Part shown: piece after piece, positions 1 through 47,010 of the stretch
Position numbering within the stretch: the stretch's first letter is position 1
How the letters are laid out: the number at the start of each line of letters is the position of its first letter
Virus record (IMG/VR): IMGVR_UViG_3300014838_000032
Span: 1-47,010 of that record
Length of the DNA stretch: 47,010 nt
Direction: 5' to 3' (one strand)
Origin: a virus
Notes under the pieces: model-generated
What the model saw: the letters and a program-made list of their open reading frames with translations, nothing else
What the model was told of the DNA's origin: nothing
Databases searched by the model: none
Translations under genes and position numbers: made by a program

Positions 1-894
1 ATCCTCCTGCACCACACCGTCAGCGTCGTGTTTGGTGCCATCGGTCTCGGTGAATTCGCCTTCGGTAACTTCTTCCTTGGCAGGATCTTTCGTGGTCTCA
101 GTGGCCTTTGCGGCATCTACTCGCTTCGGCGGACCATCGTCGCGCTTGGATGCGGTCGTAACTACTTCAATGCCCGCAGGGATCTTACGTCCCTCCATTT
201 CCTCAGCGGCGTATTCGTTGCCGATCTCCTCGGGGAAGGCGCGGCGCAGCGCGGCGGCCTCGGCGCACTTCTCGATCTGGCCAACGGTACGTTCCTGCCA
301 CATATTGTTTGGAAGGTCAGTCTTGCCGATCGTAGCGTAGCTCTCGATCCAAAGAACCTTGGGGCCGACGAACGCGCAGCGAATATTGCCGACGATGCGG
401 TGGACCGTCATCCGGCACCATTCTGGAAATTCTACCTCGATCTCGACTTCCCGTAGTTGTCTATTAACGTAAGTCTCGCCGATGAATTTTCGGGTGAGTG
501 TCGGGCCAAATATAGCCTCTTCGATGCCGGCATAATTTTTTGTTCGTGACGCTGTGGTGCGTAGCTCAGATATCGACGGCCAAATCGTCTCGACATACGC
601 GCCCTTCTTGCTGTCCCACATAGGAACGATATGGACCGGGCGCTTGAACGGATCGAGTTTGCGCTGCTTGCAATAGGCCAGCGCCATCACGACGGCTTCT
701 TCGGTCTTGGCCGATGGATAGATCGCTTCGACCAAAACTTTCCATTGGCCCTTGTCGACGCCATAGCGCTCCTCAAGAGCTGGCGCATAGGCTAGACGCG
801 GCGGATGAAATACAGCGACAGCGCCTTGGTTCGTCGGCTGATCGGCGATCTTCTCTTGCTCCGCGGGCTTCTCTTTCACGGTTGTCTTGGCCAT
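1..894 (-). CDS. bet: RecT/Bet-family single-strand annealing recombinase (3' end outside window)
   Basis: Translating the minus strand from the ATG at 894 gives 298 codons open to the window edge, so the C-terminus is missing. Residues about 40-240 match the phage Bet/RecT annealing family as I know it: a helical start with YCKQRKLDPF, then PVHIVPMW, then WPSISELRTTA, and near the end EKCAEAAALRRAFPEE. Such proteins coat single-stranded DNA and anneal homologous strands during phage recombination, normally with an exonuclease that is not in this window. The tail after about residue 250 is charged and low in complexity. It follows an HNH gene and a coiled-coil gene on the same strand, so it is probably the last visible gene of that operon. 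Family recognition is from memory of motifs, but several blocks agree. Confidence 0.85.
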   Translation of the reverse strand, partial: MAKTTVKEKPAEQEKIADQPTNQGAVAVFHPPRLAYAPALEERYGVDKGQWKVLVEAIYPSAKTEEAVVMALAYCKQRKLDPFKRPVHIVPMWDSKKGAYVETIWPSISELRTTASRTKNYAGIEEAIFGPTLTRKFIGETYVNRQLREVEIEVEFPEWCRMTVHRIVGNIRCAFVGPKVLWIESYATIGKTDLPNNMWQERTVGQIEKCAEAAALRRAFPEEIGNEYAAEEMEGRKIPAGIEVVTTASKRDDGPPKRVDAAKATETTKDPAKEEVTEGEFTETDGTKHDADGVVQED

Positions 895-898
895 TAGA

Positions 899-1426
899 TC
901 ATTTTCCTTTACGGGATAGATACTTGGCGGTATAGGCGCTTGCGCGTTGGTTAAACGCCTCGTCGCCTAATCGCTCTCTGCATTTATTTTCTGCTCTAAT
1001 ACCAGTTAGGCGAGCGCACTCTCGGCACCTTCTACTGCCGTCCTTATTGTAGAGATAACCAAAAATCTCTCGGCTATGGCCGTATCGGCAGGCCACTACC
1101 GAATGAACTTTAGGATGACGTTCTCGTCGGTGCGCATCGGCGTTATTGCTGGCGTGTGTTCCGATGTAAAGGTGATCGTCGTTGACGCACGGCGGCATAT
1201 CGCACGTGTGACAGATCAATTTACCTTCAGGGATAGGACCATGATTAAGCGTCCAGCTAACGCGATGCGCCAACAACAGCTTGCCGTCGAGCGAGAAAAG
1301 ACCATAGCCGTCATCATTAATCGCTCCCAGCCAAAGGCTGCATCCGGTATTAGGTTCTGGAATGAACCGTTTTTCGAACTTAACCAGCGTTTTGGGGCTA
1401 GTTATTATGATAGGCAATGTTCGCAT
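899..1426 (-). CDS. HNH endonuclease, homing type with C-terminal zinc finger
   Basis: 175 aa from the ATG at 1426; an in-frame ATG at 1462 would overlap the upstream gene, and neither has a clear Shine-Dalgarno. The order is typical of phage HNH_3 nucleases: an N-terminal block ending in CSLWLGAINDDGYG, then AHRVSW, then LICHTCDMPPCVNDDHL (the HNH core with its Cys ligands) and GTHASNNADAH. A second Cys cluster (CRYGH...CREC) near the C-terminus resembles the DNA-binding finger of relatives. Such enzymes nick or cut DNA and often spread as free-standing homing genes. It lies between bet and a coiled-coil gene on the same strand, with 4-nt and 2-nt gaps, so it may be a mobile intruder in the recombination operon. 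Confidence 0.85.
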   Translation of the reverse strand: MRTLPIIITSPKTLVKFEKRFIPEPNTGCSLWLGAINDDGYGLFSLDGKLLLAHRVSWTLNHGPIPEGKLICHTCDMPPCVNDDHLYIGTHASNNADAHRRERHPKVHSVVACRYGHSREIFGYLYNKDGSRRCRECARLTGIRAENKCRERLGDEAFNQRASAYTAKYLSRKGK

Positions 1427-1428
1427 AA

Positions 1429-2508
1429 TTACACCGCGCGTCCATCTTCCAAGATCACACATCCCGGTATCGGCATCTTTGCCTTGGCCAGTTTGTTGGC
1501 CAGCTCTTGCACCAATGCCTTGATCTCGGGATGCTCTGCGAAGTGCGCCAGCGTCTTGGCGTAGTCGTCGATTTGCGCGGTGCGCACGGCGCGCGCGCTG
1601 ATGGTTTTGCCGGTGCCGGCCTTGGTAGGAACGAACGTCTGCGGTGCGTCCCGATAGAAATCTTCAGGGATCTGCGCTTCGACCTTTTCAGGCGGTGGCG
1701 GGATCGGCCTGTTCTTCGCGATCGCGGCTTCGGCAGCGGCAGCGTGCGCCTTGTCAATCTCGGCTTGCTTTGCGGCGGCCTCGTCGCGCGCCTTCTGCAA
1801 GACGCGCTCGCGCTCCGCGTTTGCCTCAGCTATTTCCTTTTTCTTCCGCGCGTCCTCGGCATTGAGCCACGGCTGCACAACCATCGCTTTAAGCTTGAGG
1901 TAAATATCAGCGGCGTCGCGGATCGGATTCCACTTCGCGTCGACGGCATTGCCGGCGTCCTGATGCGGCTTCTTCTCGGCCTTGCGAAGCTTCTCGGCGT
2001 GCGCGTGCAGCTCGCCCAGCTTCACGGCAACGTCGCCGGCCGCGTCGGCTTCAGCCTTGGTCTTGGCAGCGCCTTTCTTCATCAGGCGATTGGCTTCTGC
2101 CACTAGGGAGTCGATGCGACTCCGCACGCCTTCCGGAGAATCATCGTCGGGGGCCTCGTTCGACTTCGCCTCTTGCTCGGCCAGAACATCGTTGTGCTCT
2201 GGCCATTTTCCGGTCGCGAGGTACGCATCATATGTTTCCTCGCTGATGGGGTATTTCGATGCATAGGGCCACATCGTATGCAATGTGGTCTCGTTCACCG
2301 ATTTACCATTGACGTGGCAGCGCTGCTCACCGGTCGCGGTGTCTTTCCAGTAAGCCACTGCCTCAAATTCGTATCGCTTGGGCGATTCATCCTTGCGGCT
2401 GATCAGTCGGCGATTGCGGTACCAGCCAGTCATCGGATCGCCGTCGTGGATCGGACCGCGAATCCCCTTCATCGCGTCATCGTGCCATTTGTACGGATCA
2501 GTCGTCAT
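1429..2508 (-). CDS. Coiled-coil protein of the recombination operon, function unknown
   Basis: 359 aa from the ATG at 2508, chosen because GAGGTG lies just upstream; the ATG at 2520 is less well placed. The N-terminal 100 residues are rich in Trp and Tyr (PYKWHDD, TGWYRNRR, YWKDTATGEQ). Residues about 125-260 form a long Ala/Glu/Lys coiled coil, followed by a Pro-rich joint (RPIPPPPEKV) and a C-terminal helical part. I do not recognise a defined enzyme. Proteins of this build often lie beside RecT in alphaproteobacterial phages, so a role in recombination or single-strand DNA handling is an inference from position only. It overlaps the stop of the HIRAN gene by 11 nt, which suggests translational coupling. 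Confidence 0.75.
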   Translation of the reverse strand: MTTDPYKWHDDAMKGIRGPIHDGDPMTGWYRNRRLISRKDESPKRYEFEAVAYWKDTATGEQRCHVNGKSVNETTLHTMWPYASKYPISEETYDAYLATGKWPEHNDVLAEQEAKSNEAPDDDSPEGVRSRIDSLVAEANRLMKKGAAKTKAEADAAGDVAVKLGELHAHAEKLRKAEKKPHQDAGNAVDAKWNPIRDAADIYLKLKAMVVQPWLNAEDARKKKEIAEANAERERVLQKARDEAAAKQAEIDKAHAAAAEAAIAKNRPIPPPPEKVEAQIPEDFYRDAPQTFVPTKAGTGKTISARAVRTAQIDDYAKTLAHFAEHPEIKALVQELANKLAKAKMPIPGCVILEDGRAV

Positions 2509-2827
2509 CGGGCACCTCAACCTGTATCGCTGGGATTTTGGATTTGCCGGTGCCCATGTAGCCGAACTTGCCGTGCCATGTGACGTCGGGATCGGCGTCC
2601 ATCAGCCTAGAAAGCTTGGCATTATGCGGGCGGCCGATGTACCCGATATCCATCGACGTGCTGTTGGGACCTTGGTCGGCGAGGACCTTGATGGCCATCT
2701 TGTCCAACTCGTTGTTGCGCTCCCGGTAAAGGGTGGCGGCATGGCCGGGCTTCATCTCGGCGACGAAATCGACGGCGATCTGGCCTCTAAAATTCGTGCC
2801 TGTCAGTTTGTAAGCGATCATGGGCAT
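2498..2827 (-). CDS. HIRAN-domain protein
   Basis: 109 aa from the ATG at 2827, preceded by AACAGGAG with good spacing. The sequence follows the HIRAN pattern: a first strand with LTGTNFRGQ, a conserved turn (MKPGHAATLYRERNNELDKMAI) and IGYIGRPHNAKLSRLMD. HIRAN domains in helicases such as HLTF and Rad5 bind 3' DNA ends. Free-standing copies occur in phages, usually near recombination or repair genes. It is the first gene of the minus-strand recombination operon, 174 nt from the divergent plus-strand operon. The domain call is mine from pattern memory; a structure prediction would settle it. Confidence 0.65.
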   Translation of the reverse strand: MPMIAYKLTGTNFRGQIAVDFVAEMKPGHAATLYRERNNELDKMAIKVLADQGPNSTSMDIGYIGRPHNAKLSRLMDADPDVTWHGKFGYMGTGKSKIPAIQVEVPDDD

Positions 2828-2899
2828 CTCTGCGGACTCCTGTTGCGTGAGAACGGTTGTCTGGCAGCTTGGGGGAATCACGGACCTTTTGACCGGAAC

Positions 2900-2929
2900 A
2901 AGCTAGGTAAAAACCAGAGCGGCCGTCAA
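2900..2929 (-). promoter_or_regulatory. Candidate promoter of the minus-strand recombination operon
   Basis: On the minus strand, TTGACG (2929-2924) and TAGCTT (2905-2900) are separated by 18 bases and point at the HIRAN gene. The spacer ends in TTTTTACC, so a protein bound to the adjoining element would overlap this promoter. The -10 box is weak. Confidence 0.4.
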
Positions 2930-2942
2930 GGGGTTTTTACCT
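2905..2942. promoter_or_regulatory. 11-bp perfect inverted repeat (AGGTAAAAACC ... GGTTTTTACCT) in a divergent promoter region
   Basis: AGGTAAAAACC at 2905-2915 and its exact reverse complement at 2932-2942 are separated by 16 bases, in the middle of the gap between two divergent operons. The core GGTTTTTACC recurs at 7261, 9344 and (one base short) 17146, always in gaps where transcription should begin. This looks like an operator for a regulator controlling several phage operons; the regulator is not identified. Confidence 0.55.
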
Positions 2943-3000
2943 GTTATTTATCCACCGGGGGATTCCCTTCCGGACTCCAAGGGGGTAGAACGATATCCCT

Positions 3001-3411
3001 ATGACACAGCCCGCAGTAATCCAGCCCATTTCGGCCCCTCTTGTGGCAAACCTCGTGACGCTCGCCAAGGCATATGCCGAGGCGGCTGGGTTGAAGATCA
3101 CGACCGTGGGGTCTAACTCGACCGGGACGATGACGTTTTTCCCGGATCTCGAAAGCGGCAAGACATCTTGCACGCTGCGCAAATACGACCTTCTGACCGC
3201 GTGGTTTACTGAGAAGTGGCCAGATGGAAAGCCGATGCCGATCGTCAAAGACGTCGCCCACTATCAGCAACCTGAAGGAAAGACCAATCATGACCAAACC
3301 GAAGTCCGCCGCCGAGAAGGCCGCAGCAAAGAGCGCAAGAAAGTCGTCGCCAAAAAAGTCGTCGCCAAAAGTAAAAGCAGCGTCAGAGCCAAAACGCGCC
3401 GCCGCGCCTAA
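3001..3411 (+). CDS. Small phage protein, basic C-terminus overlapping the next gene
   Basis: 136 aa, ATG start, first gene of the plus-strand early operon. The N-terminal 95 residues look like a compact domain (LVTLAKAYAEAAGLKITTVG, then TLRKYDLLTAWFTEKWPDG). The last 40 are Lys/Arg-rich (KKVVAKKVVAKSKS). That tail is encoded in a different frame from the Lys/Ala-rich start of the next gene, giving a 122-nt overlap. The globular part is likely real; the tail may be genuine or may mark a frameshift. I do not recognise a family. Confidence 0.6.
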   Translation: MTQPAVIQPISAPLVANLVTLAKAYAEAAGLKITTVGSNSTGTMTFFPDLESGKTSCTLRKYDLLTAWFTEKWPDGKPMPIVKDVAHYQQPEGKTNHDQTEVRRREGRSKERKKVVAKKVVAKSKSSVRAKTRRRA

Positions 3412-3874
3412 GCTTTCGTTCGACAGGGATCGGGCGCCGCAGGACGCGCAGGTTATCGCGCTCGTTCGTCGTCTCAAGGTCTCTCAGAAGGAAGCGTCAG
3501 AAGCCGCCGGCAAGATGGGCGAGATGATCGCCAAGGCGTGCGAGACGCAGCACTTCGATCGCAAGGCTTTGTCGATCGTCCGCGGACTCGACTCCATGTC
3601 ACCGAGAAAGCTATCCACGACGCTGCCGCATCTTCTAATGTATATCGATGCGCTCGAACTCGGCAAACGCGCAGCAGAGCAGGGCCAGCTCATTCCCGAT
3701 CCGGTCGTTGCCAAGGCCCAAGCAAAGGCCAACAGCAAAAAGAAGAAGCCCGGCGAGGATGATGACGGCGAAGCCGACGCTGGCAGCGGCAGTATGGACG
3801 AGGACAATCCGGCGGCCGGCTCGCTGCAGACGATGGAGTCCGATCAGGATGAAGATCGTCAGCCGCTCCACTGA
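3290..3874 (+). CDS. GapR-like (DUF2312-type) nucleoid-associated protein, putative
   Basis: 194 aa from the ATG at 3290, preceded by AAGGAAAG. Residues 1-45 are Lys/Ala/Ser-rich, as in a DNA-binding tail. The middle resembles GapR/DUF2312: a coiled-coil helix (SQKEASEAAGKMGEMIAKA), then HFDRKALSIVRGLDSM and a helix ending LLMYIDALEL. The C-terminus is strongly acidic. GapR binds over-twisted, AT-rich DNA and helps replication in Caulobacter; a phage copy could organise replicating DNA. The resemblance is in pattern and order only, so another helical DNA-binding family is possible. It ends in a TGATG overlap with the resolvase gene. Confidence 0.5.
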   Translation: MTKPKSAAEKAAAKSARKSSPKKSSPKVKAASEPKRAAAPKLSFDRDRAPQDAQVIALVRRLKVSQKEASEAAGKMGEMIAKACETQHFDRKALSIVRGLDSMSPRKLSTTLPHLLMYIDALELGKRAAEQGQLIPDPVVAKAQAKANSKKKKPGEDDDGEADAGSGSMDEDNPAAGSLQTMESDQDEDRQPLH

Positions 3875-4368
3875 TGCGTGTCGTCGGCGTCGATCCCGGA
3901 AAGAATGGCGCGGCCTGTCTCTTGTTTGAGGCAGGCCGTTCCAATTGGCCAGAGTGTTTGTGTGTTGATATTCCCAACACGGAGGAAGGCGAGATCGACG
4001 GGCGCGCGTACCGCGACCTGATCCGCAAATGGGAACCGGATTTCCTGTATTTCGAAAACGTCCACGCATTCATTGGGCAAGGCGTTGTCGCCGCCGGCGT
4101 GTTCATGCGCAATGTCGGCATCCTCGAAGGTATCTCGGTTTGCGAGGTTGACAACTGCGTTCGCGTTACGCCGAAAAAATGGAAAACCCGCTTCAATCTG
4201 CTTCACACGATGAAGGCTGACTCGCGAGCGCTGGCGATGACGCTGTTTCCGAAGTCGGCTGATCAGTTCAAGCGAGTGAAAGATCACAACCGCGCTGATG
4301 CCGCGCTGATCGCGGCCTATGGCGCCGATCGCACCGATATGATTGAGCTGCCGAAGTATTGGGACTAA
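3874..4368 (+). CDS. RuvC-like Holliday junction resolvase
   Basis: 164 aa, start overlapping the previous stop as TGATG. It has the RNase H-fold pattern of phage RuvC-type resolvases: GVDPGKNGA at the N-terminus (D7), YFENVHAF in the middle (E61) and DHNRADAALIAAYG near the end (D137, D142). These acidic residues bind the catalytic metals. Such enzymes cut branched DNA produced by recombination or replication before packaging. Its place between a nucleoid-like protein and an adenine methyltransferase fits the early replication and recombination module. Confidence 0.85.
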   Translation: MRVVGVDPGKNGAACLLFEAGRSNWPECLCVDIPNTEEGEIDGRAYRDLIRKWEPDFLYFENVHAFIGQGVVAAGVFMRNVGILEGISVCEVDNCVRVTPKKWKTRFNLLHTMKADSRALAMTLFPKSADQFKRVKDHNRADAALIAAYGADRTDMIELPKYWD

Positions 4369-4399
4369 CTACCAGAGACGGTTCATTAAGGAAGTAAAC

Positions 4400-4960
4400 A
4401 TGGGTAAGCGATCGCCTAATTTCGAGCGCGTAGCTAATGACGCCTATGACACGCCAGCGCGCGCGGTGTGGCCGCTGCTCGCGCATCTGGATAAGGACGA
4501 CTACTTCGCGGAGCCGTGCGCGGGGCAAGGCAACCTGATCCGTCACCTGCATAACGATCACATCTTCTGTGCCTATGCGAGCGACATCGCCCCACGACGC
4601 GCATCAACAAGACTTGAGCGCATCTGCCGCATTGAGAAGCGGGACGCGCTCAAGATCACCAAGGCCACGATTAACCATTGCGACGTCATCATCACGAATC
4701 CGCCATGGACGCGCTTGATCCTGCACGCGATCATCGAACACTTTATTTCGATCAAGCCAGCTTGGTATCTATTCGACGCGGACTGGATGCACAACGGCGA
4801 AAGCGCGTGGCTATTGCGGCGGTGTTCGAAGATTGTTGCGATAGGCCGCGTGAAGTGGATACCGGGGTCGCTGGCGGCGGGCAAAGATAATTCGTGCTGG
4901 TATTATTTCCCCGGGGGGAACTGGATCGGGCAGCCGACATTCTATGGGAGAAAAGGGTAG
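4400..4960 (+). CDS. N6-adenine DNA methyltransferase
   Basis: 186 aa from the ATG at 4400, with AAGGAAG upstream. Motif I appears as FAEPCAGQG (residues 36-44) and catalytic motif IV as NPPW (100-103, within VIITNPPWT). This is the amino-methyltransferase pattern, and NPPW favours adenine. There is no obvious target-recognition domain, as in short phage Dam-like or nonspecific enzymes. It may protect phage DNA from restriction or mark it for regulation. The stop is TAG, followed by 58 in-frame codons that read like protein up to a TAA at 5135-5137 (see findings). Confidence 0.85.
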   Translation: MGKRSPNFERVANDAYDTPARAVWPLLAHLDKDDYFAEPCAGQGNLIRHLHNDHIFCAYASDIAPRRASTRLERICRIEKRDALKITKATINHCDVIITNPPWTRLILHAIIEHFISIKPAWYLFDADWMHNGESAWLLRRCSKIVAIGRVKWIPGSLAAGKDNSCWYYFPGGNWIGQPTFYGRKG

Positions 4961-5180
4961 CCACAAGTTACGCCGTGGCCGATTGCGATCCAGAATGTTG
5001 GTTGGTTGCCCTTGGTGCAGTGGCCGAAGCCTTGCGATGTATGTGTCGGAACCGCTCCGCGAAACCAGATGCCTTGGATGAACGGCTGTAAATACCAGCT
5101 CTGTCAAGTCAGCCGGTGGATAACGGTGGAAAAATAATCCGGACTCGACACGGCCAGCGAATCAATCCTACAAAAGCAAA
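4961..5180 (+). other. Gap after the methyltransferase with an in-frame continuation
   Basis: Directly after the TAG at 4958-4960 the same frame stays open to TAA 5135-5137. It encodes Trp/Cys-containing sequence (WPIAIQNVGWLP, CDVCVGTAP, WMNGCKYQLC). There is no ATG near its beginning. It could be a stop-codon readthrough extension, the remains of a longer enzyme, or chance. Nothing else convincing was seen here. Confidence 0.3.
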
Positions 5181-5209
5181 CGGCCCGCCGGGGATAAACC
5201 GGCAGGCCG
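5181..5209 (-). terminator. Hairpin terminator for the small minus-strand gene
   Basis: Stem arms 5181-5191 and 5199-5209 (11 bp, one mismatch) enclose a 7-nt loop. On the minus strand the hairpin begins a few bases after the stop at 5214 and is followed by TTTGCTTTTG. That is the layout of a Rho-independent terminator reading leftward. Confidence 0.6.
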
Positions 5210-5213
5210 CAAA

Positions 5214-5393
5214 CTAAAATCCGATAGAAGCTTGGCGGCTGATCGGACCGAGACGATATGTAGTGCCTTTGTGCCCGTTCGTCAACGTTCGCCACCATCC
5301 CCTTGTGTCAATCGGTCGCGTGCCGCCCAAGCGCCCACGATCCGGTCGCGCGCGTCTACCAAGGCTTAGGATGGAATTGCGGCCATAGGTCAT
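5214..5393 (-). CDS. Small hypothetical protein
   Basis: 59 aa from the ATG at 5393; an in-frame GTG at 5429 would add 12 residues. It is basic, with GRRARPDRGRLGG and an aromatic, Thr-rich second half (RGWWRTLTNGHKGTTYRLG). No family is recognised and no Shine-Dalgarno is evident. The main support is the terminator-like hairpin immediately after its stop on the same strand. It would be an isolated gene opposing its neighbours, such as a small early or immunity-type gene, but that is speculation. Confidence 0.35.
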   Translation of the reverse strand: MTYGRNSILSLGRRARPDRGRLGGTRPIDTRGWWRTLTNGHKGTTYRLGPISRQASIGF

Positions 5394-5429
5394 ATGGGGG
5401 AGGGCTAAGAACGAGCCCCCGGTCGCCAC

Positions 5430-5683
5430 GTCGAGCGTGAAATATGTTCACCGTTGTTCTCTCTGCCGACGAGGGGGAATCGGGTCCGCAAGTAGCCTTT
5501 CAAGGCTCCCGGTCTAGCCAAAGGCGGACAGCTCTTTTGTCGGCCTTTGGTGGACTCTGTCTCGGTTCGGCCTATCGGCCAAACGATATAGATTTTCAAT
5601 TATTTGTTGAATCTAAGATTGTTAAGAAACAGAATCAGAGAAGAAAGCAAGATTCCCTGTTGATAAGCGGAGGAGAAAACGAA
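5430..5683. other. Gene-free leader before the replication genes, with hairpins and an AT-rich tract
   Basis: No convincing gene. It holds a small hairpin (AGCCTT-TC-AAGGCT, about 5494-5507), the strong hairpin at 5518-5550, GGCC-TAT-CGGCC, and an AT-rich stretch at about 5583-5640 (GATATAGATTTTCAATTATTTG). It ends in the ribosome-binding site GGAGGAG. The position just before the replication proteins makes it a candidate promoter/leader or replication origin; this is inference. Confidence 0.35.
5518..5550. other. Strong hairpin (8 bp + 4 bp around a G-G mismatch)
   Basis: CCAAAGGC (5518-5525) pairs with GCCTTTGG (5543-5550). After one mismatch, GACA pairs with TGTC, closing a 7-nt loop. No T-run follows on the plus strand, so it is more likely an RNA leader structure or attenuator part than a simple terminator. 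Confidence 0.45.
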
Positions 5684-6187
5684 ATGGCCACAGAAGTACA
5701 GATTTTGAAAATGGCGAGTATGATGCTGCTCTGCGGCGTCCCTCAACCGATCATAGATCAGGCCACGGCAGGCGCCGTGCGATCGAGGCCCAAAAAGACC
5801 AAAGGAACCAAATTAGTGCTTGCAGGTTCGTTCGAGGAATTTTGGCTGGTTTTTCCAAGGCGTGACGGGGCCTCGCCTAAACACGTTGCGGAGCTGAAAT
5901 TCATCGCAGCGATCAAGAGTGGGGAAAAACCAGAGATCATTATTGCGGCTGCCGTTAGACTCGGCTCAGAGTGGAAACATCGGCTTGAACGAAAGCTGGG
6001 AGACTCCAAATTCATTCCGATGGCGGCGACATGGCTGCATCAGAAGCGGTGGCTTGACGGTCCATCGGGGCGGCCACCGGACGGCGGCGAGACAATGTTC
6101 GACCTAGCCGATCATTTTGAACAGCGCGTGCGGGACCAAGGCAATGAGCAACGATCTGACGACGACGGCGGCCACTACCGGCGTTAG
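5684..6187 (+). CDS. Phage replication protein, replisome organiser/helicase-loader type C-terminal domain
   Basis: 167 aa from the ATG at 5684, which follows GGAGGAGAAAACGAA; the frame is open further upstream but without a good start. From about residue 60 it follows the pattern of the C-terminal domain of many phage replication proteins: FEEFWLVFPRR, a linker of Ala/Lys helices, then FIPMAATWLHQKRWLD. In relatives this domain accompanies DNA-binding replisome organisers and helps load a helicase. The N-terminal part is short, with no obvious winged helix, so the protein may act with the next gene product. It overlaps the next gene by 44 nt. Confidence 0.6.
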   Translation: MATEVQILKMASMMLLCGVPQPIIDQATAGAVRSRPKKTKGTKLVLAGSFEEFWLVFPRRDGASPKHVAELKFIAAIKSGEKPEIIIAAAVRLGSEWKHRLERKLGDSKFIPMAATWLHQKRWLDGPSGRPPDGGETMFDLADHFEQRVRDQGNEQRSDDDGGHYRR

Positions 6188-6959
6188 CGAGGAGCTGACG
6201 AAATCTCGCGCTGCGCTGCAATTGCTCCACACGTATGAAAACGACGTGCTTGAACAAGGGCGCATCCTTACACTGTCGCGCGAGATCCCGAAGACTGACA
6301 AGCAAGCCTTGTACGATCGGGCTACGGCTATCGGCAGGTCATTATCGCCATCTGTCCACGCGGGCATGGCTGCGCGAGAACGCACAGCAGCGGCAGTGAC
6401 GGCGATGCTTAGAGATGGTTGGCCGTTACATAAAATGGAGAGCCCGCACAAAGTAACAGCGGCCTACGTGAATGCGCTCGGCGATCATCCGGTTTGGGCG
6501 ATCGAGAGTGTCTGCAAGGCGCTGGCGCGCGGATTAGTCGAGGGCGTCAATCCGACGTTTCCACCGTCAGCGGCAGTCGTCGCGCAGCAATGCGAAAACA
6601 AAACTGTGGATATGCGCGAGGAAAAGTCGCGGTTCGTGCGCCTTCTATCGATCAAGGATATTCGCGCGCCGCAACTCTCAGAGGAGGAACTGGCTGGAAT
6701 TCGCGCGCGGCATGAAGAATGGAAGGTAAAAAACCAGAAGCCAGATCCTATCACGGAGGAGGAGCAACGGCGGCGGGAGGAGGCATCCAGTCAAGCAATT
6801 GCCGCAAGTCAGGCAAATATCATCGGGGCCTACAAGGCGATGGGGCGCCGGCCGCATTATGCGTCTGACGGCACATTGATCAGCCCGTCGCTGCTGAAAA
6901 GCATCGGGGTCAATCCAAAAACTGTTTTGCCGCCGATGGCGGATATGGACAAGCCATGA
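6144..6959 (+). CDS. Phage replication-associated protein
   Basis: 271 aa from the ATG at 6144. Helical throughout. A conserved-looking block at residues 80-155 (MLRDGWPLHKM, YVNALGDHPVWAIESVCKALARG, NPTFPPSAAVVAQQCE) resembles proteins that follow replication initiators in alphaproteobacterial phages. The C-terminal 90 residues are charged and coiled-coil-like. No Walker motif was seen, so it is not a DnaC-type ATPase. The 44-nt overlap with the preceding gene suggests the two products are made together. The exact role is not established. Confidence 0.55.
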   Translation: MSNDLTTTAATTGVSEELTKSRAALQLLHTYENDVLEQGRILTLSREIPKTDKQALYDRATAIGRSLSPSVHAGMAARERTAAAVTAMLRDGWPLHKMESPHKVTAAYVNALGDHPVWAIESVCKALARGLVEGVNPTFPPSAAVVAQQCENKTVDMREEKSRFVRLLSIKDIRAPQLSEEELAGIRARHEEWKVKNQKPDPITEEEQRRREEASSQAIAASQANIIGAYKAMGRRPHYASDGTLISPSLLKSIGVNPKTVLPPMADMDKP

Positions 6960-7183
6960 AGTGCAAGCATCCGGAAACCCAGATCACGGCGGTGCCGACA
7001 TATTTCGCGGACGATGACGTCACGGTGTTGTTGATCGCAGTCAGGTGTCTGGCGTGCAGGGTACGCTTTCGCTTCCTTGGCATCGATAGCAAACTGTCTG
7101 CCAGCACGCCCGGCGTCCAGAGGGGCGGTATGGTTGCCGCATTGCCCATGATCGAGATTGCCGGCCGTGAGCTGGTTAACTGA
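6956..7183 (+). CDS. Small zinc-binding-like conserved phage protein
   Basis: 75 aa, start overlapping the previous stop as ATGA. The N-terminus has MKCKHPE and the middle has VRCLACRVRFRFLG, giving a possible Cys3-His metal site. The rest is beta-rich. I recall similar short proteins downstream of replication genes in phages of Proteobacteria, but no function is assigned. It ends the replication gene cluster; a strong hairpin follows 37 nt later. Confidence 0.65.
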   Translation: MKCKHPETQITAVPTYFADDDVTVLLIAVRCLACRVRFRFLGIDSKLSASTPGVQRGGMVAALPMIEIAGRELVN

Positions 7184-7219
7184 TCCGCCGAGCCGGTGTC
7201 GTTCCGGTTGCGACGGGTA

Positions 7220-7267
7220 GAGGCGCCGACAAACGACCTGTATGGCGTCGGCGCCTCACTGGTTTTT
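7220..7267 (+). terminator. Perfect 11-bp hairpin followed by a T-run
   Basis: GAGGCGCCGAC (7220-7230) pairs exactly with GTCGGCGCCTC (7247-7257) around a 16-nt loop, and TTTTT follows at 7263-7267. It closes the 3290-7183 gene cluster. The T-run is also part of the GGTTTTTACC element, so one site may end a transcript and control the next. Confidence 0.6.
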
Positions 7268-7275
7268 ACCATAGA
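7261..7275. promoter_or_regulatory. Shared 15-mer GGTTTTTACCATAGA before gene 7329
   Basis: The identical 15-mer occurs on the opposite strand at 9339-9353, and its core also at 2907 and 2932. The distance from core to start codon here (58 nt) nearly equals that for gene 3001 (59 nt). It is a likely promoter-linked operator. Confidence 0.5.
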
Positions 7276-7328
7276 CAATCTGCCGGCGATCTGCATAGGG
7301 TCGGGAATCACAAACAGGAGGCGAGCCG

Positions 7329-7592
7329 GTGGGAGCTAAAATCCATTTCAACGATAGCGGTCGCACGGCGACGCAGAAGCCAAACCCAAAATACCCTGAC
7401 GGGATCGACGCGACTTGTGCGAAACCCGGTGAGGAATCATGTTGCTGGAACCTACCCTATCCGGCACCTCGCTGCGGAACCTATTCGGTGGTATGCGAGA
7501 CATGCCACTTCACAGCGCTCGTTACCGTCGCCGGTCGCCCCGACGATCCGCGGACACTGACGATGCCATGCAAGAGGATTAGACAACCATGA
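7329..7592 (+). CDS. Small cysteine-rich conserved phage protein
   Basis: 87 aa from a GTG preceded by ACAGGAGGCGAGCCG. It has many Cys (C30, C38, C39, C49, C56, C59, C82), with CETCHFTALV resembling a zinc knuckle and AGRPDDPRTLTMPCKR at the end. I recall related proteins in alphaproteobacterial phages but no known function. It is the first gene of a tightly coupled cluster (ATGA-type overlaps) running to 8815. Confidence 0.6.
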   Translation: MGAKIHFNDSGRTATQKPNPKYPDGIDATCAKPGEESCCWNLPYPAPRCGTYSVVCETCHFTALVTVAGRPDDPRTLTMPCKRIRQP

Positions 7593-8059
7593 ACACACGG
7601 CAATTTGCATCAATGAGGGCGCCGGAACATACGCTCTCGGAAAAGATTCTCCCGTTCTTGGTAGAGTGCGATCGAGCGCTGGCCGAAGCGTTGCGACTAC
7701 GCGAGGAGAATGCGGCGCTGACGTTGGAGCTGCGGCATTCTCGCACCATCCAAGATGAGGCGGCGGATCGGATCGATATCCTGACAAACGATCTAGCGCG
7801 CTCGAACCGGGAATGCTCGCTGCTGCGCGCGCGGATGAAAATGTTCGGCGAGGCAGCGACGACTATTGTCGCGGAAGCGGAAAAAGAATCACGCGCTCCA
7901 TTTGAACCGAGGCAGCGACCGTTCGTTCCAAAATATACGAATCATACTCGCGCGGTCAATGTGGTCGCGGCGATGTCGCAGGATGAAGAAACCGAGGCAT
8001 CGCGCGACACGTCGTCAGCTCATGATGTGCTTGCCAGCCTGCATCGGTTTAGCCAATGA
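7589..8059 (+). CDS. Coiled-coil hypothetical protein
   Basis: 156 aa, ATGA overlap with the previous gene. Residues 20-90 form a clear coiled coil (ALAEALRLREENAALTLELR, then LTNDLARSNRECSLLRARM). The C-terminal third is polar and probably disordered. No enzyme motif was seen. It may be a structural or scaffolding partner in the small early complex encoded by 7329-8815; this is inference. Confidence 0.55.
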   Translation: MNTRQFASMRAPEHTLSEKILPFLVECDRALAEALRLREENAALTLELRHSRTIQDEAADRIDILTNDLARSNRECSLLRARMKMFGEAATTIVAEAEKESRAPFEPRQRPFVPKYTNHTRAVNVVAAMSQDEETEASRDTSSAHDVLASLHRFSQ

Positions 8060-8277
8060 CGTCGCTAACCGTGGATGGTGGCGTTCTGACGATCGAGACG
8101 GCGAAGCCGCACGGGTATAAGTTTGGCGAGACGGTTACGTTCTCAGTGCAGGGCAAACAGGATCGTTGGTTGGTGACCAAGGTTCATAGTCCGACAAAAT
8201 TCAGCGCGATCCAAGACAAGCGCCCTCGCAATCAACGTCGCATCGACAAGGCGAACATAAGGAAGATGGGACTATGA
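8056..8277 (+). CDS. Small beta-rich hypothetical protein
   Basis: 73 aa, ATGA overlap with the previous gene. The first 50 residues alternate like a small beta barrel (LTVDGGVLTIETAKPHGYKF, VTFSVQGKQDRWLVTKV). The last 20 are Arg/Lys-rich, which would suit binding to nucleic acid. No family is recognised. Confidence 0.55.
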   Translation: MTSLTVDGGVLTIETAKPHGYKFGETVTFSVQGKQDRWLVTKVHSPTKFSAIQDKRPRNQRRIDKANIRKMGL

Positions 8278-8645
8278 CAAAACATATCATCGTGCCCGGC
8301 GGCTGGCAGGGAATCACCAAGGTAGGCCAGCGCGTGATCAACGTCATTCCACTCATCGCCAATTGCAGAGTGGTCAGATATCTGCCGCAGGTTGGCTTGG
8401 TCTATACCGTGGCTGGCTTTGCGGATTGTCCCGGTGTCGACTGTCCGGAGGAGGAGCGACCGGGGATCTACCTGAATGAAGTCAAATCGGCCTATTGCGG
8501 ATGCGGGGAAGTGAGCCTGCCATTTCCGATGATCGCATTCCGTCCGGTTGATACGGTCGAGAAGAAAAGCGAAGTCATCACCAAGATGCTCGCGGACATT
8601 CTGCGCAAGACCAAGATCGATACGCGCGTTCCGGAGGACGTGTGA
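8274..8645 (+). CDS. Hypothetical phage protein with Cys pairs
   Basis: 123 aa, ATGA overlap with the previous gene. The N-terminal half is beta-rich with YTVAGFADCPGVDCPEEERPG, then AYCGCGEVSLPF; the four Cys could bind a metal. The C-terminus is a Lys-rich helix. No family is recognised. It lies within the coupled 7329-8815 cluster. Confidence 0.55.
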   Translation: MTKHIIVPGGWQGITKVGQRVINVIPLIANCRVVRYLPQVGLVYTVAGFADCPGVDCPEEERPGIYLNEVKSAYCGCGEVSLPFPMIAFRPVDTVEKKSEVITKMLADILRKTKIDTRVPEDV

Positions 8646-8815
8646 CTACGGCAGGTGATCATGAATTTATAGAGGTGGGAAACAGACGTTGGTGTGTTTG
8701 CTGCGACCTATTCCAGAGTCGGCGCCCAGGATCTCCTTGGTGGAAACCAGCCAGTCAATGCCGAAGGGATACGCCGTATGCGCGAGAGAAAGACGCTACA
8801 CCAGCGTCAGAATAA
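8642..8815 (+). CDS. Very short Trp/Cys-rich protein
   Basis: 57 aa from a GTG that overlaps the preceding stop as GTGA, ending in TAA at 8813-8815. It contains RRWCVCCDLFQSRRPG, SPWWKPASQC and an Arg-rich end, the composition of a real small zinc-finger-like protein. The GTGA overlap continues the run of coupled genes, which supports the call. No family is recognised. Confidence 0.55.
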   Translation: MTTAGDHEFIEVGNRRWCVCCDLFQSRRPGSPWWKPASQCRRDTPYAREKDATPASE

Positions 8816-8863
8816 TATAACCACCGCCCAACATGACGATCGAGCGAATCGCGATATCAAAGA

Positions 8864-9073
8864 TCACTTCGTCCATCGCTGGATACTCCGACTGAAAAAC
8901 GCAGCACGGTACCGTTGTTTGTGTGGCTGCAATAATTTTCCATCGCTAGTCTTGATTTTTATTTTTCTCGTCTCGATCATCCAGATGTAAATGCACAGTT
9001 CGTTCGGTGGTGAACCGCATCGCGGGCAGCCCACAACATAAACAGCAGCGGTTGTCTTGGTGGACGGCGCCAT
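8864..9073 (-). CDS. Small zinc-ribbon protein
   Basis: 69 aa on the minus strand. Near the N-terminus is GCPRCGSPPNELCI, followed by a basic stretch with LLQPHKQRYRAAF. This order, a CxxCG...PxxxC knuckle and then PHxxR, is known from short phage and actinobacterial zinc-finger proteins of unknown role. No clear Shine-Dalgarno was seen. It follows 9083-9328 on the same strand, so the two form a short leftward unit inside a rightward region. Confidence 0.5.
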   Translation of the reverse strand: MAPSTKTTAAVYVVGCPRCGSPPNELCIYIWMIETRKIKIKTSDGKLLQPHKQRYRAAFFSRSIQRWTK

Positions 9074-9082
9074 TAGCGGCTG

Positions 9083-9328
9083 TCAGCTAGGATCATCAAG
9101 AGAAACCTTTTCGATGCATTGAGTTGGAGGATTGAGCGAAGGGCGTCGATCGATGCGACGCTGCGGCAGTCCTACTGCAGGTTCCGGAGCAAACCACATA
9201 GGCATTATCGGCACGCATCCGTCAGCTCTCTGGGCGCGCAACACCTTGGCGATGATCAGATCGCCGACATTGTCGCGGTAGTAGACATAACTGCCGCGCG
9301 GATATTTATTGGAGCGTTTCTTTTCCAT
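9083..9328 (-). CDS. Small hypothetical protein
   Basis: 81 aa, ATG at 9328. It begins with basic residues and then GSYVYYRDNVGDLIIAKVLRA, which looks like a small beta barrel, followed by a Pro-rich second half. No family is recognised. It is transcribed away from gene 9403, and the shared GGTTTTTACC element lies 15 nt upstream of its start codon, which supports it being a separately controlled gene. Confidence 0.5.
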   Translation of the reverse strand: MEKKRSNKYPRGSYVYYRDNVGDLIIAKVLRAQRADGCVPIMPMWFAPEPAVGLPQRRIDRRPSLNPPTQCIEKVSLDDPS

Positions 9329-9338
9329 CGAAATCGCT

Positions 9339-9353
9339 TCTATGGTAAAAACC
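9339..9353. promoter_or_regulatory. Second copy of the shared 15-mer, in a divergent gap
   Basis: TCTATGGTAAAAACC is the exact reverse complement of 7261-7275. It lies in the 74-nt gap between divergent genes 9328 (minus) and 9403 (plus). A protein bound here could control either or both. Confidence 0.5.
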
Positions 9354-9402
9354 TGTTAGCCACAAGCTTGTATCCTATTGTGCTTCACGACGTTGTGAGG
9401 CA

Positions 9403-9795
9403 ATGATGGAACCTATGAGCACTTCCTACCGTAGTATTAGCGCGAAGCTCGATGCCATTCTCAGCGGCATCCAAACCCTAACGAGGAACGTCATGACCGA
9501 CTTCACTGCCCTGAATGCCGCGATCGCAGATCTCGCAGCCAAACAACAGGTAATCGCCACCAATATCACGAACAATGACGCCGCGATCCAAACGGCGATT
9601 ACCGCACTGAAAACGGCGATCGGCGCCGGGGATCAGGCGCAGGTTGACGCGATCACTAGCCAAATCTCGCAGCTCTCGGCGAGCAGCGTCACGGAGGCGG
9701 GCTCGATCGCAACAGAGACGGCCAATCTGCAAGCGGCTGTGCCGACAGTAGCCGGCGCGGCGCCGCAGGCCGCTAGCCCAGCCGCTACGGGTTAA
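9403..9795 (+). CDS. Helical Ala/Thr-rich protein, function unknown
   Basis: 130 aa, ATG after TGTGAGGCA. Residues 15-110 form amphipathic helices with few charges (LDAILSGIQTLTRNVM, TALNAAIADLAAKQQVIATN, VDAITSQISQLSA). This is the look of an oligomeric coiled-coil bundle. The end is Ala/Pro-rich. Similar sequences are common in phages without known function. It shares direction with 9871 and may be co-transcribed with it. Confidence 0.55.
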   Translation: MMEPMSTSYRSISAKLDAILSGIQTLTRNVMTDFTALNAAIADLAAKQQVIATNITNNDAAIQTAITALKTAIGAGDQAQVDAITSQISQLSASSVTEAGSIATETANLQAAVPTVAGAAPQAASPAATG

Positions 9796-9849
9796 CCAGA
9801 TCACGTCGGATCTTTTACAGCCTCGCTGAGTTGATCGGTGAGGCAACAC

Positions 9850-9861
9850 TCCTCATGAGGA
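9850..9861. promoter_or_regulatory. 12-bp palindrome containing the ribosome-binding site of gene 9871
   Basis: TCCTCATGAGGA is a perfect palindrome whose second half carries GAGGA, 9 nt before the ATG at 9871. It could fold over or be bound at the ribosome-binding site. Confidence 0.35.
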
Positions 9862-9870
9862 CATACGACC

Positions 9871-10248
9871 ATGGCCCCTCCATTCAAACCAATCACCAAG
9901 CAAGAAACTCGTCCGCCGGCTGATCCCCGGTACAGCACCACGCAAGGCGATCCCCGTTTCAACACCCCTTTGCAGGTCCGCTCGCTCAATCCCGGCGAAA
10001 CGGTCGACAACGCCGATCAGGACGATCAGCGCAAGATCGACGAAATGGCAGCTAGGATTCGTTTGCTGGCGCAGCCGACGCCCAAAGCAGAAAAAGACGA
10101 GCACGGCCACAAGCACGGCCACAAGCATCCGAAGCATGGCACGCGCGCCGCGGCTGATGCGCATCTTGCATCCATGCCAGATGCGCCCGGTGGGCAGAAG
10201 GGCGCCAAGCTTATCGATCGCCCCATGACGACAGGAGCCAGCGGCTAA
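9871..10248 (+). CDS. Hydrophilic protein with a His/Lys run, function unknown
   Basis: 125 aa, ATG at 9871. Probably largely disordered: Pro/Arg/Gln-rich N-terminus, a short helix (QRKIDEMAARIRLLAQ), then a histidine run (HGHKHGHKHPKHG) that could bind metal ions, then a Gly/Ala-rich end. No family is recognised. It is the last rightward gene before the convergent gap at 10249-10640. Confidence 0.5.
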   Translation: MAPPFKPITKQETRPPADPRYSTTQGDPRFNTPLQVRSLNPGETVDNADQDDQRKIDEMAARIRLLAQPTPKAEKDEHGHKHGHKHPKHGTRAAADAHLASMPDAPGGQKGAKLIDRPMTTGASG

Positions 10249-10606
10249 AATCTGTTGCGGTGCGGTATGGTTTCCAGCCAATGGCCAGATCTGGCCTTGG
10301 CAGGTTCCAGCCAAAAGCTAGGGCAGGCAGGGCTTGCCAGCGCTGGAAAGGGCTAAAAGTGGCCCATGGCAGCGGCCAAAATTGGCAGGCTGTAGGGTGC
10401 CTTTCTGGCCCAGCAAATAGGGCTGGTTTTTGCCCTATTAGGGCGTTTTGGGCAGGTTTTAGAGGTAGGCAGGGGGAAAGGGCGTGGTGCGGCAAGCGGC
10501 CCATGGGCAGGCTTGCGGCTGGCGGCAAATGGCCTAAATAGGCGATGCCTTGCATTCGGTCCCATGGGTACGCCTTGCCCATGGTCGCAGCGGTGCAGGT
10601 TTAGAG
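10249..10606. other. G-rich, repeat-like, gene-free stretch between converging operons
   Basis: The plus strand is strongly G-rich and built from recurring short words: CCCATGG four times (about 10361, 10500, 10560, 10578), GGGCAGG, GGCTAAAA/GGCCAAAA, CAGGTTTTAGAGG (about 10454) and CAGGTTTAGAGG (about 10595). It also holds GGTTTTTGCCCTATTAGGGC near 10424, close to the GGTTTTTACC element. Open frames exist on both strands but have biased Gly/Arg/Trp or Pro/Leu composition and no start signals, so I do not call genes. It may be a structured RNA, a replication or packaging signal, or a recombination scar. Confidence 0.45.
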
Positions 10607-10630
10607 GCGGCGGGGCGTCAACCCCGCCGC
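10607..10630. terminator. Perfect 9-bp GC hairpin between converging operons
   Basis: GCGGCGGGG (10607-10615) pairs with CCCCGCCGC (10622-10630) around CGTCAA. TTCGTCGTTTTC follows on the plus strand. It lies just past the last stop of the minus-strand operon and could stop transcription from both sides. Confidence 0.6.
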
Positions 10631-10640
10631 TTCGTCGTTT

Positions 10641-10817
10641 TCAGCGCTTGGCCTTCGCCTTGCGCGGCTTGCCACGATGCTTTGAAGCCTCAATGGTCGC
10701 GGCTTTCAGGTTGTCGATCGTCGCGGCCTTGGGAGCCCGCGCATTCTTTCCTGCATAGTTGGATTGAGCGAGCGCGCGCTGCGCCAGCTCTTTCGGTCCG
10801 ATGGTTCTCTCAGCCAT
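10641..10817 (-). CDS. Small basic hypothetical protein, last gene of the AAA+/VWA operon
   Basis: 58 aa from the ATG at 10817, 7 nt after GGAG; the ATG at 10823 is too close to that site. An Ala/Lys/Arg-rich helical peptide (ELAQRALAQSNYAGKNARAP, ending HRGKPRKAKAKR). No family is recognised; the charge suggests contact with nucleic acid. It overlaps the previous gene by 8 nt. Confidence 0.5.
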   Translation of the reverse strand: MAERTIGPKELAQRALAQSNYAGKNARAPKAATIDNLKAATIEASKHRGKPRKAKAKR

Positions 10818-10992
10818 CGCCATACTCCTTTCTGATCTTGTCGAGATAAGAGGTATAGGAGATCGTCGGCGGAAGAAGCGGAAGATCTGGCTTGATAGCG
10901 GCGGCACGTTTCTTTCGCTCGCGCCGCCGCTGGTTTCTCTTCGCCCGTGCTTCCGGGGTCCGCTTTTTCTTTCCGATGCGGGGCGCGCTCAT
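10810..10992 (-). CDS. Small Arg/Lys-rich protein
   Basis: 60 aa, ATGA overlap with the preceding gene in the operon. The first 35 residues are very basic (KKKRTPEARAKRNQRRRERK), followed by Pro/Leu and a short helix (YLDKIRKEYG). Probably binds nucleic acid or ribosomes; no family is recognised. Confidence 0.5.
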   Translation of the reverse strand: MSAPRIGKKKRTPEARAKRNQRRRERKKRAAAIKPDLPLLPPTISYTSYLDKIRKEYGDG

Positions 10993-11330
10993 GGCAGACT
11001 CGACGTCATGAGAACGGGCGGCAGCTCGATCGGCGAGCTATCGTGTAGTGATCGCATCCCTTCCTCTGTCGCGTCTAAGGCGCCGCTTTTCGACGGCTCA
11101 ACGAAGATCGACCAGCCGCCGCTCAACCACGTTTGAACGAGGCAGACGCCCATCGGACTGCCATCCTTTCCCCAAAGCGCGAAGCAAAATATTTCGTCGA
11201 CCTCGGTGTCCATTGGGCCGTCGATCGTCCAATAGTTTTTGCCGCTGAAACGCTCCATGAATTTGAAAAGGTCGGCGCGTGATGCTGACGTTTTATTTAA
11301 TTGCTCTGGCGAGCGTCGTTTGGTTCGCAT
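10989..11330 (-). CDS. Hypothetical phage protein
   Basis: 113 aa, ATG at 11330 after the strong site CAATAGGAGA. After a basic start it looks like a compact alpha/beta domain (FMERFSGKNYWTIDGPMD, EIFCFALWGKDGSPMGVCLV, GGWSIFVEP). No family is recognised. The gene carries the operon's shared ribosome-binding element. Confidence 0.55.
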   Translation of the reverse strand: MRTKRRSPEQLNKTSASRADLFKFMERFSGKNYWTIDGPMDTEVDEIFCFALWGKDGSPMGVCLVQTWLSGGWSIFVEPSKSGALDATEEGMRSLHDSSPIELPPVLMTSSLP

Positions 11331-11366
11331 GGTCTTTCTCTCCTATTGTAGAACGGTTGAAGGGCT

Positions 11367-11759
11367 CTATTCGTAGTGTGGCGTTTCTTCTGGGAAGCGA
11401 TCAGGCGCCATGCCTTCGAACACCATCGCTTCATAGCGACCTGTCGACAAGACGCTGCTGATCGGCCGGCGGCGCGCGTTGGCGGTGATATCCAACACCT
11501 GCTGCACGGCAGCGGCGCATTGATTGGCCAGCTCCTCGGCCGTGGCACTGGCGAACGTGACGTTCCAAGAATGTTCTGGAAAGGGCGTTCCCTCCATTCC
11601 ATCGATCATTGAGGTGACCTTGACTCCAGCGTCATAGTACCAGCCGCCCTCCTCGGCGCCGCCATACTCGCGATCGACGAGATAGATGGCAACGCTCCAT
11701 AGCGGTCGCGGCACAAGGCCGTTGTCGATCAAGCGGTGATCAGTTTCGATTTCCTGCAT
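11367..11759 (-). CDS. Hypothetical phage protein
   Basis: 130 aa, ATG at 11759 after TAACAGGAGA. A mixed alpha/beta sequence with PLWSVAIYLVDREYGGAEEG, VKVTSMIDGMEGTPFPEHSW and an Ala-rich helix (ATAEELANQCAAAVQQVLD). No family is recognised. It belongs to the AAA+/VWA operon by strand, spacing and ribosome-binding element. Confidence 0.55.
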   Translation of the reverse strand: MQEIETDHRLIDNGLVPRPLWSVAIYLVDREYGGAEEGGWYYDAGVKVTSMIDGMEGTPFPEHSWNVTFASATAEELANQCAAAVQQVLDITANARRRPISSVLSTGRYEAMVFEGMAPDRFPEETPHYE

Positions 11760-11773
11760 GGTTCATTCTCCTG

Positions 11774-12340
11774 TTAGACGTTGAGCATCTGGTTAAGCTT
11801 CTCAAGCTTCGCAGCCGTGGCGATATAGCCTTCGTCACGATACGAATATTTGCAACGAAGCGCGTTGCGTAAAATCGCGATGGTCGGCGGCGTGTTGCCG
11901 ATCGTCCACACTGGCGCCTTGACGATCAAGCGTCCCTTGATCTTGACCACTTCGAAAGGAAGACCAGCGCTTTGCGGCGCAGGCTTGGGCGCTGGCGGCG
12001 GAGCAGCGGCGCGCTCCGCCTTTTCTTTCATCGCCGCCTCATACATCTTTTTCCATTCGTCGGGCTCGCGCTCACGCCGCTCGCTGGCAACAGCGGCCTG
12101 CAAAGCCTGCCTCTGACGTTGCACGCGGGCATCCCCTATCGGCTCAAACGAGCGCGGTGACGTGCCTTCCCTCATGAGCGCTTGCCTTTGCTTTGCGCGG
12201 ATCGCGGTTTCAACAGCCTCGCCATAGGCGCGGCGATCGGCCTTGGCCATCTTGGCGATCGGCCCGCGCTTGCGAAACTTCGCGACGCCAGAACCAAGAT
12301 CGGGATATATCGGACCAAATTGTTCTTCGAGTGATGCCAT
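11774..12340 (-). CDS. Hypothetical protein, charged with a C-terminal globular domain
   Basis: 188 aa from the ATG at 12340, after CAATAGGAGAG; the frame is open upstream without a good start. The N-terminal two thirds are Arg/Lys/Glu/Ala helices (KMAKADRRAYGEAVETAIRA, then QRQALQAAVASERRE), then a Pro/Ala linker. The end reads like a small domain (FEVVKIKGRLIVKAPVWTI, then YSYRDEGYIATAAKLEKL). No family is recognised. Confidence 0.55.
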   Translation of the reverse strand: MASLEEQFGPIYPDLGSGVAKFRKRGPIAKMAKADRRAYGEAVETAIRAKQRQALMREGTSPRSFEPIGDARVQRQRQALQAAVASERREREPDEWKKMYEAAMKEKAERAAAPPPAPKPAPQSAGLPFEVVKIKGRLIVKAPVWTIGNTPPTIAILRNALRCKYSYRDEGYIATAAKLEKLNQMLNV

Positions 12341-12395
12341 TTTTACTCTCCTATTGAAATGTGATATTCGGAAAGCCTCTCCTCGCCGGGTTGGC

Positions 12396-12405
12396 TCTCC
12401 TGTTG
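12396..12405 (-). promoter_or_regulatory. Orphan copy of the operon's ribosome-binding element
   Basis: On the minus strand this reads CAACAGGAGA, the element that precedes most genes of this operon, yet no start codon follows at a usable distance. It may be what remains of a deleted gene between 12340 and 12457. Confidence 0.4.
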
Positions 12406-12422
12406 ACCGGGTTTGGATAGAG

Positions 12423-12451
12423 GGGGCGAGCTGCGGTGAACAGCTCGCCCC
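12423..12451 (-). terminator. Perfect 11-bp hairpin inside the operon
   Basis: GGGGCGAGCTG (12423-12433) pairs with CAGCTCGCCCC (12441-12451) around a 7-nt loop, just past the stop of gene 12460-12657 on the minus strand. There is no long T-run on that strand, so it may only partly stop transcription or protect the RNA. It would lower expression of the five genes downstream relative to the AAA+/VWA genes. Confidence 0.5.
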
Positions 12452-12459
12452 AACTCTTT

Positions 12460-12657
12460 TCAGCGAGCCAACCAAAGCGCAAGCGGGAGTGACAACGCGG
12501 CAACGATTGCAACAGCGATGCAAGCCAAGATCAGCGCGGGCACCACTGGTTTGCTCGGTGGTTCGGAATAATCATCGTCCCAGCCATGCGAGTCCCATGG
12601 GCAACGGCAATCCTCGTCGATCTTGCCGCATCGTGCGCATGTCGATTTCATTAGCAT
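12460..12657 (-). CDS. Small zinc-ribbon protein with one membrane helix
   Basis: 65 aa, ATG at 12657 after CAATAGGAGAG. The N-terminus has CARCGKIDEDCRCPW, a likely metal knuckle, followed by an acidic, aromatic linker. Residues 39-63 form a single hydrophobic segment (ALILACIAVAIVAALSLPLA). The metal site would sit on one side of the inner membrane. It lies directly after the VWA gene, suggesting a membrane anchor or sensor for that complex; this is inference. Confidence 0.6.
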   Translation of the reverse strand: MLMKSTCARCGKIDEDCRCPWDSHGWDDDYSEPPSKPVVPALILACIAVAIVAALSLPLALWLAR

Positions 12658-12669
12658 TTCGTTTCTCTC

Positions 12670-14010
12670 CTATTGGTTGACGTCGACGCATTCCCCAAAG
12701 GGGACTTTGCTTTGATAGTATTGCAGAACGCGCGGATCTCCGTATCCACACCATAGCGTAGGAAAGTGCGGTTCTGGTCCAAAGTCACTGCATTGCATAT
12801 CAGTGAAGATTAACAGACATTGGATATCGGGAGCATTCTCGGCGAACCACTTGAACACTGGCGAGAACGCGGTGCCTCCGCGGCCGGGGATTTCCCAATC
12901 GATCGTTTCCCCCGGCGAGTATTCCTTCGATGCTGTCACGCGAGTATCGAAGAAAATTTGTGTCAGCTTGTCGATGCGACCATCATCAAGCGCGGCTTGC
13001 GTCTCGCCACCAAAGGTTCGCAGCGTTCCAGTGTTGACGCTTAGAGAAGCATCGATGGCGATGCCAACATGCGACACGCCATCGCTGATCAGGCCGGGAA
13101 CGTAGTATCCCATGGACATGAGCCGGCGATTCGGGTTCTGCCATGAGTAGTCTTTGGTTGCGCTCGGATCGACAAAGCGCTGCACCACTTCGCGCCAGTC
13201 TGTCTTGGGATCAGCCAGATCGTTGATGATCTCTTTGATGAAGCCCGGCAGCTCGCCGGCTTTCTTCGCGATGTTGACAGCCTGACGAACGGCCACTTCC
13301 CATTCGCCTTCTGCCTCGCTCAATGCAGCCTTGTCGTGCTCTGGCGCTGCGTCTAGGATCTCGCCGCAGTGACCGGGGTCACCATGGCCAGACGGAAGCG
13401 CTTCACCATCGCCAGAGCCATCGCCAGCACCGCTGGCTTCGTCATCGCTGTCGCCTTCGTCCCCTTCGTCGCTCTGATCGCTGTCCCCTTCGTCGTCGCC
13501 TTCGCTGTCGTCTGGCTCGTCGCCAGCGCTAGGCTGCTCGTGCTGCGAGTCTTGCGAGTCCTGCGACTCATCTGACTCCTGTTCATCCTCTTGCTGCTGT
13601 TCCTCGTCCTCAAGAAAGCGATAAACCTGTTCCGCATTCAGGCCAGTGAAGCGACGATCAAGCAAAACGAATTTCGGAAGTTTGAAGCCTGCATCTAGCA
13701 CCATCGGATTGACGACGTAGTCACAGGCTTTATTCCAGCGATCATGGTCGCGATCGCCACGGCGCACATGATGTCCAAGGATGCAATGGAACAGCTCATG
13801 CACGAACGTTCCAAGCAACTCGGCTTCCGAAACCTCGTCGAGATATTCTGGATGGTAGTAAGTGGCATGGCCATCGGTGGCCATGGTCTTGGATTTTAGC
13901 GACGTGTTCTGCACGATCGGCATTCGCATAACCAGCGAGCCGAAGAAGGCGTGATCAGTCACAAGGATTGATCGCGCGCGGGTTACTCTGATATCGACGA
14001 TCTCATTCAT
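12670..14010 (-). CDS. VWA-domain protein with a metallopeptidase-like HExxH domain (DUF2201 type)
   Basis: 446 aa from the ATG at 14010, overlapping the AAA+ gene stop as ATGA. Residues 1-135 are metallopeptidase-like, with HELFHCILGHH at 71-81 containing HExxH. Residues about 135-200 are an extremely acidic Ser/Asp/Glu/Gln linker. The C-terminal domain is a von Willebrand A fold with the metal-site motif DASLS at 320-324 and FTD later. Bacterial relatives sit beside MoxR ATPases, which remodel partner proteins through the VWA domain. The acidic linker recalls CobT of cobalt chelatase, but the HExxH domain argues for the DUF2201 group. The substrate is unknown. Confidence 0.8.
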   Translation of the reverse strand: MNEIVDIRVTRARSILVTDHAFFGSLVMRMPIVQNTSLKSKTMATDGHATYYHPEYLDEVSEAELLGTFVHELFHCILGHHVRRGDRDHDRWNKACDYVVNPMVLDAGFKLPKFVLLDRRFTGLNAEQVYRFLEDEEQQQEDEQESDESQDSQDSQHEQPSAGDEPDDSEGDDEGDSDQSDEGDEGDSDDEASGAGDGSGDGEALPSGHGDPGHCGEILDAAPEHDKAALSEAEGEWEVAVRQAVNIAKKAGELPGFIKEIINDLADPKTDWREVVQRFVDPSATKDYSWQNPNRRLMSMGYYVPGLISDGVSHVGIAIDASLSVNTGTLRTFGGETQAALDDGRIDKLTQIFFDTRVTASKEYSPGETIDWEIPGRGGTAFSPVFKWFAENAPDIQCLLIFTDMQCSDFGPEPHFPTLWCGYGDPRVLQYYQSKVPFGECVDVNQ

Positions 14011-15014
14011 AGCGTTACGTCCTGATGCGCACACGCCCACGAACCGTAAGCTTTGGTGTTTTTCAAACCAGCTTCGCGGCGGGTCGCGGATTTGATGATC
14101 ATGACTTGGTAGTCGGGGAGAAGTCGTCCAACATACTCCATCGCGCGATCAAAATTCTTGCGATCGACAAGGCGAGCGACCATGCCGGCGACGGCGTAGT
14201 AAAGGCCAGCCTCGCGCCCCTCTGGGATGCGAGCAGTTTTCGGATCGGCAAGAATTTCCTCGAACGAGATCACGGATTGCATGATGCGCATGAACGCTTC
14301 AAACTCGCCCGCGGCGTCATCGCCAACCCATCCAGCGAACAGCTTGTGTCGGAATGTCGGATCGTTGTCGATCGCCTTGAAAGACTTCGTCCATGACCGC
14401 GCTGACGGAAACGCTGTCTGATCGGCTGTCGGCATCACTGAAAACAGTTCGGGGCGATGCTTGAGGAAGGCCACGCCATAAGGATGAACGTTCGCAAAGC
14501 CGAATTGCTCCAGCCATGAAACGACGTCGGATTTAACGTGCTGCACATTGAAGCGGTTTGCGAGCGCGGTGGACAAACGTTGCGCGCTGGCACGATCGCC
14601 CACGTTATTGCCTGACGCCATAGGAACCCAGCCATCCGGCATTTTGTATGAGCCAGATCGGCGCTCTTGGATCAGGCCATAACCAGCGGCCTGCATCATG
14701 GCGCTAACGGCGTTGATTTCGTCGCAGACAAACAATCCAGCCTTGCCATGCTTTTTAACGTTGGGCAGATCGTCTGGAACGAAATGGCGCATGAAGCCAG
14801 TTGTCAGATCGGGAATGCGCATCCCGCCGATATCGACGGGATCTCGCATTGTGAAGCGAAAATCTATGAAGCCAATCCCCAGCGCAGTGGCGACGCTTTC
14901 AAACAGCGCTGATTTGCCAGAACCCGGCGAGCCCATAAGGAACAGCGGCTCATTGATCGCGTAGCAAGCTTTGATCATGCGTTCGGCTTCGAGCATCGTG
15001 ATTTGAACGGTCAT
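14007..15014 (-). CDS. MoxR-type AAA+ ATPase
   Basis: 335 aa, ATG at 15014 after CAATAGGAGA. Walker A is GSPGSGKSA (28-36) and Walker B is LFVCDEIN with D98 and E99. Typical MoxR features follow: RDPVDIGGMRIPD, a sensor-type ASGNN, and an arginine-rich ANRFN block. MoxR ATPases act as chaperone-like remodelers with VWA partners. The ATGA overlap with the VWA gene supports a physical partnership. A similar sequence, CobS, belongs to cobalt chelatase, and some phages carry cobS-like genes; the HExxH domain of the neighbour makes a MoxR/DUF2201 pair more likely. Confidence 0.85.
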   Translation of the reverse strand: MTVQITMLEAERMIKACYAINEPLFLMGSPGSGKSALFESVATALGIGFIDFRFTMRDPVDIGGMRIPDLTTGFMRHFVPDDLPNVKKHGKAGLFVCDEINAVSAMMQAAGYGLIQERRSGSYKMPDGWVPMASGNNVGDRASAQRLSTALANRFNVQHVKSDVVSWLEQFGFANVHPYGVAFLKHRPELFSVMPTADQTAFPSARSWTKSFKAIDNDPTFRHKLFAGWVGDDAAGEFEAFMRIMQSVISFEEILADPKTARIPEGREAGLYYAVAGMVARLVDRKNFDRAMEYVGRLLPDYQVMIIKSATRREAGLKNTKAYGSWACAHQDVTL

Positions 15015-15071
15015 AGTAAAGTCTCCTATTGTGTGTGATGCGCACGGTGATGCGCGGTTTCAGTTTGAGAT

Positions 15072-15983
15072 TTAACCCATCAGTGCTTCAGCATCGGCCA
15101 AGATAGAAGCCGCGGCTTTCTTCGTGGAGTCGCGCAGCTTGGCATCTGTCTTTAGTTCTGATGCGTCATGGCTGCAAAGGTCGTCTCGCATCCGCACGAT
15201 GATCTTGTCTAGTTTCTTATTATTCGCCAGATTGAAGGCAGGCAGCAAGGTCACAAGGTCGCGGATGTTATTGACCATCGACTCTTGGAATAGCCCCTCA
15301 GGTCGCTTGCCGCTGCCCGGCTTGGCGGGTTTGAAAGCGGTCAATCTTTCGACCATGTGCCCTACGGTTTCTAAGACGCGGTGGATCGGTTCATCCATCG
15401 CGTGTTCAAGAGCGTCGCGCATCCGACGTTCGAGATCTTCTTTGATATCCTGCGCATGTTCATCGGCAAGCGAGACTCGAAAATCTTCAATGTCAGGACA
15501 CGGCATGACGACCATGTCGAACATGAATCGGCCATTCGGATTTTTCTTCCAATCGTAAATGGTCATTTCGTTGGCGTCGGGATAATCATCAGCATTGAAC
15601 ATCCCGTTGAGCCGCGACTTAGCATCTGTCACGGTTTGCGGATAAGAGACAGCAAACGTTCTAACGGCTGCCTCATACTCTGCCTTGAACGCTCGCATGG
15701 TCTTTGCATATTCGTCATATAGAGCAGTAGGCAGGACGCGCGCGCCATCGTCATACCATGGCTGCGTGAGGCGGTAGCTCGCCGCGCGTGCGGCGCTAGC
15801 GATACGATTGATATCGGCGATCGCTTCCTTGGCGATCAGAAGTTTGTTGTATCGGCCGGCATCTTCGTTAGCGTGATGGCGGCGGTTGGTTTCGGCGGTG
15901 ACTTTCTTGTCATAGGCGCGCGCGCCCCAACCGGAAATGTTTACGGAAGCGAGAACGGCTTTCTGCGAGAGTAGGTTGGTCAT
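15072..15983 (-). CDS. DUF3150-like protein, third member of the AAA+/VWA triad
   Basis: 303 aa, overlapping the upstream gene as ATGA. Helical, with an N-terminus of SVNISGWGARAYDKK, a middle segment (TQPWYDDGARVLPTALYDEY, then FAVSYPQTVTDAKSRL) and a long helical C-terminus. From memory this resembles DUF3150 proteins, which sit beside MoxR and VWA genes in plasmids and phages; a profile search is needed for certainty. It would be the adaptor or substrate component of the ATPase complex. The gap of 57 nt to the ATPase gene is the largest in this part of the operon. Confidence 0.6.
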   Translation of the reverse strand: MTNLLSQKAVLASVNISGWGARAYDKKVTAETNRRHHANEDAGRYNKLLIAKEAIADINRIASAARAASYRLTQPWYDDGARVLPTALYDEYAKTMRAFKAEYEAAVRTFAVSYPQTVTDAKSRLNGMFNADDYPDANEMTIYDWKKNPNGRFMFDMVVMPCPDIEDFRVSLADEHAQDIKEDLERRMRDALEHAMDEPIHRVLETVGHMVERLTAFKPAKPGSGKRPEGLFQESMVNNIRDLVTLLPAFNLANNKKLDKIIVRMRDDLCSHDASELKTDAKLRDSTKKAAASILADAEALMG

Positions 15984-16201
15984 GACTGTTTCCTTTTCTG
16001 GATCAATGCATCCGCAATGGATGCGAGGAGGAGTTGTTCAAGCGGGAGTCGGAATTGTCGACGCTTGGCAGCGGCGACGATCTTGCGGAGGGATTTGGTG
16101 TGCATCCGCATGACGCGGCGAACATCGTCGGCAATGCGCTGCACTTCTGCGGTATCGCTAACGGTTGCGGGCATAGTGAACAGCCACAGCGATCGGTTCA
16201 T
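15980..16201 (-). CDS. Small helical hypothetical protein
   Basis: 73 aa from the ATG at 16201, which has TAGGG upstream; the ATG at 16174 is a possible alternative. Charged amphipathic helices (AEVQRIADDVRRVMRMHTKS, then LRKIVAAAKRRQFRL). Its stop overlaps the DUF3150-like start as ATGA, so it is probably coupled to it. No family is recognised. Confidence 0.5.
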   Translation of the reverse strand: MNRSLWLFTMPATVSDTAEVQRIADDVRRVMRMHTKSLRKIVAAAKRRQFRLPLEQLLLASIADALIQKRKQS

Positions 16202-16301
16202 CGAACCCTATTATGTTGAACGATACGGCGAGCAATGTCAGCGCCCCGACTAGCGAGAGCAACGTGAGCGCGCTGCAAATAGCGAGTTCTTTGGTCGTCA
16301 T
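16158..16301 (-). CDS. Tiny one-helix membrane protein
   Basis: 47 aa from the ATG at 16301 after CAACAGGAGA. Residues 5-30 are one hydrophobic segment (LAICSALTLLSLVGALTLLA). The strong ribosome-binding site supports it. Its gene overlaps the end of the membrane protein gene before it by 104 nt and the next gene by 44 nt. It may anchor the AAA+/VWA system to the membrane; this is inference. Confidence 0.5.
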   Translation of the reverse strand: MTTKELAICSALTLLSLVGALTLLAVSFNIIGFDEPIAVAVHYARNR

Positions 16302-16611
16302 GTTCTGTTTCTCCTGTTGAGATCCGCGGTGACGGATCGGGGTTGTATTCACGATCAAGCCAGCGAGCGCGGCGGCGCGCTGGCGCACAAAGCTTCGAGA
16401 CATGGAGGAAGCGGTCGCAGCGAGCGACGATCGCAGCGGCCACAAATCGCAAGATCAGGATTGGAGCAAGCGGCAGGATTGTCAGCACCGCAATCGTTGT
16501 CAGTCGAATGCGAGTGGACAATAGGATGTAGGCAACGAACGTCAGAAGCATCAGCGCCGCCAGCATCACTGCCAGCGGCGCGCGGTCGATCAGACCGAGG
16601 AGCGTTGTCAC
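16198..16611 (-). CDS. Membrane protein with two predicted helices
   Basis: 137 aa from a GTG that overlaps the previous stop as GTGA. Two hydrophobic segments lie at residues 12-32 and 38-62 (LAVMLAALMLLTFVAYILL, then IAVLTILPLAPILILRFVAA), followed by a basic, probably cytoplasmic tail. The last 35 codons lie over the start of the 47-aa membrane protein in another frame, so the true end of this protein's useful part is uncertain. Confidence 0.5.
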   Translation of the reverse strand: MTTLLGLIDRAPLAVMLAALMLLTFVAYILLSTRIRLTTIAVLTILPLAPILILRFVAAAIVARCDRFLHVSKLCAPARRRARWLDREYNPDPSPRISTGETEHDDQRTRYLQRAHVALASRGADIARRIVQHNRVR

Positions 16612-16973
16612 GCTGGCACCCAGCCTTTCTTCATAAGTTTTTGCCAAGCGCCATTGTGCCAGCGAGTCTCTCTGCGGCATTTCGGGCACGGGATAGGTGT
16701 GATCTCAATCGAGAGCGATGCGGTTTGCCCGAGGTTCGATAGCTCGCCGCGAACCCAATTGCCGTTTCCAAGATAGCAGGACACGCGGCCATCGGTGATC
16801 GAAGCCGGTTTTCCGATCGCCTCGTCCACGCGGCAATAAGACATACCTTCAGACTTTAGCGATGCGATCGGCCAAACCTGCCGAATACGCTCCGGCTTGT
16901 TGTAATCGGTCGTGACGTACTCGAAACCAAACTTCGAATGTTCGAGCGCGATGATTTTACCCTGTAGCGCCAT
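16608..16973 (-). CDS. Zinc-ribbon-containing hypothetical protein, first gene of the AAA+/VWA operon
   Basis: 121 aa from the ATG at 16973 after CTAACAGGAGT. The first 90 residues look like beta strands (GKIIALEHSKFGFEYVTTDY, then ASITDGRVSCYLGNGNWVRG). The C-terminus has PIPCPKCRRETRWHNGAW, half of a zinc ribbon. As the first gene it may be a regulator or small binding protein. The candidate promoter and the GGTAAAAAC element lie about 160-190 nt upstream. Confidence 0.6.
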   Translation of the reverse strand: MALQGKIIALEHSKFGFEYVTTDYNKPERIRQVWPIASLKSEGMSYCRVDEAIGKPASITDGRVSCYLGNGNWVRGELSNLGQTASLSIEITPIPCPKCRRETRWHNGAWQKLMKKGWVPA

Positions 16974-17131
16974 TGTGTGGACTCCTGTTAGAGGCAAAAG
17001 GCGACAATGCCCATGACGCCTGCGCAGTTAGTGTTTCTGTCTAGTGCTTCTGCCGAGTAAGGGCTGCAAACCGGAAGCGGCGGAGATAGGTTTCAGGGAG
17101 TGCCTTGCGGGAGCGTCAACTCCCAAGGCCA

Positions 17132-17161
17132 AATATAGAGTATAGGGTAAAAACAAGTCAA
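17132..17161 (-). promoter_or_regulatory. Candidate promoter of the AAA+/VWA operon, containing the shared element
   Basis: On the minus strand TTGACT (17161-17156) and TATATT (17137-17132) are 18 bases apart. The spacer contains GTTTTTACC (17154-17146), the core of the element found at 2905/2932, 7261 and 9344. The surrounding gap (16974-17368) holds no gene and is AT-rich around this site. Confidence 0.55.
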
Positions 17162-17368
17162 CAGCCCTTTTTGGCCCATAAGAGGCTGAAAATACACCAT
17201 TTTTTAACCTATTCCCCCATGCCAAGGCCAGCCCAAGCCAAAAACGTGCACTTTTGGGATGATTCCAGCTCTGGAAAAACCAGCCTCAAACGCCCCAATA
17301 ATTTGCCAGCGAATCATTGAGCGGTTACAGATGATTCGCCCGCATCATGCGGTTGAGGAGAATCGACA

Positions 17369-17467
17369 ATGGCAAAGAAAGCCAAGAAGGCGAAGAAGGC
17401 ACCAAAGAAAGCTGCGAAGAAGGCTGGACGGCGCGGCAAGCCCGGCAAGCCGAGAGGCGGCGGTTAG
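17369..17467 (+). CDS. 32-residue Lys/Ala-rich histone-tail-like peptide
   Basis: ATG at 17369, 7 nt after GAGGAGA, ending in TAG. The first 19 residues are almost only Lys, Ala and Pro (AKKAKKAPKKAAKKAG), followed by RRGKPGKPRGGG. This resembles the tail of H1-like bacterial nucleoid proteins and would bind nucleic acid. The next gene begins 2 nt later with a TTG. It is too short to be sure of, but the start signal is good. Confidence 0.5.
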   Translation: MAKKAKKAKKAPKKAAKKAGRRGKPGKPRGGG

Positions 17468-17469
17468 CG

Positions 17470-18396
17470 TTGTCTGAGTTATTGGAATCGACAAAGAGCG
17501 CGCTTGAAAAGGCGCGCTCAATGTCTCCGAAAGTGCTGGTCGCTTATTCTGATGGCAAAGACTCTCGCGTTGTGATGGACCTTGCGAAGCGTTGGTTTGA
17601 TCACGTCGAGGGTTTCTATATGGAATGGGTGCCGGCGATCGCCTACATGGATGCCGATCTCGCTGCGGTAGAGAAAAGGTGGAGCGTCAAGATCCATCGC
17701 TTTCCGCACTACGGCGGGATCGCAGCGATGAAAGAGGGCCAGTATTGTAATCCTTGGTGGCAACGCGACGACGTCCCGGATATCAAGCTGGCTGATATCT
17801 ATTCGTATGCGATGATCGAAACCAAGATCCCACTGATCCTCACCGGCGCCAAGAAAGCCGATAGCGGATGGCGCAAGCGCTTCATGCACGCGACTCAGCA
17901 TTGGGGCAGGATCGTCTATCCGCTCGCGGAGTGGGCCAAGTGGGACGTGCTTTCGTATCTCAAGGGCCGTGGCATCGCTATCCCCGATAATTCCGCTGGA
18001 GGCACGGCAAGCGGCGTTGGCCTTGTGCCTCATGAGCTAATGTGGATCTATGATAATCATCCGGCCGACTTCTGGCGCATCGCAGAATATTTTCCCTATA
18101 TCGAGGCGCTGATCTGGCGAAGGAAATTTTATGGCACAGACGCAGAGCGCTCCGCCGTCGTTGCTGGAAAGCCTCGCACCGAGCGAGGGCTCACCGAAGA
18201 AGAAGCGGGCCAGCAAAAAAAGCGAGGCAGTCGAAGGCGGGCTGTCAAATTTGCAGACGTTCAAGATCGAGCGAATGAACAGGCGGCTGCTGACGGCGGC
18301 GCCGTACAATCCTCGGATCTTGAGCGAAGCGGCCAAGCGAAAGCTACGGACAGGTTTGAAGAAGCACGGCCTAGTAGCGCCGCTGACGTGGAATAA
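17470..18396 (+). CDS. PAPS-reductase-like (adenine nucleotide alpha-hydrolase) protein
   Basis: 308 aa if it begins at TTG 17470; ATG 17521 is a possible alternative. The nucleotide-binding loop is VAYSDGKDSRVVMDLA (residues 24-39), the pattern of PAPS reductases and of DndC-type sulfur-transfer proteins. Other blocks are FHYGG-like FPHYGGIAAMKEG, YCNPWW and LILTGAKKADSGWRKR. The recognisable domain ends near residue 220. The last 88 residues are encoded over the start of the ParB-like gene in another frame. Phages often carry such a gene next to a ParB-like one; the reaction is unknown, and base or tRNA modification is a guess. Confidence 0.7.
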   Translation: MSELLESTKSALEKARSMSPKVLVAYSDGKDSRVVMDLAKRWFDHVEGFYMEWVPAIAYMDADLAAVEKRWSVKIHRFPHYGGIAAMKEGQYCNPWWQRDDVPDIKLADIYSYAMIETKIPLILTGAKKADSGWRKRFMHATQHWGRIVYPLAEWAKWDVLSYLKGRGIAIPDNSAGGTASGVGLVPHELMWIYDNHPADFWRIAEYFPYIEALIWRRKFYGTDAERSAVVAGKPRTERGLTEEEAGQQKKRGSRRRAVKFADVQDRANEQAAADGGAVQSSDLERSGQAKATDRFEEARPSSAADVE

Positions 18397-18907
18397 ACGC
18401 ACTGGCAATCTGGTCGGTGGCCATCAGCGCATTGATCAGCTCGACGCCATCGCCGGGACCGATGATTATGATCTCGATATTGCGGTGATTGACGTCGACG
18501 ATATTCGCGAAAAGGAATTGAACCTATTGCTCAACAATCAAGAGGCCGCCGGTGACTTCGACATGGAAGGATTGCAGAATATCCTGCGTACCACTGGACT
18601 TGATCTTGACGGTACAGGTTTCGATCACTCCGACATTTTCAAACTATTCGGAGACTCCGTGTTCCTCGCTCAAGATGACGGCAAGCTGGAGGAGTTTGCG
18701 CAGCGGGTCCGCGATATGCGGGACGCCTATGATGGCGTGAAGTCGGGCCAAGGCGCGCGCAACAGCGAAAGCTTCTATCTGGTCGTGGTGTTTCGCAGCG
18801 AGGAAACGCGCCAGCATTTCACGAACAAGCACGGACTGGAGGACAATCGATATCAATCAGGGGAGGAGTTCGATCGGCTCATGAGCCCGACGAAGCTGCC
18901 GCAATAG
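18131..18907 (+). CDS. ParB-like nuclease-domain protein
   Basis: 258 aa from the ATG at 18131, preceded by AAGGAAATTTT. A basic, disordered N-terminus of about 45 residues is followed by the ParB N-terminal fold: APYNPRILSEAAKRKLRTGL, then KHGLVAPLTWNKRTG, then NLVGGHQRIDQL. These give the nucleotide- and DNA-contacting GGHQR motif. A later helical part contains LNLLLNNQEAAGDFD. Phage ParB-like proteins are often orphan DNA-binding proteins or nucleases near terminase genes. It overlaps the PAPS-reductase-like gene by 266 nt and the opposing DUF488 gene by 29 nt. Confidence 0.75.
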   Translation: MAQTQSAPPSLLESLAPSEGSPKKKRASKKSEAVEGGLSNLQTFKIERMNRRLLTAAPYNPRILSEAAKRKLRTGLKKHGLVAPLTWNKRTGNLVGGHQRIDQLDAIAGTDDYDLDIAVIDVDDIREKELNLLLNNQEAAGDFDMEGLQNILRTTGLDLDGTGFDHSDIFKLFGDSVFLAQDDGKLEEFAQRVRDMRDAYDGVKSGQGARNSESFYLVVVFRSEETRQHFTNKHGLEDNRYQSGEEFDRLMSPTKLPQ

Positions 18908-19337
18908 TGTCGTCCAGCTCCTCGCACATATAATCGCCACCTTCGCGAATCGATCGTTCCAATTCGCCAGCCTCGATCGCCTCGTCCTCGAACAGATGGA
19001 CGGCCTTGGGGAAATGCGGTGCGCAGATATCCTTGTGGCGGTGGCAATCGCCCGGTACGTGGCACATGCACATAAGGATGACGTTGCCGTCTCTGCCGCT
19101 GCGCTCGACGGCCTTAATCCCTTCCTCGGTCACCTTCCCACCATGCCCACGTCCGCCTAGAACGCTGCCTGCCCAGAGATATCGGCGCCCCAGAAGCGTC
19201 TCAAGCTGGCGGGTTCCATAGCCCTTGATCCGCGTCTTTGGAACAGCTCGAACATCGATAACCAGCGCATCCAATCGCTCGGCCAGCTCAAGCAAGCGAG
19301 AGGGCGCCAAGCGCTGGTAGCCTATCGTCCAGATCAA
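18879..19337 (-). CDS. DUF488-family protein
   Basis: 152 aa from TTG 19337, preceded by TAGGAGG at 7 nt. Features of the family are TIGYQRLAPSRL at the start, VIDVRAVPKTRIKGYG, the LGGRG turn, and a Cys-rich end with MCMCHVPGDCHRHKDIC. DUF488 proteins are common small bacterial proteins of uncertain function; the Cys/His cluster may be redox-active or bind metal. It faces the ParB-like gene and overlaps its 3' end. Transcription from both sides would give antisense RNA there. Confidence 0.75.
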   Translation of the reverse strand: MIWTIGYQRLAPSRLLELAERLDALVIDVRAVPKTRIKGYGTRQLETLLGRRYLWAGSVLGGRGHGGKVTEEGIKAVERSGRDGNVILMCMCHVPGDCHRHKDICAPHFPKAVHLFEDEAIEAGELERSIREGGDYMCEELDDTIAAASSGS

Positions 19338-19401
19338 GAGCCATCCTCCTACAAGCAAATCACCTGTTTAATTGTGCCAAGCCTGCCTTGCTTGTTACCC
19401 A

Positions 19402-19416
19402 TTGTCAAATTGACAA
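19402..19416. promoter_or_regulatory. 15-bp palindrome TTGTCAAATTGACAA in a divergent gap
   Basis: Two 7-bp arms (TTGTCAA / TTGACAA) flank one base. The site is centred between the leftward DUF488 gene and the rightward gene 19508. It is the classic shape of a dimeric repressor operator, and TTGACA is also a good -35 box for the rightward genes. Confidence 0.5.
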
Positions 19417-19507
19417 ATCACTGGAACCACAACAGAAATGAAATGAGGTCTATAAGTCGGGCCGCGCAGTCTGAGCGCAGAACAATTTATGAGGTCATCT
19501 CGTCGTC

Positions 19508-20137
19508 GTGCCGGATCAGTCGGACCCAATTAAAAAAGACGACGCGCCAGCGAAACCGCTGACTGCCGCTCAGAAGCTAAAAGCGAAGCGAAAGCGCGCC
19601 AAAGAGCTTCGCATGATGCATAAGCTTGGCATCCCCACTCCAAAGAAAGGCGGCAAGCGCGCTGGGGCAGGACAGAGGCCATTCTCGCCCACTGACGATC
19701 AACGCCGTATTGTCCTGATGATGAAGGGGATGAAGCAATCGGAGGAGGTGATCGCCAACGCGATAATGAATCCGCACACGCAATGGCCCATCACTGTTGA
19801 GACTTTGCACAAGCATTTCAGGAAAGAGCTGGATACCGGAGTTGCTGCGGTGATTGCGATCTTGAGCGGCACTCTGATGAAAAATCTAGCGCGAGGTCTC
19901 GAAGGCACGTCATTCTTTATGTCGAAGAACCTAATGGGCTTCCGCAGCGAACCGCTCGATCCGCGGCCGGTGCTGGGCAAGGGCGATGAGTACGTGCCCA
20001 ATGCTGATGGCTCGCCGGGCGGCCCCACGATCACAAGGCGCATCATTATCGAGGGCGGGCTGCCGAAGGGGTCGACGCCTGAGAAGCCTGAGGGCGACGA
20101 CTATGACGAAGTCCCGCCAGAGGAACCGCGTAAATAG
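19508..20137 (+). CDS. HTH protein, candidate terminase small subunit
   Basis: 209 aa from GTG 19508. A basic N-terminus (KLKAKRKRAKELRMMHK) leads to GKRAGAGQRPFSPTDDQRRIV, then a helix-turn-helix-like region (IANAIMNPHTQWPITVETLHKHF) and RKELDTGVAAVIAILSGTLMKNLARG. This order matches small proteins I know from alphaproteobacterial phages that recognise DNA ahead of the terminase. The C-terminus is acidic and disordered. The large terminase is 4.3 kb away, and a second HTH protein sits right before it, so the assignment is open. Confidence 0.5.
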   Translation: MPDQSDPIKKDDAPAKPLTAAQKLKAKRKRAKELRMMHKLGIPTPKKGGKRAGAGQRPFSPTDDQRRIVLMMKGMKQSEEVIANAIMNPHTQWPITVETLHKHFRKELDTGVAAVIAILSGTLMKNLARGLEGTSFFMSKNLMGFRSEPLDPRPVLGKGDEYVPNADGSPGGPTITRRIIIEGGLPKGSTPEKPEGDDYDEVPPEEPRK

Positions 20138-20152
20138 CGCCGGCCTTGCGCA

Positions 20153-20176
20153 CTGCCATAAATTCTGCCATAAATC
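20153..20176. repeat. Tandem 12-bp repeat CTGCCATAAATY
   Basis: Two adjacent copies, CTGCCATAAATT and CTGCCATAAATC, lie just before the first of two paralogous zinc-finger genes. They could be a binding site for one of those proteins, or the translation leader. Confidence 0.4.
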
Positions 20177-20181
20177 CGGTC

Positions 20182-20466
20182 ATGGCAAATCCCTGTCCCA
20201 AATGCGGCGCTAACATCGATATGGTCGGCATCAGCCATCGGTGTATCCCACCGTTGACTGAGGGCATGGTGCGCAAGGGCGGTAGGAACCAAGGGCCTTC
20301 GCAGGTCACGACGAGACCTTCGCCCCCCGGTGCAATCAATCCGAAGCGTGGTCGCCCTCGCATTGGTGATCCAAAGTCGCCCAAGCACGAACCGTGGGTT
20401 GCTCTCGGTATGTCAGAAAGGACATGGCGTCGTCGTAAGGCAGAGGAAAAGGCGTCCCGCAAATGA
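20182..20466 (+). CDS. Zinc-finger protein with GRPR/RTWRRR tail (paralog 1)
   Basis: 94 aa from the ATG at 20182. It opens with NPCPKCGANIDMVGISHRCIPP, a four-ligand zinc knuckle. After a Pro/Gly-rich linker comes KRGRPRIGDPKSPKHEP, then WVALGMSERTWRRRKAE, a recognition-helix-like basic segment. The same order recurs in the next gene. Probably a DNA-binding regulator or nuclease accessory; no named family is assigned. Confidence 0.6.
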   Translation: MANPCPKCGANIDMVGISHRCIPPLTEGMVRKGGRNQGPSQVTTRPSPPGAINPKRGRPRIGDPKSPKHEPWVALGMSERTWRRRKAEEKASRK

Positions 20467-20924
20467 AGCGAGCGTTCGTCGTGGAAATGGAAACTGATTT
20501 CGAGCGTGACGATCTCAGAGCTGCCGAGGATTTGCGCGGATTGATTATGGACGCTCTCGGCTTCCCCGTTTGTATTGAGAAAAATCCAGAGATGTTGCAG
20601 GTCCGAGCGACAATACTGTGCCGAAAGACGACGATGATGACTGACAACTGCCCGGCATGTGGCGCCAACCTCGCGCTCGTCGGGCGCACGCATCGGTGCG
20701 TGCCACCCGAAGCTGTTGGATCTTACGCCAGTGCGCCTGCTTGGCGACCGCCATCCAGCGACGATCTTAAGGATGTGGAAGCAACGCTTGTTAAGCACAA
20801 GCCCGGCCGCCCTCGCCTTGAGGACTCGGCCAGCACGATCGAGCAGACAAAGCCATGGAAGAAGATGCGGCCGAGGATATCGCGGCGCACGTGGTACCGG
20901 CGCAGGAAGAAAGGCACGCTATGA
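20463..20924 (+). CDS. Zinc-finger protein with extra N-terminal domain (paralog 2)
   Basis: 153 aa, ATGA overlap with paralog 1. Residues 1-57 are an extra alpha/beta segment (FVVEMETDFERDDLRAAEDL, then LIMDALGFPVCIEKN). From residue 61 it repeats the layout of paralog 1: NCPACGANLALVGRTHRCVPP, then KPGRPRLEDSA, then RISRRTWYRRRKK. An in-frame ATG pair just before the zinc knuckle could give a short product matching paralog 1. The tandem arrangement points to duplication followed by fusion. Confidence 0.6.
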   Translation: MKRAFVVEMETDFERDDLRAAEDLRGLIMDALGFPVCIEKNPEMLQVRATILCRKTTMMTDNCPACGANLALVGRTHRCVPPEAVGSYASAPAWRPPSSDDLKDVEATLVKHKPGRPRLEDSASTIEQTKPWKKMRPRISRRTWYRRRKKGTL

Positions 20925-21151
20925 ACGACACCGATCGGCTATTGGGACTCTACAAGCGAGCTGCTGATCTCGCCAAGGATGCATATGATCTGTGCGTGCG
21001 CGCGGAGAACGCCGAGGATCTGTTGCGCGAGTTCGTCGCGGCGCTGCCAGTGGGGCGCGTATTGTGCGCCACCGATAACAAGCCGTTTGATCATGGCGCG
21101 CTCAATAAGGTAAAGTACAAGGCCGAGCAGCTATTGGAGAAGCTGTCATGA
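20921..21151 (+). CDS. Small helical hypothetical protein
   Basis: 76 aa, ATGA overlap with the previous gene, GAAAGG upstream. Helical (RLLGLYKRAADLAKDAYDL, then AENAEDLLREFVAALPV), with ALNKVKYKAEQLLEKL at the end. No family is recognised. Confidence 0.55.
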   Translation: MNDTDRLLGLYKRAADLAKDAYDLCVRAENAEDLLREFVAALPVGRVLCATDNKPFDHGALNKVKYKAEQLLEKLS

Positions 21152-21354
21152 CGATGCAGCTCGATTCCGGCGCGCAAGCCTTTGTGGTTCATTGCGACGA
21201 GTGTCCTGAATCTTTCGACACTGAGCATGTGGATTTCACTGCGGCGCTGGCCGCTGCAAAACAAAATGGCTGGCGCGTCTACAAAGGCCCAGACAAACAA
21301 TGGGCGCACGCTTGCCCGTCATGCACCGAAGATTTTGCGAAGGGCAGACGATGA
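21148..21354 (+). CDS. Small protein with two Cys pairs
   Basis: 68 aa, ATGA overlap with the previous gene. HCDECPESFDTE near residue 15 and HACPSCTEDF near residue 55 form a likely zinc site around a short helix (AALAAAKQNGWRVYKG). This is the usual layout of tiny phage zinc ribbons, without known function. Confidence 0.6.
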   Translation: MTMQLDSGAQAFVVHCDECPESFDTEHVDFTAALAAAKQNGWRVYKGPDKQWAHACPSCTEDFAKGRR

Positions 21355-21482
21355 GCGAGCCTAAAAAGGCGCCAGTGCCGTGGGCTGCGTTCCTGATAAT
21401 CGGCGTCTACGCTGCCTTCTGGACGATGGTGTGGGGCGGCGCTGCCGTCATCGTCGTCCATTTCCTGATCAAGTGGTGGTAG
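21351..21482 (+). CDS. 43-residue membrane protein
   Basis: ATGA overlap with the previous gene. After a short polar start the remainder is one long hydrophobic, Trp-rich segment (FLIIGVYAAFWTMVWGGAAV), ending KWW. Probably inner-membrane; whether it has a holin-like, exclusion or other role cannot be told. Confidence 0.5.
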   Translation: MSEPKKAPVPWAAFLIIGVYAAFWTMVWGGAAVIVVHFLIKWW

Positions 21483-21484
21483 CC

Positions 21485-21553
21485 ATGAGCGTAGAATACT
21501 TTTGCATGCTTATCCGGTTGCCGCACACAAACGCTGAAACCCACTATATCTAG
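21485..21553 (+). CDS. Possible 22-residue peptide
   Basis: ATG two bases after the previous stop, ending TAG. The peptide reads MSVEYFCMLIRLPHTNAETH plus two residues. It has no clear ribosome-binding site; support is only position in a coupled gene series. Confidence 0.2.
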   Translation: MSVEYFCMLIRLPHTNAETHYI

Positions 21554-21562
21554 GAGGCCGCA

Positions 21563-21817
21563 ATGAGCGCTCAGAAATCTATCCGCCTGCAAATCGCGGC
21601 GGATTTGGTTGGCGATTTAGCCGACGCCGTAGAAGCCTTTGGAAGCCTGCTTGATCTCGTGCATCAAGAAGTTGGCGAAGAGATATTCAGCCGCGTATCT
21701 GAGGCGTTTCCGGTCGATCACGGGGCGTTTGGGCCAAAAGCGAATGCCGCCCTGGTCAGATTGATGCACCAATTGACCCCGCCAGACGATTATGACCCGG
21801 ATGCGAGGATGGCATGA
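21563..21817 (+). CDS. Small helical hypothetical protein
   Basis: 84 aa, ATG after the strong site TAGGAGG. Helical, acidic (IAADLVGDLADAVEAFGSLL, then VHQEVGEEIFSRVSEAFPV), with a C-terminal helix (NAALVRLMHQLTPPDDY). No family is recognised. The good ribosome-binding site starts a new coupled pair with 21814. Confidence 0.55.
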   Translation: MSAQKSIRLQIAADLVGDLADAVEAFGSLLDLVHQEVGEEIFSRVSEAFPVDHGAFGPKANAALVRLMHQLTPPDDYDPDARMA

Positions 21818-22038
21818 AACCGCAGCACCGCTACACGGTCGGGACGCAGCCCTGCCAGAATCTGTTGCGTGGCGACGCTGATATCGCGGCGCTCGGGGAA
21901 GGCAACCGCAGGAACGTTCATCAATGTCCGGTCTGTGAAGGCAATCGGACATGGTGCGAAACCTGCCACACCGACCATCACGACGGCGGATGGGAAACCT
22001 GCAAGCCCGGAGCCTACGCAGAAGATGACGACACATGA
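21814..22038 (+). CDS. Small zinc-ribbon protein
   Basis: 74 aa, ATGA overlap with the previous gene. QCPVCEGNRTWCETCHTDHHDGG supplies two Cys pairs and His ligands, like the glycine-poor knuckles of DnaJ-type or tiny phage zinc proteins. The end is acidic. Function unknown. Confidence 0.55.
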   Translation: MKPQHRYTVGTQPCQNLLRGDADIAALGEGNRRNVHQCPVCEGNRTWCETCHTDHHDGGWETCKPGAYAEDDDT

Positions 22039-22057
22039 CCACAACATCTAGGGCCGT

Positions 22058-22120
22058 ATGTCCAAACCGGATAAGCATGAAAGATTTCTTGTGATCAACG
22101 TACGATGTCCAAAGCAATAG
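22058..22120 (+). pseudogene. Possible 5' fragment of a gene interrupted by the methyltransferase cassette
   Basis: A 20-codon frame (MSKPDKHERFLVINVRCPKQ) that looks like a genuine N-terminus but stops at once, 46 nt before the methyltransferase. Sequence resuming at about 23577 in another frame (DAAVLYFSDEDGRSAMVDLL) could be the other half. No join can be shown from one genome. Confidence 0.25.
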
Positions 22121-22166
22121 AGTGGCGTTGCCGTTAATGTCGATAGCGAATCGATTTGGGGTGACG

Positions 22167-23498
22167 ATGGCGCGGCCTATTGGAATTGACCTGTTTTCGG
22201 GCGCTGGGGGAATGTCGCTTGGGTTCGAGCAGGCGGGGTTTGACGTAGTCGCCTCGGTGGAGATCGAGCCGATCCATTGTGCTGTTCACAAATTCAATTT
22301 TCCGAATTGCGCAGTTATCCCAAAAAGCGTTGCGGAGATTACCGGCGCGGAGATCAGGCGGGCCGCCGGAATTGGCAATCAGCAAGTTGATTGCGTGTTC
22401 GGTGGACCTCCATGTCAGGGCTTCTCGTTGATCGGTCATCGCGTCCTTGATGATCCGCGCAATTCGCTTGTTCTGGAATTTGTGCGGCTCGTGCGCGAAT
22501 TGCGCGCTCAGACATTTGTCTTCGAGAACGTAAAGGGCCTGACGGTCGGGCGGCACCGCGCCTTCTTGGACGAGCTTGTCGCTGCGTTTGCAGAAGCCGG
22601 CTATGTTGTCCGGCTGCCGTGGCAGGTGTTTGACGCTGCGCACTTCGGCGTTCCGCAACATCGTGAACGCTTGATTTTGGTCGGTGCTAAGAAAGGCGTG
22701 CGGCTGCCCGAGTACCCTCGGCGAACGACAAGTGCCGCCGACGAACCCGCGCTGGATTTGCCACATGGCCCGACATGCGCCGACGCTCTTGGTGATTTAC
22801 CGAACGCCGATAAATACGCGGCGCTAGAGCGGGGCGATAGCATGCGACCCACAAAGTGGAATAAGCCATCAACCTACGCCAGAGAATTGCGGTGCCTAAC
22901 GAACGATGCATGGCACTATGGATACGTGAGAAACTGGGACCCGTCCGTTTTGACCTCGTCTTGGCGAACCGGACACTCGGTGATTTCCCAACAGAGGTTC
23001 GACCGCACCGAGCCGGGTTCGGTAGAACCGATTTCCAGGTTCTTCCGTCTGCCGGCAAAAGGTCTCTCGAACACGCTTAGGGCCGGCACTGACGGAGCCC
23101 GAGGTGCTTTTACAAGCCCGCGACCGATACACTACAAATACCCGCGCTGCATCACTGTGCGTGAGATGGCGCGACTGCACGGCTTTCCCGATTGGTTTCG
23201 ACTGCATTCGACCAAGTGGCATGGAGCGCGACAGATCGGCAACGCCGTCCCTCCCGCTTTAGCTCGGGCAATTGCGAGCGAAATAGTTAGGGGACTTGGC
23301 TACAGGCCGAGCCGCCCTAGAAAGGCGGTCGAGCTCGGGGACGTAGCTCTACTTTCTATCGAGATGTCGCAAGCGGCGAGCTACTTCGGAGTGGCTGCTC
23401 CGAACGGAAGGCGAGATCGGAAGAGTGGTGCTCGCAAGCGAACTCAGCAAGAGACGGAAGCGGCTCGCCTGCATGCCTTGGGAGAACTCCATGGCTAA
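22167..23498 (+). CDS. C5-cytosine DNA methyltransferase
   Basis: 443 aa from the ATG at 22167, where the family's usual start (PIGIDLFSGAGGMSLGF) begins; ATG 22137 and TTG 22122 are alternatives. Motif IV is GGPPCQGFS with catalytic C83, motif VI is FENVKG (E120-N121-V122), motif VIII is FGVPQHRERL, and motif X is IGNAVPP. The target-recognition region is residues about 200-330. A C-terminal extension of about 65 residues is basic. It methylates cytosine in a specific site. It lies in a run of tiny unrelated genes, which suggests acquisition as a cassette, and its end overlaps a truncated frame resembling a restriction enzyme. Confidence 0.9.
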   Translation: MARPIGIDLFSGAGGMSLGFEQAGFDVVASVEIEPIHCAVHKFNFPNCAVIPKSVAEITGAEIRRAAGIGNQQVDCVFGGPPCQGFSLIGHRVLDDPRNSLVLEFVRLVRELRAQTFVFENVKGLTVGRHRAFLDELVAAFAEAGYVVRLPWQVFDAAHFGVPQHRERLILVGAKKGVRLPEYPRRTTSAADEPALDLPHGPTCADALGDLPNADKYAALERGDSMRPTKWNKPSTYARELRCLTNDAWHYGYVRNWDPSVLTSSWRTGHSVISQQRFDRTEPGSVEPISRFFRLPAKGLSNTLRAGTDGARGAFTSPRPIHYKYPRCITVREMARLHGFPDWFRLHSTKWHGARQIGNAVPPALARAIASEIVRGLGYRPSRPRKAVELGDVALLSIEMSQAASYFGVAAPNGRRDRKSGARKRTQQETEAARLHALGELHG

Positions 23499-23631
23499 GG
23501 GAGAGACTGTCGAGAACCGATACACTGCTCTCATCGAACGTATTTTTGTCAATCACTTTAAGCCGGGGTCGACGCGGCTGTGCTCTATTTCAGCGATGAA
23601 GATGGGAGATCTGCCATGGTCGATCTGTTGA
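23491..23631 (+). pseudogene. Truncated N-terminus resembling a type II restriction endonuclease
   Basis: 46 aa from the ATG at 23491, overlapping the end of the methyltransferase (ATGGCTAA). ETVENRYTALIERIFVNHFK followed by PGS matches, as I recall it, the opening of a family of type II restriction enzymes (xNRYxxIIExIFFxxYxPGxxEVxF). The match stops at the PG; from there the frame is unrelated and ends at TAG. The methyltransferase-then-endonuclease order with overlap is typical of restriction-modification pairs. I infer a decayed partner, leaving an orphan protective methyltransferase. Confidence 0.45.
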
Positions 23632-23671
23632 AGGCGTTCAAGCCCGGCATGGTATCAAGGCGGTGGCCACG

Positions 23672-23845
23672 ATGACGATCCAGAAGAAAGGCGATCCACC
23701 GCTTACCGCCAGAGAGCAGCAAAAGCTTATGATCATGCGGCAGGCGTCGTCTAGGACAGGTACGAGATACACAATTGACAAACGCCGAGGCGGATTCGCT
23801 CCGAAGCCTGTCACGCTACCGCCAACACCATGGGACAAGAAGTGA
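23672..23845 (+). CDS. Small hypothetical protein
   Basis: 57 aa from the ATG at 23672; a GTG at 23663 would add three residues. Basic N-terminal helix (TAREQQKLMIMRQASSRTG), then TRYTIDKRRGGFAPKP and a Pro-rich end. No family is recognised. Its stop overlaps the next start as TGATG. Confidence 0.5.
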   Translation: MTIQKKGDPPLTAREQQKLMIMRQASSRTGTRYTIDKRRGGFAPKPVTLPPTPWDKK

Positions 23846-23946
23846 TGGACCGTGCTGCTTTGGAGGGATTTCTTATTGGTTTTGTGCTCTCTGCCTTTGC
23901 CGTGGCAATAGGGATCGGGCTGGGCACATGGCTTTGGTTTAGGTAA
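23845..23946 (+). CDS. 33-residue one-helix membrane peptide
   Basis: ATG in a TGATG overlap with the previous stop, ending TAA. Residues 8-31 are a single hydrophobic segment (FLIGFVLSAFAVAIGIGLG) closed by TWLWFR. A GTG three bases upstream is an alternative start. One of several tiny membrane proteins in this accessory block. Confidence 0.45.
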   Translation: MDRAALEGFLIGFVLSAFAVAIGIGLGTWLWFR

Positions 23947-23954
23947 GCGCTCCC

Positions 23955-24191
23955 GTGGGCATCTCGATCACGCATAGTATGCCCTTGGCCCCCGATCGAG
24001 CTGGCCGGCTTCCGATACAAGTGGAGCTGGATTGCGACGATCGCTCGAAGATGTTCTGCCATGGGCACAAGATCTTTTCCGATCCAAACGGTTACATAGG
24101 GGCCCACAACCTAGCGATGCTTGCCGGCTGGCTTGAGCGCAACGGGCCGCAAGGTCGCATCTGGCTCTGTCCGGAGTGCTCTGGCAAATGA
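23955..24191 (+). CDS. Small zinc-site protein
   Basis: 78 aa from GTG 23955; ATG 23979 is a possible alternative. MFCHGHKIF in the middle and WLCPECSGK at the end provide two Cys pairs with His. Between them is a helix (AHNLAMLAGWLERNG). Its stop overlaps the next start as ATGA, linking it to the packaging genes. Confidence 0.5.
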   Translation: MGISITHSMPLAPDRAGRLPIQVELDCDDRSKMFCHGHKIFSDPNGYIGAHNLAMLAGWLERNGPQGRIWLCPECSGK

Positions 24192-24454
24192 AGCGGAGGA
24201 AGATCGCCAAGCTTACGACGGGGCGCCGGCACATGACCGACGAGCAGCGCGCCGAAGCGATCCAGCTCTATATGGACGGCGCCACGTTGCGTGAGATCAG
24301 CAAACACACCGATCGGCATCGCGTGATCTTGAGCAGACTGTTCAATGCTGCCGGGGTGAAGCACGGCGCGCGGTTTAGGATGGAACAGAAGCTTCGCCAT
24401 TTTTATAGAAATGATGCCGTGGCTAGAGGAGTATTCCCATGGGCGACGTTGTAA
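24188..24454 (+). CDS. HTH protein directly before the terminase, alternative small subunit
   Basis: 88 aa, ATGA overlap with the previous gene, last 16 nt overlapping the large terminase gene. A basic start (KRRKIAKLTTGRRHMTDEQR) leads into a helix-turn-helix (AIQLYMDGATLREISKHTDR) of the resolvase/Hin type and a basic C-terminus. Position favours a terminase small subunit or packaging-site binder, though it is short for one. The other candidate is 19508-20137. Confidence 0.55.
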   Translation: MKRRKIAKLTTGRRHMTDEQRAEAIQLYMDGATLREISKHTDRHRVILSRLFNAAGVKHGARFRMEQKLRHFYRNDAVARGVFPWATL

Positions 24455-25845
24455 TTCTGGACGACGAGCGCGAGCACAGGCATCCCGGCGACAAAGAGAT
24501 CCAAGTTAGGCTGTCGCTCCCGACACTGCATAAGGGGCAGTCTGCGGCATGGCACGCGCTGGCGGGGCATCGCTTCAAAGCGCTGCGTTGCGGCCGGCGC
24601 TGGGGCAAGACCGACTATGCAAAGCTGTGGATCGGTGACGGGCTCGCCAACGGCATGGAGTGCGGCTGGTTCGCTCCGCAGCATAAGACGTGGTCGGAGG
24701 CCTACACAGAAATGCGCGGAGCATTTGCGCCGATCGTCGACGGTGGCAGCAAGGGCGCAGCGGTCATGAGATCATGGAGCGGCGGGCGCCTAGACTTCTG
24801 GACATTGGAAAATCACATGGCCGGGCGATCGCGCCGCTATCAGCGCATCGTGATCGACGAGGCAGCGTTCGCAAAGGATGGTGACAACACCACCGATGGT
24901 TCGATGATGGACATCTGGGAAAAGTCGATCAAGCCAACGCTGTTCGACTTCCGCGGTGAAGCGCTGGTCTGCTCGAATAGCGCCGGCAAGAATCCAGACA
25001 ATTTCTTTTACAAGATCTGCACTGATCCGCAGTACAGCTTCATTGAGTATCACGCCAAGACGGTCGACAACGATCGGTTGCCCAAGCGGATGCCGGGCGA
25101 AAGCCGAATGCAATGGATTCTCAATCGCACGACGTATCTTGAGGACCTGCGGCGCGACAACGATCCTCTGGTTTATGCGCAAGAGTACGAGGCCGAGTTC
25201 GTCGATTGGGCAGGCAAGGCGTTCTTTGATCCAGCGAAGTGGATGGTGGAAGGTAAGCCGATCGCTGGCGTCAAGCCGTGCGATACCGTGTTCGCTGTGA
25301 TCGACACCGCCGTCAAGGATGGCGCCGAGCACGATGGCACGGCGGTGATCTATTTCGCGCTCAATAGCACAGCGCAGCATCCTCTGACCGTTCTCGATTG
25401 GGACATCATTCAGGTTGAGGGCGCCACACTAGAGCTCTGGATGCCTGTGGTGTTCGACATGCTGGAGCACTATGCGAAGGAATGCGGCGCCCGGCAGGGC
25501 AGCGTTGGCGCATGGATCGAGGATAAAGGTTCCGGTTCTATCCTGCTGCAGCAGGGCCGCAATCGTGGCTGGAACGTCAACGAGATCGAATCAACCCTGA
25601 CGGCGGCCGGTAAGGACGAAAGAGCCATTTCGGTCTCAAGTTATCATTATCGCGGCCTTGTAAAAACCAGCCAACTAGCCTATGACAAGACCGTTACTTT
25701 CAAGCGCGAGACGCGCAACCATCTGTTGACGCAGGTTACAGGCTTTAGAATCGGTGACAAAGATGCCAGTCGGCGAGCAGATGACCTTCTGGACGCATAT
25801 TGCTACGGACTCGCCATCGCCCTCGGAAACTCCGAAGGCCAGTGA
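24439..25845 (+). CDS. terL: Terminase large subunit
   Basis: 468 aa, ATG after AGAGGAGTATTCCC. The packaging ATPase has Walker A CGRRWGKT (51-58) and Walker B RIVIDEAAF (D140, E141), with VCSNSAGKN as the coupling motif. The C-terminal nuclease shows VIDTAVKDG (D289), WIEDKGSG (E361, D362) and RRADDLLDAYCYG near the end. The enzyme moves DNA into the prohead and cuts it. Full length for the family. Confidence 0.95.
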   Translation: MGDVVILDDEREHRHPGDKEIQVRLSLPTLHKGQSAAWHALAGHRFKALRCGRRWGKTDYAKLWIGDGLANGMECGWFAPQHKTWSEAYTEMRGAFAPIVDGGSKGAAVMRSWSGGRLDFWTLENHMAGRSRRYQRIVIDEAAFAKDGDNTTDGSMMDIWEKSIKPTLFDFRGEALVCSNSAGKNPDNFFYKICTDPQYSFIEYHAKTVDNDRLPKRMPGESRMQWILNRTTYLEDLRRDNDPLVYAQEYEAEFVDWAGKAFFDPAKWMVEGKPIAGVKPCDTVFAVIDTAVKDGAEHDGTAVIYFALNSTAQHPLTVLDWDIIQVEGATLELWMPVVFDMLEHYAKECGARQGSVGAWIEDKGSGSILLQQGRNRGWNVNEIESTLTAAGKDERAISVSSYHYRGLVKTSQLAYDKTVTFKRETRNHLLTQVTGFRIGDKDASRRADDLLDAYCYGLAIALGNSEGQ

Positions 25846-25919
25846 CATAGTTGCCCACGCAGAGCATCCCGGCGCAGCATCGGTCTCTTTCGTGGCCGCC
25901 AACGCGGCGATAGGCGGAA

Positions 25920-26087
25920 ATGCCGTGCGTGACAGCGGGAGAGACTGCACCGATTGGTCCGGCGTCTGCGCGTGCGGCAAAGCTGCGATGGACGGAATTA
26001 GATGCGCGCTGGGAGCGACACATGAACATAGATGAATTGCGCGAGCGGCTTGAGGGTTGGCGCCGGGACGATGCCGAAAAGCATTAG
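25920..26087 (+). CDS. Short helical protein between terminase and portal
   Basis: 55 aa from the ATG at 25920. The second half is a charged, Trp-containing helix (KLRWTELDARWERHMNIDEL, then RERLEGWRRDDAEKH). A competing frame (about 25781-26035, ending CACGKAAMDGIRCALGATHE) covers the same DNA and cannot be excluded. I prefer this one for its composition. No family is recognised. Confidence 0.4.
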   Translation: MPCVTAGETAPIGPASARAAKLRWTELDARWERHMNIDELRERLEGWRRDDAEKH

Positions 26088-26283
26088 CACGCACACTGCA
26101 TCGATTGCGTGCTCTCCGCAGGCCATGGATGAAAGCTTGGGATCGTTATCAGCGCGGACGTGGATTGAAACCGGCGAAGATCAGATTGCCTCGCTCCATG
26201 CAAAAGCACAAAAGCTTGTTCCGAGAGATCATGTTAAGTCGATAGTGACGAAAGCGCCCGGTGATGATAAGGCTGCCCTGTAG
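26071..26283 (+). CDS. Weakly supported small protein
   Basis: 70 aa from the ATG at 26071. ARTWIETGEDQIASLHAKAQ is plausible protein, but another frame (from ATG 26127) also gives reasonable sequence (KAWDRYQRGRGLKPAKIRL). Either or neither may be used. Overall 25846-26304 is a poorly defined stretch between two firmly identified genes. Confidence 0.3.
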   Translation: MPKSISTHTASIACSPQAMDESLGSLSARTWIETGEDQIASLHAKAQKLVPRDHVKSIVTKAPGDDKAAL

Positions 26284-26304
26284 CTTCTCGCGACGGGGTA
26301 ACAA

Positions 26305-27855
26305 GTGGCCGAAGTCATCATCAACGGCAGCACGCTAGGCCAGTCGCTCCAAGGGCTGCTTATGGCCCCTGAGATAGTCCCCGGCGCTCCCGCCAGTTAC
26401 CAGATCTGCAAAACCATCTACGTGTTCCACCCGCTCGGCGCCAAGATCGTCGAGGAGCCGATTCGCATCGCGATGAGCCAGCCGCGGGAGATCGCGTTCC
26501 CAAAGCATCCCGGCATCGAGCAGCGGCTAAAGGAGCAATGGAACAAGCAGTGGACGTCCGACAATGCCGACAGAAATATCTTCAACACTCATGTACTGGC
26601 GAGAGTGTATGGCATCTCTACGCTGTGCGTCGTCAGTGACGATTTCCTGCCCTCTGAGCCTATGCCGTTCGATCGACTTGCCAAATTGTCGATTAGCTGG
26701 AATGTGCTCGATCCTCTCAATACCGCCGGAAGCCTCGTCCTTAATCAGCGCCCCAATGCAACCGACTTCCAGAAGGTCGACAACATAGCGATCAATGGGG
26801 TGTCGTATCATCGCTCGCGCGCGATCGTGGTTATGAACGAAAGCCCGATCTATATCGAGTACACGGCCAGCGCTTACGGTTACGTCGGCCGATCGGCCTA
26901 CCAGCGCGCGCTGTTCCCGCTGAAGTCTTTCGTCCAGTCCATGATCACCGACGACATGGTTACGAAGAAAGCCGGCATCATCGTCGCGGTGCTGAAGTCG
27001 GCAGGATCGATTATCGATCGGGCGATGCTGCTGATGGCCGGCATCAAGCGCGCCATGATCAAGCAGGCGGCCACCGAGAACGTCATCAGCGTCGAGAAGG
27101 ATGAGGATATCAAGGGGATCGACCTCACTAACGTCAACACCGCTATGTCCGAGTCGCGAAAGAACGTCCTGCAAAACATTGCCACGGCTGTGCCGATGCC
27201 AGCTCGCATGTTGAACCATGAGACTTTCGCAGAGGGGTTTGGCGAGGGCACGGAGGACGCGGCAGCCGAGTCTCGCTTCATCACACGCATTCGCGACGAC
27301 ATGGCGCCAACCTATGCGTTTATGGACCCGATCATCCAACGCCGCGCATTCAACGAGGAGTTTTTCGATACGATCAAGAGCGAGTTTCCGGATGAGTTTG
27401 GAGGCGTCAAATATCAGACGTGGTTTTACGACGTCACCAACAACATGAAGGCGACGTGGCCTAACCTCCTGACAGAGCCCGACAGCGAGAAGATCCAAGT
27501 CGAGGACGTTCGCTTCCGCGCGGTGCTGGCGGCCTTCGAGATGATGGCGCCGATGGCCGATCCGGACAACAAGGCCAAGCTGCTCGAATGGTTGCAGGAT
27601 ATCTTCAACAATCAAAAGCTGATGTTCGGCGTGCGGCTCGATCTGGATTTCGACGCTCTGGTCAATTATGTGCCGCCTGAGAAGCAGTTGGAGATGGAGG
27701 GAAAACAGGCCGAGACGAAGAACATCGAAGGCTCGTTCAAACCGAGGACCGACGCGCTCGCAGCCTACAGGGATTCGCTGGCGCAATATACAGGCAGCGG
27801 CAAGACGCCAAACTCGCCGATCATCGCGCCAGATCGCAGGCCAAATGCAGCATGA
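26305..27855 (+). CDS. Portal protein, DUF1073 type
   Basis: 516 aa from GTG 26305, with GGGGT upstream. Recognisable features: IVPGAPASYQICKTIYVFHP near the N-terminus, IVEEPIRIAMSQPREI, HVLARVYGISTLCVVSDDF, and the C-terminal helical crown with MPARMLNHETFAEGFGEGTE and a helical, charged end. DUF1073 proteins form the ring through which DNA enters the head. Position right after the terminase fits. Length is normal. Confidence 0.85.
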   Translation: MAEVIINGSTLGQSLQGLLMAPEIVPGAPASYQICKTIYVFHPLGAKIVEEPIRIAMSQPREIAFPKHPGIEQRLKEQWNKQWTSDNADRNIFNTHVLARVYGISTLCVVSDDFLPSEPMPFDRLAKLSISWNVLDPLNTAGSLVLNQRPNATDFQKVDNIAINGVSYHRSRAIVVMNESPIYIEYTASAYGYVGRSAYQRALFPLKSFVQSMITDDMVTKKAGIIVAVLKSAGSIIDRAMLLMAGIKRAMIKQAATENVISVEKDEDIKGIDLTNVNTAMSESRKNVLQNIATAVPMPARMLNHETFAEGFGEGTEDAAAESRFITRIRDDMAPTYAFMDPIIQRRAFNEEFFDTIKSEFPDEFGGVKYQTWFYDVTNNMKATWPNLLTEPDSEKIQVEDVRFRAVLAAFEMMAPMADPDNKAKLLEWLQDIFNNQKLMFGVRLDLDFDALVNYVPPEKQLEMEGKQAETKNIEGSFKPRTDALAAYRDSLAQYTGSGKTPNSPIIAPDRRPNAA

Positions 27856-28046
27856 GGCATAAAAATAATTACAAGGTCGTGAAGCGAGAGATTTTGGAGC
27901 TGGTCGGGTTAATTCCGCCAGAGACCGATTTCAACAGACGTGCGCGGGAATATGCGTTGCAGGCCAGCCGCATCAACACCAACGAGAGAATCCGTCAGAA
28001 ACGTTCCCAAGAGCAACGAAATCAACGAGGAAAGGTTGAAACATGA
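27852..28046 (+). CDS. Small basic helical protein
   Basis: 64 aa, ATGA overlap with the portal gene and with the next gene. Helical, Arg/Gln/Asn-rich (KVVKREILELVGLIPPETDF, then TNERIRQKRSQEQRNQRG). Probably an accessory of head assembly by position; no family is recognised. Confidence 0.55.
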   Translation: MRHKNNYKVVKREILELVGLIPPETDFNRRAREYALQASRINTNERIRQKRSQEQRNQRGKVET

Positions 28047-28372
28047 CCGACGATAATATCGAGACTTCAAACGGCTTCCCCACGCTCAACATCAACAAGG
28101 AAGTCCCGCTCTACAAGTCACACAAGACGGTGCGCGCGCTGGAGATCATGGGCATGGCAGATGGTCTCCTGCATTTCATGGATGCGAAATATCCTTCGCA
28201 GCAGATCGACCCTAAGATGCTCGCGCGCTACACGCCGAAGCAGGGCGACTTCTATGTGATCTATGACGACGGCTATCGGTCGTTCTCGTCGCGCAAGGCG
28301 TTCCTCGAAAGCTACACGCTAATCGAAAAGGCTGATGGGCCTCAGGAGAGCGGCCAAGATCAGCATGGCTGA
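28043..28372 (+). CDS. Hypothetical protein of the head gene cluster
   Basis: 109 aa, ATGA overlap. The middle and end look like a compact domain (SHKTVRALEIMGMADGLLHF, then TPKQGDFYVIYDDGYRSFSS). Some phage proteins at this position carry a similar GDxxVxYxDGYxS pattern, but their role is unknown. Confidence 0.6.
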   Translation: MTDDNIETSNGFPTLNINKEVPLYKSHKTVRALEIMGMADGLLHFMDAKYPSQQIDPKMLARYTPKQGDFYVIYDDGYRSFSSRKAFLESYTLIEKADGPQESGQDQHG

Positions 28373-29195
28373 CAAGAGCACATTCTATCGCGTCGTGACT
28401 CAGGCCGTGGTCGATATCCTCGATCACGGCTTTGACGAAATTGGTCGCGTGCGCAGATGGGAAGAAAAGCTGGCGACGTCGGCTAGGGCTTCGCTCCTGC
28501 CGGAAGCCGAGATGGACAAGATGCTGCGCGACGGACTGGCGCAGATTTACGAGCGCCTGATCGACAAGGGCCAGATCTATAGTAAGCATCCCGGCATCAG
28601 CACATTCACTGTCGACAAGCTGCGACCGGAGCTTCGTAAGATCCTCGATCAGCGCATCATGGCGTCGGCAGATCTGATCAAGCGCAAGCGCAAGACAACG
28701 ATCGACACCATGATGTCTCGCTTCTCTGGCTGGGCTACGTCGGTGCCGAAGGGCGGGACGTCTCAGGGCAACAAGGCTGGCCTCAAGGATAAGATTCGCC
28801 GATCGATAACGTCGCTATCCTTTGAGGAACGGCGAGTTTTTATCGATCAAGGTCACAAGCTGACAGCGTCAATTTCGGAGGTGGTAGCCATTGGCGGGCA
28901 AGCGATCGCGGGACGCTGGCGCTCGCATTGGAAACAGCCGGGGTACGATTATCGCGAGGATCACAAGGAACGAGATCAGGAAATCTATTTGCTGCGCGAT
29001 ACGTGGGCGACCGAGAAAGGTTTAGTCAAACCCGTCGGCGCCGGCTGGTACGACAAGGTAACAAAGGTTGGAGAGGAACCGTTCTGCCGCTGCTACATGG
29101 TTTGGATTTACGCATTGCGGGACTTGCCGCCGGACATGCTCACCGTTAAGGGTAAAGCTGAGTTGGATCGCGTGAGAGTCGAACTGGCTTCATGA
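28365..29195 (+). CDS. Minor head/head morphogenesis protein (SPP1 gp7/Mu F-like)
   Basis: 276 aa from the ATG at 28365. Mostly helical, with basic parts (LIKRKRKTTIDTMMSRFSG). A C-terminal block reads GYDYREDHKERDQEIYLLRD, then GLVKPVGAGWYDKVTKVGEE, then FCRCYMVWIYALRDLPPDML. The CRCYxxWIYxLRDLPxDML ending is characteristic of phage minor head proteins downstream of the portal. These proteins join the portal to the capsid interior or are ejected with DNA. Confidence 0.75.
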   Translation: MADKSTFYRVVTQAVVDILDHGFDEIGRVRRWEEKLATSARASLLPEAEMDKMLRDGLAQIYERLIDKGQIYSKHPGISTFTVDKLRPELRKILDQRIMASADLIKRKRKTTIDTMMSRFSGWATSVPKGGTSQGNKAGLKDKIRRSITSLSFEERRVFIDQGHKLTASISEVVAIGGQAIAGRWRSHWKQPGYDYREDHKERDQEIYLLRDTWATEKGLVKPVGAGWYDKVTKVGEEPFCRCYMVWIYALRDLPPDMLTVKGKAELDRVRVELAS

Positions 29196-29205
29196 GGAGT
29201 GCGCC

Positions 29206-29403
29206 ATGCCGCTTGGATACATCTTCTGGGGCATTTTTATCGTCATCGTCATTCTTAGCGTCATAGGCTATCGGCGAGGCCCGACGTGGCAATATGGTTG
29301 GGCCAACGATGCGCTTATCCTCATTTTGATCGTGCTGCTGGGATTGGCCGAGTTTGGTTTTCCCTTGCAGGGCATAGGAGCGGGCCACCATTCTTTTTAC
29401 TAG
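29206..29403 (+). CDS. Two-helix membrane protein inside the head cluster
   Basis: 65 aa, ATG after TGAGGAGTGCGCC. Two hydrophobic segments (YIFWGIFIVIVILSVIGY and ALILILIVLLGLAEFGFPL) are linked by a short loop. No reason is known for a membrane protein here; it may be a moron gene active during infection. Confidence 0.6.
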   Translation: MPLGYIFWGIFIVIVILSVIGYRRGPTWQYGWANDALILILIVLLGLAEFGFPLQGIGAGHHSFY

Positions 29404-29426
29404 GGGGCAAGCCACCCATTGTTGAA

Positions 29427-29546
29427 ATGGTCCCCGCGCGCAAGGGCTGCTACTATGTCGGGGGTGTTACCGACTGCTCGGAGGCAGATCCTCCGATGGA
29501 GCCCGGCCCTCCATCGATCTGCAAGGGCTGCGACGCAAAGGAGTAA
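29427..29546 (+). CDS. 39-residue Cys-containing protein
   Basis: From the ATG at 29427 the frame gives GCYYVGGVTDCSEADPPM and ends ICKGCDAKE. It has four Cys and no obvious ribosome-binding site. It resembles other tiny metal-site proteins in the window. Confidence 0.4.
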   Translation: MVPARKGCYYVGGVTDCSEADPPMEPGPPSICKGCDAKE

Positions 29547-29551
29547 AGACC

Positions 29552-29716
29552 ATGTCGCTCGGGACAATTATCTTGATCATCCTTGTTATCGCGTTGCTCG
29601 GCGGATTCACGGGCGTCGGCGGTGGACCGTTCTACGGAAGCGGTTATTATGGCGGCGGCGGCCTCGGCCTTATCGTTGTGATCTTGCTCGTCCTGCTGCT
29701 GCTCGGAAGGCTATGA
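29552..29716 (+). CDS. DUF3309-like membrane peptide
   Basis: 54 aa, ATG after GGAGTAAAGACC, stop TGA at 29714-29716. It matches the DUF3309 pattern: SLGTIILIILVIALLGG, a Gly/Tyr-rich middle (FYGSGYYGGGGLG) and LIVVILLVLLLLGRL. This family is widespread as a short cellular membrane protein in Rhizobiales and relatives, and its function is unknown. Its presence in a phage head cluster suggests capture from a host. Confidence 0.7.
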   Translation: MSLGTIILIILVIALLGGFTGVGGGPFYGSGYYGGGGLGLIVVILLVLLLLGRL

Positions 29717-29722
29717 CCTTTC

Positions 29723-30073
29723 ATGATCTCGTCGAGAGCCATCTCAATTTGCTGGATCATCCTCTCGGGGGTTGCAGCTTCGTTTGCCAAGGAAGGCGAC
29801 GGCCATTCGCAATCGCCGCTTCATGCGTGGTTTGAGGGCCTGCAATCGGGCAAAGGGCGCTGCTGCGCTGACGCTGACGGGGATGTGGTCAAGGATGCCG
29901 ATTGGGAGGTAAAGCGCGGCCATTACCGTGTGTTCATGCTGCGGGAGTGGGTTGACGTTCCTGACGATGCCCTGATCACCGTTCCCAATCTCGACGGACG
30001 GACAATCGTCTGGCCCATCTGGATCGACGGTAGGCCGCAGGTTCGATGTTTTATGCCGGGGAGCATGACTTAA
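29723..30073 (+). CDS. Small exported protein of a Rhizobiales-type family
   Basis: 116 aa from the ATG at 29723. A signal-peptide-like start (ISICWIILSGVAASFAKEG) is followed by HAWFEGLQSGKGRCCADADG, then DWEVKRGHYRVFMLREWVDV, and IRCFMPGSMT-like VRCFMPGSMT at the end. I recall many chromosomal copies of this family in Bradyrhizobium-like bacteria, annotated only as exported or hypothetical. It supports a Rhizobiales host. It is probably a host-derived passenger gene. Confidence 0.7.
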   Translation: MISSRAISICWIILSGVAASFAKEGDGHSQSPLHAWFEGLQSGKGRCCADADGDVVKDADWEVKRGHYRVFMLREWVDVPDDALITVPNLDGRTIVWPIWIDGRPQVRCFMPGSMT

Positions 30074-30074
30074 A

Positions 30075-30431
30075 ATGGCGGTCGAGCGTTTGAGCCCAAT
30101 CCTAGAGCGCAACGGCAACCGGATGTTTCATTGGTGCCCAGCGTGCGAGGTGCTGCATCCGGTGTTCGATGGCTTCGGCTGGAAATGGAACGGCGACGTC
30201 GACAAGCCGACGTTCACGCCGAGTTTCAAGCATTCCGGCAAACGCTTGGTTGTGGTCGACGGCAAGTGGAACGGAGAATGGCATCGCGACGAGGACGGCC
30301 ATCCGATAGACGGCACGTGCCACTACATCATCACCGATGGACAAATCCAGTTTTGCTCTGACAGTTGGCATAAGCGATCTGATATCGTGGCGATGCCGCC
30401 TATCCCGGCCAACGTGAGCGCGAGCGACTGA
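30075..30431 (+). CDS. DUF6527-like protein
   Basis: 118 aa. HWCPACEVLHPVFDGFGWKW, then GDVDKPTFTPSF, then CHYIITDGQIQFCSDSWHK match the DUF6527 layout: a Cys pair, an ...NGDxxxPTFxPS... strand and an ...DGxIQF... strand. Common in phages and mobile elements, with unknown role. One base separates it from the previous gene. Confidence 0.65.
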   Translation: MAVERLSPILERNGNRMFHWCPACEVLHPVFDGFGWKWNGDVDKPTFTPSFKHSGKRLVVVDGKWNGEWHRDEDGHPIDGTCHYIITDGQIQFCSDSWHKRSDIVAMPPIPANVSASD

Positions 30432-30433
30432 CG

Positions 30434-32437
30434 ATGACCGATAATGTGATTCGCGCCGCCGGCATCCTGTTCCTCGATCCCGAGGGCAAAGCCTTATTCC
30501 TGCGCCGCGCTGACGGCGACCAGATCGGCCGTTGGGCGTTTCCCGGTGGAAAAATCGAGGATGGCGAGGACGCCGATGGTGCGGCAATCCGCGAGGTCGA
30601 GGAGGAGACCGGATACAAGGTAAAGCCAGCGGCGCTGCGTCTGCACGCAAGGCGCATCAAGCCGGTGTTGGAGGATGTAGCTGAAAAGCCGGCGTCGCTT
30701 GTTCCTGACGTGGTCGAGCTGCCGCCTCCGCCTATGGTTGATTTCACGACGTTCCTTGTCCGCGTCCCGGTCCAGTTCACACCTAAGCTGAATGAGGAGC
30801 ATGACGGCTTCGTGTGGTCGTCGATCGGCGACGCGCCGCAACCGCTGCATCCCGGCTGTCAGATCGCGCTCGACAAGCTGACGATGAATGAGCTGGGGAT
30901 CGCGCGCGCGATGGCCGCGGGCGAGCTAATGTCGCCGCAGCGCTACATCAACATGACGATGTGGACGATGCGGATCACGGGTACGGGCCGGTCATTCCGC
31001 AAGGCGCAGAAGCGAAAGGACGACGACGGCAAGACGATCGTCTATGACGAGCACGTCTATCGGCCGCCAGAGCACTATCTCAATCAGGATTTCCTCGATC
31101 GATGCAACGGGCTGCCGGTTATCTGGCTGCACCCGGCTAAGGCGAAGCTGACGTCAAAAGAGTTCGCCAAGCGGATCGTCGGCACCGTTTTTGTGCCCTA
31201 CATCGACGAAGATGAAGTCTGGGCGGTGGCCAAGATCTATGACGACGAGGCCAACGCCGAGATGGAAAAAGGCGTGCTGTCCACAAGTCCCACTGTTGTT
31301 TTCACGAAACTCAGTGTAAATCAGTCCGTAGCACTTCCCGACAAGAGCTTGTTACTCATTGAAGGCGACCCCGGTTTGCTAGATCATGTCGCGATCTGCC
31401 AGCAGGGTGTTTGGGACAAAGGCGGGGAGCCCGCCGGAATTAGCAGCGATCACATCATCAGAGGAGATTCCAGCGTGGCCGAAAAAACCGAAGCAGAGAA
31501 GAAGGCGGATGCCGATAAGAAGGCTGCTGATGAGGCCGGTGTTGGTTCGCACGCAAATGGTGTGATGGACGCCATCATGGATTCGTTCAAGAAGATGGCG
31601 GATGGTCTCCGTCAGGACATGGCCTCGCACTGTCAGAAAATGGATTCGAAGTACGATGCTGTGATGGACGCGGTGAAGTCCGACTCGGCGAAGCGCGACG
31701 CAGAGAAGGAAGAAGAAAAGAAAAAGGACGCCGCCAAGTCCGATTCCGAAAAGGAGGAGGAGGAGAAGAAGAAAGACGCGGCCAAGAAGGACGGCGCCAA
31801 GAAAGACGGCGAGGGAGCCGAGGAGACGGCAGCCGACAAGAAGCGCAAGGACGCTGAGGAAAAAGAGAAGGAAAAAGAAAAGGCTGATGCTGCCAAGAAG
31901 GATGCCGAGGACAAGGAAAAAGAGAAAGAGAAGGCTGATGCAGCCAAGGCTGACAGCGTTCCTCGCTCTGAATTCGAAAAGCTTCAGGCGATGGTCACCT
32001 CGATGCAGCCGCGCAAGATGACGCAGGCCGATCGCGATGCCTTCGCAGATGCACAGGCGAAAGCCGACGTCGTGCTGCGCGCCATGAATGACAGCGCAGA
32101 TCCGCCGATGTCCGGCGAGGATATTGTCGCCTACAACATTCGGCTTGCCCGCAAGCTTCAGCCCCACTCAAAAACGTGGAAGGATGTCGATCTGGCGGTG
32201 ATCGCTGCCGATGCCAAGGGCTTCACGATCGCGCTCGACGGCATTCGGGCAGACGCCTTCAAGGCGGCGATGGACCCGACAGATGCGCAGCCATTCCAGC
32301 ATCGCGAGATCAAGGAAACCGCACCGGGCGGCCACAAGATCACACGGTTCGTCGGCAAGGGCACGATCTTCGCGCAGATGTCGCGCCCACACCGCAACGT
32401 CAACTTCATCGGTACCCGCATGCCGACCCAACACTAA
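30434..32437 (+). CDS. Nudix hydrolase fused to a DUF2213 head-maturation protein with charged scaffold-like tail
   Basis: 667 aa. Residues 1-130 are a Nudix domain with a complete box at 39-61 (GKIEDGE followed after seven residues by REVEEETGY), which would hydrolyse a nucleoside diphosphate compound. Residues about 165-330 match DUF2213 (MTMWTMRITGTGRSFRK, then VYRPPEHYLNQDFLDRCNGL, then GVLSTSPTVVF), a family found with DUF2184 capsids and thought to act in prohead maturation. Residues about 345-515 are Lys/Glu/Ala/Asp coiled coil, as in scaffolds. The end is a helical domain. The frame is continuous, so the fusion appears real. Confidence 0.75.
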   Translation: MTDNVIRAAGILFLDPEGKALFLRRADGDQIGRWAFPGGKIEDGEDADGAAIREVEEETGYKVKPAALRLHARRIKPVLEDVAEKPASLVPDVVELPPPPMVDFTTFLVRVPVQFTPKLNEEHDGFVWSSIGDAPQPLHPGCQIALDKLTMNELGIARAMAAGELMSPQRYINMTMWTMRITGTGRSFRKAQKRKDDDGKTIVYDEHVYRPPEHYLNQDFLDRCNGLPVIWLHPAKAKLTSKEFAKRIVGTVFVPYIDEDEVWAVAKIYDDEANAEMEKGVLSTSPTVVFTKLSVNQSVALPDKSLLLIEGDPGLLDHVAICQQGVWDKGGEPAGISSDHIIRGDSSVAEKTEAEKKADADKKAADEAGVGSHANGVMDAIMDSFKKMADGLRQDMASHCQKMDSKYDAVMDAVKSDSAKRDAEKEEEKKKDAAKSDSEKEEEEKKKDAAKKDGAKKDGEGAEETAADKKRKDAEEKEKEKEKADAAKKDAEDKEKEKEKADAAKADSVPRSEFEKLQAMVTSMQPRKMTQADRDAFADAQAKADVVLRAMNDSADPPMSGEDIVAYNIRLARKLQPHSKTWKDVDLAVIAADAKGFTIALDGIRADAFKAAMDPTDAQPFQHREIKETAPGGHKITRFVGKGTIFAQMSRPHRNVNFIGTRMPTQH

Positions 32438-32482
32438 GGGCGGCGCGCGGGCGTCTTTTCTTTTTTAGGATCTGGCATAATC

Positions 32483-32496
32483 GCGACGATCGTCGC
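32483..32496. promoter_or_regulatory. 14-bp palindrome GCGACGATCGTCGC with upstream CATAAT
   Basis: A perfect palindrome lies in the 82-nt gap before gene 32520, directly after GGCATAAT, which resembles a -10 box. It may be an operator or start-site control element for the capsid genes. A TTTTCTTTTTT tract at 32456-32466 could end the previous transcript. Confidence 0.35.
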
Positions 32497-32519
32497 ACTC
32501 ACGCAAGGAACTCTGGGCC

Positions 32520-33404
32520 ATGGTAGGTTCTCTCAGCTACAACCCGATCGTCACGACGAATGCCAGTGGCTCGTTCAATGTCGAGAGCACCGGCTACATC
32601 CAAGGTCAGGCGATGGACGATCCCGCCATTCGCCACGAACTGTTCGGCGGCGTGCTGGCCGTAACCGAAACGCTCCCGATGTACGGTGGTGTCGGCATCT
32701 ATGAGCAGATCGGCGGGCTGGCGAACGGTCCCGGTTCGGTGCTCGGCAATATCCTCGGCCGCGCAACAGGGCTCTATCCCGGAACAGGCACTCCCGGAAA
32801 TTTCAACCTCGTTGGTTTCAGCGTATTCGATCAGGATCACTCCATGATCCAGTCGGCAACGCAGGAAGTGCCCGTCGCGCTTTCGGGAATGAGTGTCCAC
32901 GGCTATCGACTCGGATGTGGGGCTCGCATCGCGGTTGCGATGGACCCGGCCCTGATCGACTTGCAGGGCAATATCATCACTTCGCAAGTGAGCTGGGATT
33001 TTGGCGGCCAGAAGCTTATCGCAGGTCAGGCGATATATAACGCGAACGTCATCACAGCGGCGACGTGGGCTGCGACCGCCGGTGGCCAGTCGACCTACAC
33101 CACGACGTCAGCGCATGGCATCGGCGTCGGAGAATACGTCACCTTCTCGGGTATCACCCCGGCCGCCTACAACGGCACCTTCCTCACGCTCGCCGGCACC
33201 ACGGGCTCGACCATTGTCACAGCCAATCCGCTCGCGTCGACGCCCGGCGCCGGCACAGTGTTCGGCACGCTCGTCGCTGGCGGCGGCATCCTTCCGGTCC
33301 AAGTGCTCGACGTGAAGGCGACGAACTGCATGACGGTCCAGCTCAATTCGGCCGGCGCTTACATTTTCAACCGCAATGGTGCCTGCGCGCTCATCAAGAT
33401 CTGA
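32520..33404 (+). CDS. Capsid decoration/structural cement protein, putative
   Basis: 294 aa, ATG at 32520. Beta-rich and low in charge, with STGYIQGQAMDDPAIRHELF, GGVLAVTETLPMYGGVGIYE, and SGMSVHGYRLGCGARIAVAM followed by SWDFGGQKL. Phages with DUF2213 and DUF2184 genes usually carry such a protein between them, where it stabilises the head. A C-terminal Thr/Gly-rich part (AHGIGVGEYVTFSGITPAAY) resembles beta domains of fibre proteins. Assignment by order and composition. Confidence 0.65.
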   Translation: MVGSLSYNPIVTTNASGSFNVESTGYIQGQAMDDPAIRHELFGGVLAVTETLPMYGGVGIYEQIGGLANGPGSVLGNILGRATGLYPGTGTPGNFNLVGFSVFDQDHSMIQSATQEVPVALSGMSVHGYRLGCGARIAVAMDPALIDLQGNIITSQVSWDFGGQKLIAGQAIYNANVITAATWAATAGGQSTYTTTSAHGIGVGEYVTFSGITPAAYNGTFLTLAGTTGSTIVTANPLASTPGAGTVFGTLVAGGGILPVQVLDVKATNCMTVQLNSAGAYIFNRNGACALIKI

Positions 33405-33486
33405 TCGCGTTTCCCGCAACCTCAAACCGACAGACGCCATCACCCGCTCATCATCAGACGATTGAGCCCATACCGGAGACGAACAA

Positions 33487-34509
33487 ATGCCCGTAATTGC
33501 ACCGGCCTTTATCACGCTCAATCCGTCGCTCACGCTTCCGGAAGTGTTGCTGCCCTATAGCCAAGCTTCGGGCGCCTTCAAGACACTTCCAAGCGGCGAC
33601 CTGATGGTGAGGCTAGGTGAAGGCGATCTGGCCTGCTACATCAATCGCGCCGATGTTCGCACCAAGATGGCGGCGGGACAGAGCGCCTATAACCAGCTCC
33701 CGTCGATCGGCATTTTCCTTTCATACATCCAGACGGCGACCTACCTGCTGCGGGTTCGTGCCGAATGGGATCATCACGATTCAGCGGCGATGGCGCGTCG
33801 CGGCATGGCGATCGAACAAGCCTATCGCCTAGGTATGCGTCAGGGGCATTTCCAGCTCACTCGATCCGCGCTGCTCTACGGCATGAACCCGGCCAACGGC
33901 GAGGGCCTGCTGAATACGGCAGGCGCCGTCGCGATCAACCTACCGCCGGACAGTTACGGCAACGATACCGTCATCACCTATGACAACGGCGAGATGGCGT
34001 TCTTCGTCATCAGCCAGTTGCTCGCGATGAAGACTCGCACCAACCAGCTCGGCATCGGCCGCAAATTCACGATCCTCGGATCGCAGCGCACGCTCGGCCA
34101 GTTCGAGTACAACGTCGTCCAGCTCACGCAGTATCAGCGCGCAGGCGCCGGTTCGCAGTCAACCGCTGGCGTGGTCGAGGGCGTCGGTGGCTTGAACGGT
34201 GACGAGATCATCTGGGCCTATGACGACACGCTGATCGGCAAGGGCGCCGGTGGCCTTGATGCGGTCTTGCTCGTCATGCCGGAAGTCGAGAATCCGCAGC
34301 CGACAACGAACTGGAACACCAACGAATTCGCTAACATCGCTCCGGGGCTAGACGCTTGCGTCTTGCAGCTCTGCGACATGGTCGCGCCGCGCGAACTGAC
34401 CGCGCCTCTGCCCGGTGGCGCCGTCGACGTCGTGTCCGAGATGAGGATTACGAGTGGATGGGGACTCCGTGGTGAGGCAGTCCAAGTGATATCGATGCAA
34501 TATAGCTGA
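33487..34509 (+). CDS. Major capsid protein, DUF2184 type
   Basis: 340 aa, ATG 8 nt after GGAG. Order of recognisable segments: LPEVLLPYSQASGAFKTLP, ADVRTKMAAGQSAYNQLP, LSYIQTATYLLRVRAEWDHH, RQGHFQLTRSALLYGMNPAN, NQLGIGRKFTILGSQRTLG and a C-terminal strand (GGAVDVVSEMRITSGWGLRG). This is the DUF2184 capsid family, with an HK97-like fold expected. Position after DUF2213 and the decoration protein is standard. Confidence 0.85.
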   Translation: MPVIAPAFITLNPSLTLPEVLLPYSQASGAFKTLPSGDLMVRLGEGDLACYINRADVRTKMAAGQSAYNQLPSIGIFLSYIQTATYLLRVRAEWDHHDSAAMARRGMAIEQAYRLGMRQGHFQLTRSALLYGMNPANGEGLLNTAGAVAINLPPDSYGNDTVITYDNGEMAFFVISQLLAMKTRTNQLGIGRKFTILGSQRTLGQFEYNVVQLTQYQRAGAGSQSTAGVVEGVGGLNGDEIIWAYDDTLIGKGAGGLDAVLLVMPEVENPQPTTNWNTNEFANIAPGLDACVLQLCDMVAPRELTAPLPGGAVDVVSEMRITSGWGLRGEAVQVISMQYS

Positions 34510-34534
34510 CGTTTCAGCTACTTGCTGCTATAAC
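34506..34534 (+). promoter_or_regulatory. Candidate promoter after the capsid gene
   Basis: CTGACG (34506-34511) and TATAAC (34529-34534) are 17 bases apart, starting at the capsid stop codon and pointing at gene 34603. The -35 matches TTGACA in four of six bases. Confidence 0.45.
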
Positions 34535-34602
34535 GAAAGCCCAGAGCAACCTTGATCTTGATGTGTGGCTTGCGCGAGAGTCGCGACGAAAAGGAAAACA
34601 AC

Positions 34603-34764
34603 ATGGCGACACCATTAAATTCAAATCTACCGGCCGTCGTGCAAGAGCTACAGACGGCGCTGGAAACAGCGCTGGGGGAGATCGAGCAGCTTAAAGCGCG
34701 CTTGGAGCATATCGAGCAGCATCTTCAGGGCGGCGGCGGTCCCGGCTTCAACATCAAGTTTTGA
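34603..34764 (+). CDS. 53-residue coiled-coil protein
   Basis: ATG after AAAAGGAAAACAAC. VVQELQTALETALGEIEQLK, continuing KARLEHIEQHL, is a clear coiled coil, ending in a Gly-rich tail (GGGGPGFNIKF). It is flanked by its own candidate promoter and terminator, so it may be expressed at a level of its own, perhaps as an abundant virion or head accessory protein. Confidence 0.6.
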   Translation: MATPLNSNLPAVVQELQTALETALGEIEQLKARLEHIEQHLQGGGGPGFNIKF

Positions 34765-34790
34765 GTTTTTGAATATCGGCGGAGGAACGC

Positions 34791-34825
34791 AGCGCGGTAG
34801 CTTCACGGCTGCCGCGTTTCGTTTA
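34791..34825 (+). terminator. Hairpin terminator after the coiled-coil gene
   Basis: CGCGGTAGC (34793-34801) pairs with GCTGCCGCG (34808-34816) with one G-U pair, extended by two outer pairs, followed by TTTCGTTTAT. Good Rho-independent form. Confidence 0.65.
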
Positions 34826-34902
34826 TAAAGGAATGATGCAGCGGACGCTAAGGACGCCGCCCGGTGGAATGCCGGGCACCACCATCAACAGGAGAAGGCA
34901 CG

Positions 34903-35400
34903 ATGGATCTATATCTTGGAAACGCTACGGGACAGCATTGGGATTTCTATTACCGGCTTCCGGAGAAAAAGAGTGCCCTGCACGAAATCATTCCCATGGG
35001 CGAGCAGATCAAAATCAGCGGCGATCTTACACCGGATGAGGTCGCGGCGATCGTTCATCAGGGCGAAAAGTACGGCCTGACGTCGGTAGACACGATCGAC
35101 CAAGGGAGCACGATGTTCCGCGGGCTTTGCTATCAGGTCGGCAAGGAAATCAGCTCGTCGAAAATCGAAAAGCTTTTTCACGCCAACCAGAACGTGCTTG
35201 TGCTGCGCGGGCAGGAAATGCGCAAGGTGGCGGCGATCGTCGAGACCAACCGGATGGTGCGCGATAATCAGAAGTACGATCTTCCCAACATTCGAAAGAC
35301 GGAGTTTTCGGTGCAGGATGAAGATGGCGCATGGGCAGATGGCTATCGCACCGAGATCGACACCGGGACGGCGCGGCCGTCGAAGCGGCGAAAGGGGTAG
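34903..35400 (+). CDS. Hypothetical virion-module protein
   Basis: 165 aa from the ATG at 34903, after CAACAGGAGAAGGCACG. YLGNATGQHWDFYYRLPEK at the start, then HEIIPMGEQIKISGDLTPDE and AIVHQGEKYGLTSVDTIDQG look like a compact domain. The C-terminus is basic. I recall proteins with this start in other phages near the capsid gene, without known role. It has the same ribosome-binding element as the minus-strand operon. Confidence 0.55.
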   Translation: MDLYLGNATGQHWDFYYRLPEKKSALHEIIPMGEQIKISGDLTPDEVAAIVHQGEKYGLTSVDTIDQGSTMFRGLCYQVGKEISSSKIEKLFHANQNVLVLRGQEMRKVAAIVETNRMVRDNQKYDLPNIRKTEFSVQDEDGAWADGYRTEIDTGTARPSKRRKG

Positions 35401-35406
35401 CGCGCC

Positions 35407-35661
35407 GTGGGCCAGTGGGCAGATGAAAAAGGCGAGGTTTGGAACATCACGGGATTTGACATGCCACAGCAGGAAATGAAGCGTCCTGAAAATAGAGGCG
35501 ACGTGCAGTTGTTCACCAAGTCAGGGGAGCGCGTCACAACGATCAGGCTGCCGCCCGGCGGGCCTCCAGACGTCATCAAGTGGGGCGCGCGGCATTATGT
35601 CCTGCACAATGGCGCCTATCGAGAGGGCCTGTTTCTCGAGTCGTTCGAGGGACCGCGCTGA
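35407..35661 (+). CDS. Hypothetical virion-module protein
   Basis: 84 aa from GTG 35407, with GGGGT upstream. Short beta-like segments (VWNITGFDMPQQEM, RGDVQLFTKSGERVTTIRLP, ARHYVLHNGAYREGLFLESF). Overlaps the next gene as TGATG. No family is recognised. Confidence 0.55.
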   Translation: MGQWADEKGEVWNITGFDMPQQEMKRPENRGDVQLFTKSGERVTTIRLPPGGPPDVIKWGARHYVLHNGAYREGLFLESFEGPR

Positions 35662-36179
35662 TGGATAATGATCCGCCGTTCATCGTTCCCCCGCCGACCG
35701 TCGATGGATTCCTTCAATTCGTCTACGGTTTTATGCAGATCACTCCGGCACAGTTGCCACCAACCTCGCCGGTGGTGTTCTTTGCTTTTCACTCGGCGCG
35801 GGAAACGGTGAACGGCTTCATCAGGTGTGCTGTGCCGTTCCTTTATCATCAGGCGGTCTACAATCTGGCAGCGGATATCCTGATCAATTATGCGCCTGAC
35901 ATCGGTGATGCGTTCGGCAATCCGCCGCCGTTTTATGGGACCATCGGTAAGGACAGGCTGCCTGTCTTTGCGTATCTGCGAAGAAAATTCAACGTCAACG
36001 GTTTCGTCTCAGGCGTGATATCGTCCGCGAGCGATGAGGGAACAAGCGAGTCGATGGTCGTTCCTGATTCGCTCGCGCAGCTCTCGCTGTCGGATCTGCA
36101 AAACATGAAGACGCCATGGGGCCGACGCTATCTGTCGATCGCACAGAAGTGGGGACCGACTCTGTTCGGGATCACATGA
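35661..36179 (+). CDS. Hypothetical head-tail adaptor-like protein
   Basis: 172 aa, TGATG overlap. Contains DGFLQFVYGFMQITPAQLPP, HSARETVNGFIRCAVPFLYH, YNLAADILINYAPDIGDAFG and a basic C-terminal helix. Position between capsid and tail genes suits a connector or adaptor; sequence alone does not prove it. Confidence 0.55.
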   Translation: MDNDPPFIVPPPTVDGFLQFVYGFMQITPAQLPPTSPVVFFAFHSARETVNGFIRCAVPFLYHQAVYNLAADILINYAPDIGDAFGNPPPFYGTIGKDRLPVFAYLRRKFNVNGFVSGVISSASDEGTSESMVVPDSLAQLSLSDLQNMKTPWGRRYLSIAQKWGPTLFGIT

Positions 36180-36192
36180 GGGAAAATAGATA

Positions 36193-36507
36193 ATGGCAAA
36201 CCAACTTGTGCAGGCTGGTGCGTCGACGCCGGTCACGATCATCCCGTCAGGCAAGCCGTTGGGATTCCAGCAGATCACGGCATTGACAGTGGCGGCGGCG
36301 TTTACAGTGCCGGCGGGCGCGACCTATGCCTTGGTGATGTGCACGGGCGCAAATGTGAATTATCGCGATGACGGGACAGCGCCAACTGCGACGATCGGGA
36401 TGCAGATCACGGCTGGAGCTGCGCCGATTCCCCTCGCCAATCTGGCCGCGCTGCAATTCATCCAGCAGTCGGCAACCGCTGTCCTCAACGTGTCATATTA
36501 TAAATAG
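36193..36507 (+). CDS. Small beta-sandwich-like virion protein
   Basis: 104 aa. Beta-rich, low in charge (GASTPVTIIPSGKPLGFQQI, then FTVPAGATYALVMCTGANVN, then YRDDGTAPTATIGMQITAGA). Such single-domain proteins decorate heads or fibres in many phages. It forms a pair with 36521. Confidence 0.6.
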   Translation: MANQLVQAGASTPVTIIPSGKPLGFQQITALTVAAAFTVPAGATYALVMCTGANVNYRDDGTAPTATIGMQITAGAAPIPLANLAALQFIQQSATAVLNVSYYK

Positions 36508-36520
36508 GGCGTGAACGGTC

Positions 36521-36961
36521 ATGGTCGGCGTTAATTCACAGCGGGTTATTCTGCCGGCAGGATTTTCGCGAATCGTTACCCCCGGTCGCGGGCGCCAACT
36601 GCTTGAATGGCCAGCAAAGAATTCGATCGAAAAACTCGACTTCGGTATCGATTATTCGATACGGCTTGCTGTGCCACCGGCGGCGGCGGGCGACACGATC
36701 GTGACTTCGACGTGGGATCAGATCGAACCTCCGGATGAAGGTTTGGTGATAGGTAACAAGGCAATAAATAATCCGTTTGTTTCCGTCTGGTTGTCGGTCG
36801 GAGCAATCGGATCAGTGTATGCTCTGATGAACAATGCGACGACGGCGCAGGGCCGTATCTTCGTGGAAATCGTTTACCTGCGGATACGAGGCGAAGAAGA
36901 TCCTGACCTTGATTTTTCGGATGCAGAAAATTCGCAGTACATACCGCTGATCGGCGGCTGA
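36521..36961 (+). CDS. Phage fibre-type Ig-like structural protein
   Basis: 146 aa. IEKLDFGIDYSIRLAV, then AAGDTIVTSTWDQIEPPDEG, then FVSVWLSVGAIGSVYALMNN and TTAQGRIFVEIVYLRI follow the pattern of small phage proteins with a DYSxWLxxGDTIxSSxW signature, linked to fibres or baseplates. Ends acidic. Confidence 0.6.
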   Translation: MVGVNSQRVILPAGFSRIVTPGRGRQLLEWPAKNSIEKLDFGIDYSIRLAVPPAAAGDTIVTSTWDQIEPPDEGLVIGNKAINNPFVSVWLSVGAIGSVYALMNNATTAQGRIFVEIVYLRIRGEEDPDLDFSDAENSQYIPLIGG

Positions 36962-36986
36962 CACTTTCCTTTGGGGAATTCGAGCG

Positions 36987-39900
36987 ATGAAAAAAGCTCT
37001 CTTGGCATTGGCGATCTGGTCGCTGTCGCTCGTTGGCCTTTCCCCAGCTCTGGCTCAACAGGCCACGTTCCCTAATTATTCGTTCCTCGACGCCTACAAG
37101 ATCCCGCGCCAACTGCATGGGTTCAATTGCTCGAACAGCGTCATATGCGCGGCTAACGTCATTCAGGATCAGACTGGCAACCCGATGGGTGTGTCGGCCA
37201 ATCCGATCTTTGTCTCGCCCGGCGCGGGAGCTACGTTTGCAGTCACCGGCAGCATCACATGCTCGAATTGCAGCGGCACTGGCGTCTCGGCCACCTTCGC
37301 AAGCCCGATCGGAAATTTCGGCACGCCGGGCGGCTTCAAGGATGTGTCGGGTAATTTTCAGCCGCAGCTCGGCGACGTCACCAATGGAGAATGGGTAAGC
37401 ATCAAGGCTTCGGTCACCCTTCCTGTCTCGGTTGCGGGCACGCCGAATGTCAATTGCGTCAGCGGTTGCAACGGATCGAATGCGTCGGTTGCGCTCACCT
37501 CGATCGCGGTGCCGGCCTCTGCCACCTATCTCGGCGCCAGCGTCGGCGGCGTCCTGACGGGATTGGTCGCGACCGCCAATGGCCTCATGGTCGACGGATC
37601 TGCGGTAACGCAACCGGTCAGCGGCACTGTCAGTCTCGGCGGCACGCTCCCGGCATTTGCGGCCACCCCGACATTCAATTGCGGCACGGGCTGCGGCGCG
37701 GCTCCGAATGCGTCCGTTGGAGCGGTGGCCACGCTGGCGCCGGGCTCGGCCACCTACGTCGGTATGTTGCAGGGCGGCAATCTTGTTCCGCTCACCGGTA
37801 CCGGCGGCAACCTGAATATCCAGTGCTCGAACTGCTCGGGTTCGGGCGTGAGCACGGCGGATGGTGCGCTGTTCGCGGCCGGCGCTTCGCTGTTCGCTGG
37901 CGCGGGCGGTTTCTATCAGACGACGGTGACGGCAAATCCCCTGACGGCTGGCGATCAGGGCATGGTGCAGTTGACGGAATTCCGCGCTGTCATGATGAAC
38001 CTGCGCAACGCGGCGGGAGCGGAAGTCGGCGTATCGGCGGCCCCGCTTCAGGTCTCTCTCGCCAATACCGGTTCGAACGGCTCGGCGCTGCTTGTTACCG
38101 GCGCTGGCGGCACATTCCCGGCCGCGCAGTCTGGCGCTTGGTCGATTGGGCTCGCTGCGGGCACCAACGCGATCGGCTCGATCACCAATACCGGGTTTGG
38201 CATCACGGGCACGCTGCCTGCGTTTGCTGCGACGCCAACCGTCAATCTGGGGACCATCGCGGGGGTCGCGACACAGACCACGCTGGCGGCGATCCAGACG
38301 GCGCTGGGCACGCCGTTCCAAGCCGGTGGCAGCATCGCCAATACGGCCTTTGGCATCTTGGGGACGCTCCCTGCCTTCGCGGCAACGCCTACGGTCAACC
38401 TTGGCACCTTGGGGGGAGCCGGCACGGCGGCCAATCAGGCGACTATCATAGCAGCGCTTGGAACGCCATTTCAGGCCGGCGGTTCGATCGGCAACAGCTC
38501 GTTCGCTGTGACGCAGGCCACGGCGGCGGCCCTCAATGCGACCGTCGTCGGAACGGGTACCTTTGGCGTCCAGCTCACCGGCGCCACGAACAACATCAAC
38601 AACATCACAGGAACTATCAGCCTTCCCACGGGCGCGGCCACGGCCACCTTGCAAACCAGCGGCGCGGCAAAAACCCAGATCGTCGACGGCTCCGGGAACG
38701 TCATAGCCTCGACCACGAATGCCCTGAATGTCGCTTGTATCTCTGGATGCACCGGCGGCGGCGGCGGCGGGGAGGCGGTCTTTGGTCCCACGGCAGTGGG
38801 CGTTGCGAACGCCAATCCCCCGGTCGTGTTCGGCGGTACAGTCACGGGCGCGGCTGGTCAGAACGTCGTCGGGGCGGCAATCAAGCTCGGGAGCACGCCG
38901 CCGTTGGCTACCGACACGGCGATCGTCGTATCGATCTCGCCGAATAGCGTCAATCCAAACGGCCAAGTCACGATGGCCAATAGCGTCTCGGTTGCGATCG
39001 CCAGCAACCAGAGCGCCATTCCAGTCACGCAATCTGGCACGTGGAGCGATCGGATCGTCGGCAATGCCGGCGCGCTGCTCGATTTCGCTGGCCAGAACGC
39101 GACGGGCACATTCAGCTCAGTTCTAGTCGGTGGCCAGTTCAACACGACGCCGGCCACGATCACGTCCGGGAACTTCTCGCCGTTCCAGATGGATGCCGCG
39201 GGCAACCTGCTAGTCAACGTCAAGGTGGGCGGTGGGGGCGGTGCTGTCACGATGGTGTCCGGTGCGGTGGCGAGCGGCGCCTATGCGTCGGGCTCGATCG
39301 CTTCGGGCGCCTATGCGTCGGGCGCGTTCGCGTCCGGTGCGTTCGCAGCGGGCTCGCTCGCCAACGGCGCCAACGTCGTCGAGGGAACGATCACCTCGGC
39401 GCATACCTGCTCGGTTGCAGGGAATACCATCATCGGCTGTCTCGGCCAGCTTGACGACGATATCAAGGGGCCGATCCCGCAGGTTACGGGTCCGCTCAAT
39501 GCGGCGACGGCGGCGTCGACCAGCGCGCTCACGGTCGGCGGTCAGTATCTTTCGGCGCAGCCGACAATGACGAACACGCAACAGGCTGCGCTGCTATTCA
39601 GTTCGCGCGGTGAATTGCTGGTTGCGGCGGGTGTCTCCGGTCTTGCCGTGACGCTGACGTCGACCACGATCACAGGCACGGTTGCAGCCACGCAATCGGG
39701 CACGTGGACGGCTGGTCTCACGCAAGGCGGCTCGGCCTTGTCAGCGACCAACGGCATCTTCTCCAACCTCCTGCAAGGCAACGCGGTCCTGAGTGCCACG
39801 AACGGTCTCTTTGCCAACCTGATGGTCGGCAACGCCGCGGTGGCCACCGGTACCGGAGCGCAGGGAGCCACAGTTCCTCGAGTCACCGTTGCCACCGATA

Positions 39901-40355
39901 CCGCGACGCTGGCGGGCTCGGCGCCCAGCGTTGTGGTGCAGACCAACAATGCCCAGACGGCTGGAACGGCTACGGCAACCGGCCAAGGTCAGACCGGAAC
40001 TGGCGTGGGGCGCCAGACTTTGTCGCAGGACAGCCTGTCTGCGCCGATCAGCATCTCGACGGCGACTACAACCCAGATCGTCGCGCTGTCGGGCTCGACG
40101 TCGATCTATGTCACGTCGGAAGATTTCATGGCCGCGGGTGTGGACACGTTCCAATGGATTTACGGAACTGGAACGGCTTGCGCTACAGGGCAGGGCACAC
40201 TTAGCGGGGCATATTCTCTGAGCACGTCCAATCCGGGTCTTACGAAAGGCGGCGGTGTGGGGACGATCTTGAAGGTGCCGTCAGGAAACGCGCTGTGCGC
40301 CATTACAACGGCAGCGGTGGCTGTCGCCGGTTCGATCAGCTACATGCAATTCTGA
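36987..40355 (+). CDS. Large exported repeat protein, fibre or adhesin-like
   Basis: 1122 aa. Residues 1-24 form a classical Sec signal peptide (KKALLALAIWSLSLVGLSPALA, cleavage before QQ). The body is Ala/Gly/Thr/Ser/Val-rich with repeats: GTLPAFAATPTVNLGT at least four times, paired with QTALGTPFQAGGSI, and VTQSGTW/ATQSGTW. CxxC-like pairs recur (CSNCSGTG, CVSGCNG, CGTGCGA, CISGCTG). A short pentapeptide array lies at residues about 762-796. The C-terminal 100 residues look like a separate domain. Similar repeats occur in phage fibres, but a signal peptide is unusual there. Confidence 0.7.
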   Translation: MKKALLALAIWSLSLVGLSPALAQQATFPNYSFLDAYKIPRQLHGFNCSNSVICAANVIQDQTGNPMGVSANPIFVSPGAGATFAVTGSITCSNCSGTGVSATFASPIGNFGTPGGFKDVSGNFQPQLGDVTNGEWVSIKASVTLPVSVAGTPNVNCVSGCNGSNASVALTSIAVPASATYLGASVGGVLTGLVATANGLMVDGSAVTQPVSGTVSLGGTLPAFAATPTFNCGTGCGAAPNASVGAVATLAPGSATYVGMLQGGNLVPLTGTGGNLNIQCSNCSGSGVSTADGALFAAGASLFAGAGGFYQTTVTANPLTAGDQGMVQLTEFRAVMMNLRNAAGAEVGVSAAPLQVSLANTGSNGSALLVTGAGGTFPAAQSGAWSIGLAAGTNAIGSITNTGFGITGTLPAFAATPTVNLGTIAGVATQTTLAAIQTALGTPFQAGGSIANTAFGILGTLPAFAATPTVNLGTLGGAGTAANQATIIAALGTPFQAGGSIGNSSFAVTQATAAALNATVVGTGTFGVQLTGATNNINNITGTISLPTGAATATLQTSGAAKTQIVDGSGNVIASTTNALNVACISGCTGGGGGGEAVFGPTAVGVANANPPVVFGGTVTGAAGQNVVGAAIKLGSTPPLATDTAIVVSISPNSVNPNGQVTMANSVSVAIASNQSAIPVTQSGTWSDRIVGNAGALLDFAGQNATGTFSSVLVGGQFNTTPATITSGNFSPFQMDAAGNLLVNVKVGGGGGAVTMVSGAVASGAYASGSIASGAYASGAFASGAFAAGSLANGANVVEGTITSAHTCSVAGNTIIGCLGQLDDDIKGPIPQVTGPLNAATAASTSALTVGGQYLSAQPTMTNTQQAALLFSSRGELLVAAGVSGLAVTLTSTTITGTVAATQSGTWTAGLTQGGSALSATNGIFSNLLQGNAVLSATNGLFANLMVGNAAVATGTGAQGATVPRVTVATDTATLAGSAPSVVVQTNNAQTAGTATATGQGQTGTGVGRQTLSQDSLSAPISISTATTTQIVALSGSTSIYVTSEDFMAAGVDTFQWIYGTGTACATGQGTLSGAYSLSTSNPGLTKGGGVGTILKVPSGNALCAITTAAVAVAGSISYMQF
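39270..39374 (+). repeat. Seven 15-bp units encoding ASGAY-type pentapeptides
   Basis: Within the large exported protein, seven tandem codon blocks spell ASGAY, ASGSI, ASGAY, ASGAF, ASGAF, AAGSL, ANGAN. Units differ at synonymous sites and at the fifth residue. Such arrays can gain or lose units by slippage. Confidence 0.8.
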
Positions 40356-40366
40356 GGAGTGGATAC

Positions 40367-40552
40367 GTGAAGAAGCGCATTATCATTCTCGTTCTCATCG
40401 CGATCGCGTCGTGCTCGGTTCGCGGCGATCAGTCGCGCGCGGCAAGCATCATGCTGCTCGGCGCCGGCAGTGGTGGCGGGAACTCGTGCTCGAACGATCT
40501 GGATTTTTCGCAAGCCTGCAACAGTCAATATTTCTCTCTCATCTTCCGGTAA
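40367..40552 (+). CDS. Small predicted lipoprotein or exported protein
   Basis: 61 aa from GTG 40367, after GAGGAGTGGATAC. The start KKRIIILVLIAIASCSVRG has a lipobox-like IASC at the end of the hydrophobic stretch, so Cys16 could be lipidated. The rest is GAGSGGGNSCSNDLDFSQAC and NSQYFSLIF, a Cys-containing tail I have seen at the ends of exported or fibre proteins of alphaproteobacterial phages. Confidence 0.55.
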   Translation: MKKRIIILVLIAIASCSVRGDQSRAASIMLLGAGSGGGNSCSNDLDFSQACNSQYFSLIFR

Positions 40553-40564
40553 GGAGCGATCACT

Positions 40565-41209
40565 ATGATCAAGCGTCTCGCAGCACCACTAACAGCAGTC
40601 GTGCTTTGGCTGATCGCGTTCGCCGCGCCAGCGCTGGCGGCGTGCACCAATCCGATCTCGATCAACAACAACGTGCCGTCCTCGGTCGGTATGAGCACGC
40701 AAACCGGAGATGACGGAAACTGCGCGCCGAATGCAGGGCCGCACAAATGGTATCTCGGCTCGTCGAACAATGGTCTTTACTCGGCGCTGCTGACGCTGGA
40801 ATCGATAGAATTGAACGCGCTAGCCAATGGTGCGGTTGCCGTCAGTTCGGTTGGTGGCACCTCTGGACTGTTCAACAATTCAAACACAGGCGGCGCACAA
40901 CTCGGTGAAATCTTCTTCACCTCTGGCGCCACCGCGACGTGCACGGCGGGCGGCAACATCTCGATCTGGTTTCTTCAAACCGGAGACGGAACAACGTTCG
41001 AGACTGCCACAGCAGCGCAAATGGTCCGCTCTCCAGATGCTATAATTTTTCTTCCCACTGCTGCGATCAGCACCAACACCTATAAAGCGCCGGGGCCGAT
41101 TAACGTTCCTGCACTTCAGTTCAAGGTGATGACCCAAAATAACTGTGGCGCTGCGCTGGGCGGGACCGGAAATTTGATAAAGTTAGCTCCGATTGCAGGA
41201 CAAAACTAA
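40565..41209 (+). CDS. Exported hypothetical protein
   Basis: 214 aa, ATG after AAGGAGCGATCACT. Sec signal peptide (IKRLAAPLTAVVLWLIAFAA, cleaved after PALA). The mature part is beta-rich with paired Cys (ACTNPISINNN, DDGNCAPNAG, ATCTAGGNISIWFLQTGDGT) and resembles small virion or surface beta-sandwich proteins. One base separates it from the next gene. Confidence 0.65.
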   Translation: MIKRLAAPLTAVVLWLIAFAAPALAACTNPISINNNVPSSVGMSTQTGDDGNCAPNAGPHKWYLGSSNNGLYSALLTLESIELNALANGAVAVSSVGGTSGLFNNSNTGGAQLGEIFFTSGATATCTAGGNISIWFLQTGDGTTFETATAAQMVRSPDAIIFLPTAAISTNTYKAPGPINVPALQFKVMTQNNCGAALGGTGNLIKLAPIAGQN

Positions 41210-42010
41210 ATGCTGTCGCGCCGTCGTCTTATCCAAGTTGCTGCCCCAGCCCTCCTGTTGCCGTCGCGCAAACTGTTTGCAGCTCAAAGGCCGCCGTTTG
41301 CGTTTCCGGCTGGGGTGGCTCCGGGGATGAATCAGAGTCATCCTGTTTCTGGACAGCCGTGGATATCGGCGGTGGCCAATTTAGGCGGGAATTTCACAAA
41401 CCTTCTAGGTGGCAAACCGGGAACGATCATTGGTGCTCCGACTGGATTTCTAGACCCGGTGATCGGTCCAAGCGTCAAGTTCAACGGCGCCAGCACGGAT
41501 CAGATCGAGTTTTCCGGTTTCTCGGCAAGGAATCCGATCGGTGGTTTTACGTATGGTTGCATTTTCGTCATGGACAGCATCCCAACAGTCACGGCTGCTC
41601 TCCACAGCACGGCAAATGCAAATACGAGCAACTCTTTGCTTGTAAGTACTGCTCCTGTTTTATTTCCGGAAACCGCCGGAGCGTTTCCGACTGCTGGCTA
41701 TGCGCTTGCGGTTGGGGTGCCTTACTTTGCGGCCTTCAGTAACTATGCCAACGGTGCAAATTCAATTGACGGAATCATTCGCAATCTGGCGACGGGAAAA
41801 GTAGTGGCCACACAGGCTGCATTGGCCAGCGTCGGAGCCTCGGCAGGTGACGGCACCTTCAACATAGGCAACCACACTGCGGCAGTGGCAGCGTTTCCGG
41901 GTCACATCGCTGCGTATATGTATAGTTTTAATTTTGGCAACATGCTGTCGTTCAACACTCTGTTGAAGTGGTCCGAAAATCCGTGGGCATACTGGTATCC
42001 AGGAACTTAA
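41210..42010 (+). CDS. LamG/concanavalin-like protein with a Tat-type signal
   Basis: 266 aa. The start LSRRRLIQVAAPALLLPSRK contains SRRRLIQ, close to the twin-arginine consensus SRRxFLK, followed by a hydrophobic region and FA-AQ. The mature part fits a jelly-roll carbohydrate-binding fold of the LamG type: GPSVKFNGASTDQIEFSGFS, then YGCIFVMDSIP, then AYMYSFNFGN, ending WSENPWAYWYPGT. The ending is typical of these domains in phage-linked proteins. Tat export would mean folding before export. Confidence 0.65.
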   Translation: MLSRRRLIQVAAPALLLPSRKLFAAQRPPFAFPAGVAPGMNQSHPVSGQPWISAVANLGGNFTNLLGGKPGTIIGAPTGFLDPVIGPSVKFNGASTDQIEFSGFSARNPIGGFTYGCIFVMDSIPTVTAALHSTANANTSNSLLVSTAPVLFPETAGAFPTAGYALAVGVPYFAAFSNYANGANSIDGIIRNLATGKVVATQAALASVGASAGDGTFNIGNHTAAVAAFPGHIAAYMYSFNFGNMLSFNTLLKWSENPWAYWYPGT

Positions 42011-42016
42011 TAAAAA

Positions 42017-45000
42017 ATGTTCAAAAGATTTTTATCAGCTCTGGCTGGTGTGGTAGTCGCACTGGCGACGACGACTTCCTTTGCGATGCCGGTCAATCCG
42101 CAGCGCAATAATCTTCTGGCCTACTCGATTCAGATCCAGCATCTAATCATTGAGCAGAAGGCTTCGTTGTCGGGAGCCGTTAAATTTTTCGGCCAAGGTG
42201 AGTCTCGCTTTCTGCCGGTCGGCTATCGTCATGGTTCAGCGCCCTTATCGCCACCCGCCGGCATTTCCCAAGTAATGCTCAGTGTCGGCGCGGATCTTAC
42301 GCCGATCACTTACACAAATGCCCTGAGGGGAAACCAAGCAACAAACAACAATACTTCCATCGACGTCGATGGTAGCCAATATCCGATTACGACGCTGACG
42401 CAGCAGATTGGTTCGCAGACTAATGGTCTGTGGTTAAACTCAACCTATACGCTGTCGTGCGCCGCGACACGTCCGTTCATGTCGATAGTTTTCGGCAATA
42501 CGACCACGCCGACATTTGTGGTGTCGTCTTTCACGGGTGGAATGACGCTCAGCGGTTCCGGCACACCGGGCACGTTCACCAGCAGCAACCAGAATTTCAA
42601 GTGCAACGGCAGCACGGCTGGCACGGCAGTGTTTCAATGCACGTCGCAGTGCTTCGGTCTCTCCATTCTTTATCCGACGGGTTATGCTTTTGCGCCGGGC
42701 AGCGGCGAGTGGATACTTTGTCGGAGCACCAATAACGGCGGCGCGCCGAACGATGATTGCTCCCAATACGCGCTTGCGATGTCAACCAGCGGGGCTTCCG
42801 GCTCGTTCTTCGTTCCTGAATTTGTAGCAGCCATAAAGGGAGCTGGCTTCGGCTGGCTCCGAAATATGGGATCAAGCGCTTCCGACACTACCAAGATGAC
42901 GACGTTTGGTTATCGTGCTCAGATCACCGACCTCCATCTCACATTCACCAGCCGTAATGTGCCGAGCGCTCGTTCCGGAGGAGCGGGCAATACTACGCCG
43001 ACGTGTCCGCTCACGGCTGGCTCGTCAGGACAGGCGCCATATATTTTTACCTGCGCGCCTTCTGACGACATGAACAACAGCGCCAACGACCAGAGCCTAG
43101 GGGCATGGGCTGATGGCGACACCGTGATGGGAAATCCCGGCACAGGACCGACGCCGGGATGGACTCTAGTCAACGCGGTCGGAGACAGCACGACCAACTG
43201 CGGCGGCGGTCCGTGCGTTTCGGCGTCGATCGCGCACAGCCAGATGACGACGGCCAGCATTTCTGGTACGACGATGACCGTCAGCGCCTTCAACAGCTAC
43301 GGGGGCGGCAGCGCCTCCGTACTGCTCGGAGACACGGTCTTTTCTATCTCCGGAACGTCGGTTGCGGCCAACACCACGATTGTCGGAAACTCCACGACCA
43401 ATTCATCTGCTTGTGCGCCTGCTTGCACGGGGGCCGGTGGCACAGGAACTTATGCTGTCAGCGTTTCGCAGACTGTTGCGGCGCAGGCGCTTTACGCGGG
43501 CAACGTGTCCGCCGCCATTGTCGGAAATGTGCTCTATGTCAATGGATTGACGAGCGGCACCACCGAGGCTGGTGGCGTCCAGACAATAACTAACATCTCA
43601 AGTGATGGCTACCACGTCACCTTCAACACAGCGTTTGTCCATGCCTGTTCCGGTTGCCTAGGCTACATAAGTCCATTTGCAATCGTTGTTTCCACGAAGG
43701 CCGGCGGCGCTCAAGCGTTCATCTTGAACTGCGAAGGACAGGGCTACAACGACAACTGTGGTGGAATAAATTCCAACCAGCTCGGCACCGGCTACTCCAC
43801 GTTTGCTTACGATGCCATTTTAGGCGGGGTCATCGAACAGGGCGGCGGCGTCTCGCCGGGCATGGCGCCGTATGAGTATTTCATCAATCTTGCCAATCAG
43901 ACCGACGCGAACTTCTGGCTGAATCTTCCGATAACGGCCACCAACACTTACAAGACCAGAACGGCCTCCCTTATTCTTAGTTTGATGAAAGCGCCGCTCA
44001 AGGTGCTTACTGAAGATGGCAATGAGGTCTGGAATCCGGCGTATCAACCATGGCGGCTGGCGATCCAGCGTGAGAACTGGCTCAATATAACCAACGGCTC
44101 TCCGCTCGATTATACGCACTACATGGCGGTGCTGGCTTCGGACACAGCGCTTGCATTTTCGTCCGTATTTAGTGGCTCAAATCGCTCTCGTTACGAAGCC
44201 GCCATGATGGGGCAATTCTGCTGCGCCCTTTCTTCCAGCGATTATATCTTGGCTCTGGGCGGGTCACTTCTAAGCACAGCAACGAACGCTCCACTTTGCG
44301 TACATTTTGGCGGAACGTTTACCAGCGGGTGTTCAGTAGCAGGACGAAATGTTTATCCTAACCGCCCCATCGACGACATCAACACGATCGGAGGTGCGCC
44401 ATATGTTGGCGGCAACAACATCACGAACGGGTCGGACGTCGGAGGCTCTGGATTCGGGCTAGCATCAGCTTGGTTTTTCCAACCTGTCGTGAACGACTGG
44501 ATCAACGGCAGCGAAGCCGCCGCCATATCGCTCATCGACCAAGACCTGAGGGGGACTTATCCGCGCAGAGCACCCCAAGCACTTACTTGCAGCGGCACCA
44601 CGTTCACGACGGGGACAGGCGCATCGTCATACGAGCCGGGAGGGAATGGCAACTTCTTCCTGTTCACATCGCCCGGTGGAACGCTTCCAAGTGGTTTAGC
44701 AGGAAACCAAGTCTATACGACGGACACCATCACCGGCACAGCCAGCTTCACGGGGACTGGCAGCGGAACCAACCTCACCGTAACCGGCGTCACGGGCACC
44801 ATTGCGATAGGTGCTGCGGTTGCTGGCACAGGCGTTCCGTCCACCATCACCACCACGATCGTCAGCCAGACCTCGGGCACGACCGGTGGGGCCGGTCTCT
44901 ACGTCACAAGTGCAGCCACAACATCCGCGGGGGCGGCGCTGACCACTTCGCCGTGGAACTTCACCATGAAAGGGTTCACTGCCGGAATCCAAAACGGCAG

Positions 45001-45814
45001 CGATGTAAATTGCGGCACGCCCGGCACCGGTACGTTGTCGCTAAACTCTCTGATATACACATCGACGCCATTTACTTTTACGCAAGGCAACAATTCCACG
45101 GTCCAGACTAATCTTCAGCTCTGGCAAACTCTTGCCTGTAGCTACAGCAGCTCCACTCAACAGAGTTGCGGGACGGCAGCCAATCCTCGACCTTCTGGGA
45201 TGGGTCCGGTTTTGATGCGGTGGTACGAAGGCGACATTGAAGTTAATCCTTATGCGGCAGCTACCTTCGCTGCGGCGGTGCCTCCGATCCAGATCGGCAC
45301 TACGGTTGGAATTACCGGGTCGACTCACACAAACACCGTCGTCGACAGTCTCTCGACTGCTCTTGGCTATTACACAGGGATGACGGTTGCCGCGGGCGAT
45401 ATTTCGGGGCTGACGGTTTCGTCGATCAACAGCGGATGCCCTACAACATGCACCGGCAACTATGTGATTCTATCTGGCAATGCCACGGGAACGAACGCGG
45501 GAGAAGGCATCACGTTCTCTGATCCGTCGAGTACAGGAGCGGCCAACGCTTTCAATGACGCAGTTTTTACCGGGTATAAGAATGATCCGTCATTCGCCGT
45601 GACATGGGAGTATTACTACAAGGGATTCATGGGGACCGACATCAATCAAGTCACCTTTGGTTTGATGCCTAATTCGGGGTCTCCTTCGTCTTTGAATTTT
45701 CTTCTCTCGCAACAATGGGGGTTTAGTTCGTGTACTAGTCTGTTCTGCAACCCGCTCACTTCGCCGTTCTGGCAAAATTATAATGGCACGTCGAGTTTCA
45801 ACAGCGGTCACTGA
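42017..45814 (+). CDS. Very large exported protein with a glycoside-hydrolase-like core and inserted beta domains
   Basis: 1265 aa. Signal peptide at residues 1-23 (FKRFLSALAGVVVALATTTS, cleaved after SFA). Residues about 600-780 resemble a TIM-barrel hydrolase of the kind with LTEDGNEVWNPAYQPWRL (compare EYSNEVWN in known alphaproteobacterial proteins), with upstream NLPITATNTYKTRTASLILS. At least two Thr/Gly-rich beta modules interrupt it: near 405-475 (ISGTTMTVSAFNSYGGGSAS) and near 900-975 (GTGSGTNLTVTGVTGTIAIG). A related segment lies near 1095-1160. Cys is frequent. It could degrade host capsule or polysaccharide; the enzymatic call is tentative. Confidence 0.65.
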   Translation: MFKRFLSALAGVVVALATTTSFAMPVNPQRNNLLAYSIQIQHLIIEQKASLSGAVKFFGQGESRFLPVGYRHGSAPLSPPAGISQVMLSVGADLTPITYTNALRGNQATNNNTSIDVDGSQYPITTLTQQIGSQTNGLWLNSTYTLSCAATRPFMSIVFGNTTTPTFVVSSFTGGMTLSGSGTPGTFTSSNQNFKCNGSTAGTAVFQCTSQCFGLSILYPTGYAFAPGSGEWILCRSTNNGGAPNDDCSQYALAMSTSGASGSFFVPEFVAAIKGAGFGWLRNMGSSASDTTKMTTFGYRAQITDLHLTFTSRNVPSARSGGAGNTTPTCPLTAGSSGQAPYIFTCAPSDDMNNSANDQSLGAWADGDTVMGNPGTGPTPGWTLVNAVGDSTTNCGGGPCVSASIAHSQMTTASISGTTMTVSAFNSYGGGSASVLLGDTVFSISGTSVAANTTIVGNSTTNSSACAPACTGAGGTGTYAVSVSQTVAAQALYAGNVSAAIVGNVLYVNGLTSGTTEAGGVQTITNISSDGYHVTFNTAFVHACSGCLGYISPFAIVVSTKAGGAQAFILNCEGQGYNDNCGGINSNQLGTGYSTFAYDAILGGVIEQGGGVSPGMAPYEYFINLANQTDANFWLNLPITATNTYKTRTASLILSLMKAPLKVLTEDGNEVWNPAYQPWRLAIQRENWLNITNGSPLDYTHYMAVLASDTALAFSSVFSGSNRSRYEAAMMGQFCCALSSSDYILALGGSLLSTATNAPLCVHFGGTFTSGCSVAGRNVYPNRPIDDINTIGGAPYVGGNNITNGSDVGGSGFGLASAWFFQPVVNDWINGSEAAAISLIDQDLRGTYPRRAPQALTCSGTTFTTGTGASSYEPGGNGNFFLFTSPGGTLPSGLAGNQVYTTDTITGTASFTGTGSGTNLTVTGVTGTIAIGAAVAGTGVPSTITTTIVSQTSGTTGGAGLYVTSAATTSAGAALTTSPWNFTMKGFTAGIQNGSDVNCGTPGTGTLSLNSLIYTSTPFTFTQGNNSTVQTNLQLWQTLACSYSSSTQQSCGTAANPRPSGMGPVLMRWYEGDIEVNPYAAATFAAAVPPIQIGTTVGITGSTHTNTVVDSLSTALGYYTGMTVAAGDISGLTVSSINSGCPTTCTGNYVILSGNATGTNAGEGITFSDPSSTGAANAFNDAVFTGYKNDPSFAVTWEYYYKGFMGTDINQVTFGLMPNSGSPSSLNFLLSQQWGFSSCTSLFCNPLTSPFWQNYNGTSSFNSGH

Positions 45815-45828
45815 TGGAAGCGAGATAA

Positions 45829-46275
45829 ATGCCCGTACTTCATCTCGGAGTCATTGACGATCTGCCTTATGACCAGAAGGGCACGGTGACGACCGGCGAC
45901 GTCGCAGGCTGGCTTGAGGACAAATATCATATCCTCGAAGTCTATTCGCAGGTTCACGGGCCGGACATGGCGACGGCGATGGAGGAAGGCGCGCGCGGAG
46001 CGCTCGAAAGTCTGCTGATGGGGGCCCCGGCAACCATCGATGTGTTCGCGGGCGGCGCCTCGAAGATCGAAGAAGGCATGAAGGAATTCATCACAAACGG
46101 AGAAATGGACAGCCTTGGCTATCCCGGCGTGCCGACGCAGGCAGCGATCGACCGTGCCTTGGGGAAGAAGCGGAGCGGGCGGAAGAAGAAGCGCGGACGT
46201 CGATCTAACTCGCGTCCGGTGTCGTTTGTTGATACAGAATCGTACGAATCATCACTTCGAGCATGGGTCACGTAA
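45829..46275 (+). CDS. Virion morphogenesis/tail completion-like protein
   Basis: 148 aa. LHLGVIDDLPYDQKGTVTTG at the start, then WLEDKYHILEVYSQVHGPD, MATAMEEGARGALESLLMGA and FVDTESYESSLRAWVT at the end match small phage proteins located before the tail genes (neck or tail completion, HK97 gp10-like by position). It has no signal peptide, so it lies outside the exported set. Confidence 0.65.
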   Translation: MPVLHLGVIDDLPYDQKGTVTTGDVAGWLEDKYHILEVYSQVHGPDMATAMEEGARGALESLLMGAPATIDVFAGGASKIEEGMKEFITNGEMDSLGYPGVPTQAAIDRALGKKRSGRKKKRGRRSNSRPVSFVDTESYESSLRAWVT

Positions 46276-46276
46276 A

Positions 46277-47010
46277 TTGCCGGGAATTGACGAAGCCTCT
46301 GGCGCAGACACTCCGCTAGGAAGCGACCTTGCCGAAGGCGTCAAGGCGATCGCGATCCAGCAAGAGATCAAGTTTACGCACTACGCAGAAGCGATCCTGC
46401 CGCTAGATAATTATCGCTTCTGGGTGAGGATTCGACCGCTCAAGACGATGAAGGTGATGGGCTCGCTGCATTATGCCACCGAGATCCATCAGGACGTCGA
46501 GGAGACATTCGCGCTCAATCGCGTGGTATTCACGTCACTGAGCGAAGTCACGCCGCTGAATGCGGTCGATCCAAAGACGATGTGGATCGGCGAATTCGAT
46601 GGCCTGATGTTCGGTTTCTCAGGTCGTGGAAAATACTTCAAGCAATCGGGCCTGCATCACTATTATGGCGCTGCGATCTATCCGGACATGCGGACTCAGG
46701 TCGTCAATTCGGCCAGCCATCTCGCCACCGACGAGGTCATTGCGTCGAACAGCCTTCCGCTCTGGCTGGCGATGAACGCCTATCAGCCGCCGGTGCCGGG
46801 CGTTCGCTGGGCGCTTCCGGTGACCTTGTATCCGGCCTACCTCCTGCCGCTCGACATGAGCCCTCCATTCGCTTCTGTGGATATCTTGCAGGGAAGCCCG
46901 ATCGCTTTGCAGTCCACGGCCTATATCGGCAAAGATGGAACGCATTTCCAGCTTGTATCCGATCGGGTCAAAATCACGATGTTCGGGCTGCGCAATGCCG
47001 AAGCGCTGAC
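46277..47010 (+). CDS. Phage virion protein (3' end outside window)
   Basis: Open from TTG 46277, two bases after the previous stop, to the window end: 244 codons and no stop. It begins PGIDEASGADTPLGSDLAEG, then KFTHYAEAILPLDNYRFWVR, and reads on in a normal protein manner (QPPVPGVRWALPVTLYPAYL, GKDGTHFQLVSDRVKITMFG). It resembles structural proteins near the neck of tailed phages. The start codon is uncertain because no ATG lies nearby. Confidence 0.6.
   Translation, partial: MPGIDEASGADTPLGSDLAEGVKAIAIQQEIKFTHYAEAILPLDNYRFWVRIRPLKTMKVMGSLHYATEIHQDVEETFALNRVVFTSLSEVTPLNAVDPKTMWIGEFDGLMFGFSGRGKYFKQSGLHHYYGAAIYPDMRTQVVNSASHLATDEVIASNSLPLWLAMNAYQPPVPGVRWALPVTLYPAYLLPLDMSPPFASVDILQGSPIALQSTAYIGKDGTHFQLVSDRVKITMFGLRNAEAL

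Follow-up and report, generated by a model that had tools for sequence, protein, structure and literature searches.

Three neighbouring genes, which code for an AAA+ ATPase, a zincin-VWA protein and a DUF3150 protein, form a module common to unrelated phages and plasmids, including conjugative ones. We hold this with very high confidence: it rests on three protein families, on their conserved catalytic and metal-site residues, on a strict three-way linkage, on correlated divergence and on the presence of the triad in plasmids. The module is found in the window, by which we mean the whole stretch of 47,010 nt analysed here (positions 1 to 47,010 of IMG/VR virus record IMGVR_UViG_3300014838_000032). 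On the whole we lean slightly towards the reading that the three genes form an ATP-driven remodelling or peptidase complex of phages and plasmids, with DUF3150 as adaptor, which would act in the establishment or replication of mobile DNA. As judged from its sequence the ATPase-VWA pair is already known from N4 gp24/gp25 and from a jumbo-phage pair of 2021; the apparent novelty lies in the third gene and in the distribution of the triad.

The triad lies among 13 genes, all on the (-) strand, which can be read from position 16973 down to 10641 (Table 1). The coordinates and the overlapping same-strand genes given by the initial annotation were all verified on the window sequence; the ATPase and VWA genes share a 4-nt overlap (ATGA). 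The phage is contractile-tailed, has a genome of 74.6 kb and is not N4-like. A near-identical contig of 74.7 kb closes on itself, and a search of phage records found nothing closely similar to the window DNA.

Table 1. Features of the triad region in the window, in the direction of transcription
Feature	Positions	Strand	Remarks
Sigma-70-like promoter TTGACT-18-TATATT	17132..17161	(-)	about 160 nt ahead of the operon; a match to the consensus only
121-aa protein, first operon gene	16608..16973	(-)	one CxxC near the C terminus; no family match; not conserved
137-aa protein, hydrophobic N-terminal segments, GTG start	16198..16611	(-)	small membrane candidate; outside the conserved module
47-aa single-TM peptide	16158..16301	(-)	small membrane candidate; outside the conserved module
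73-aa basic protein	15980..16201	(-)	4-nt overlap with the DUF3150 gene; outside the conserved module
DUF3150-type protein, 303 aa	15072..15983	(-)	third core component; tblastn, profile HMM, PF11348 in relatives
MoxR/midasin-clade AAA+ ATPase, 335 aa	14007..15014	(-)	N4 gp24 family (phrog_1297)
DUF2201 zincin-VWA protein, 446 aa	12670..14010	(-)	N4 gp25 family (phrog_1314)
65-aa protein, CxxC...CxC cluster, then TM helix	12460..12657	(-)	small membrane candidate; outside the conserved module
Strong GC hairpin, -29 kcal/mol	12423..12451	(-)	inside the putative operon, separating the 65-aa TM gene from the genes further down
188-aa basic protein	11774..12340	(-)	no assigned function
130-aa protein	11367..11759	(-)	weak phrog_7302 match
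113-aa protein	10989..11330	(-)	no assigned function
60-aa basic peptide	10810..10992	(-)	sequence
58-aa basic peptide, last operon gene	10641..10817	(-)	sequence

The closest profile relatives of the ATPase place it in the MoxR/midasin clade. It matches phrog_1297 over its full length (2.8e-67), and the best solved relative of its profile is Midasin (1.7e-40), with the next AAA families at about 1e-11. Midasin/Rea1 grips its substrates with a MIDAS domain; it is a eukaryotic ribosome assembly factor with six AAA units in a single chain, whereas the system in the window is made of separate subunits. Walker A, the Walker B Asp, the sensor 1 Asn, the Arg-finger residue Arg 154 and the PR of sensor 2 are invariant or nearly so in 17 ATPase sequences, and the enzyme looks active. 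In Pfam it stays below the cut-offs (AAA_3 21.2 bits against 27, bpMoxR 18.8 against 27); the MinM2 relative is above them for AAA_5 and AAA, and that of LUZ7 for AAA.

The VWA protein has an N-terminal zincin-like metallopeptidase domain with HExxH, an acidic linker and a C-terminal VWA domain with a full MIDAS (DASLS, residues 320–324). The HELFH motif and acidic linker noticed in the initial annotation are borne out: the motif occupies residues 71–75 and the linker is 52% D/E over 50 aa. The protein matches PF13203 (3.5e-48) and PF09967 (2.8e-17) in Pfam, and phrog_1314 over its full length (2.6e-92). HExxH, H80, D97, D320/S322/S324, T380 and D404 are all invariant in 17 sequences; the only solved relative found by profile search is an M48 peptidase. 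Members of this family bear the label HNH endonuclease in many of the records listed.

The third protein had been called a probable DUF3150 protein, which is right at the family level: some of its relatives match PF11348, although the protein of the window alone stays below the cut-off (8.2 bits against 24.9). Three of the nine members of its alignment match PF11348, the best one at 2e-8, and the protein of one further locus (L097) scores 99 bits with the DUF3150 profile HMM and 47 bits against PF11348. A tblastn search finds cyanophages carrying the same triad, plus 42 plasmids. In the scan of bacteria a profile built from phages only gave no matches; matches were obtained with a plasmid-based profile. 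Among 398 genomes of the phylum, DUF3150 was seen in a single one, namely the genome used as centre. A profile search for solved relatives gave only insignificant coiled-coil or helical matches, and a literature search covering 5.39 million papers found no mention of DUF3150. The family also has a divergent branch of 18 loci. In all 14 of these which are not cut off, the gene lies directly downstream of one for a classical AAA+ ATPase; thus DUF3150 is associated with AAA+ ATPases in two different contexts.

The three genes are linked far beyond chance. In all 72 loci with complete neighbourhoods the ATPase and VWA genes are found beside DUF3150, on one strand and within about 8 kb; four other DUF3150 loci, cut by contig ends, are outside this count. 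The initial annotation had suggested a survey of the triad and its neighbours in phages, and the association turns out not to be random. Three gene orders are found: AAA-DUF-VWA in 66 loci, AAA-VWA-DUF in five and DUF-AAA-VWA in the window only. When 21 neighbourhoods were compared all against all, the three triad families alone recurred across unrelated loci, antisense shadows aside, and no fourth gene common to unrelated elements was found. The pairwise distances of the three proteins in 16 triads are correlated (r 0.84–0.95, Mantel p 0.0002). Most of the counted loci are Burkholderiales plasmid relatives, so that the 72 loci are not independent events. Such kinship is what one would see if three early genes were passively hitch-hiking in a few related elements. 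We consider this very improbable: the hosts span cyanobacteria (through their phages), Alpha- and Betaproteobacteria and a WWE3 MAG, besides viral contigs of unknown host, and the gene order is shuffled while the linkage is kept and no other gene stays.

The carriers of the triad are unrelated phages, proteobacterial plasmids, many of them conjugative, and a few chromosomes; among them are the cultured cyanophage Pag-Yong1 and an environmental Cupriavidus plasmid. In plasmids the triad often adjoins PRTRC and type IV secretion (T4SS) genes; other plasmid triads adjoin Toprim/primase genes, and the stretch viewed around them has no PRTRC or T4SS genes. PRTRC was rejected as an obligate partner: the Simplicispira, Variovorax and Rhodovastum plasmids lack it, as do the phage records that were searched, so that the link is not general. 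In the Rhodocyclus and Dechloromonas genomes the PRTRC search gave only ThiF-type matches below cut-off, away from the triad. Loci outside plasmids are near RecT/primase, DNA polymerase A (LUZ7, CRP-7 and L012) or DnaG/twinkle-like primase genes. The closeness to replication genes may be due only to the clustering of early genes.

N4 gp24 and gp25 are neighbouring genes of the same ATPase and zincin-VWA families as those in the window, and are core genes of N4-like phages (PMC7650795). The N4-like phage LUZ7 has no detectable DUF3150 in its whole record, in contrast with the contractile-tailed phage of the window. A whole-record profile search gave the same result for Thermus phage phiFa, Roseobacter phage CRP-7 and Bacillus phage G, all with ATPase and VWA genes present; the third part is thus dispensable in some lineages. 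Two candidates for a hidden DUF3150 were discarded: LUZ7 gp036, just upstream of the ATPase, is ClpX-like, and phage G gp569 has only coiled-coil matches.

For the group 2.2 jumbo phages a similar pair was reported in 2021, a MoxR AAA+ ATPase and a VWA co-chaperone with an N-terminal metallopeptidase; the accessible text of that report describes no third component or plasmid occurrence, unlike the triad (PMC7824862). It also proposes a role in virion assembly (Iyer et al. 2021), in which the pair would be a chaperone/peptidase that folds or trims structural proteins. This proposal is in line with the analogous role of p618/p892 in Acidianus two-tailed virus (cited in PMC7159879), with the spread of the pair in phages (773/512 phage records) and with the second structural module of roseophage RPP1, whose virion protein genes adjoin the gp24/gp25 homologues (PMC4193335). 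However plasmids, which make no virions, carry all three genes with the conserved residues unchanged. In the window the triad and the virion genes are on opposite strands, the nearest virion gene (terminase, 24439) being more than 7 kb away, and gp24/gp25 of N4 are middle genes, not late ones (PMC4193335). A role solely in virion assembly fits poorly with the plasmid copies, and we judge a virion chaperone or peptidase unlikely. The same holds for virion maturation as the sole role and for a phage-specific takeover function; the initial annotation had put forward virion maturation and takeover of a host complex.

The same three-part logic is seen in the ternary MoxR-vWA conflict systems (VMAP, iSTAND): a MoxR ATPase, a vWA-peptidase fusion and a distinct third protein (PMC7159879, PMC12839542). 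The triad could be a mobile version of them, sensing and destroying host immune proteins or competitors. Its presence in phages and plasmids and the weak bpMoxR match of the ATPase agree with such a counter-defence role. On the other hand the conflict systems are host immunity, whereas the triad is on phages and plasmids and has no effector expansions; its third protein is DUF3150, neither VMAP nor iSTAND in Pfam. The N-terminal WxhapG/PsWRxa region defined for MoxR of the VMAP subtype (PMC7159879) is not in the window ATPase, which has fewer than 30 residues ahead of Walker A. PADLOC gave no defence family match beyond a weak P-loop match, and accessory anti-defence genes do not usually have the near-universal core status that is seen in N4-like phages. 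Counter-defence or inter-element conflict has in our opinion a low probability.

A MoxR-type ATPase with a VWA partner is also found in RavA-ViaA and CobS-CobT, and the initial annotation had considered a cobalt chelatase with CobN elsewhere in the genome. Apart from this architecture, a distant match to the CobS-type phrog_249 (porphyrin biosynthesis, 6.8e-9) would point to chelatase subunits of cofactor metabolism; phrog_1297 is far better. The VWA partner is a DUF2201 protein with an added zincin domain, the RavA, ViaA, CobS and CobT families gave no match in NCBIfam, and CobN is absent from the window and from the near-identical contig. The CobS/CobT identity is for practical purposes excluded. 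The analogy with MoxR-VWA remodelling drawn in the initial annotation fits.

We therefore return to an ATP-driven machine of mobile elements. Remodelling or peptidase action is the probable biochemistry of the triad. We infer a complex in which the ATPase would form a hexameric ring and the VWA domain would use its Mg-MIDAS site to grip the substrate. The energy of ATP hydrolysis would serve to pull on the substrate, to reshape it or to present it for cleavage by the zincin domain, and DUF3150 may be the substrate adaptor or scaffold. The most likely target would be a host or element protein complex important in the establishment or replication of foreign DNA, not the virion. The triad is kept together in unrelated phages and conjugative plasmids, so it probably helps to establish mobile DNA rather than to build particles; for this role as such we find the chances evenly balanced. 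More tentatively, the triad might be an undescribed ternary machine which unrelated phages and plasmids share for the establishment of foreign DNA, with a conserved host target. The literature search found no experiment on any triad and, in the papers covered, no experimental function for the ATPase-VWA pair, although this pair belongs to the core of N4-like phages and occurs in hundreds of phage records. The presence on plasmids narrows the question, as the job must serve both virus and plasmid, and function can be assayed by plasmid transfer as well as in phage N4.

The other ten genes of the operon have no relative in any other triad locus, so that a thirteen-part unit is not borne out. The initial annotation had suggested that the system acts at the inner membrane. 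Since none of the tiny membrane proteins, zinc-ribbon proteins or basic peptides recurs in other triad loci, this argument falls. As a zinc-ribbon candidate the first operon gene, with its single CxxC, is weak. The GC hairpin has no U-tract on the operon strand. Promoter-like matches of the kind found upstream of the operon number two, against 3.2 expected by chance.

The three large proteins of the window operon belong to a conserved group of genes, the triad: an AAA+ ATPase, a DUF2201 zincin-VWA protein and a DUF3150-type protein. We considered the DUF3150 loci which score over 200 bits and have complete surroundings. The ATPase and VWA genes are found on the same strand as DUF3150 in 72 of these 72 loci, many of which are related Burkholderiales elements and not independent cases; the distant loci show the same linkage. 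Gene order varies, with three types (66, 5 and 1 loci). Contig ends truncate the four incomplete loci; L086, with a truncated DUF3150 gene, has the ATPase and lacks the VWA gene. An all-against-all comparison of 21 neighbourhoods recovered the three families in 17–20 of them and no further shared family outside close relatives, antisense shadows aside. The pairwise distances of the three proteins are correlated: r = 0.84, 0.92 and 0.95 (Mantel p 0.0002). The other genes of the window operon have no relative in any other triad locus. Re-reading the window sequence agrees with the initial annotation in the 13 genes, the strand on which they lie and the positions of the three large proteins.

Features of the window and of a related plasmid pair
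Feature	Positions	Strand
Operon of 13 genes	10641–16973	-
Hairpin, 3' of the 65-aa TM gene	12423–12451	
VWA protein	12670–14010	-
AAA+ ATPase	14007–15014	-
DUF3150-type protein	15072–15983	-
PAPS-reductase-like gene	17347–18396	+
ParB-like gene	18131–18907	+
667-aa protein	30434–32437	+
Region listed with the self-overlap of IMGVR_UViG_3300038465_000055	1–8507	
ATPase-VWA pair of Synechocystis plasmid pSYSA (L023)	26352–28630 (pSYSA)	

The ATPase belongs to phrog_1297, the N4 gp24 family (2.8e-67). It has relatives in 773 phage records, a count limited by the sensitivity of tblastn; the best have about 27–31% identity. With a 17-sequence profile its nearest solved relative is Midasin (1.7e-40). 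The 17 sequences conserve Walker A, the aspartate of Walker B, Asn136 of sensor 1, Arg154 and the PR motif of sensor 2, so the protein should be an active ring ATPase. In the VWA protein a DUF2201_N metallopeptidase domain (3.5e-48) precedes a DUF2201 VWA-like domain (2.8e-17). Residues H71, E72, H75, H80 and D97, as well as the MIDAS residues D320, S322, S324, T380 and D404, are invariant in the 17 phage, plasmid and genome sequences compared. An M48 peptidase is the one relative of solved structure that its profile finds. Conservation does not extend to the acidic linker: 52% D/E in the window, about 18–22% in plasmid members. PHROG 1314 labels this family "HNH endonuclease", and this or "homing endonuclease" has spread to many phage records (H65, H67–H69, H73 and H106 among them); the zincin and VWA domains contradict such an assignment.

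On its own, the third protein scores 8.2 bits against PF11348. Its homologues reach 2e-8 and 47 bits, so it is a divergent DUF3150. Within the sensitivity of tblastn, relatives are found in three equally long cyanophage records (29.5% identity) and 42 plasmids (Burkholderiales and Rhodovastum); they also occur in eight more viral contigs and 79 genome loci, including Rhodocyclus, Dechloromonas, WWE3 and Planctomycetes lineages. A divergent DUF3150 branch of 18 loci, among them Planctomycetes and Desulfobacterota-type MAGs, has neither the triad ATPase nor the VWA partner. A classical AAA+ ATPase lies upstream in all 14 of its loci with an uncut neighbourhood; DUF3150 thus accompanies an AAA+ ATPase in each of two distinct settings, and this points to a possible role as adaptor or scaffold. 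This branch is possibly a second undescribed module of mobile elements. Its ATPases have 470–580 aa, and the loci inspected also hold DUF6094, helicase, UvrD or PD-(D/E)XK genes. A literature search, mostly of journals open without subscription, gave no paper on "DUF3150".

In Burkholderiales plasmids the triad has PRTRC genes on one side and a type IV secretion cluster on the other. The Simplicispira and Rhodovastum triad plasmids have no PRTRC; they have a Toprim/primase gene nearby. Primase genes are also neighbours in Rhodocyclus and Dechloromonas, the latter with RecT and, within about 17 kb, an integrase and a partition gene. In phages the pair of ATPase and VWA genes is often near a DNA polymerase or primase. 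In an even sample of 398 phylum genomes, with at most six candidates scored in each, only the centre genome matched. From these settings and this near-absence, the module is mainly a property of mobile elements. The Synechocystis plasmid pSYSA has MoxR ATPase and VWA-like DUF2201 genes side by side, with no annotated DUF3150; being in a model cyanobacterium, this pair is a handy experimental system.

The pair itself is already known: it is core in N4-like phages (PMC7650795) and is described in jumbo phages (PMC7824862). For the triad and for its sharing with plasmids we found no description in the literature searched. In MoxR-VWA pairs generally, the VWA protein grips a substrate peptide and ATP hydrolysis remodels the substrate (PMC7159879). 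The triad divides its labour as ternary conflict systems do: there the vWA protein can bear a peptidase, and sensing or regulation falls to a third protein (PMC12839542). The triad would be an ATP-driven complex that acts in remodelling or as a peptidase, with the DUF3150 protein as its adaptor, and its target might be something that restricts how incoming DNA becomes established or replicates. Virion assembly, proposed for the jumbo-phage pair (PMC7824862), may still hold in some phages: in roseophage RPP1 virion genes adjoin the pair (PMC4193335). Virion assembly cannot explain every case, since the triad is also present on plasmids.

The window is an IMG/VR phage fragment. The contig IMGVR_UViG_3300038465_000055 (74,737 bp) covers all of it with 99.9% identity and overlaps itself by a 129-bp terminal repeat, which indicates a closed genome of about 74.6 kb, of which the window makes up about 63%. 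This phage encodes a contractile tail (sheath, baseplate wedge and hub), its major capsid protein has 55% identity to that of Pantoea phage PdC23, and no N4-type RNA polymerase was seen in the subset of open reading frames scanned. The hairpin inside the operon is strong (-29 kcal/mol, z -5.8): it may split the operon into two units or act in attenuation. The PAPS-reductase-like gene overlaps the ParB-like gene, a layout which we take to be that of IbrA/IbrB-type phage genes. The 667-aa protein matches NUDIX hydrolases in its N-terminal 67 aa, a head maturation protease weakly in its middle part, and over its whole length phrog_6216, a family of unknown function.

Follow-up and report, generated by a model that had tools for sequence, protein, structure and literature searches.

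The window, i.e., the whole stretch of 47,010 nucleotides analysed here (IMG/VR record IMGVR_UViG_3300014838_000032), carries five consecutive genes on the + strand, named below by their first position (36987, 40367, 40565, 41210 and 42017). Each has a ribosome-binding-site-like sequence 5' of it and begins with a predicted export signal. They lie in a 9.65-kb insert (36193-45814) that separates two neck genes of the + strand: a core neck-region gene on the left (35661-36179; phrog_6356, 1e-41; collinear in about 60 relatives) and a core neck or tail-completion gene on the right (45829-46275; phrog_6560, 9e-28). The insert also holds two + strand genes without export signal. The first (36193-36507) encodes an accessory virion-type domain protein with one Cys. 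The second (36521-36961) encodes a fibre-tail adaptor of Gp77 type, free of Cys, which is matched by Pfam PF23148 (57.2 bits for a gathering cut-off of 27; 2e-15) and by PDB 8jou_D (E 0.0017) and ends with the C-terminal tail DLDFSDAENSQYIPLIGG. The Gp77-type adaptor is a virion-associated protein of Bcep22-like phages and adjoins tail-fibre genes.

The five signal-bearing genes encode: (i) a long repetitive fibre protein with a Sec signal, 16 Cys in its mature part and a C-terminal jelly-roll domain (36987-40355); (ii) a small protein with a GTG start, a lipobox signal and the C-terminal tail CSNDLDFSQACNSQYFSLI (40367-40552); (iii) a virion-type protein with a Sec or lipobox signal and 4 Cys (40565-41209); (iv) a protein with a Tat-like signal and one Cys, resembling a LamG/lectin-like sandwich by eye only (41210-42010); (v) a 1265-aa protein with a Sec signal, 28 mature Cys and a central ExxNExWN motif (42017-45814). 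A tail of pattern LDFSxAxNSQY is thus common to the adaptor 36521 and to 40367, where two Cys bracket it.

Signals were evaluated with a purpose-written scorer based on n-, h- and c-regions and on AxA and lipobox cleavage rules, with a cut-off of 6; it recognised all 10 textbook export signals and none of four cytosolic controls. The scores are 8.5 for 36987 (Sec, predicted cleavage after residue 23), 10.6 for 40367 (lipobox IASC), 8.7 for 40565 (ALA|AC for Sec, or lipobox LAAC), 6.3 for 41210 (twin-arginine SRRRLIQ...KLFA|A) and 7.8 for 42017 (Sec). As background, this cut-off is passed by 0.5% of internal Met starts (33 of 6874) and by 1.2% of the genes in related phages (18 of 1471), so five consecutive genes out of five are far beyond chance. 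A sequence-only reading of the window had proposed the series Sec, lipobox, Sec, twin-arginine-like and Sec; this is confirmed, with a lipobox as an option for the third gene. No other gene of the window passes except 21300 (membrane-type) and 29723 (lysis-type). The latter (29723-30073; 116 aa, 3 Cys) precedes the head genes, is possibly a lysis gene and is 66% identical to a protein of an otherwise different phage (L090). Twin-arginine-type signals comparable to that of 41210 are also found at L094 10482 and L122 3686, and in such cassettes they sometimes sit on beta-helix-like proteins.

The phage is a relative of Certevirus-type myophages. Its major capsid protein (33487-34509, + strand; phrog_6671, 1e-130; phrog_264 major head protein, 2e-5), which served as the anchor for finding relatives, is 52-55% identical to those of, e.g., PdC23. 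A longer IMG/VR contig (G001, 74,737 bases, behind locus L006) is the same phage, with four differences from the window in 21,020 bases. The ends of G001 overlap by about 129 bases with one mismatch (compared with window 8379-8507), which indicates a complete genome of 74,605 bp, 63% of which is covered by the window. Two of the differences, at 38773 and 40498, fall within cassette genes; at 40498, Asp is replaced by Glu immediately before the LDFS tail. Outside the insert, 22122-23498 encodes a DNA cytosine methyltransferase (TIGR00675) and 17347-18396 matches, weakly, a PAPS-reductase-like gene.

In most of the roughly 60 relatives the homologues of the two bordering neck genes are adjacent or almost so, the 45829 homologue following immediately that of 35661. 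The block had been described as not obviously foreign; this view is not retained, since relative to its kin it is an insertion at a variable site between neck genes. Other relatives carry small accessory genes there, including collagen-like proteins and signal-less homologues of 36193 (L025, L048), so the site accepts appendage-type genes. Homologues of 36193 at the site occur with a signal too; signal-bearing ones are found at L047 12395 and L090 16249. No internal promoter above chance was detected in the structural operon; with the cassette located inside this operon, late expression during infection is more probable than a role in lysogeny.

Even cysteine counts tend to prevail among proteins that fold under oxidising conditions. 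Among non-redundant proteins of at least 120 aa, the mature signal-bearing ones have an even number of Cys in 118 cases and an odd number in 7, versus 233 and 329 for signal-less proteins of the same contigs (odds ratio 24, p = 7e-31); the loci were fetched through homology to window or cassette proteins, so that this result describes these phages and not phages generally. The pooled statistics exclude L005 (a public record with toxin genes) and duplicate contigs. The Cys content is 1.50 per 100 aa in signal-bearing proteins and 0.63 in signal-less ones. In mature 36987, the cysteines form eight local pairs (25-31, 69-72, 134-138, 209-213, 257-260, 561-565, 785-795 and 1042-1081); the cysteine survey that gave these pairs included L005. 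The idea that the mature proteins are rich in paired Cys is thus valid for most of the five and does not extend to 41210, with its one Cys.

Signal-less homologues begin exactly at the predicted cleavage site, e.g., ...anaAANCFWVGGTG with signal and MANRFWVGGTG without, or ...aqaADNAVIL and MADNITV, respectively. In the FWVGGTG proteins the signal is accompanied by an Arg to Cys change. Likewise, 40565 is 38% identical over 150 aa to a signal-less protein (L023 9566-10048) in which two of its Cys are missing. The Cys bracket around the LDFS tail is found in exported forms and not in cytosolic forms: a strict automatic table of signal versus Cys bracket gives 9/1/3/9 (p = 0.004), one row being a duplicate of the window's phage. 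Its exceptions stem from the rule used for starts, i.e., a signal can be seen in L047 and L123, L093 is ambiguous, and the single entry with a signal and without Cys is 36521 read from another start. Three results, namely the Cys parity, the homologues that start at the cleavage site and the Cys pairs that appear along with the signal, point to genuine export to an oxidising compartment, and from the sequences it is very probable that the signal-bearing proteins are exported and fold oxidatively.

Homology to proteins of virion modules is found for 36521 (Gp77) and for 36987 and 40565 (signal-less homologues in phage structural regions); none was found for 41210. The C-terminal domain of 36987, in which Cys 1042 and 1081 of the mature protein lie, is modelled as a jelly roll (pLDDT 95) with a Cys pair that is invariant in 43-44 sequences, and 50 of the 54 proteins carrying this domain score as signal-bearing. 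Its matches in BFVD are small phage proteins, from both cultured and uncultured phages, and include one with the name "Virion protein". The fold search against the PDB returned generic beta sandwiches only, nothing better than E 0.02. For 42017, the ExxNExWN motif is common to many relatives, and the central region may be glycoside-hydrolase-like on the basis of this motif, the candidate class being clan A (a TIM barrel with two catalytic Glu); the AlphaFold model has a pLDDT of 32 (12-row alignment) and Pfam gave no match. The searches returned no homologue of 41210; a LamG-like protein that adjoins the 40565 homologue in L023 was considered as its counterpart, which BLASTP refuted. Among cultured phages no match was obtained to 41210, 42017, the exported FWVGGTG proteins or the exported ADNAV proteins.

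The layout is not peculiar to this phage; the same kind of cluster recurs in dozens of IMG/VR contigs. Searches with 36987, with the LDFSxAxNSQY tail (18 loci) and with the C-terminal domain of 36987 (55 loci) returned phage contigs exclusively, and many of these contigs hold signal-bearing genes. At least three consecutive signal-bearing genes are present in 33 of 158 loci, and 128 adjacent signal-bearing pairs are observed versus 57 +/- 5 when gene order is shuffled within loci; as the loci were picked by homology to the cassette, these figures reflect clustering and not overall frequency. In L047 an independent 6.5-kb insert (12395-18939) occupies this neck site; it consists of six genes having signal-like N-termini (four pass the scorer, two were judged by eye), among them homologues of 36193, 36987 and 40367. 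This insert encodes a beta-helix-like protein of 907 aa and an arabinofuranosidase-like protein (both by eye only).

Signal-less cassettes (L107, L109, L117, L118 and L119) have the same order as exported ones, i.e., an LDFS-tail protein directly before a VKDxxG fibre gene and then further fibre-like genes; they differ in that they lack signals and, at the paired positions, have few cysteines or none. A four-gene order is common to L116, where all genes have signals, and L119, where none has: the third and fourth genes are clearly homologous (E 3e-17 and 5e-21), and the correspondence lies in the shared tail for the first gene and in position and type for the second. Signal-bearing proteins of L007 and L004 match PHROG families of tail spike, tail fibre and virion structural proteins. 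In L004, the Shewanella phage vB_Sb_QDWS, a fibre-like gene (about 30289-32352) gains a signal peptide if an earlier start than the annotated one is used; this phage is cultured and is a possible laboratory model. Signal-bearing genes of fibre type are also present in another cultured phage, Synechococcus phage Ssp-JY42 (L124 8833-11620).

The same phage has a sixth fibre of this type, of 800 aa, with a Sec signal, 16 Cys and an NGGTG fibre motif, encoded on the complement of 19708-22110 of G001, i.e., about 61003-63405 in extended window coordinates, downstream of the window end. It sits at the ordinary tail-fibre locus, and other phages have homologues of it that are signal-less.

The reading preferred here, to which a probability of about 0.5 is given, takes the block for an accessory cassette that encodes appendages of the virion, folded in the periplasm and added to virions at lysis. 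These appendages, neck or tail fibres and tailspike-like proteins, would carry export signals and be produced late in infection. They would pass to the periplasm via Sec, one perhaps via Tat; there the signal peptide would be removed, and the proteins would fold and pair their cysteines as disulfides. Once lysis ruptures the inner membrane, the finished appendages would come into contact with virions put together in the cytoplasm and attach to these, the docking site being probably the signal-less adaptor 36521, through the tail that it shares with 40367 (a putative role for this tail). Both the window and L090 have a signal-less adaptor gene immediately upstream of the gene for an exported fibre, an arrangement that docking of such fibres on a part made in the cytoplasm would predict. 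What the sequence supports is the presence of export signals, an oxidising compartment, homology to virion-type proteins that have no signal, and the recurrence of such blocks; docking at lysis and binding of receptors or polysaccharide are what we infer from it. Of the sequence-only reading, the export signals and, for most of the proteins, the virion or fibre type stand, and acquisition by virions after export is the interpretation favoured from sequence; the chance that the exported proteins join the virion is about even. In a broader form of this reading, rated slightly less likely than not, a class of tailed phages would divide the work between two compartments: the cytoplasm for the capsid, the tail and the adaptor, and the periplasm, reached via Sec or Tat, for the disulfide-bearing fibres. 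The halves would unite only at lysis, and whole fibre cassettes would have switched between the cytoplasmic and the exported mode in evolution.

It is quite possible, if somewhat doubtful, that the exported proteins never join the virion and are reused virion fibre domains displayed on the host surface or released, in order to bind or cut polysaccharide, to aid the spread of the burst or to mask receptors against superinfection and loss of progeny. Lipobox-type and Tat-type signals are consistent with this, as are an accessory insertion missing from most relatives, enzyme-like members (ExxNExWN in 42017 and relatives) and, in other contigs, signal-bearing proteins with pectate-lyase-type and BNR matches. 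Against the appendage reading it counts that several members look like enzymes able to act freely, and that 41210, with its single Cys, has a Tat-like signal of an unusual kind. On the other side, a signal-bearing cassette replaces a signal-less one gene for gene (L116 versus L119), so that an appendage would be lost if its products stayed apart; an exported fibre is also present at the ordinary tail-fibre locus; and exported proteins share their C-terminal tail with the virion adaptor family. Phage superinfection-exclusion lipoproteins, such as Llp of T5 and Cor of HK022/phi80, are exported to the host envelope; they are small single genes, whereas the window has a multigene fibre cassette in the structural module, where only 40367 has a clear lipobox and carries the LDFS tail of the virion adaptor.

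Assembly of tailed-phage virions normally takes place in the cytoplasm, and these are virion-type proteins, so their N-termini could be hydrophobic virion parts (for trimerisation or capsid anchoring) in the usual assembly; this is very improbable given their n-h-c organisation and their AxA, lipobox and twin-arginine features, the Cys parity and the homologues that start exactly at the cleavage site. Host secretory genes picked up as morons and unrelated to virions would fit the variable site of the insert, and are just as improbable, as Pfam and NCBIfam assign no family to the exported genes, no relative of the 36987 domain was found in 84,980 bacterial and archaeal genomes, the LDFS-tail pattern had no match in bacterial and archaeal genomes, and the relatives are in phage contigs.

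Among known systems, Bcep22-like podophages and Ralstonia phage GP4 (PF23148; PDB 8jou) have, like the window, an adaptor gene near fibre genes in the structural module. The annotated fibre genes beside the adaptor in BcepMigl start with the fibre sequence MALKLSNN and not with an n-h-c signal, though one of them (11631-12545) scores 6.2, whereas the fibres of the window are exported and Cys-rich. Virions rich in disulfides are on record for the Agrobacterium phages 7-7-1 and Milano (PMC12796354; Milano only as cited there). They share with the present proposal disulfides in virion proteins, but the bonded proteins are parts of the capsid or tail, and the 7-7-1 paper makes no mention of signal peptides or periplasm (PMC12796354). 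As these virions apparently need no export, disulfides alone do not demand it. Searches of the open literature (subscription papers and most preprints aside) returned no description of exported virion or fibre proteins in tailed phages, and no virion proteomics for any phage with such a cassette.

To our knowledge, tailed phages are not known to finish or use surface parts outside the cytoplasm; the present results suggest that some of them do. If membership in the virion holds, this would be a new assembly route. Most of the exported fibre genes belong to no Pfam or PHROG family and can easily be mistaken for host secretory genes. Exported fibre cassettes imply either a second folding compartment, with disulfide chemistry for receptor-binding proteins, or a new class of secreted phage effectors produced along with the virion genes, and in either case the annotation of receptor-binding proteins would change.
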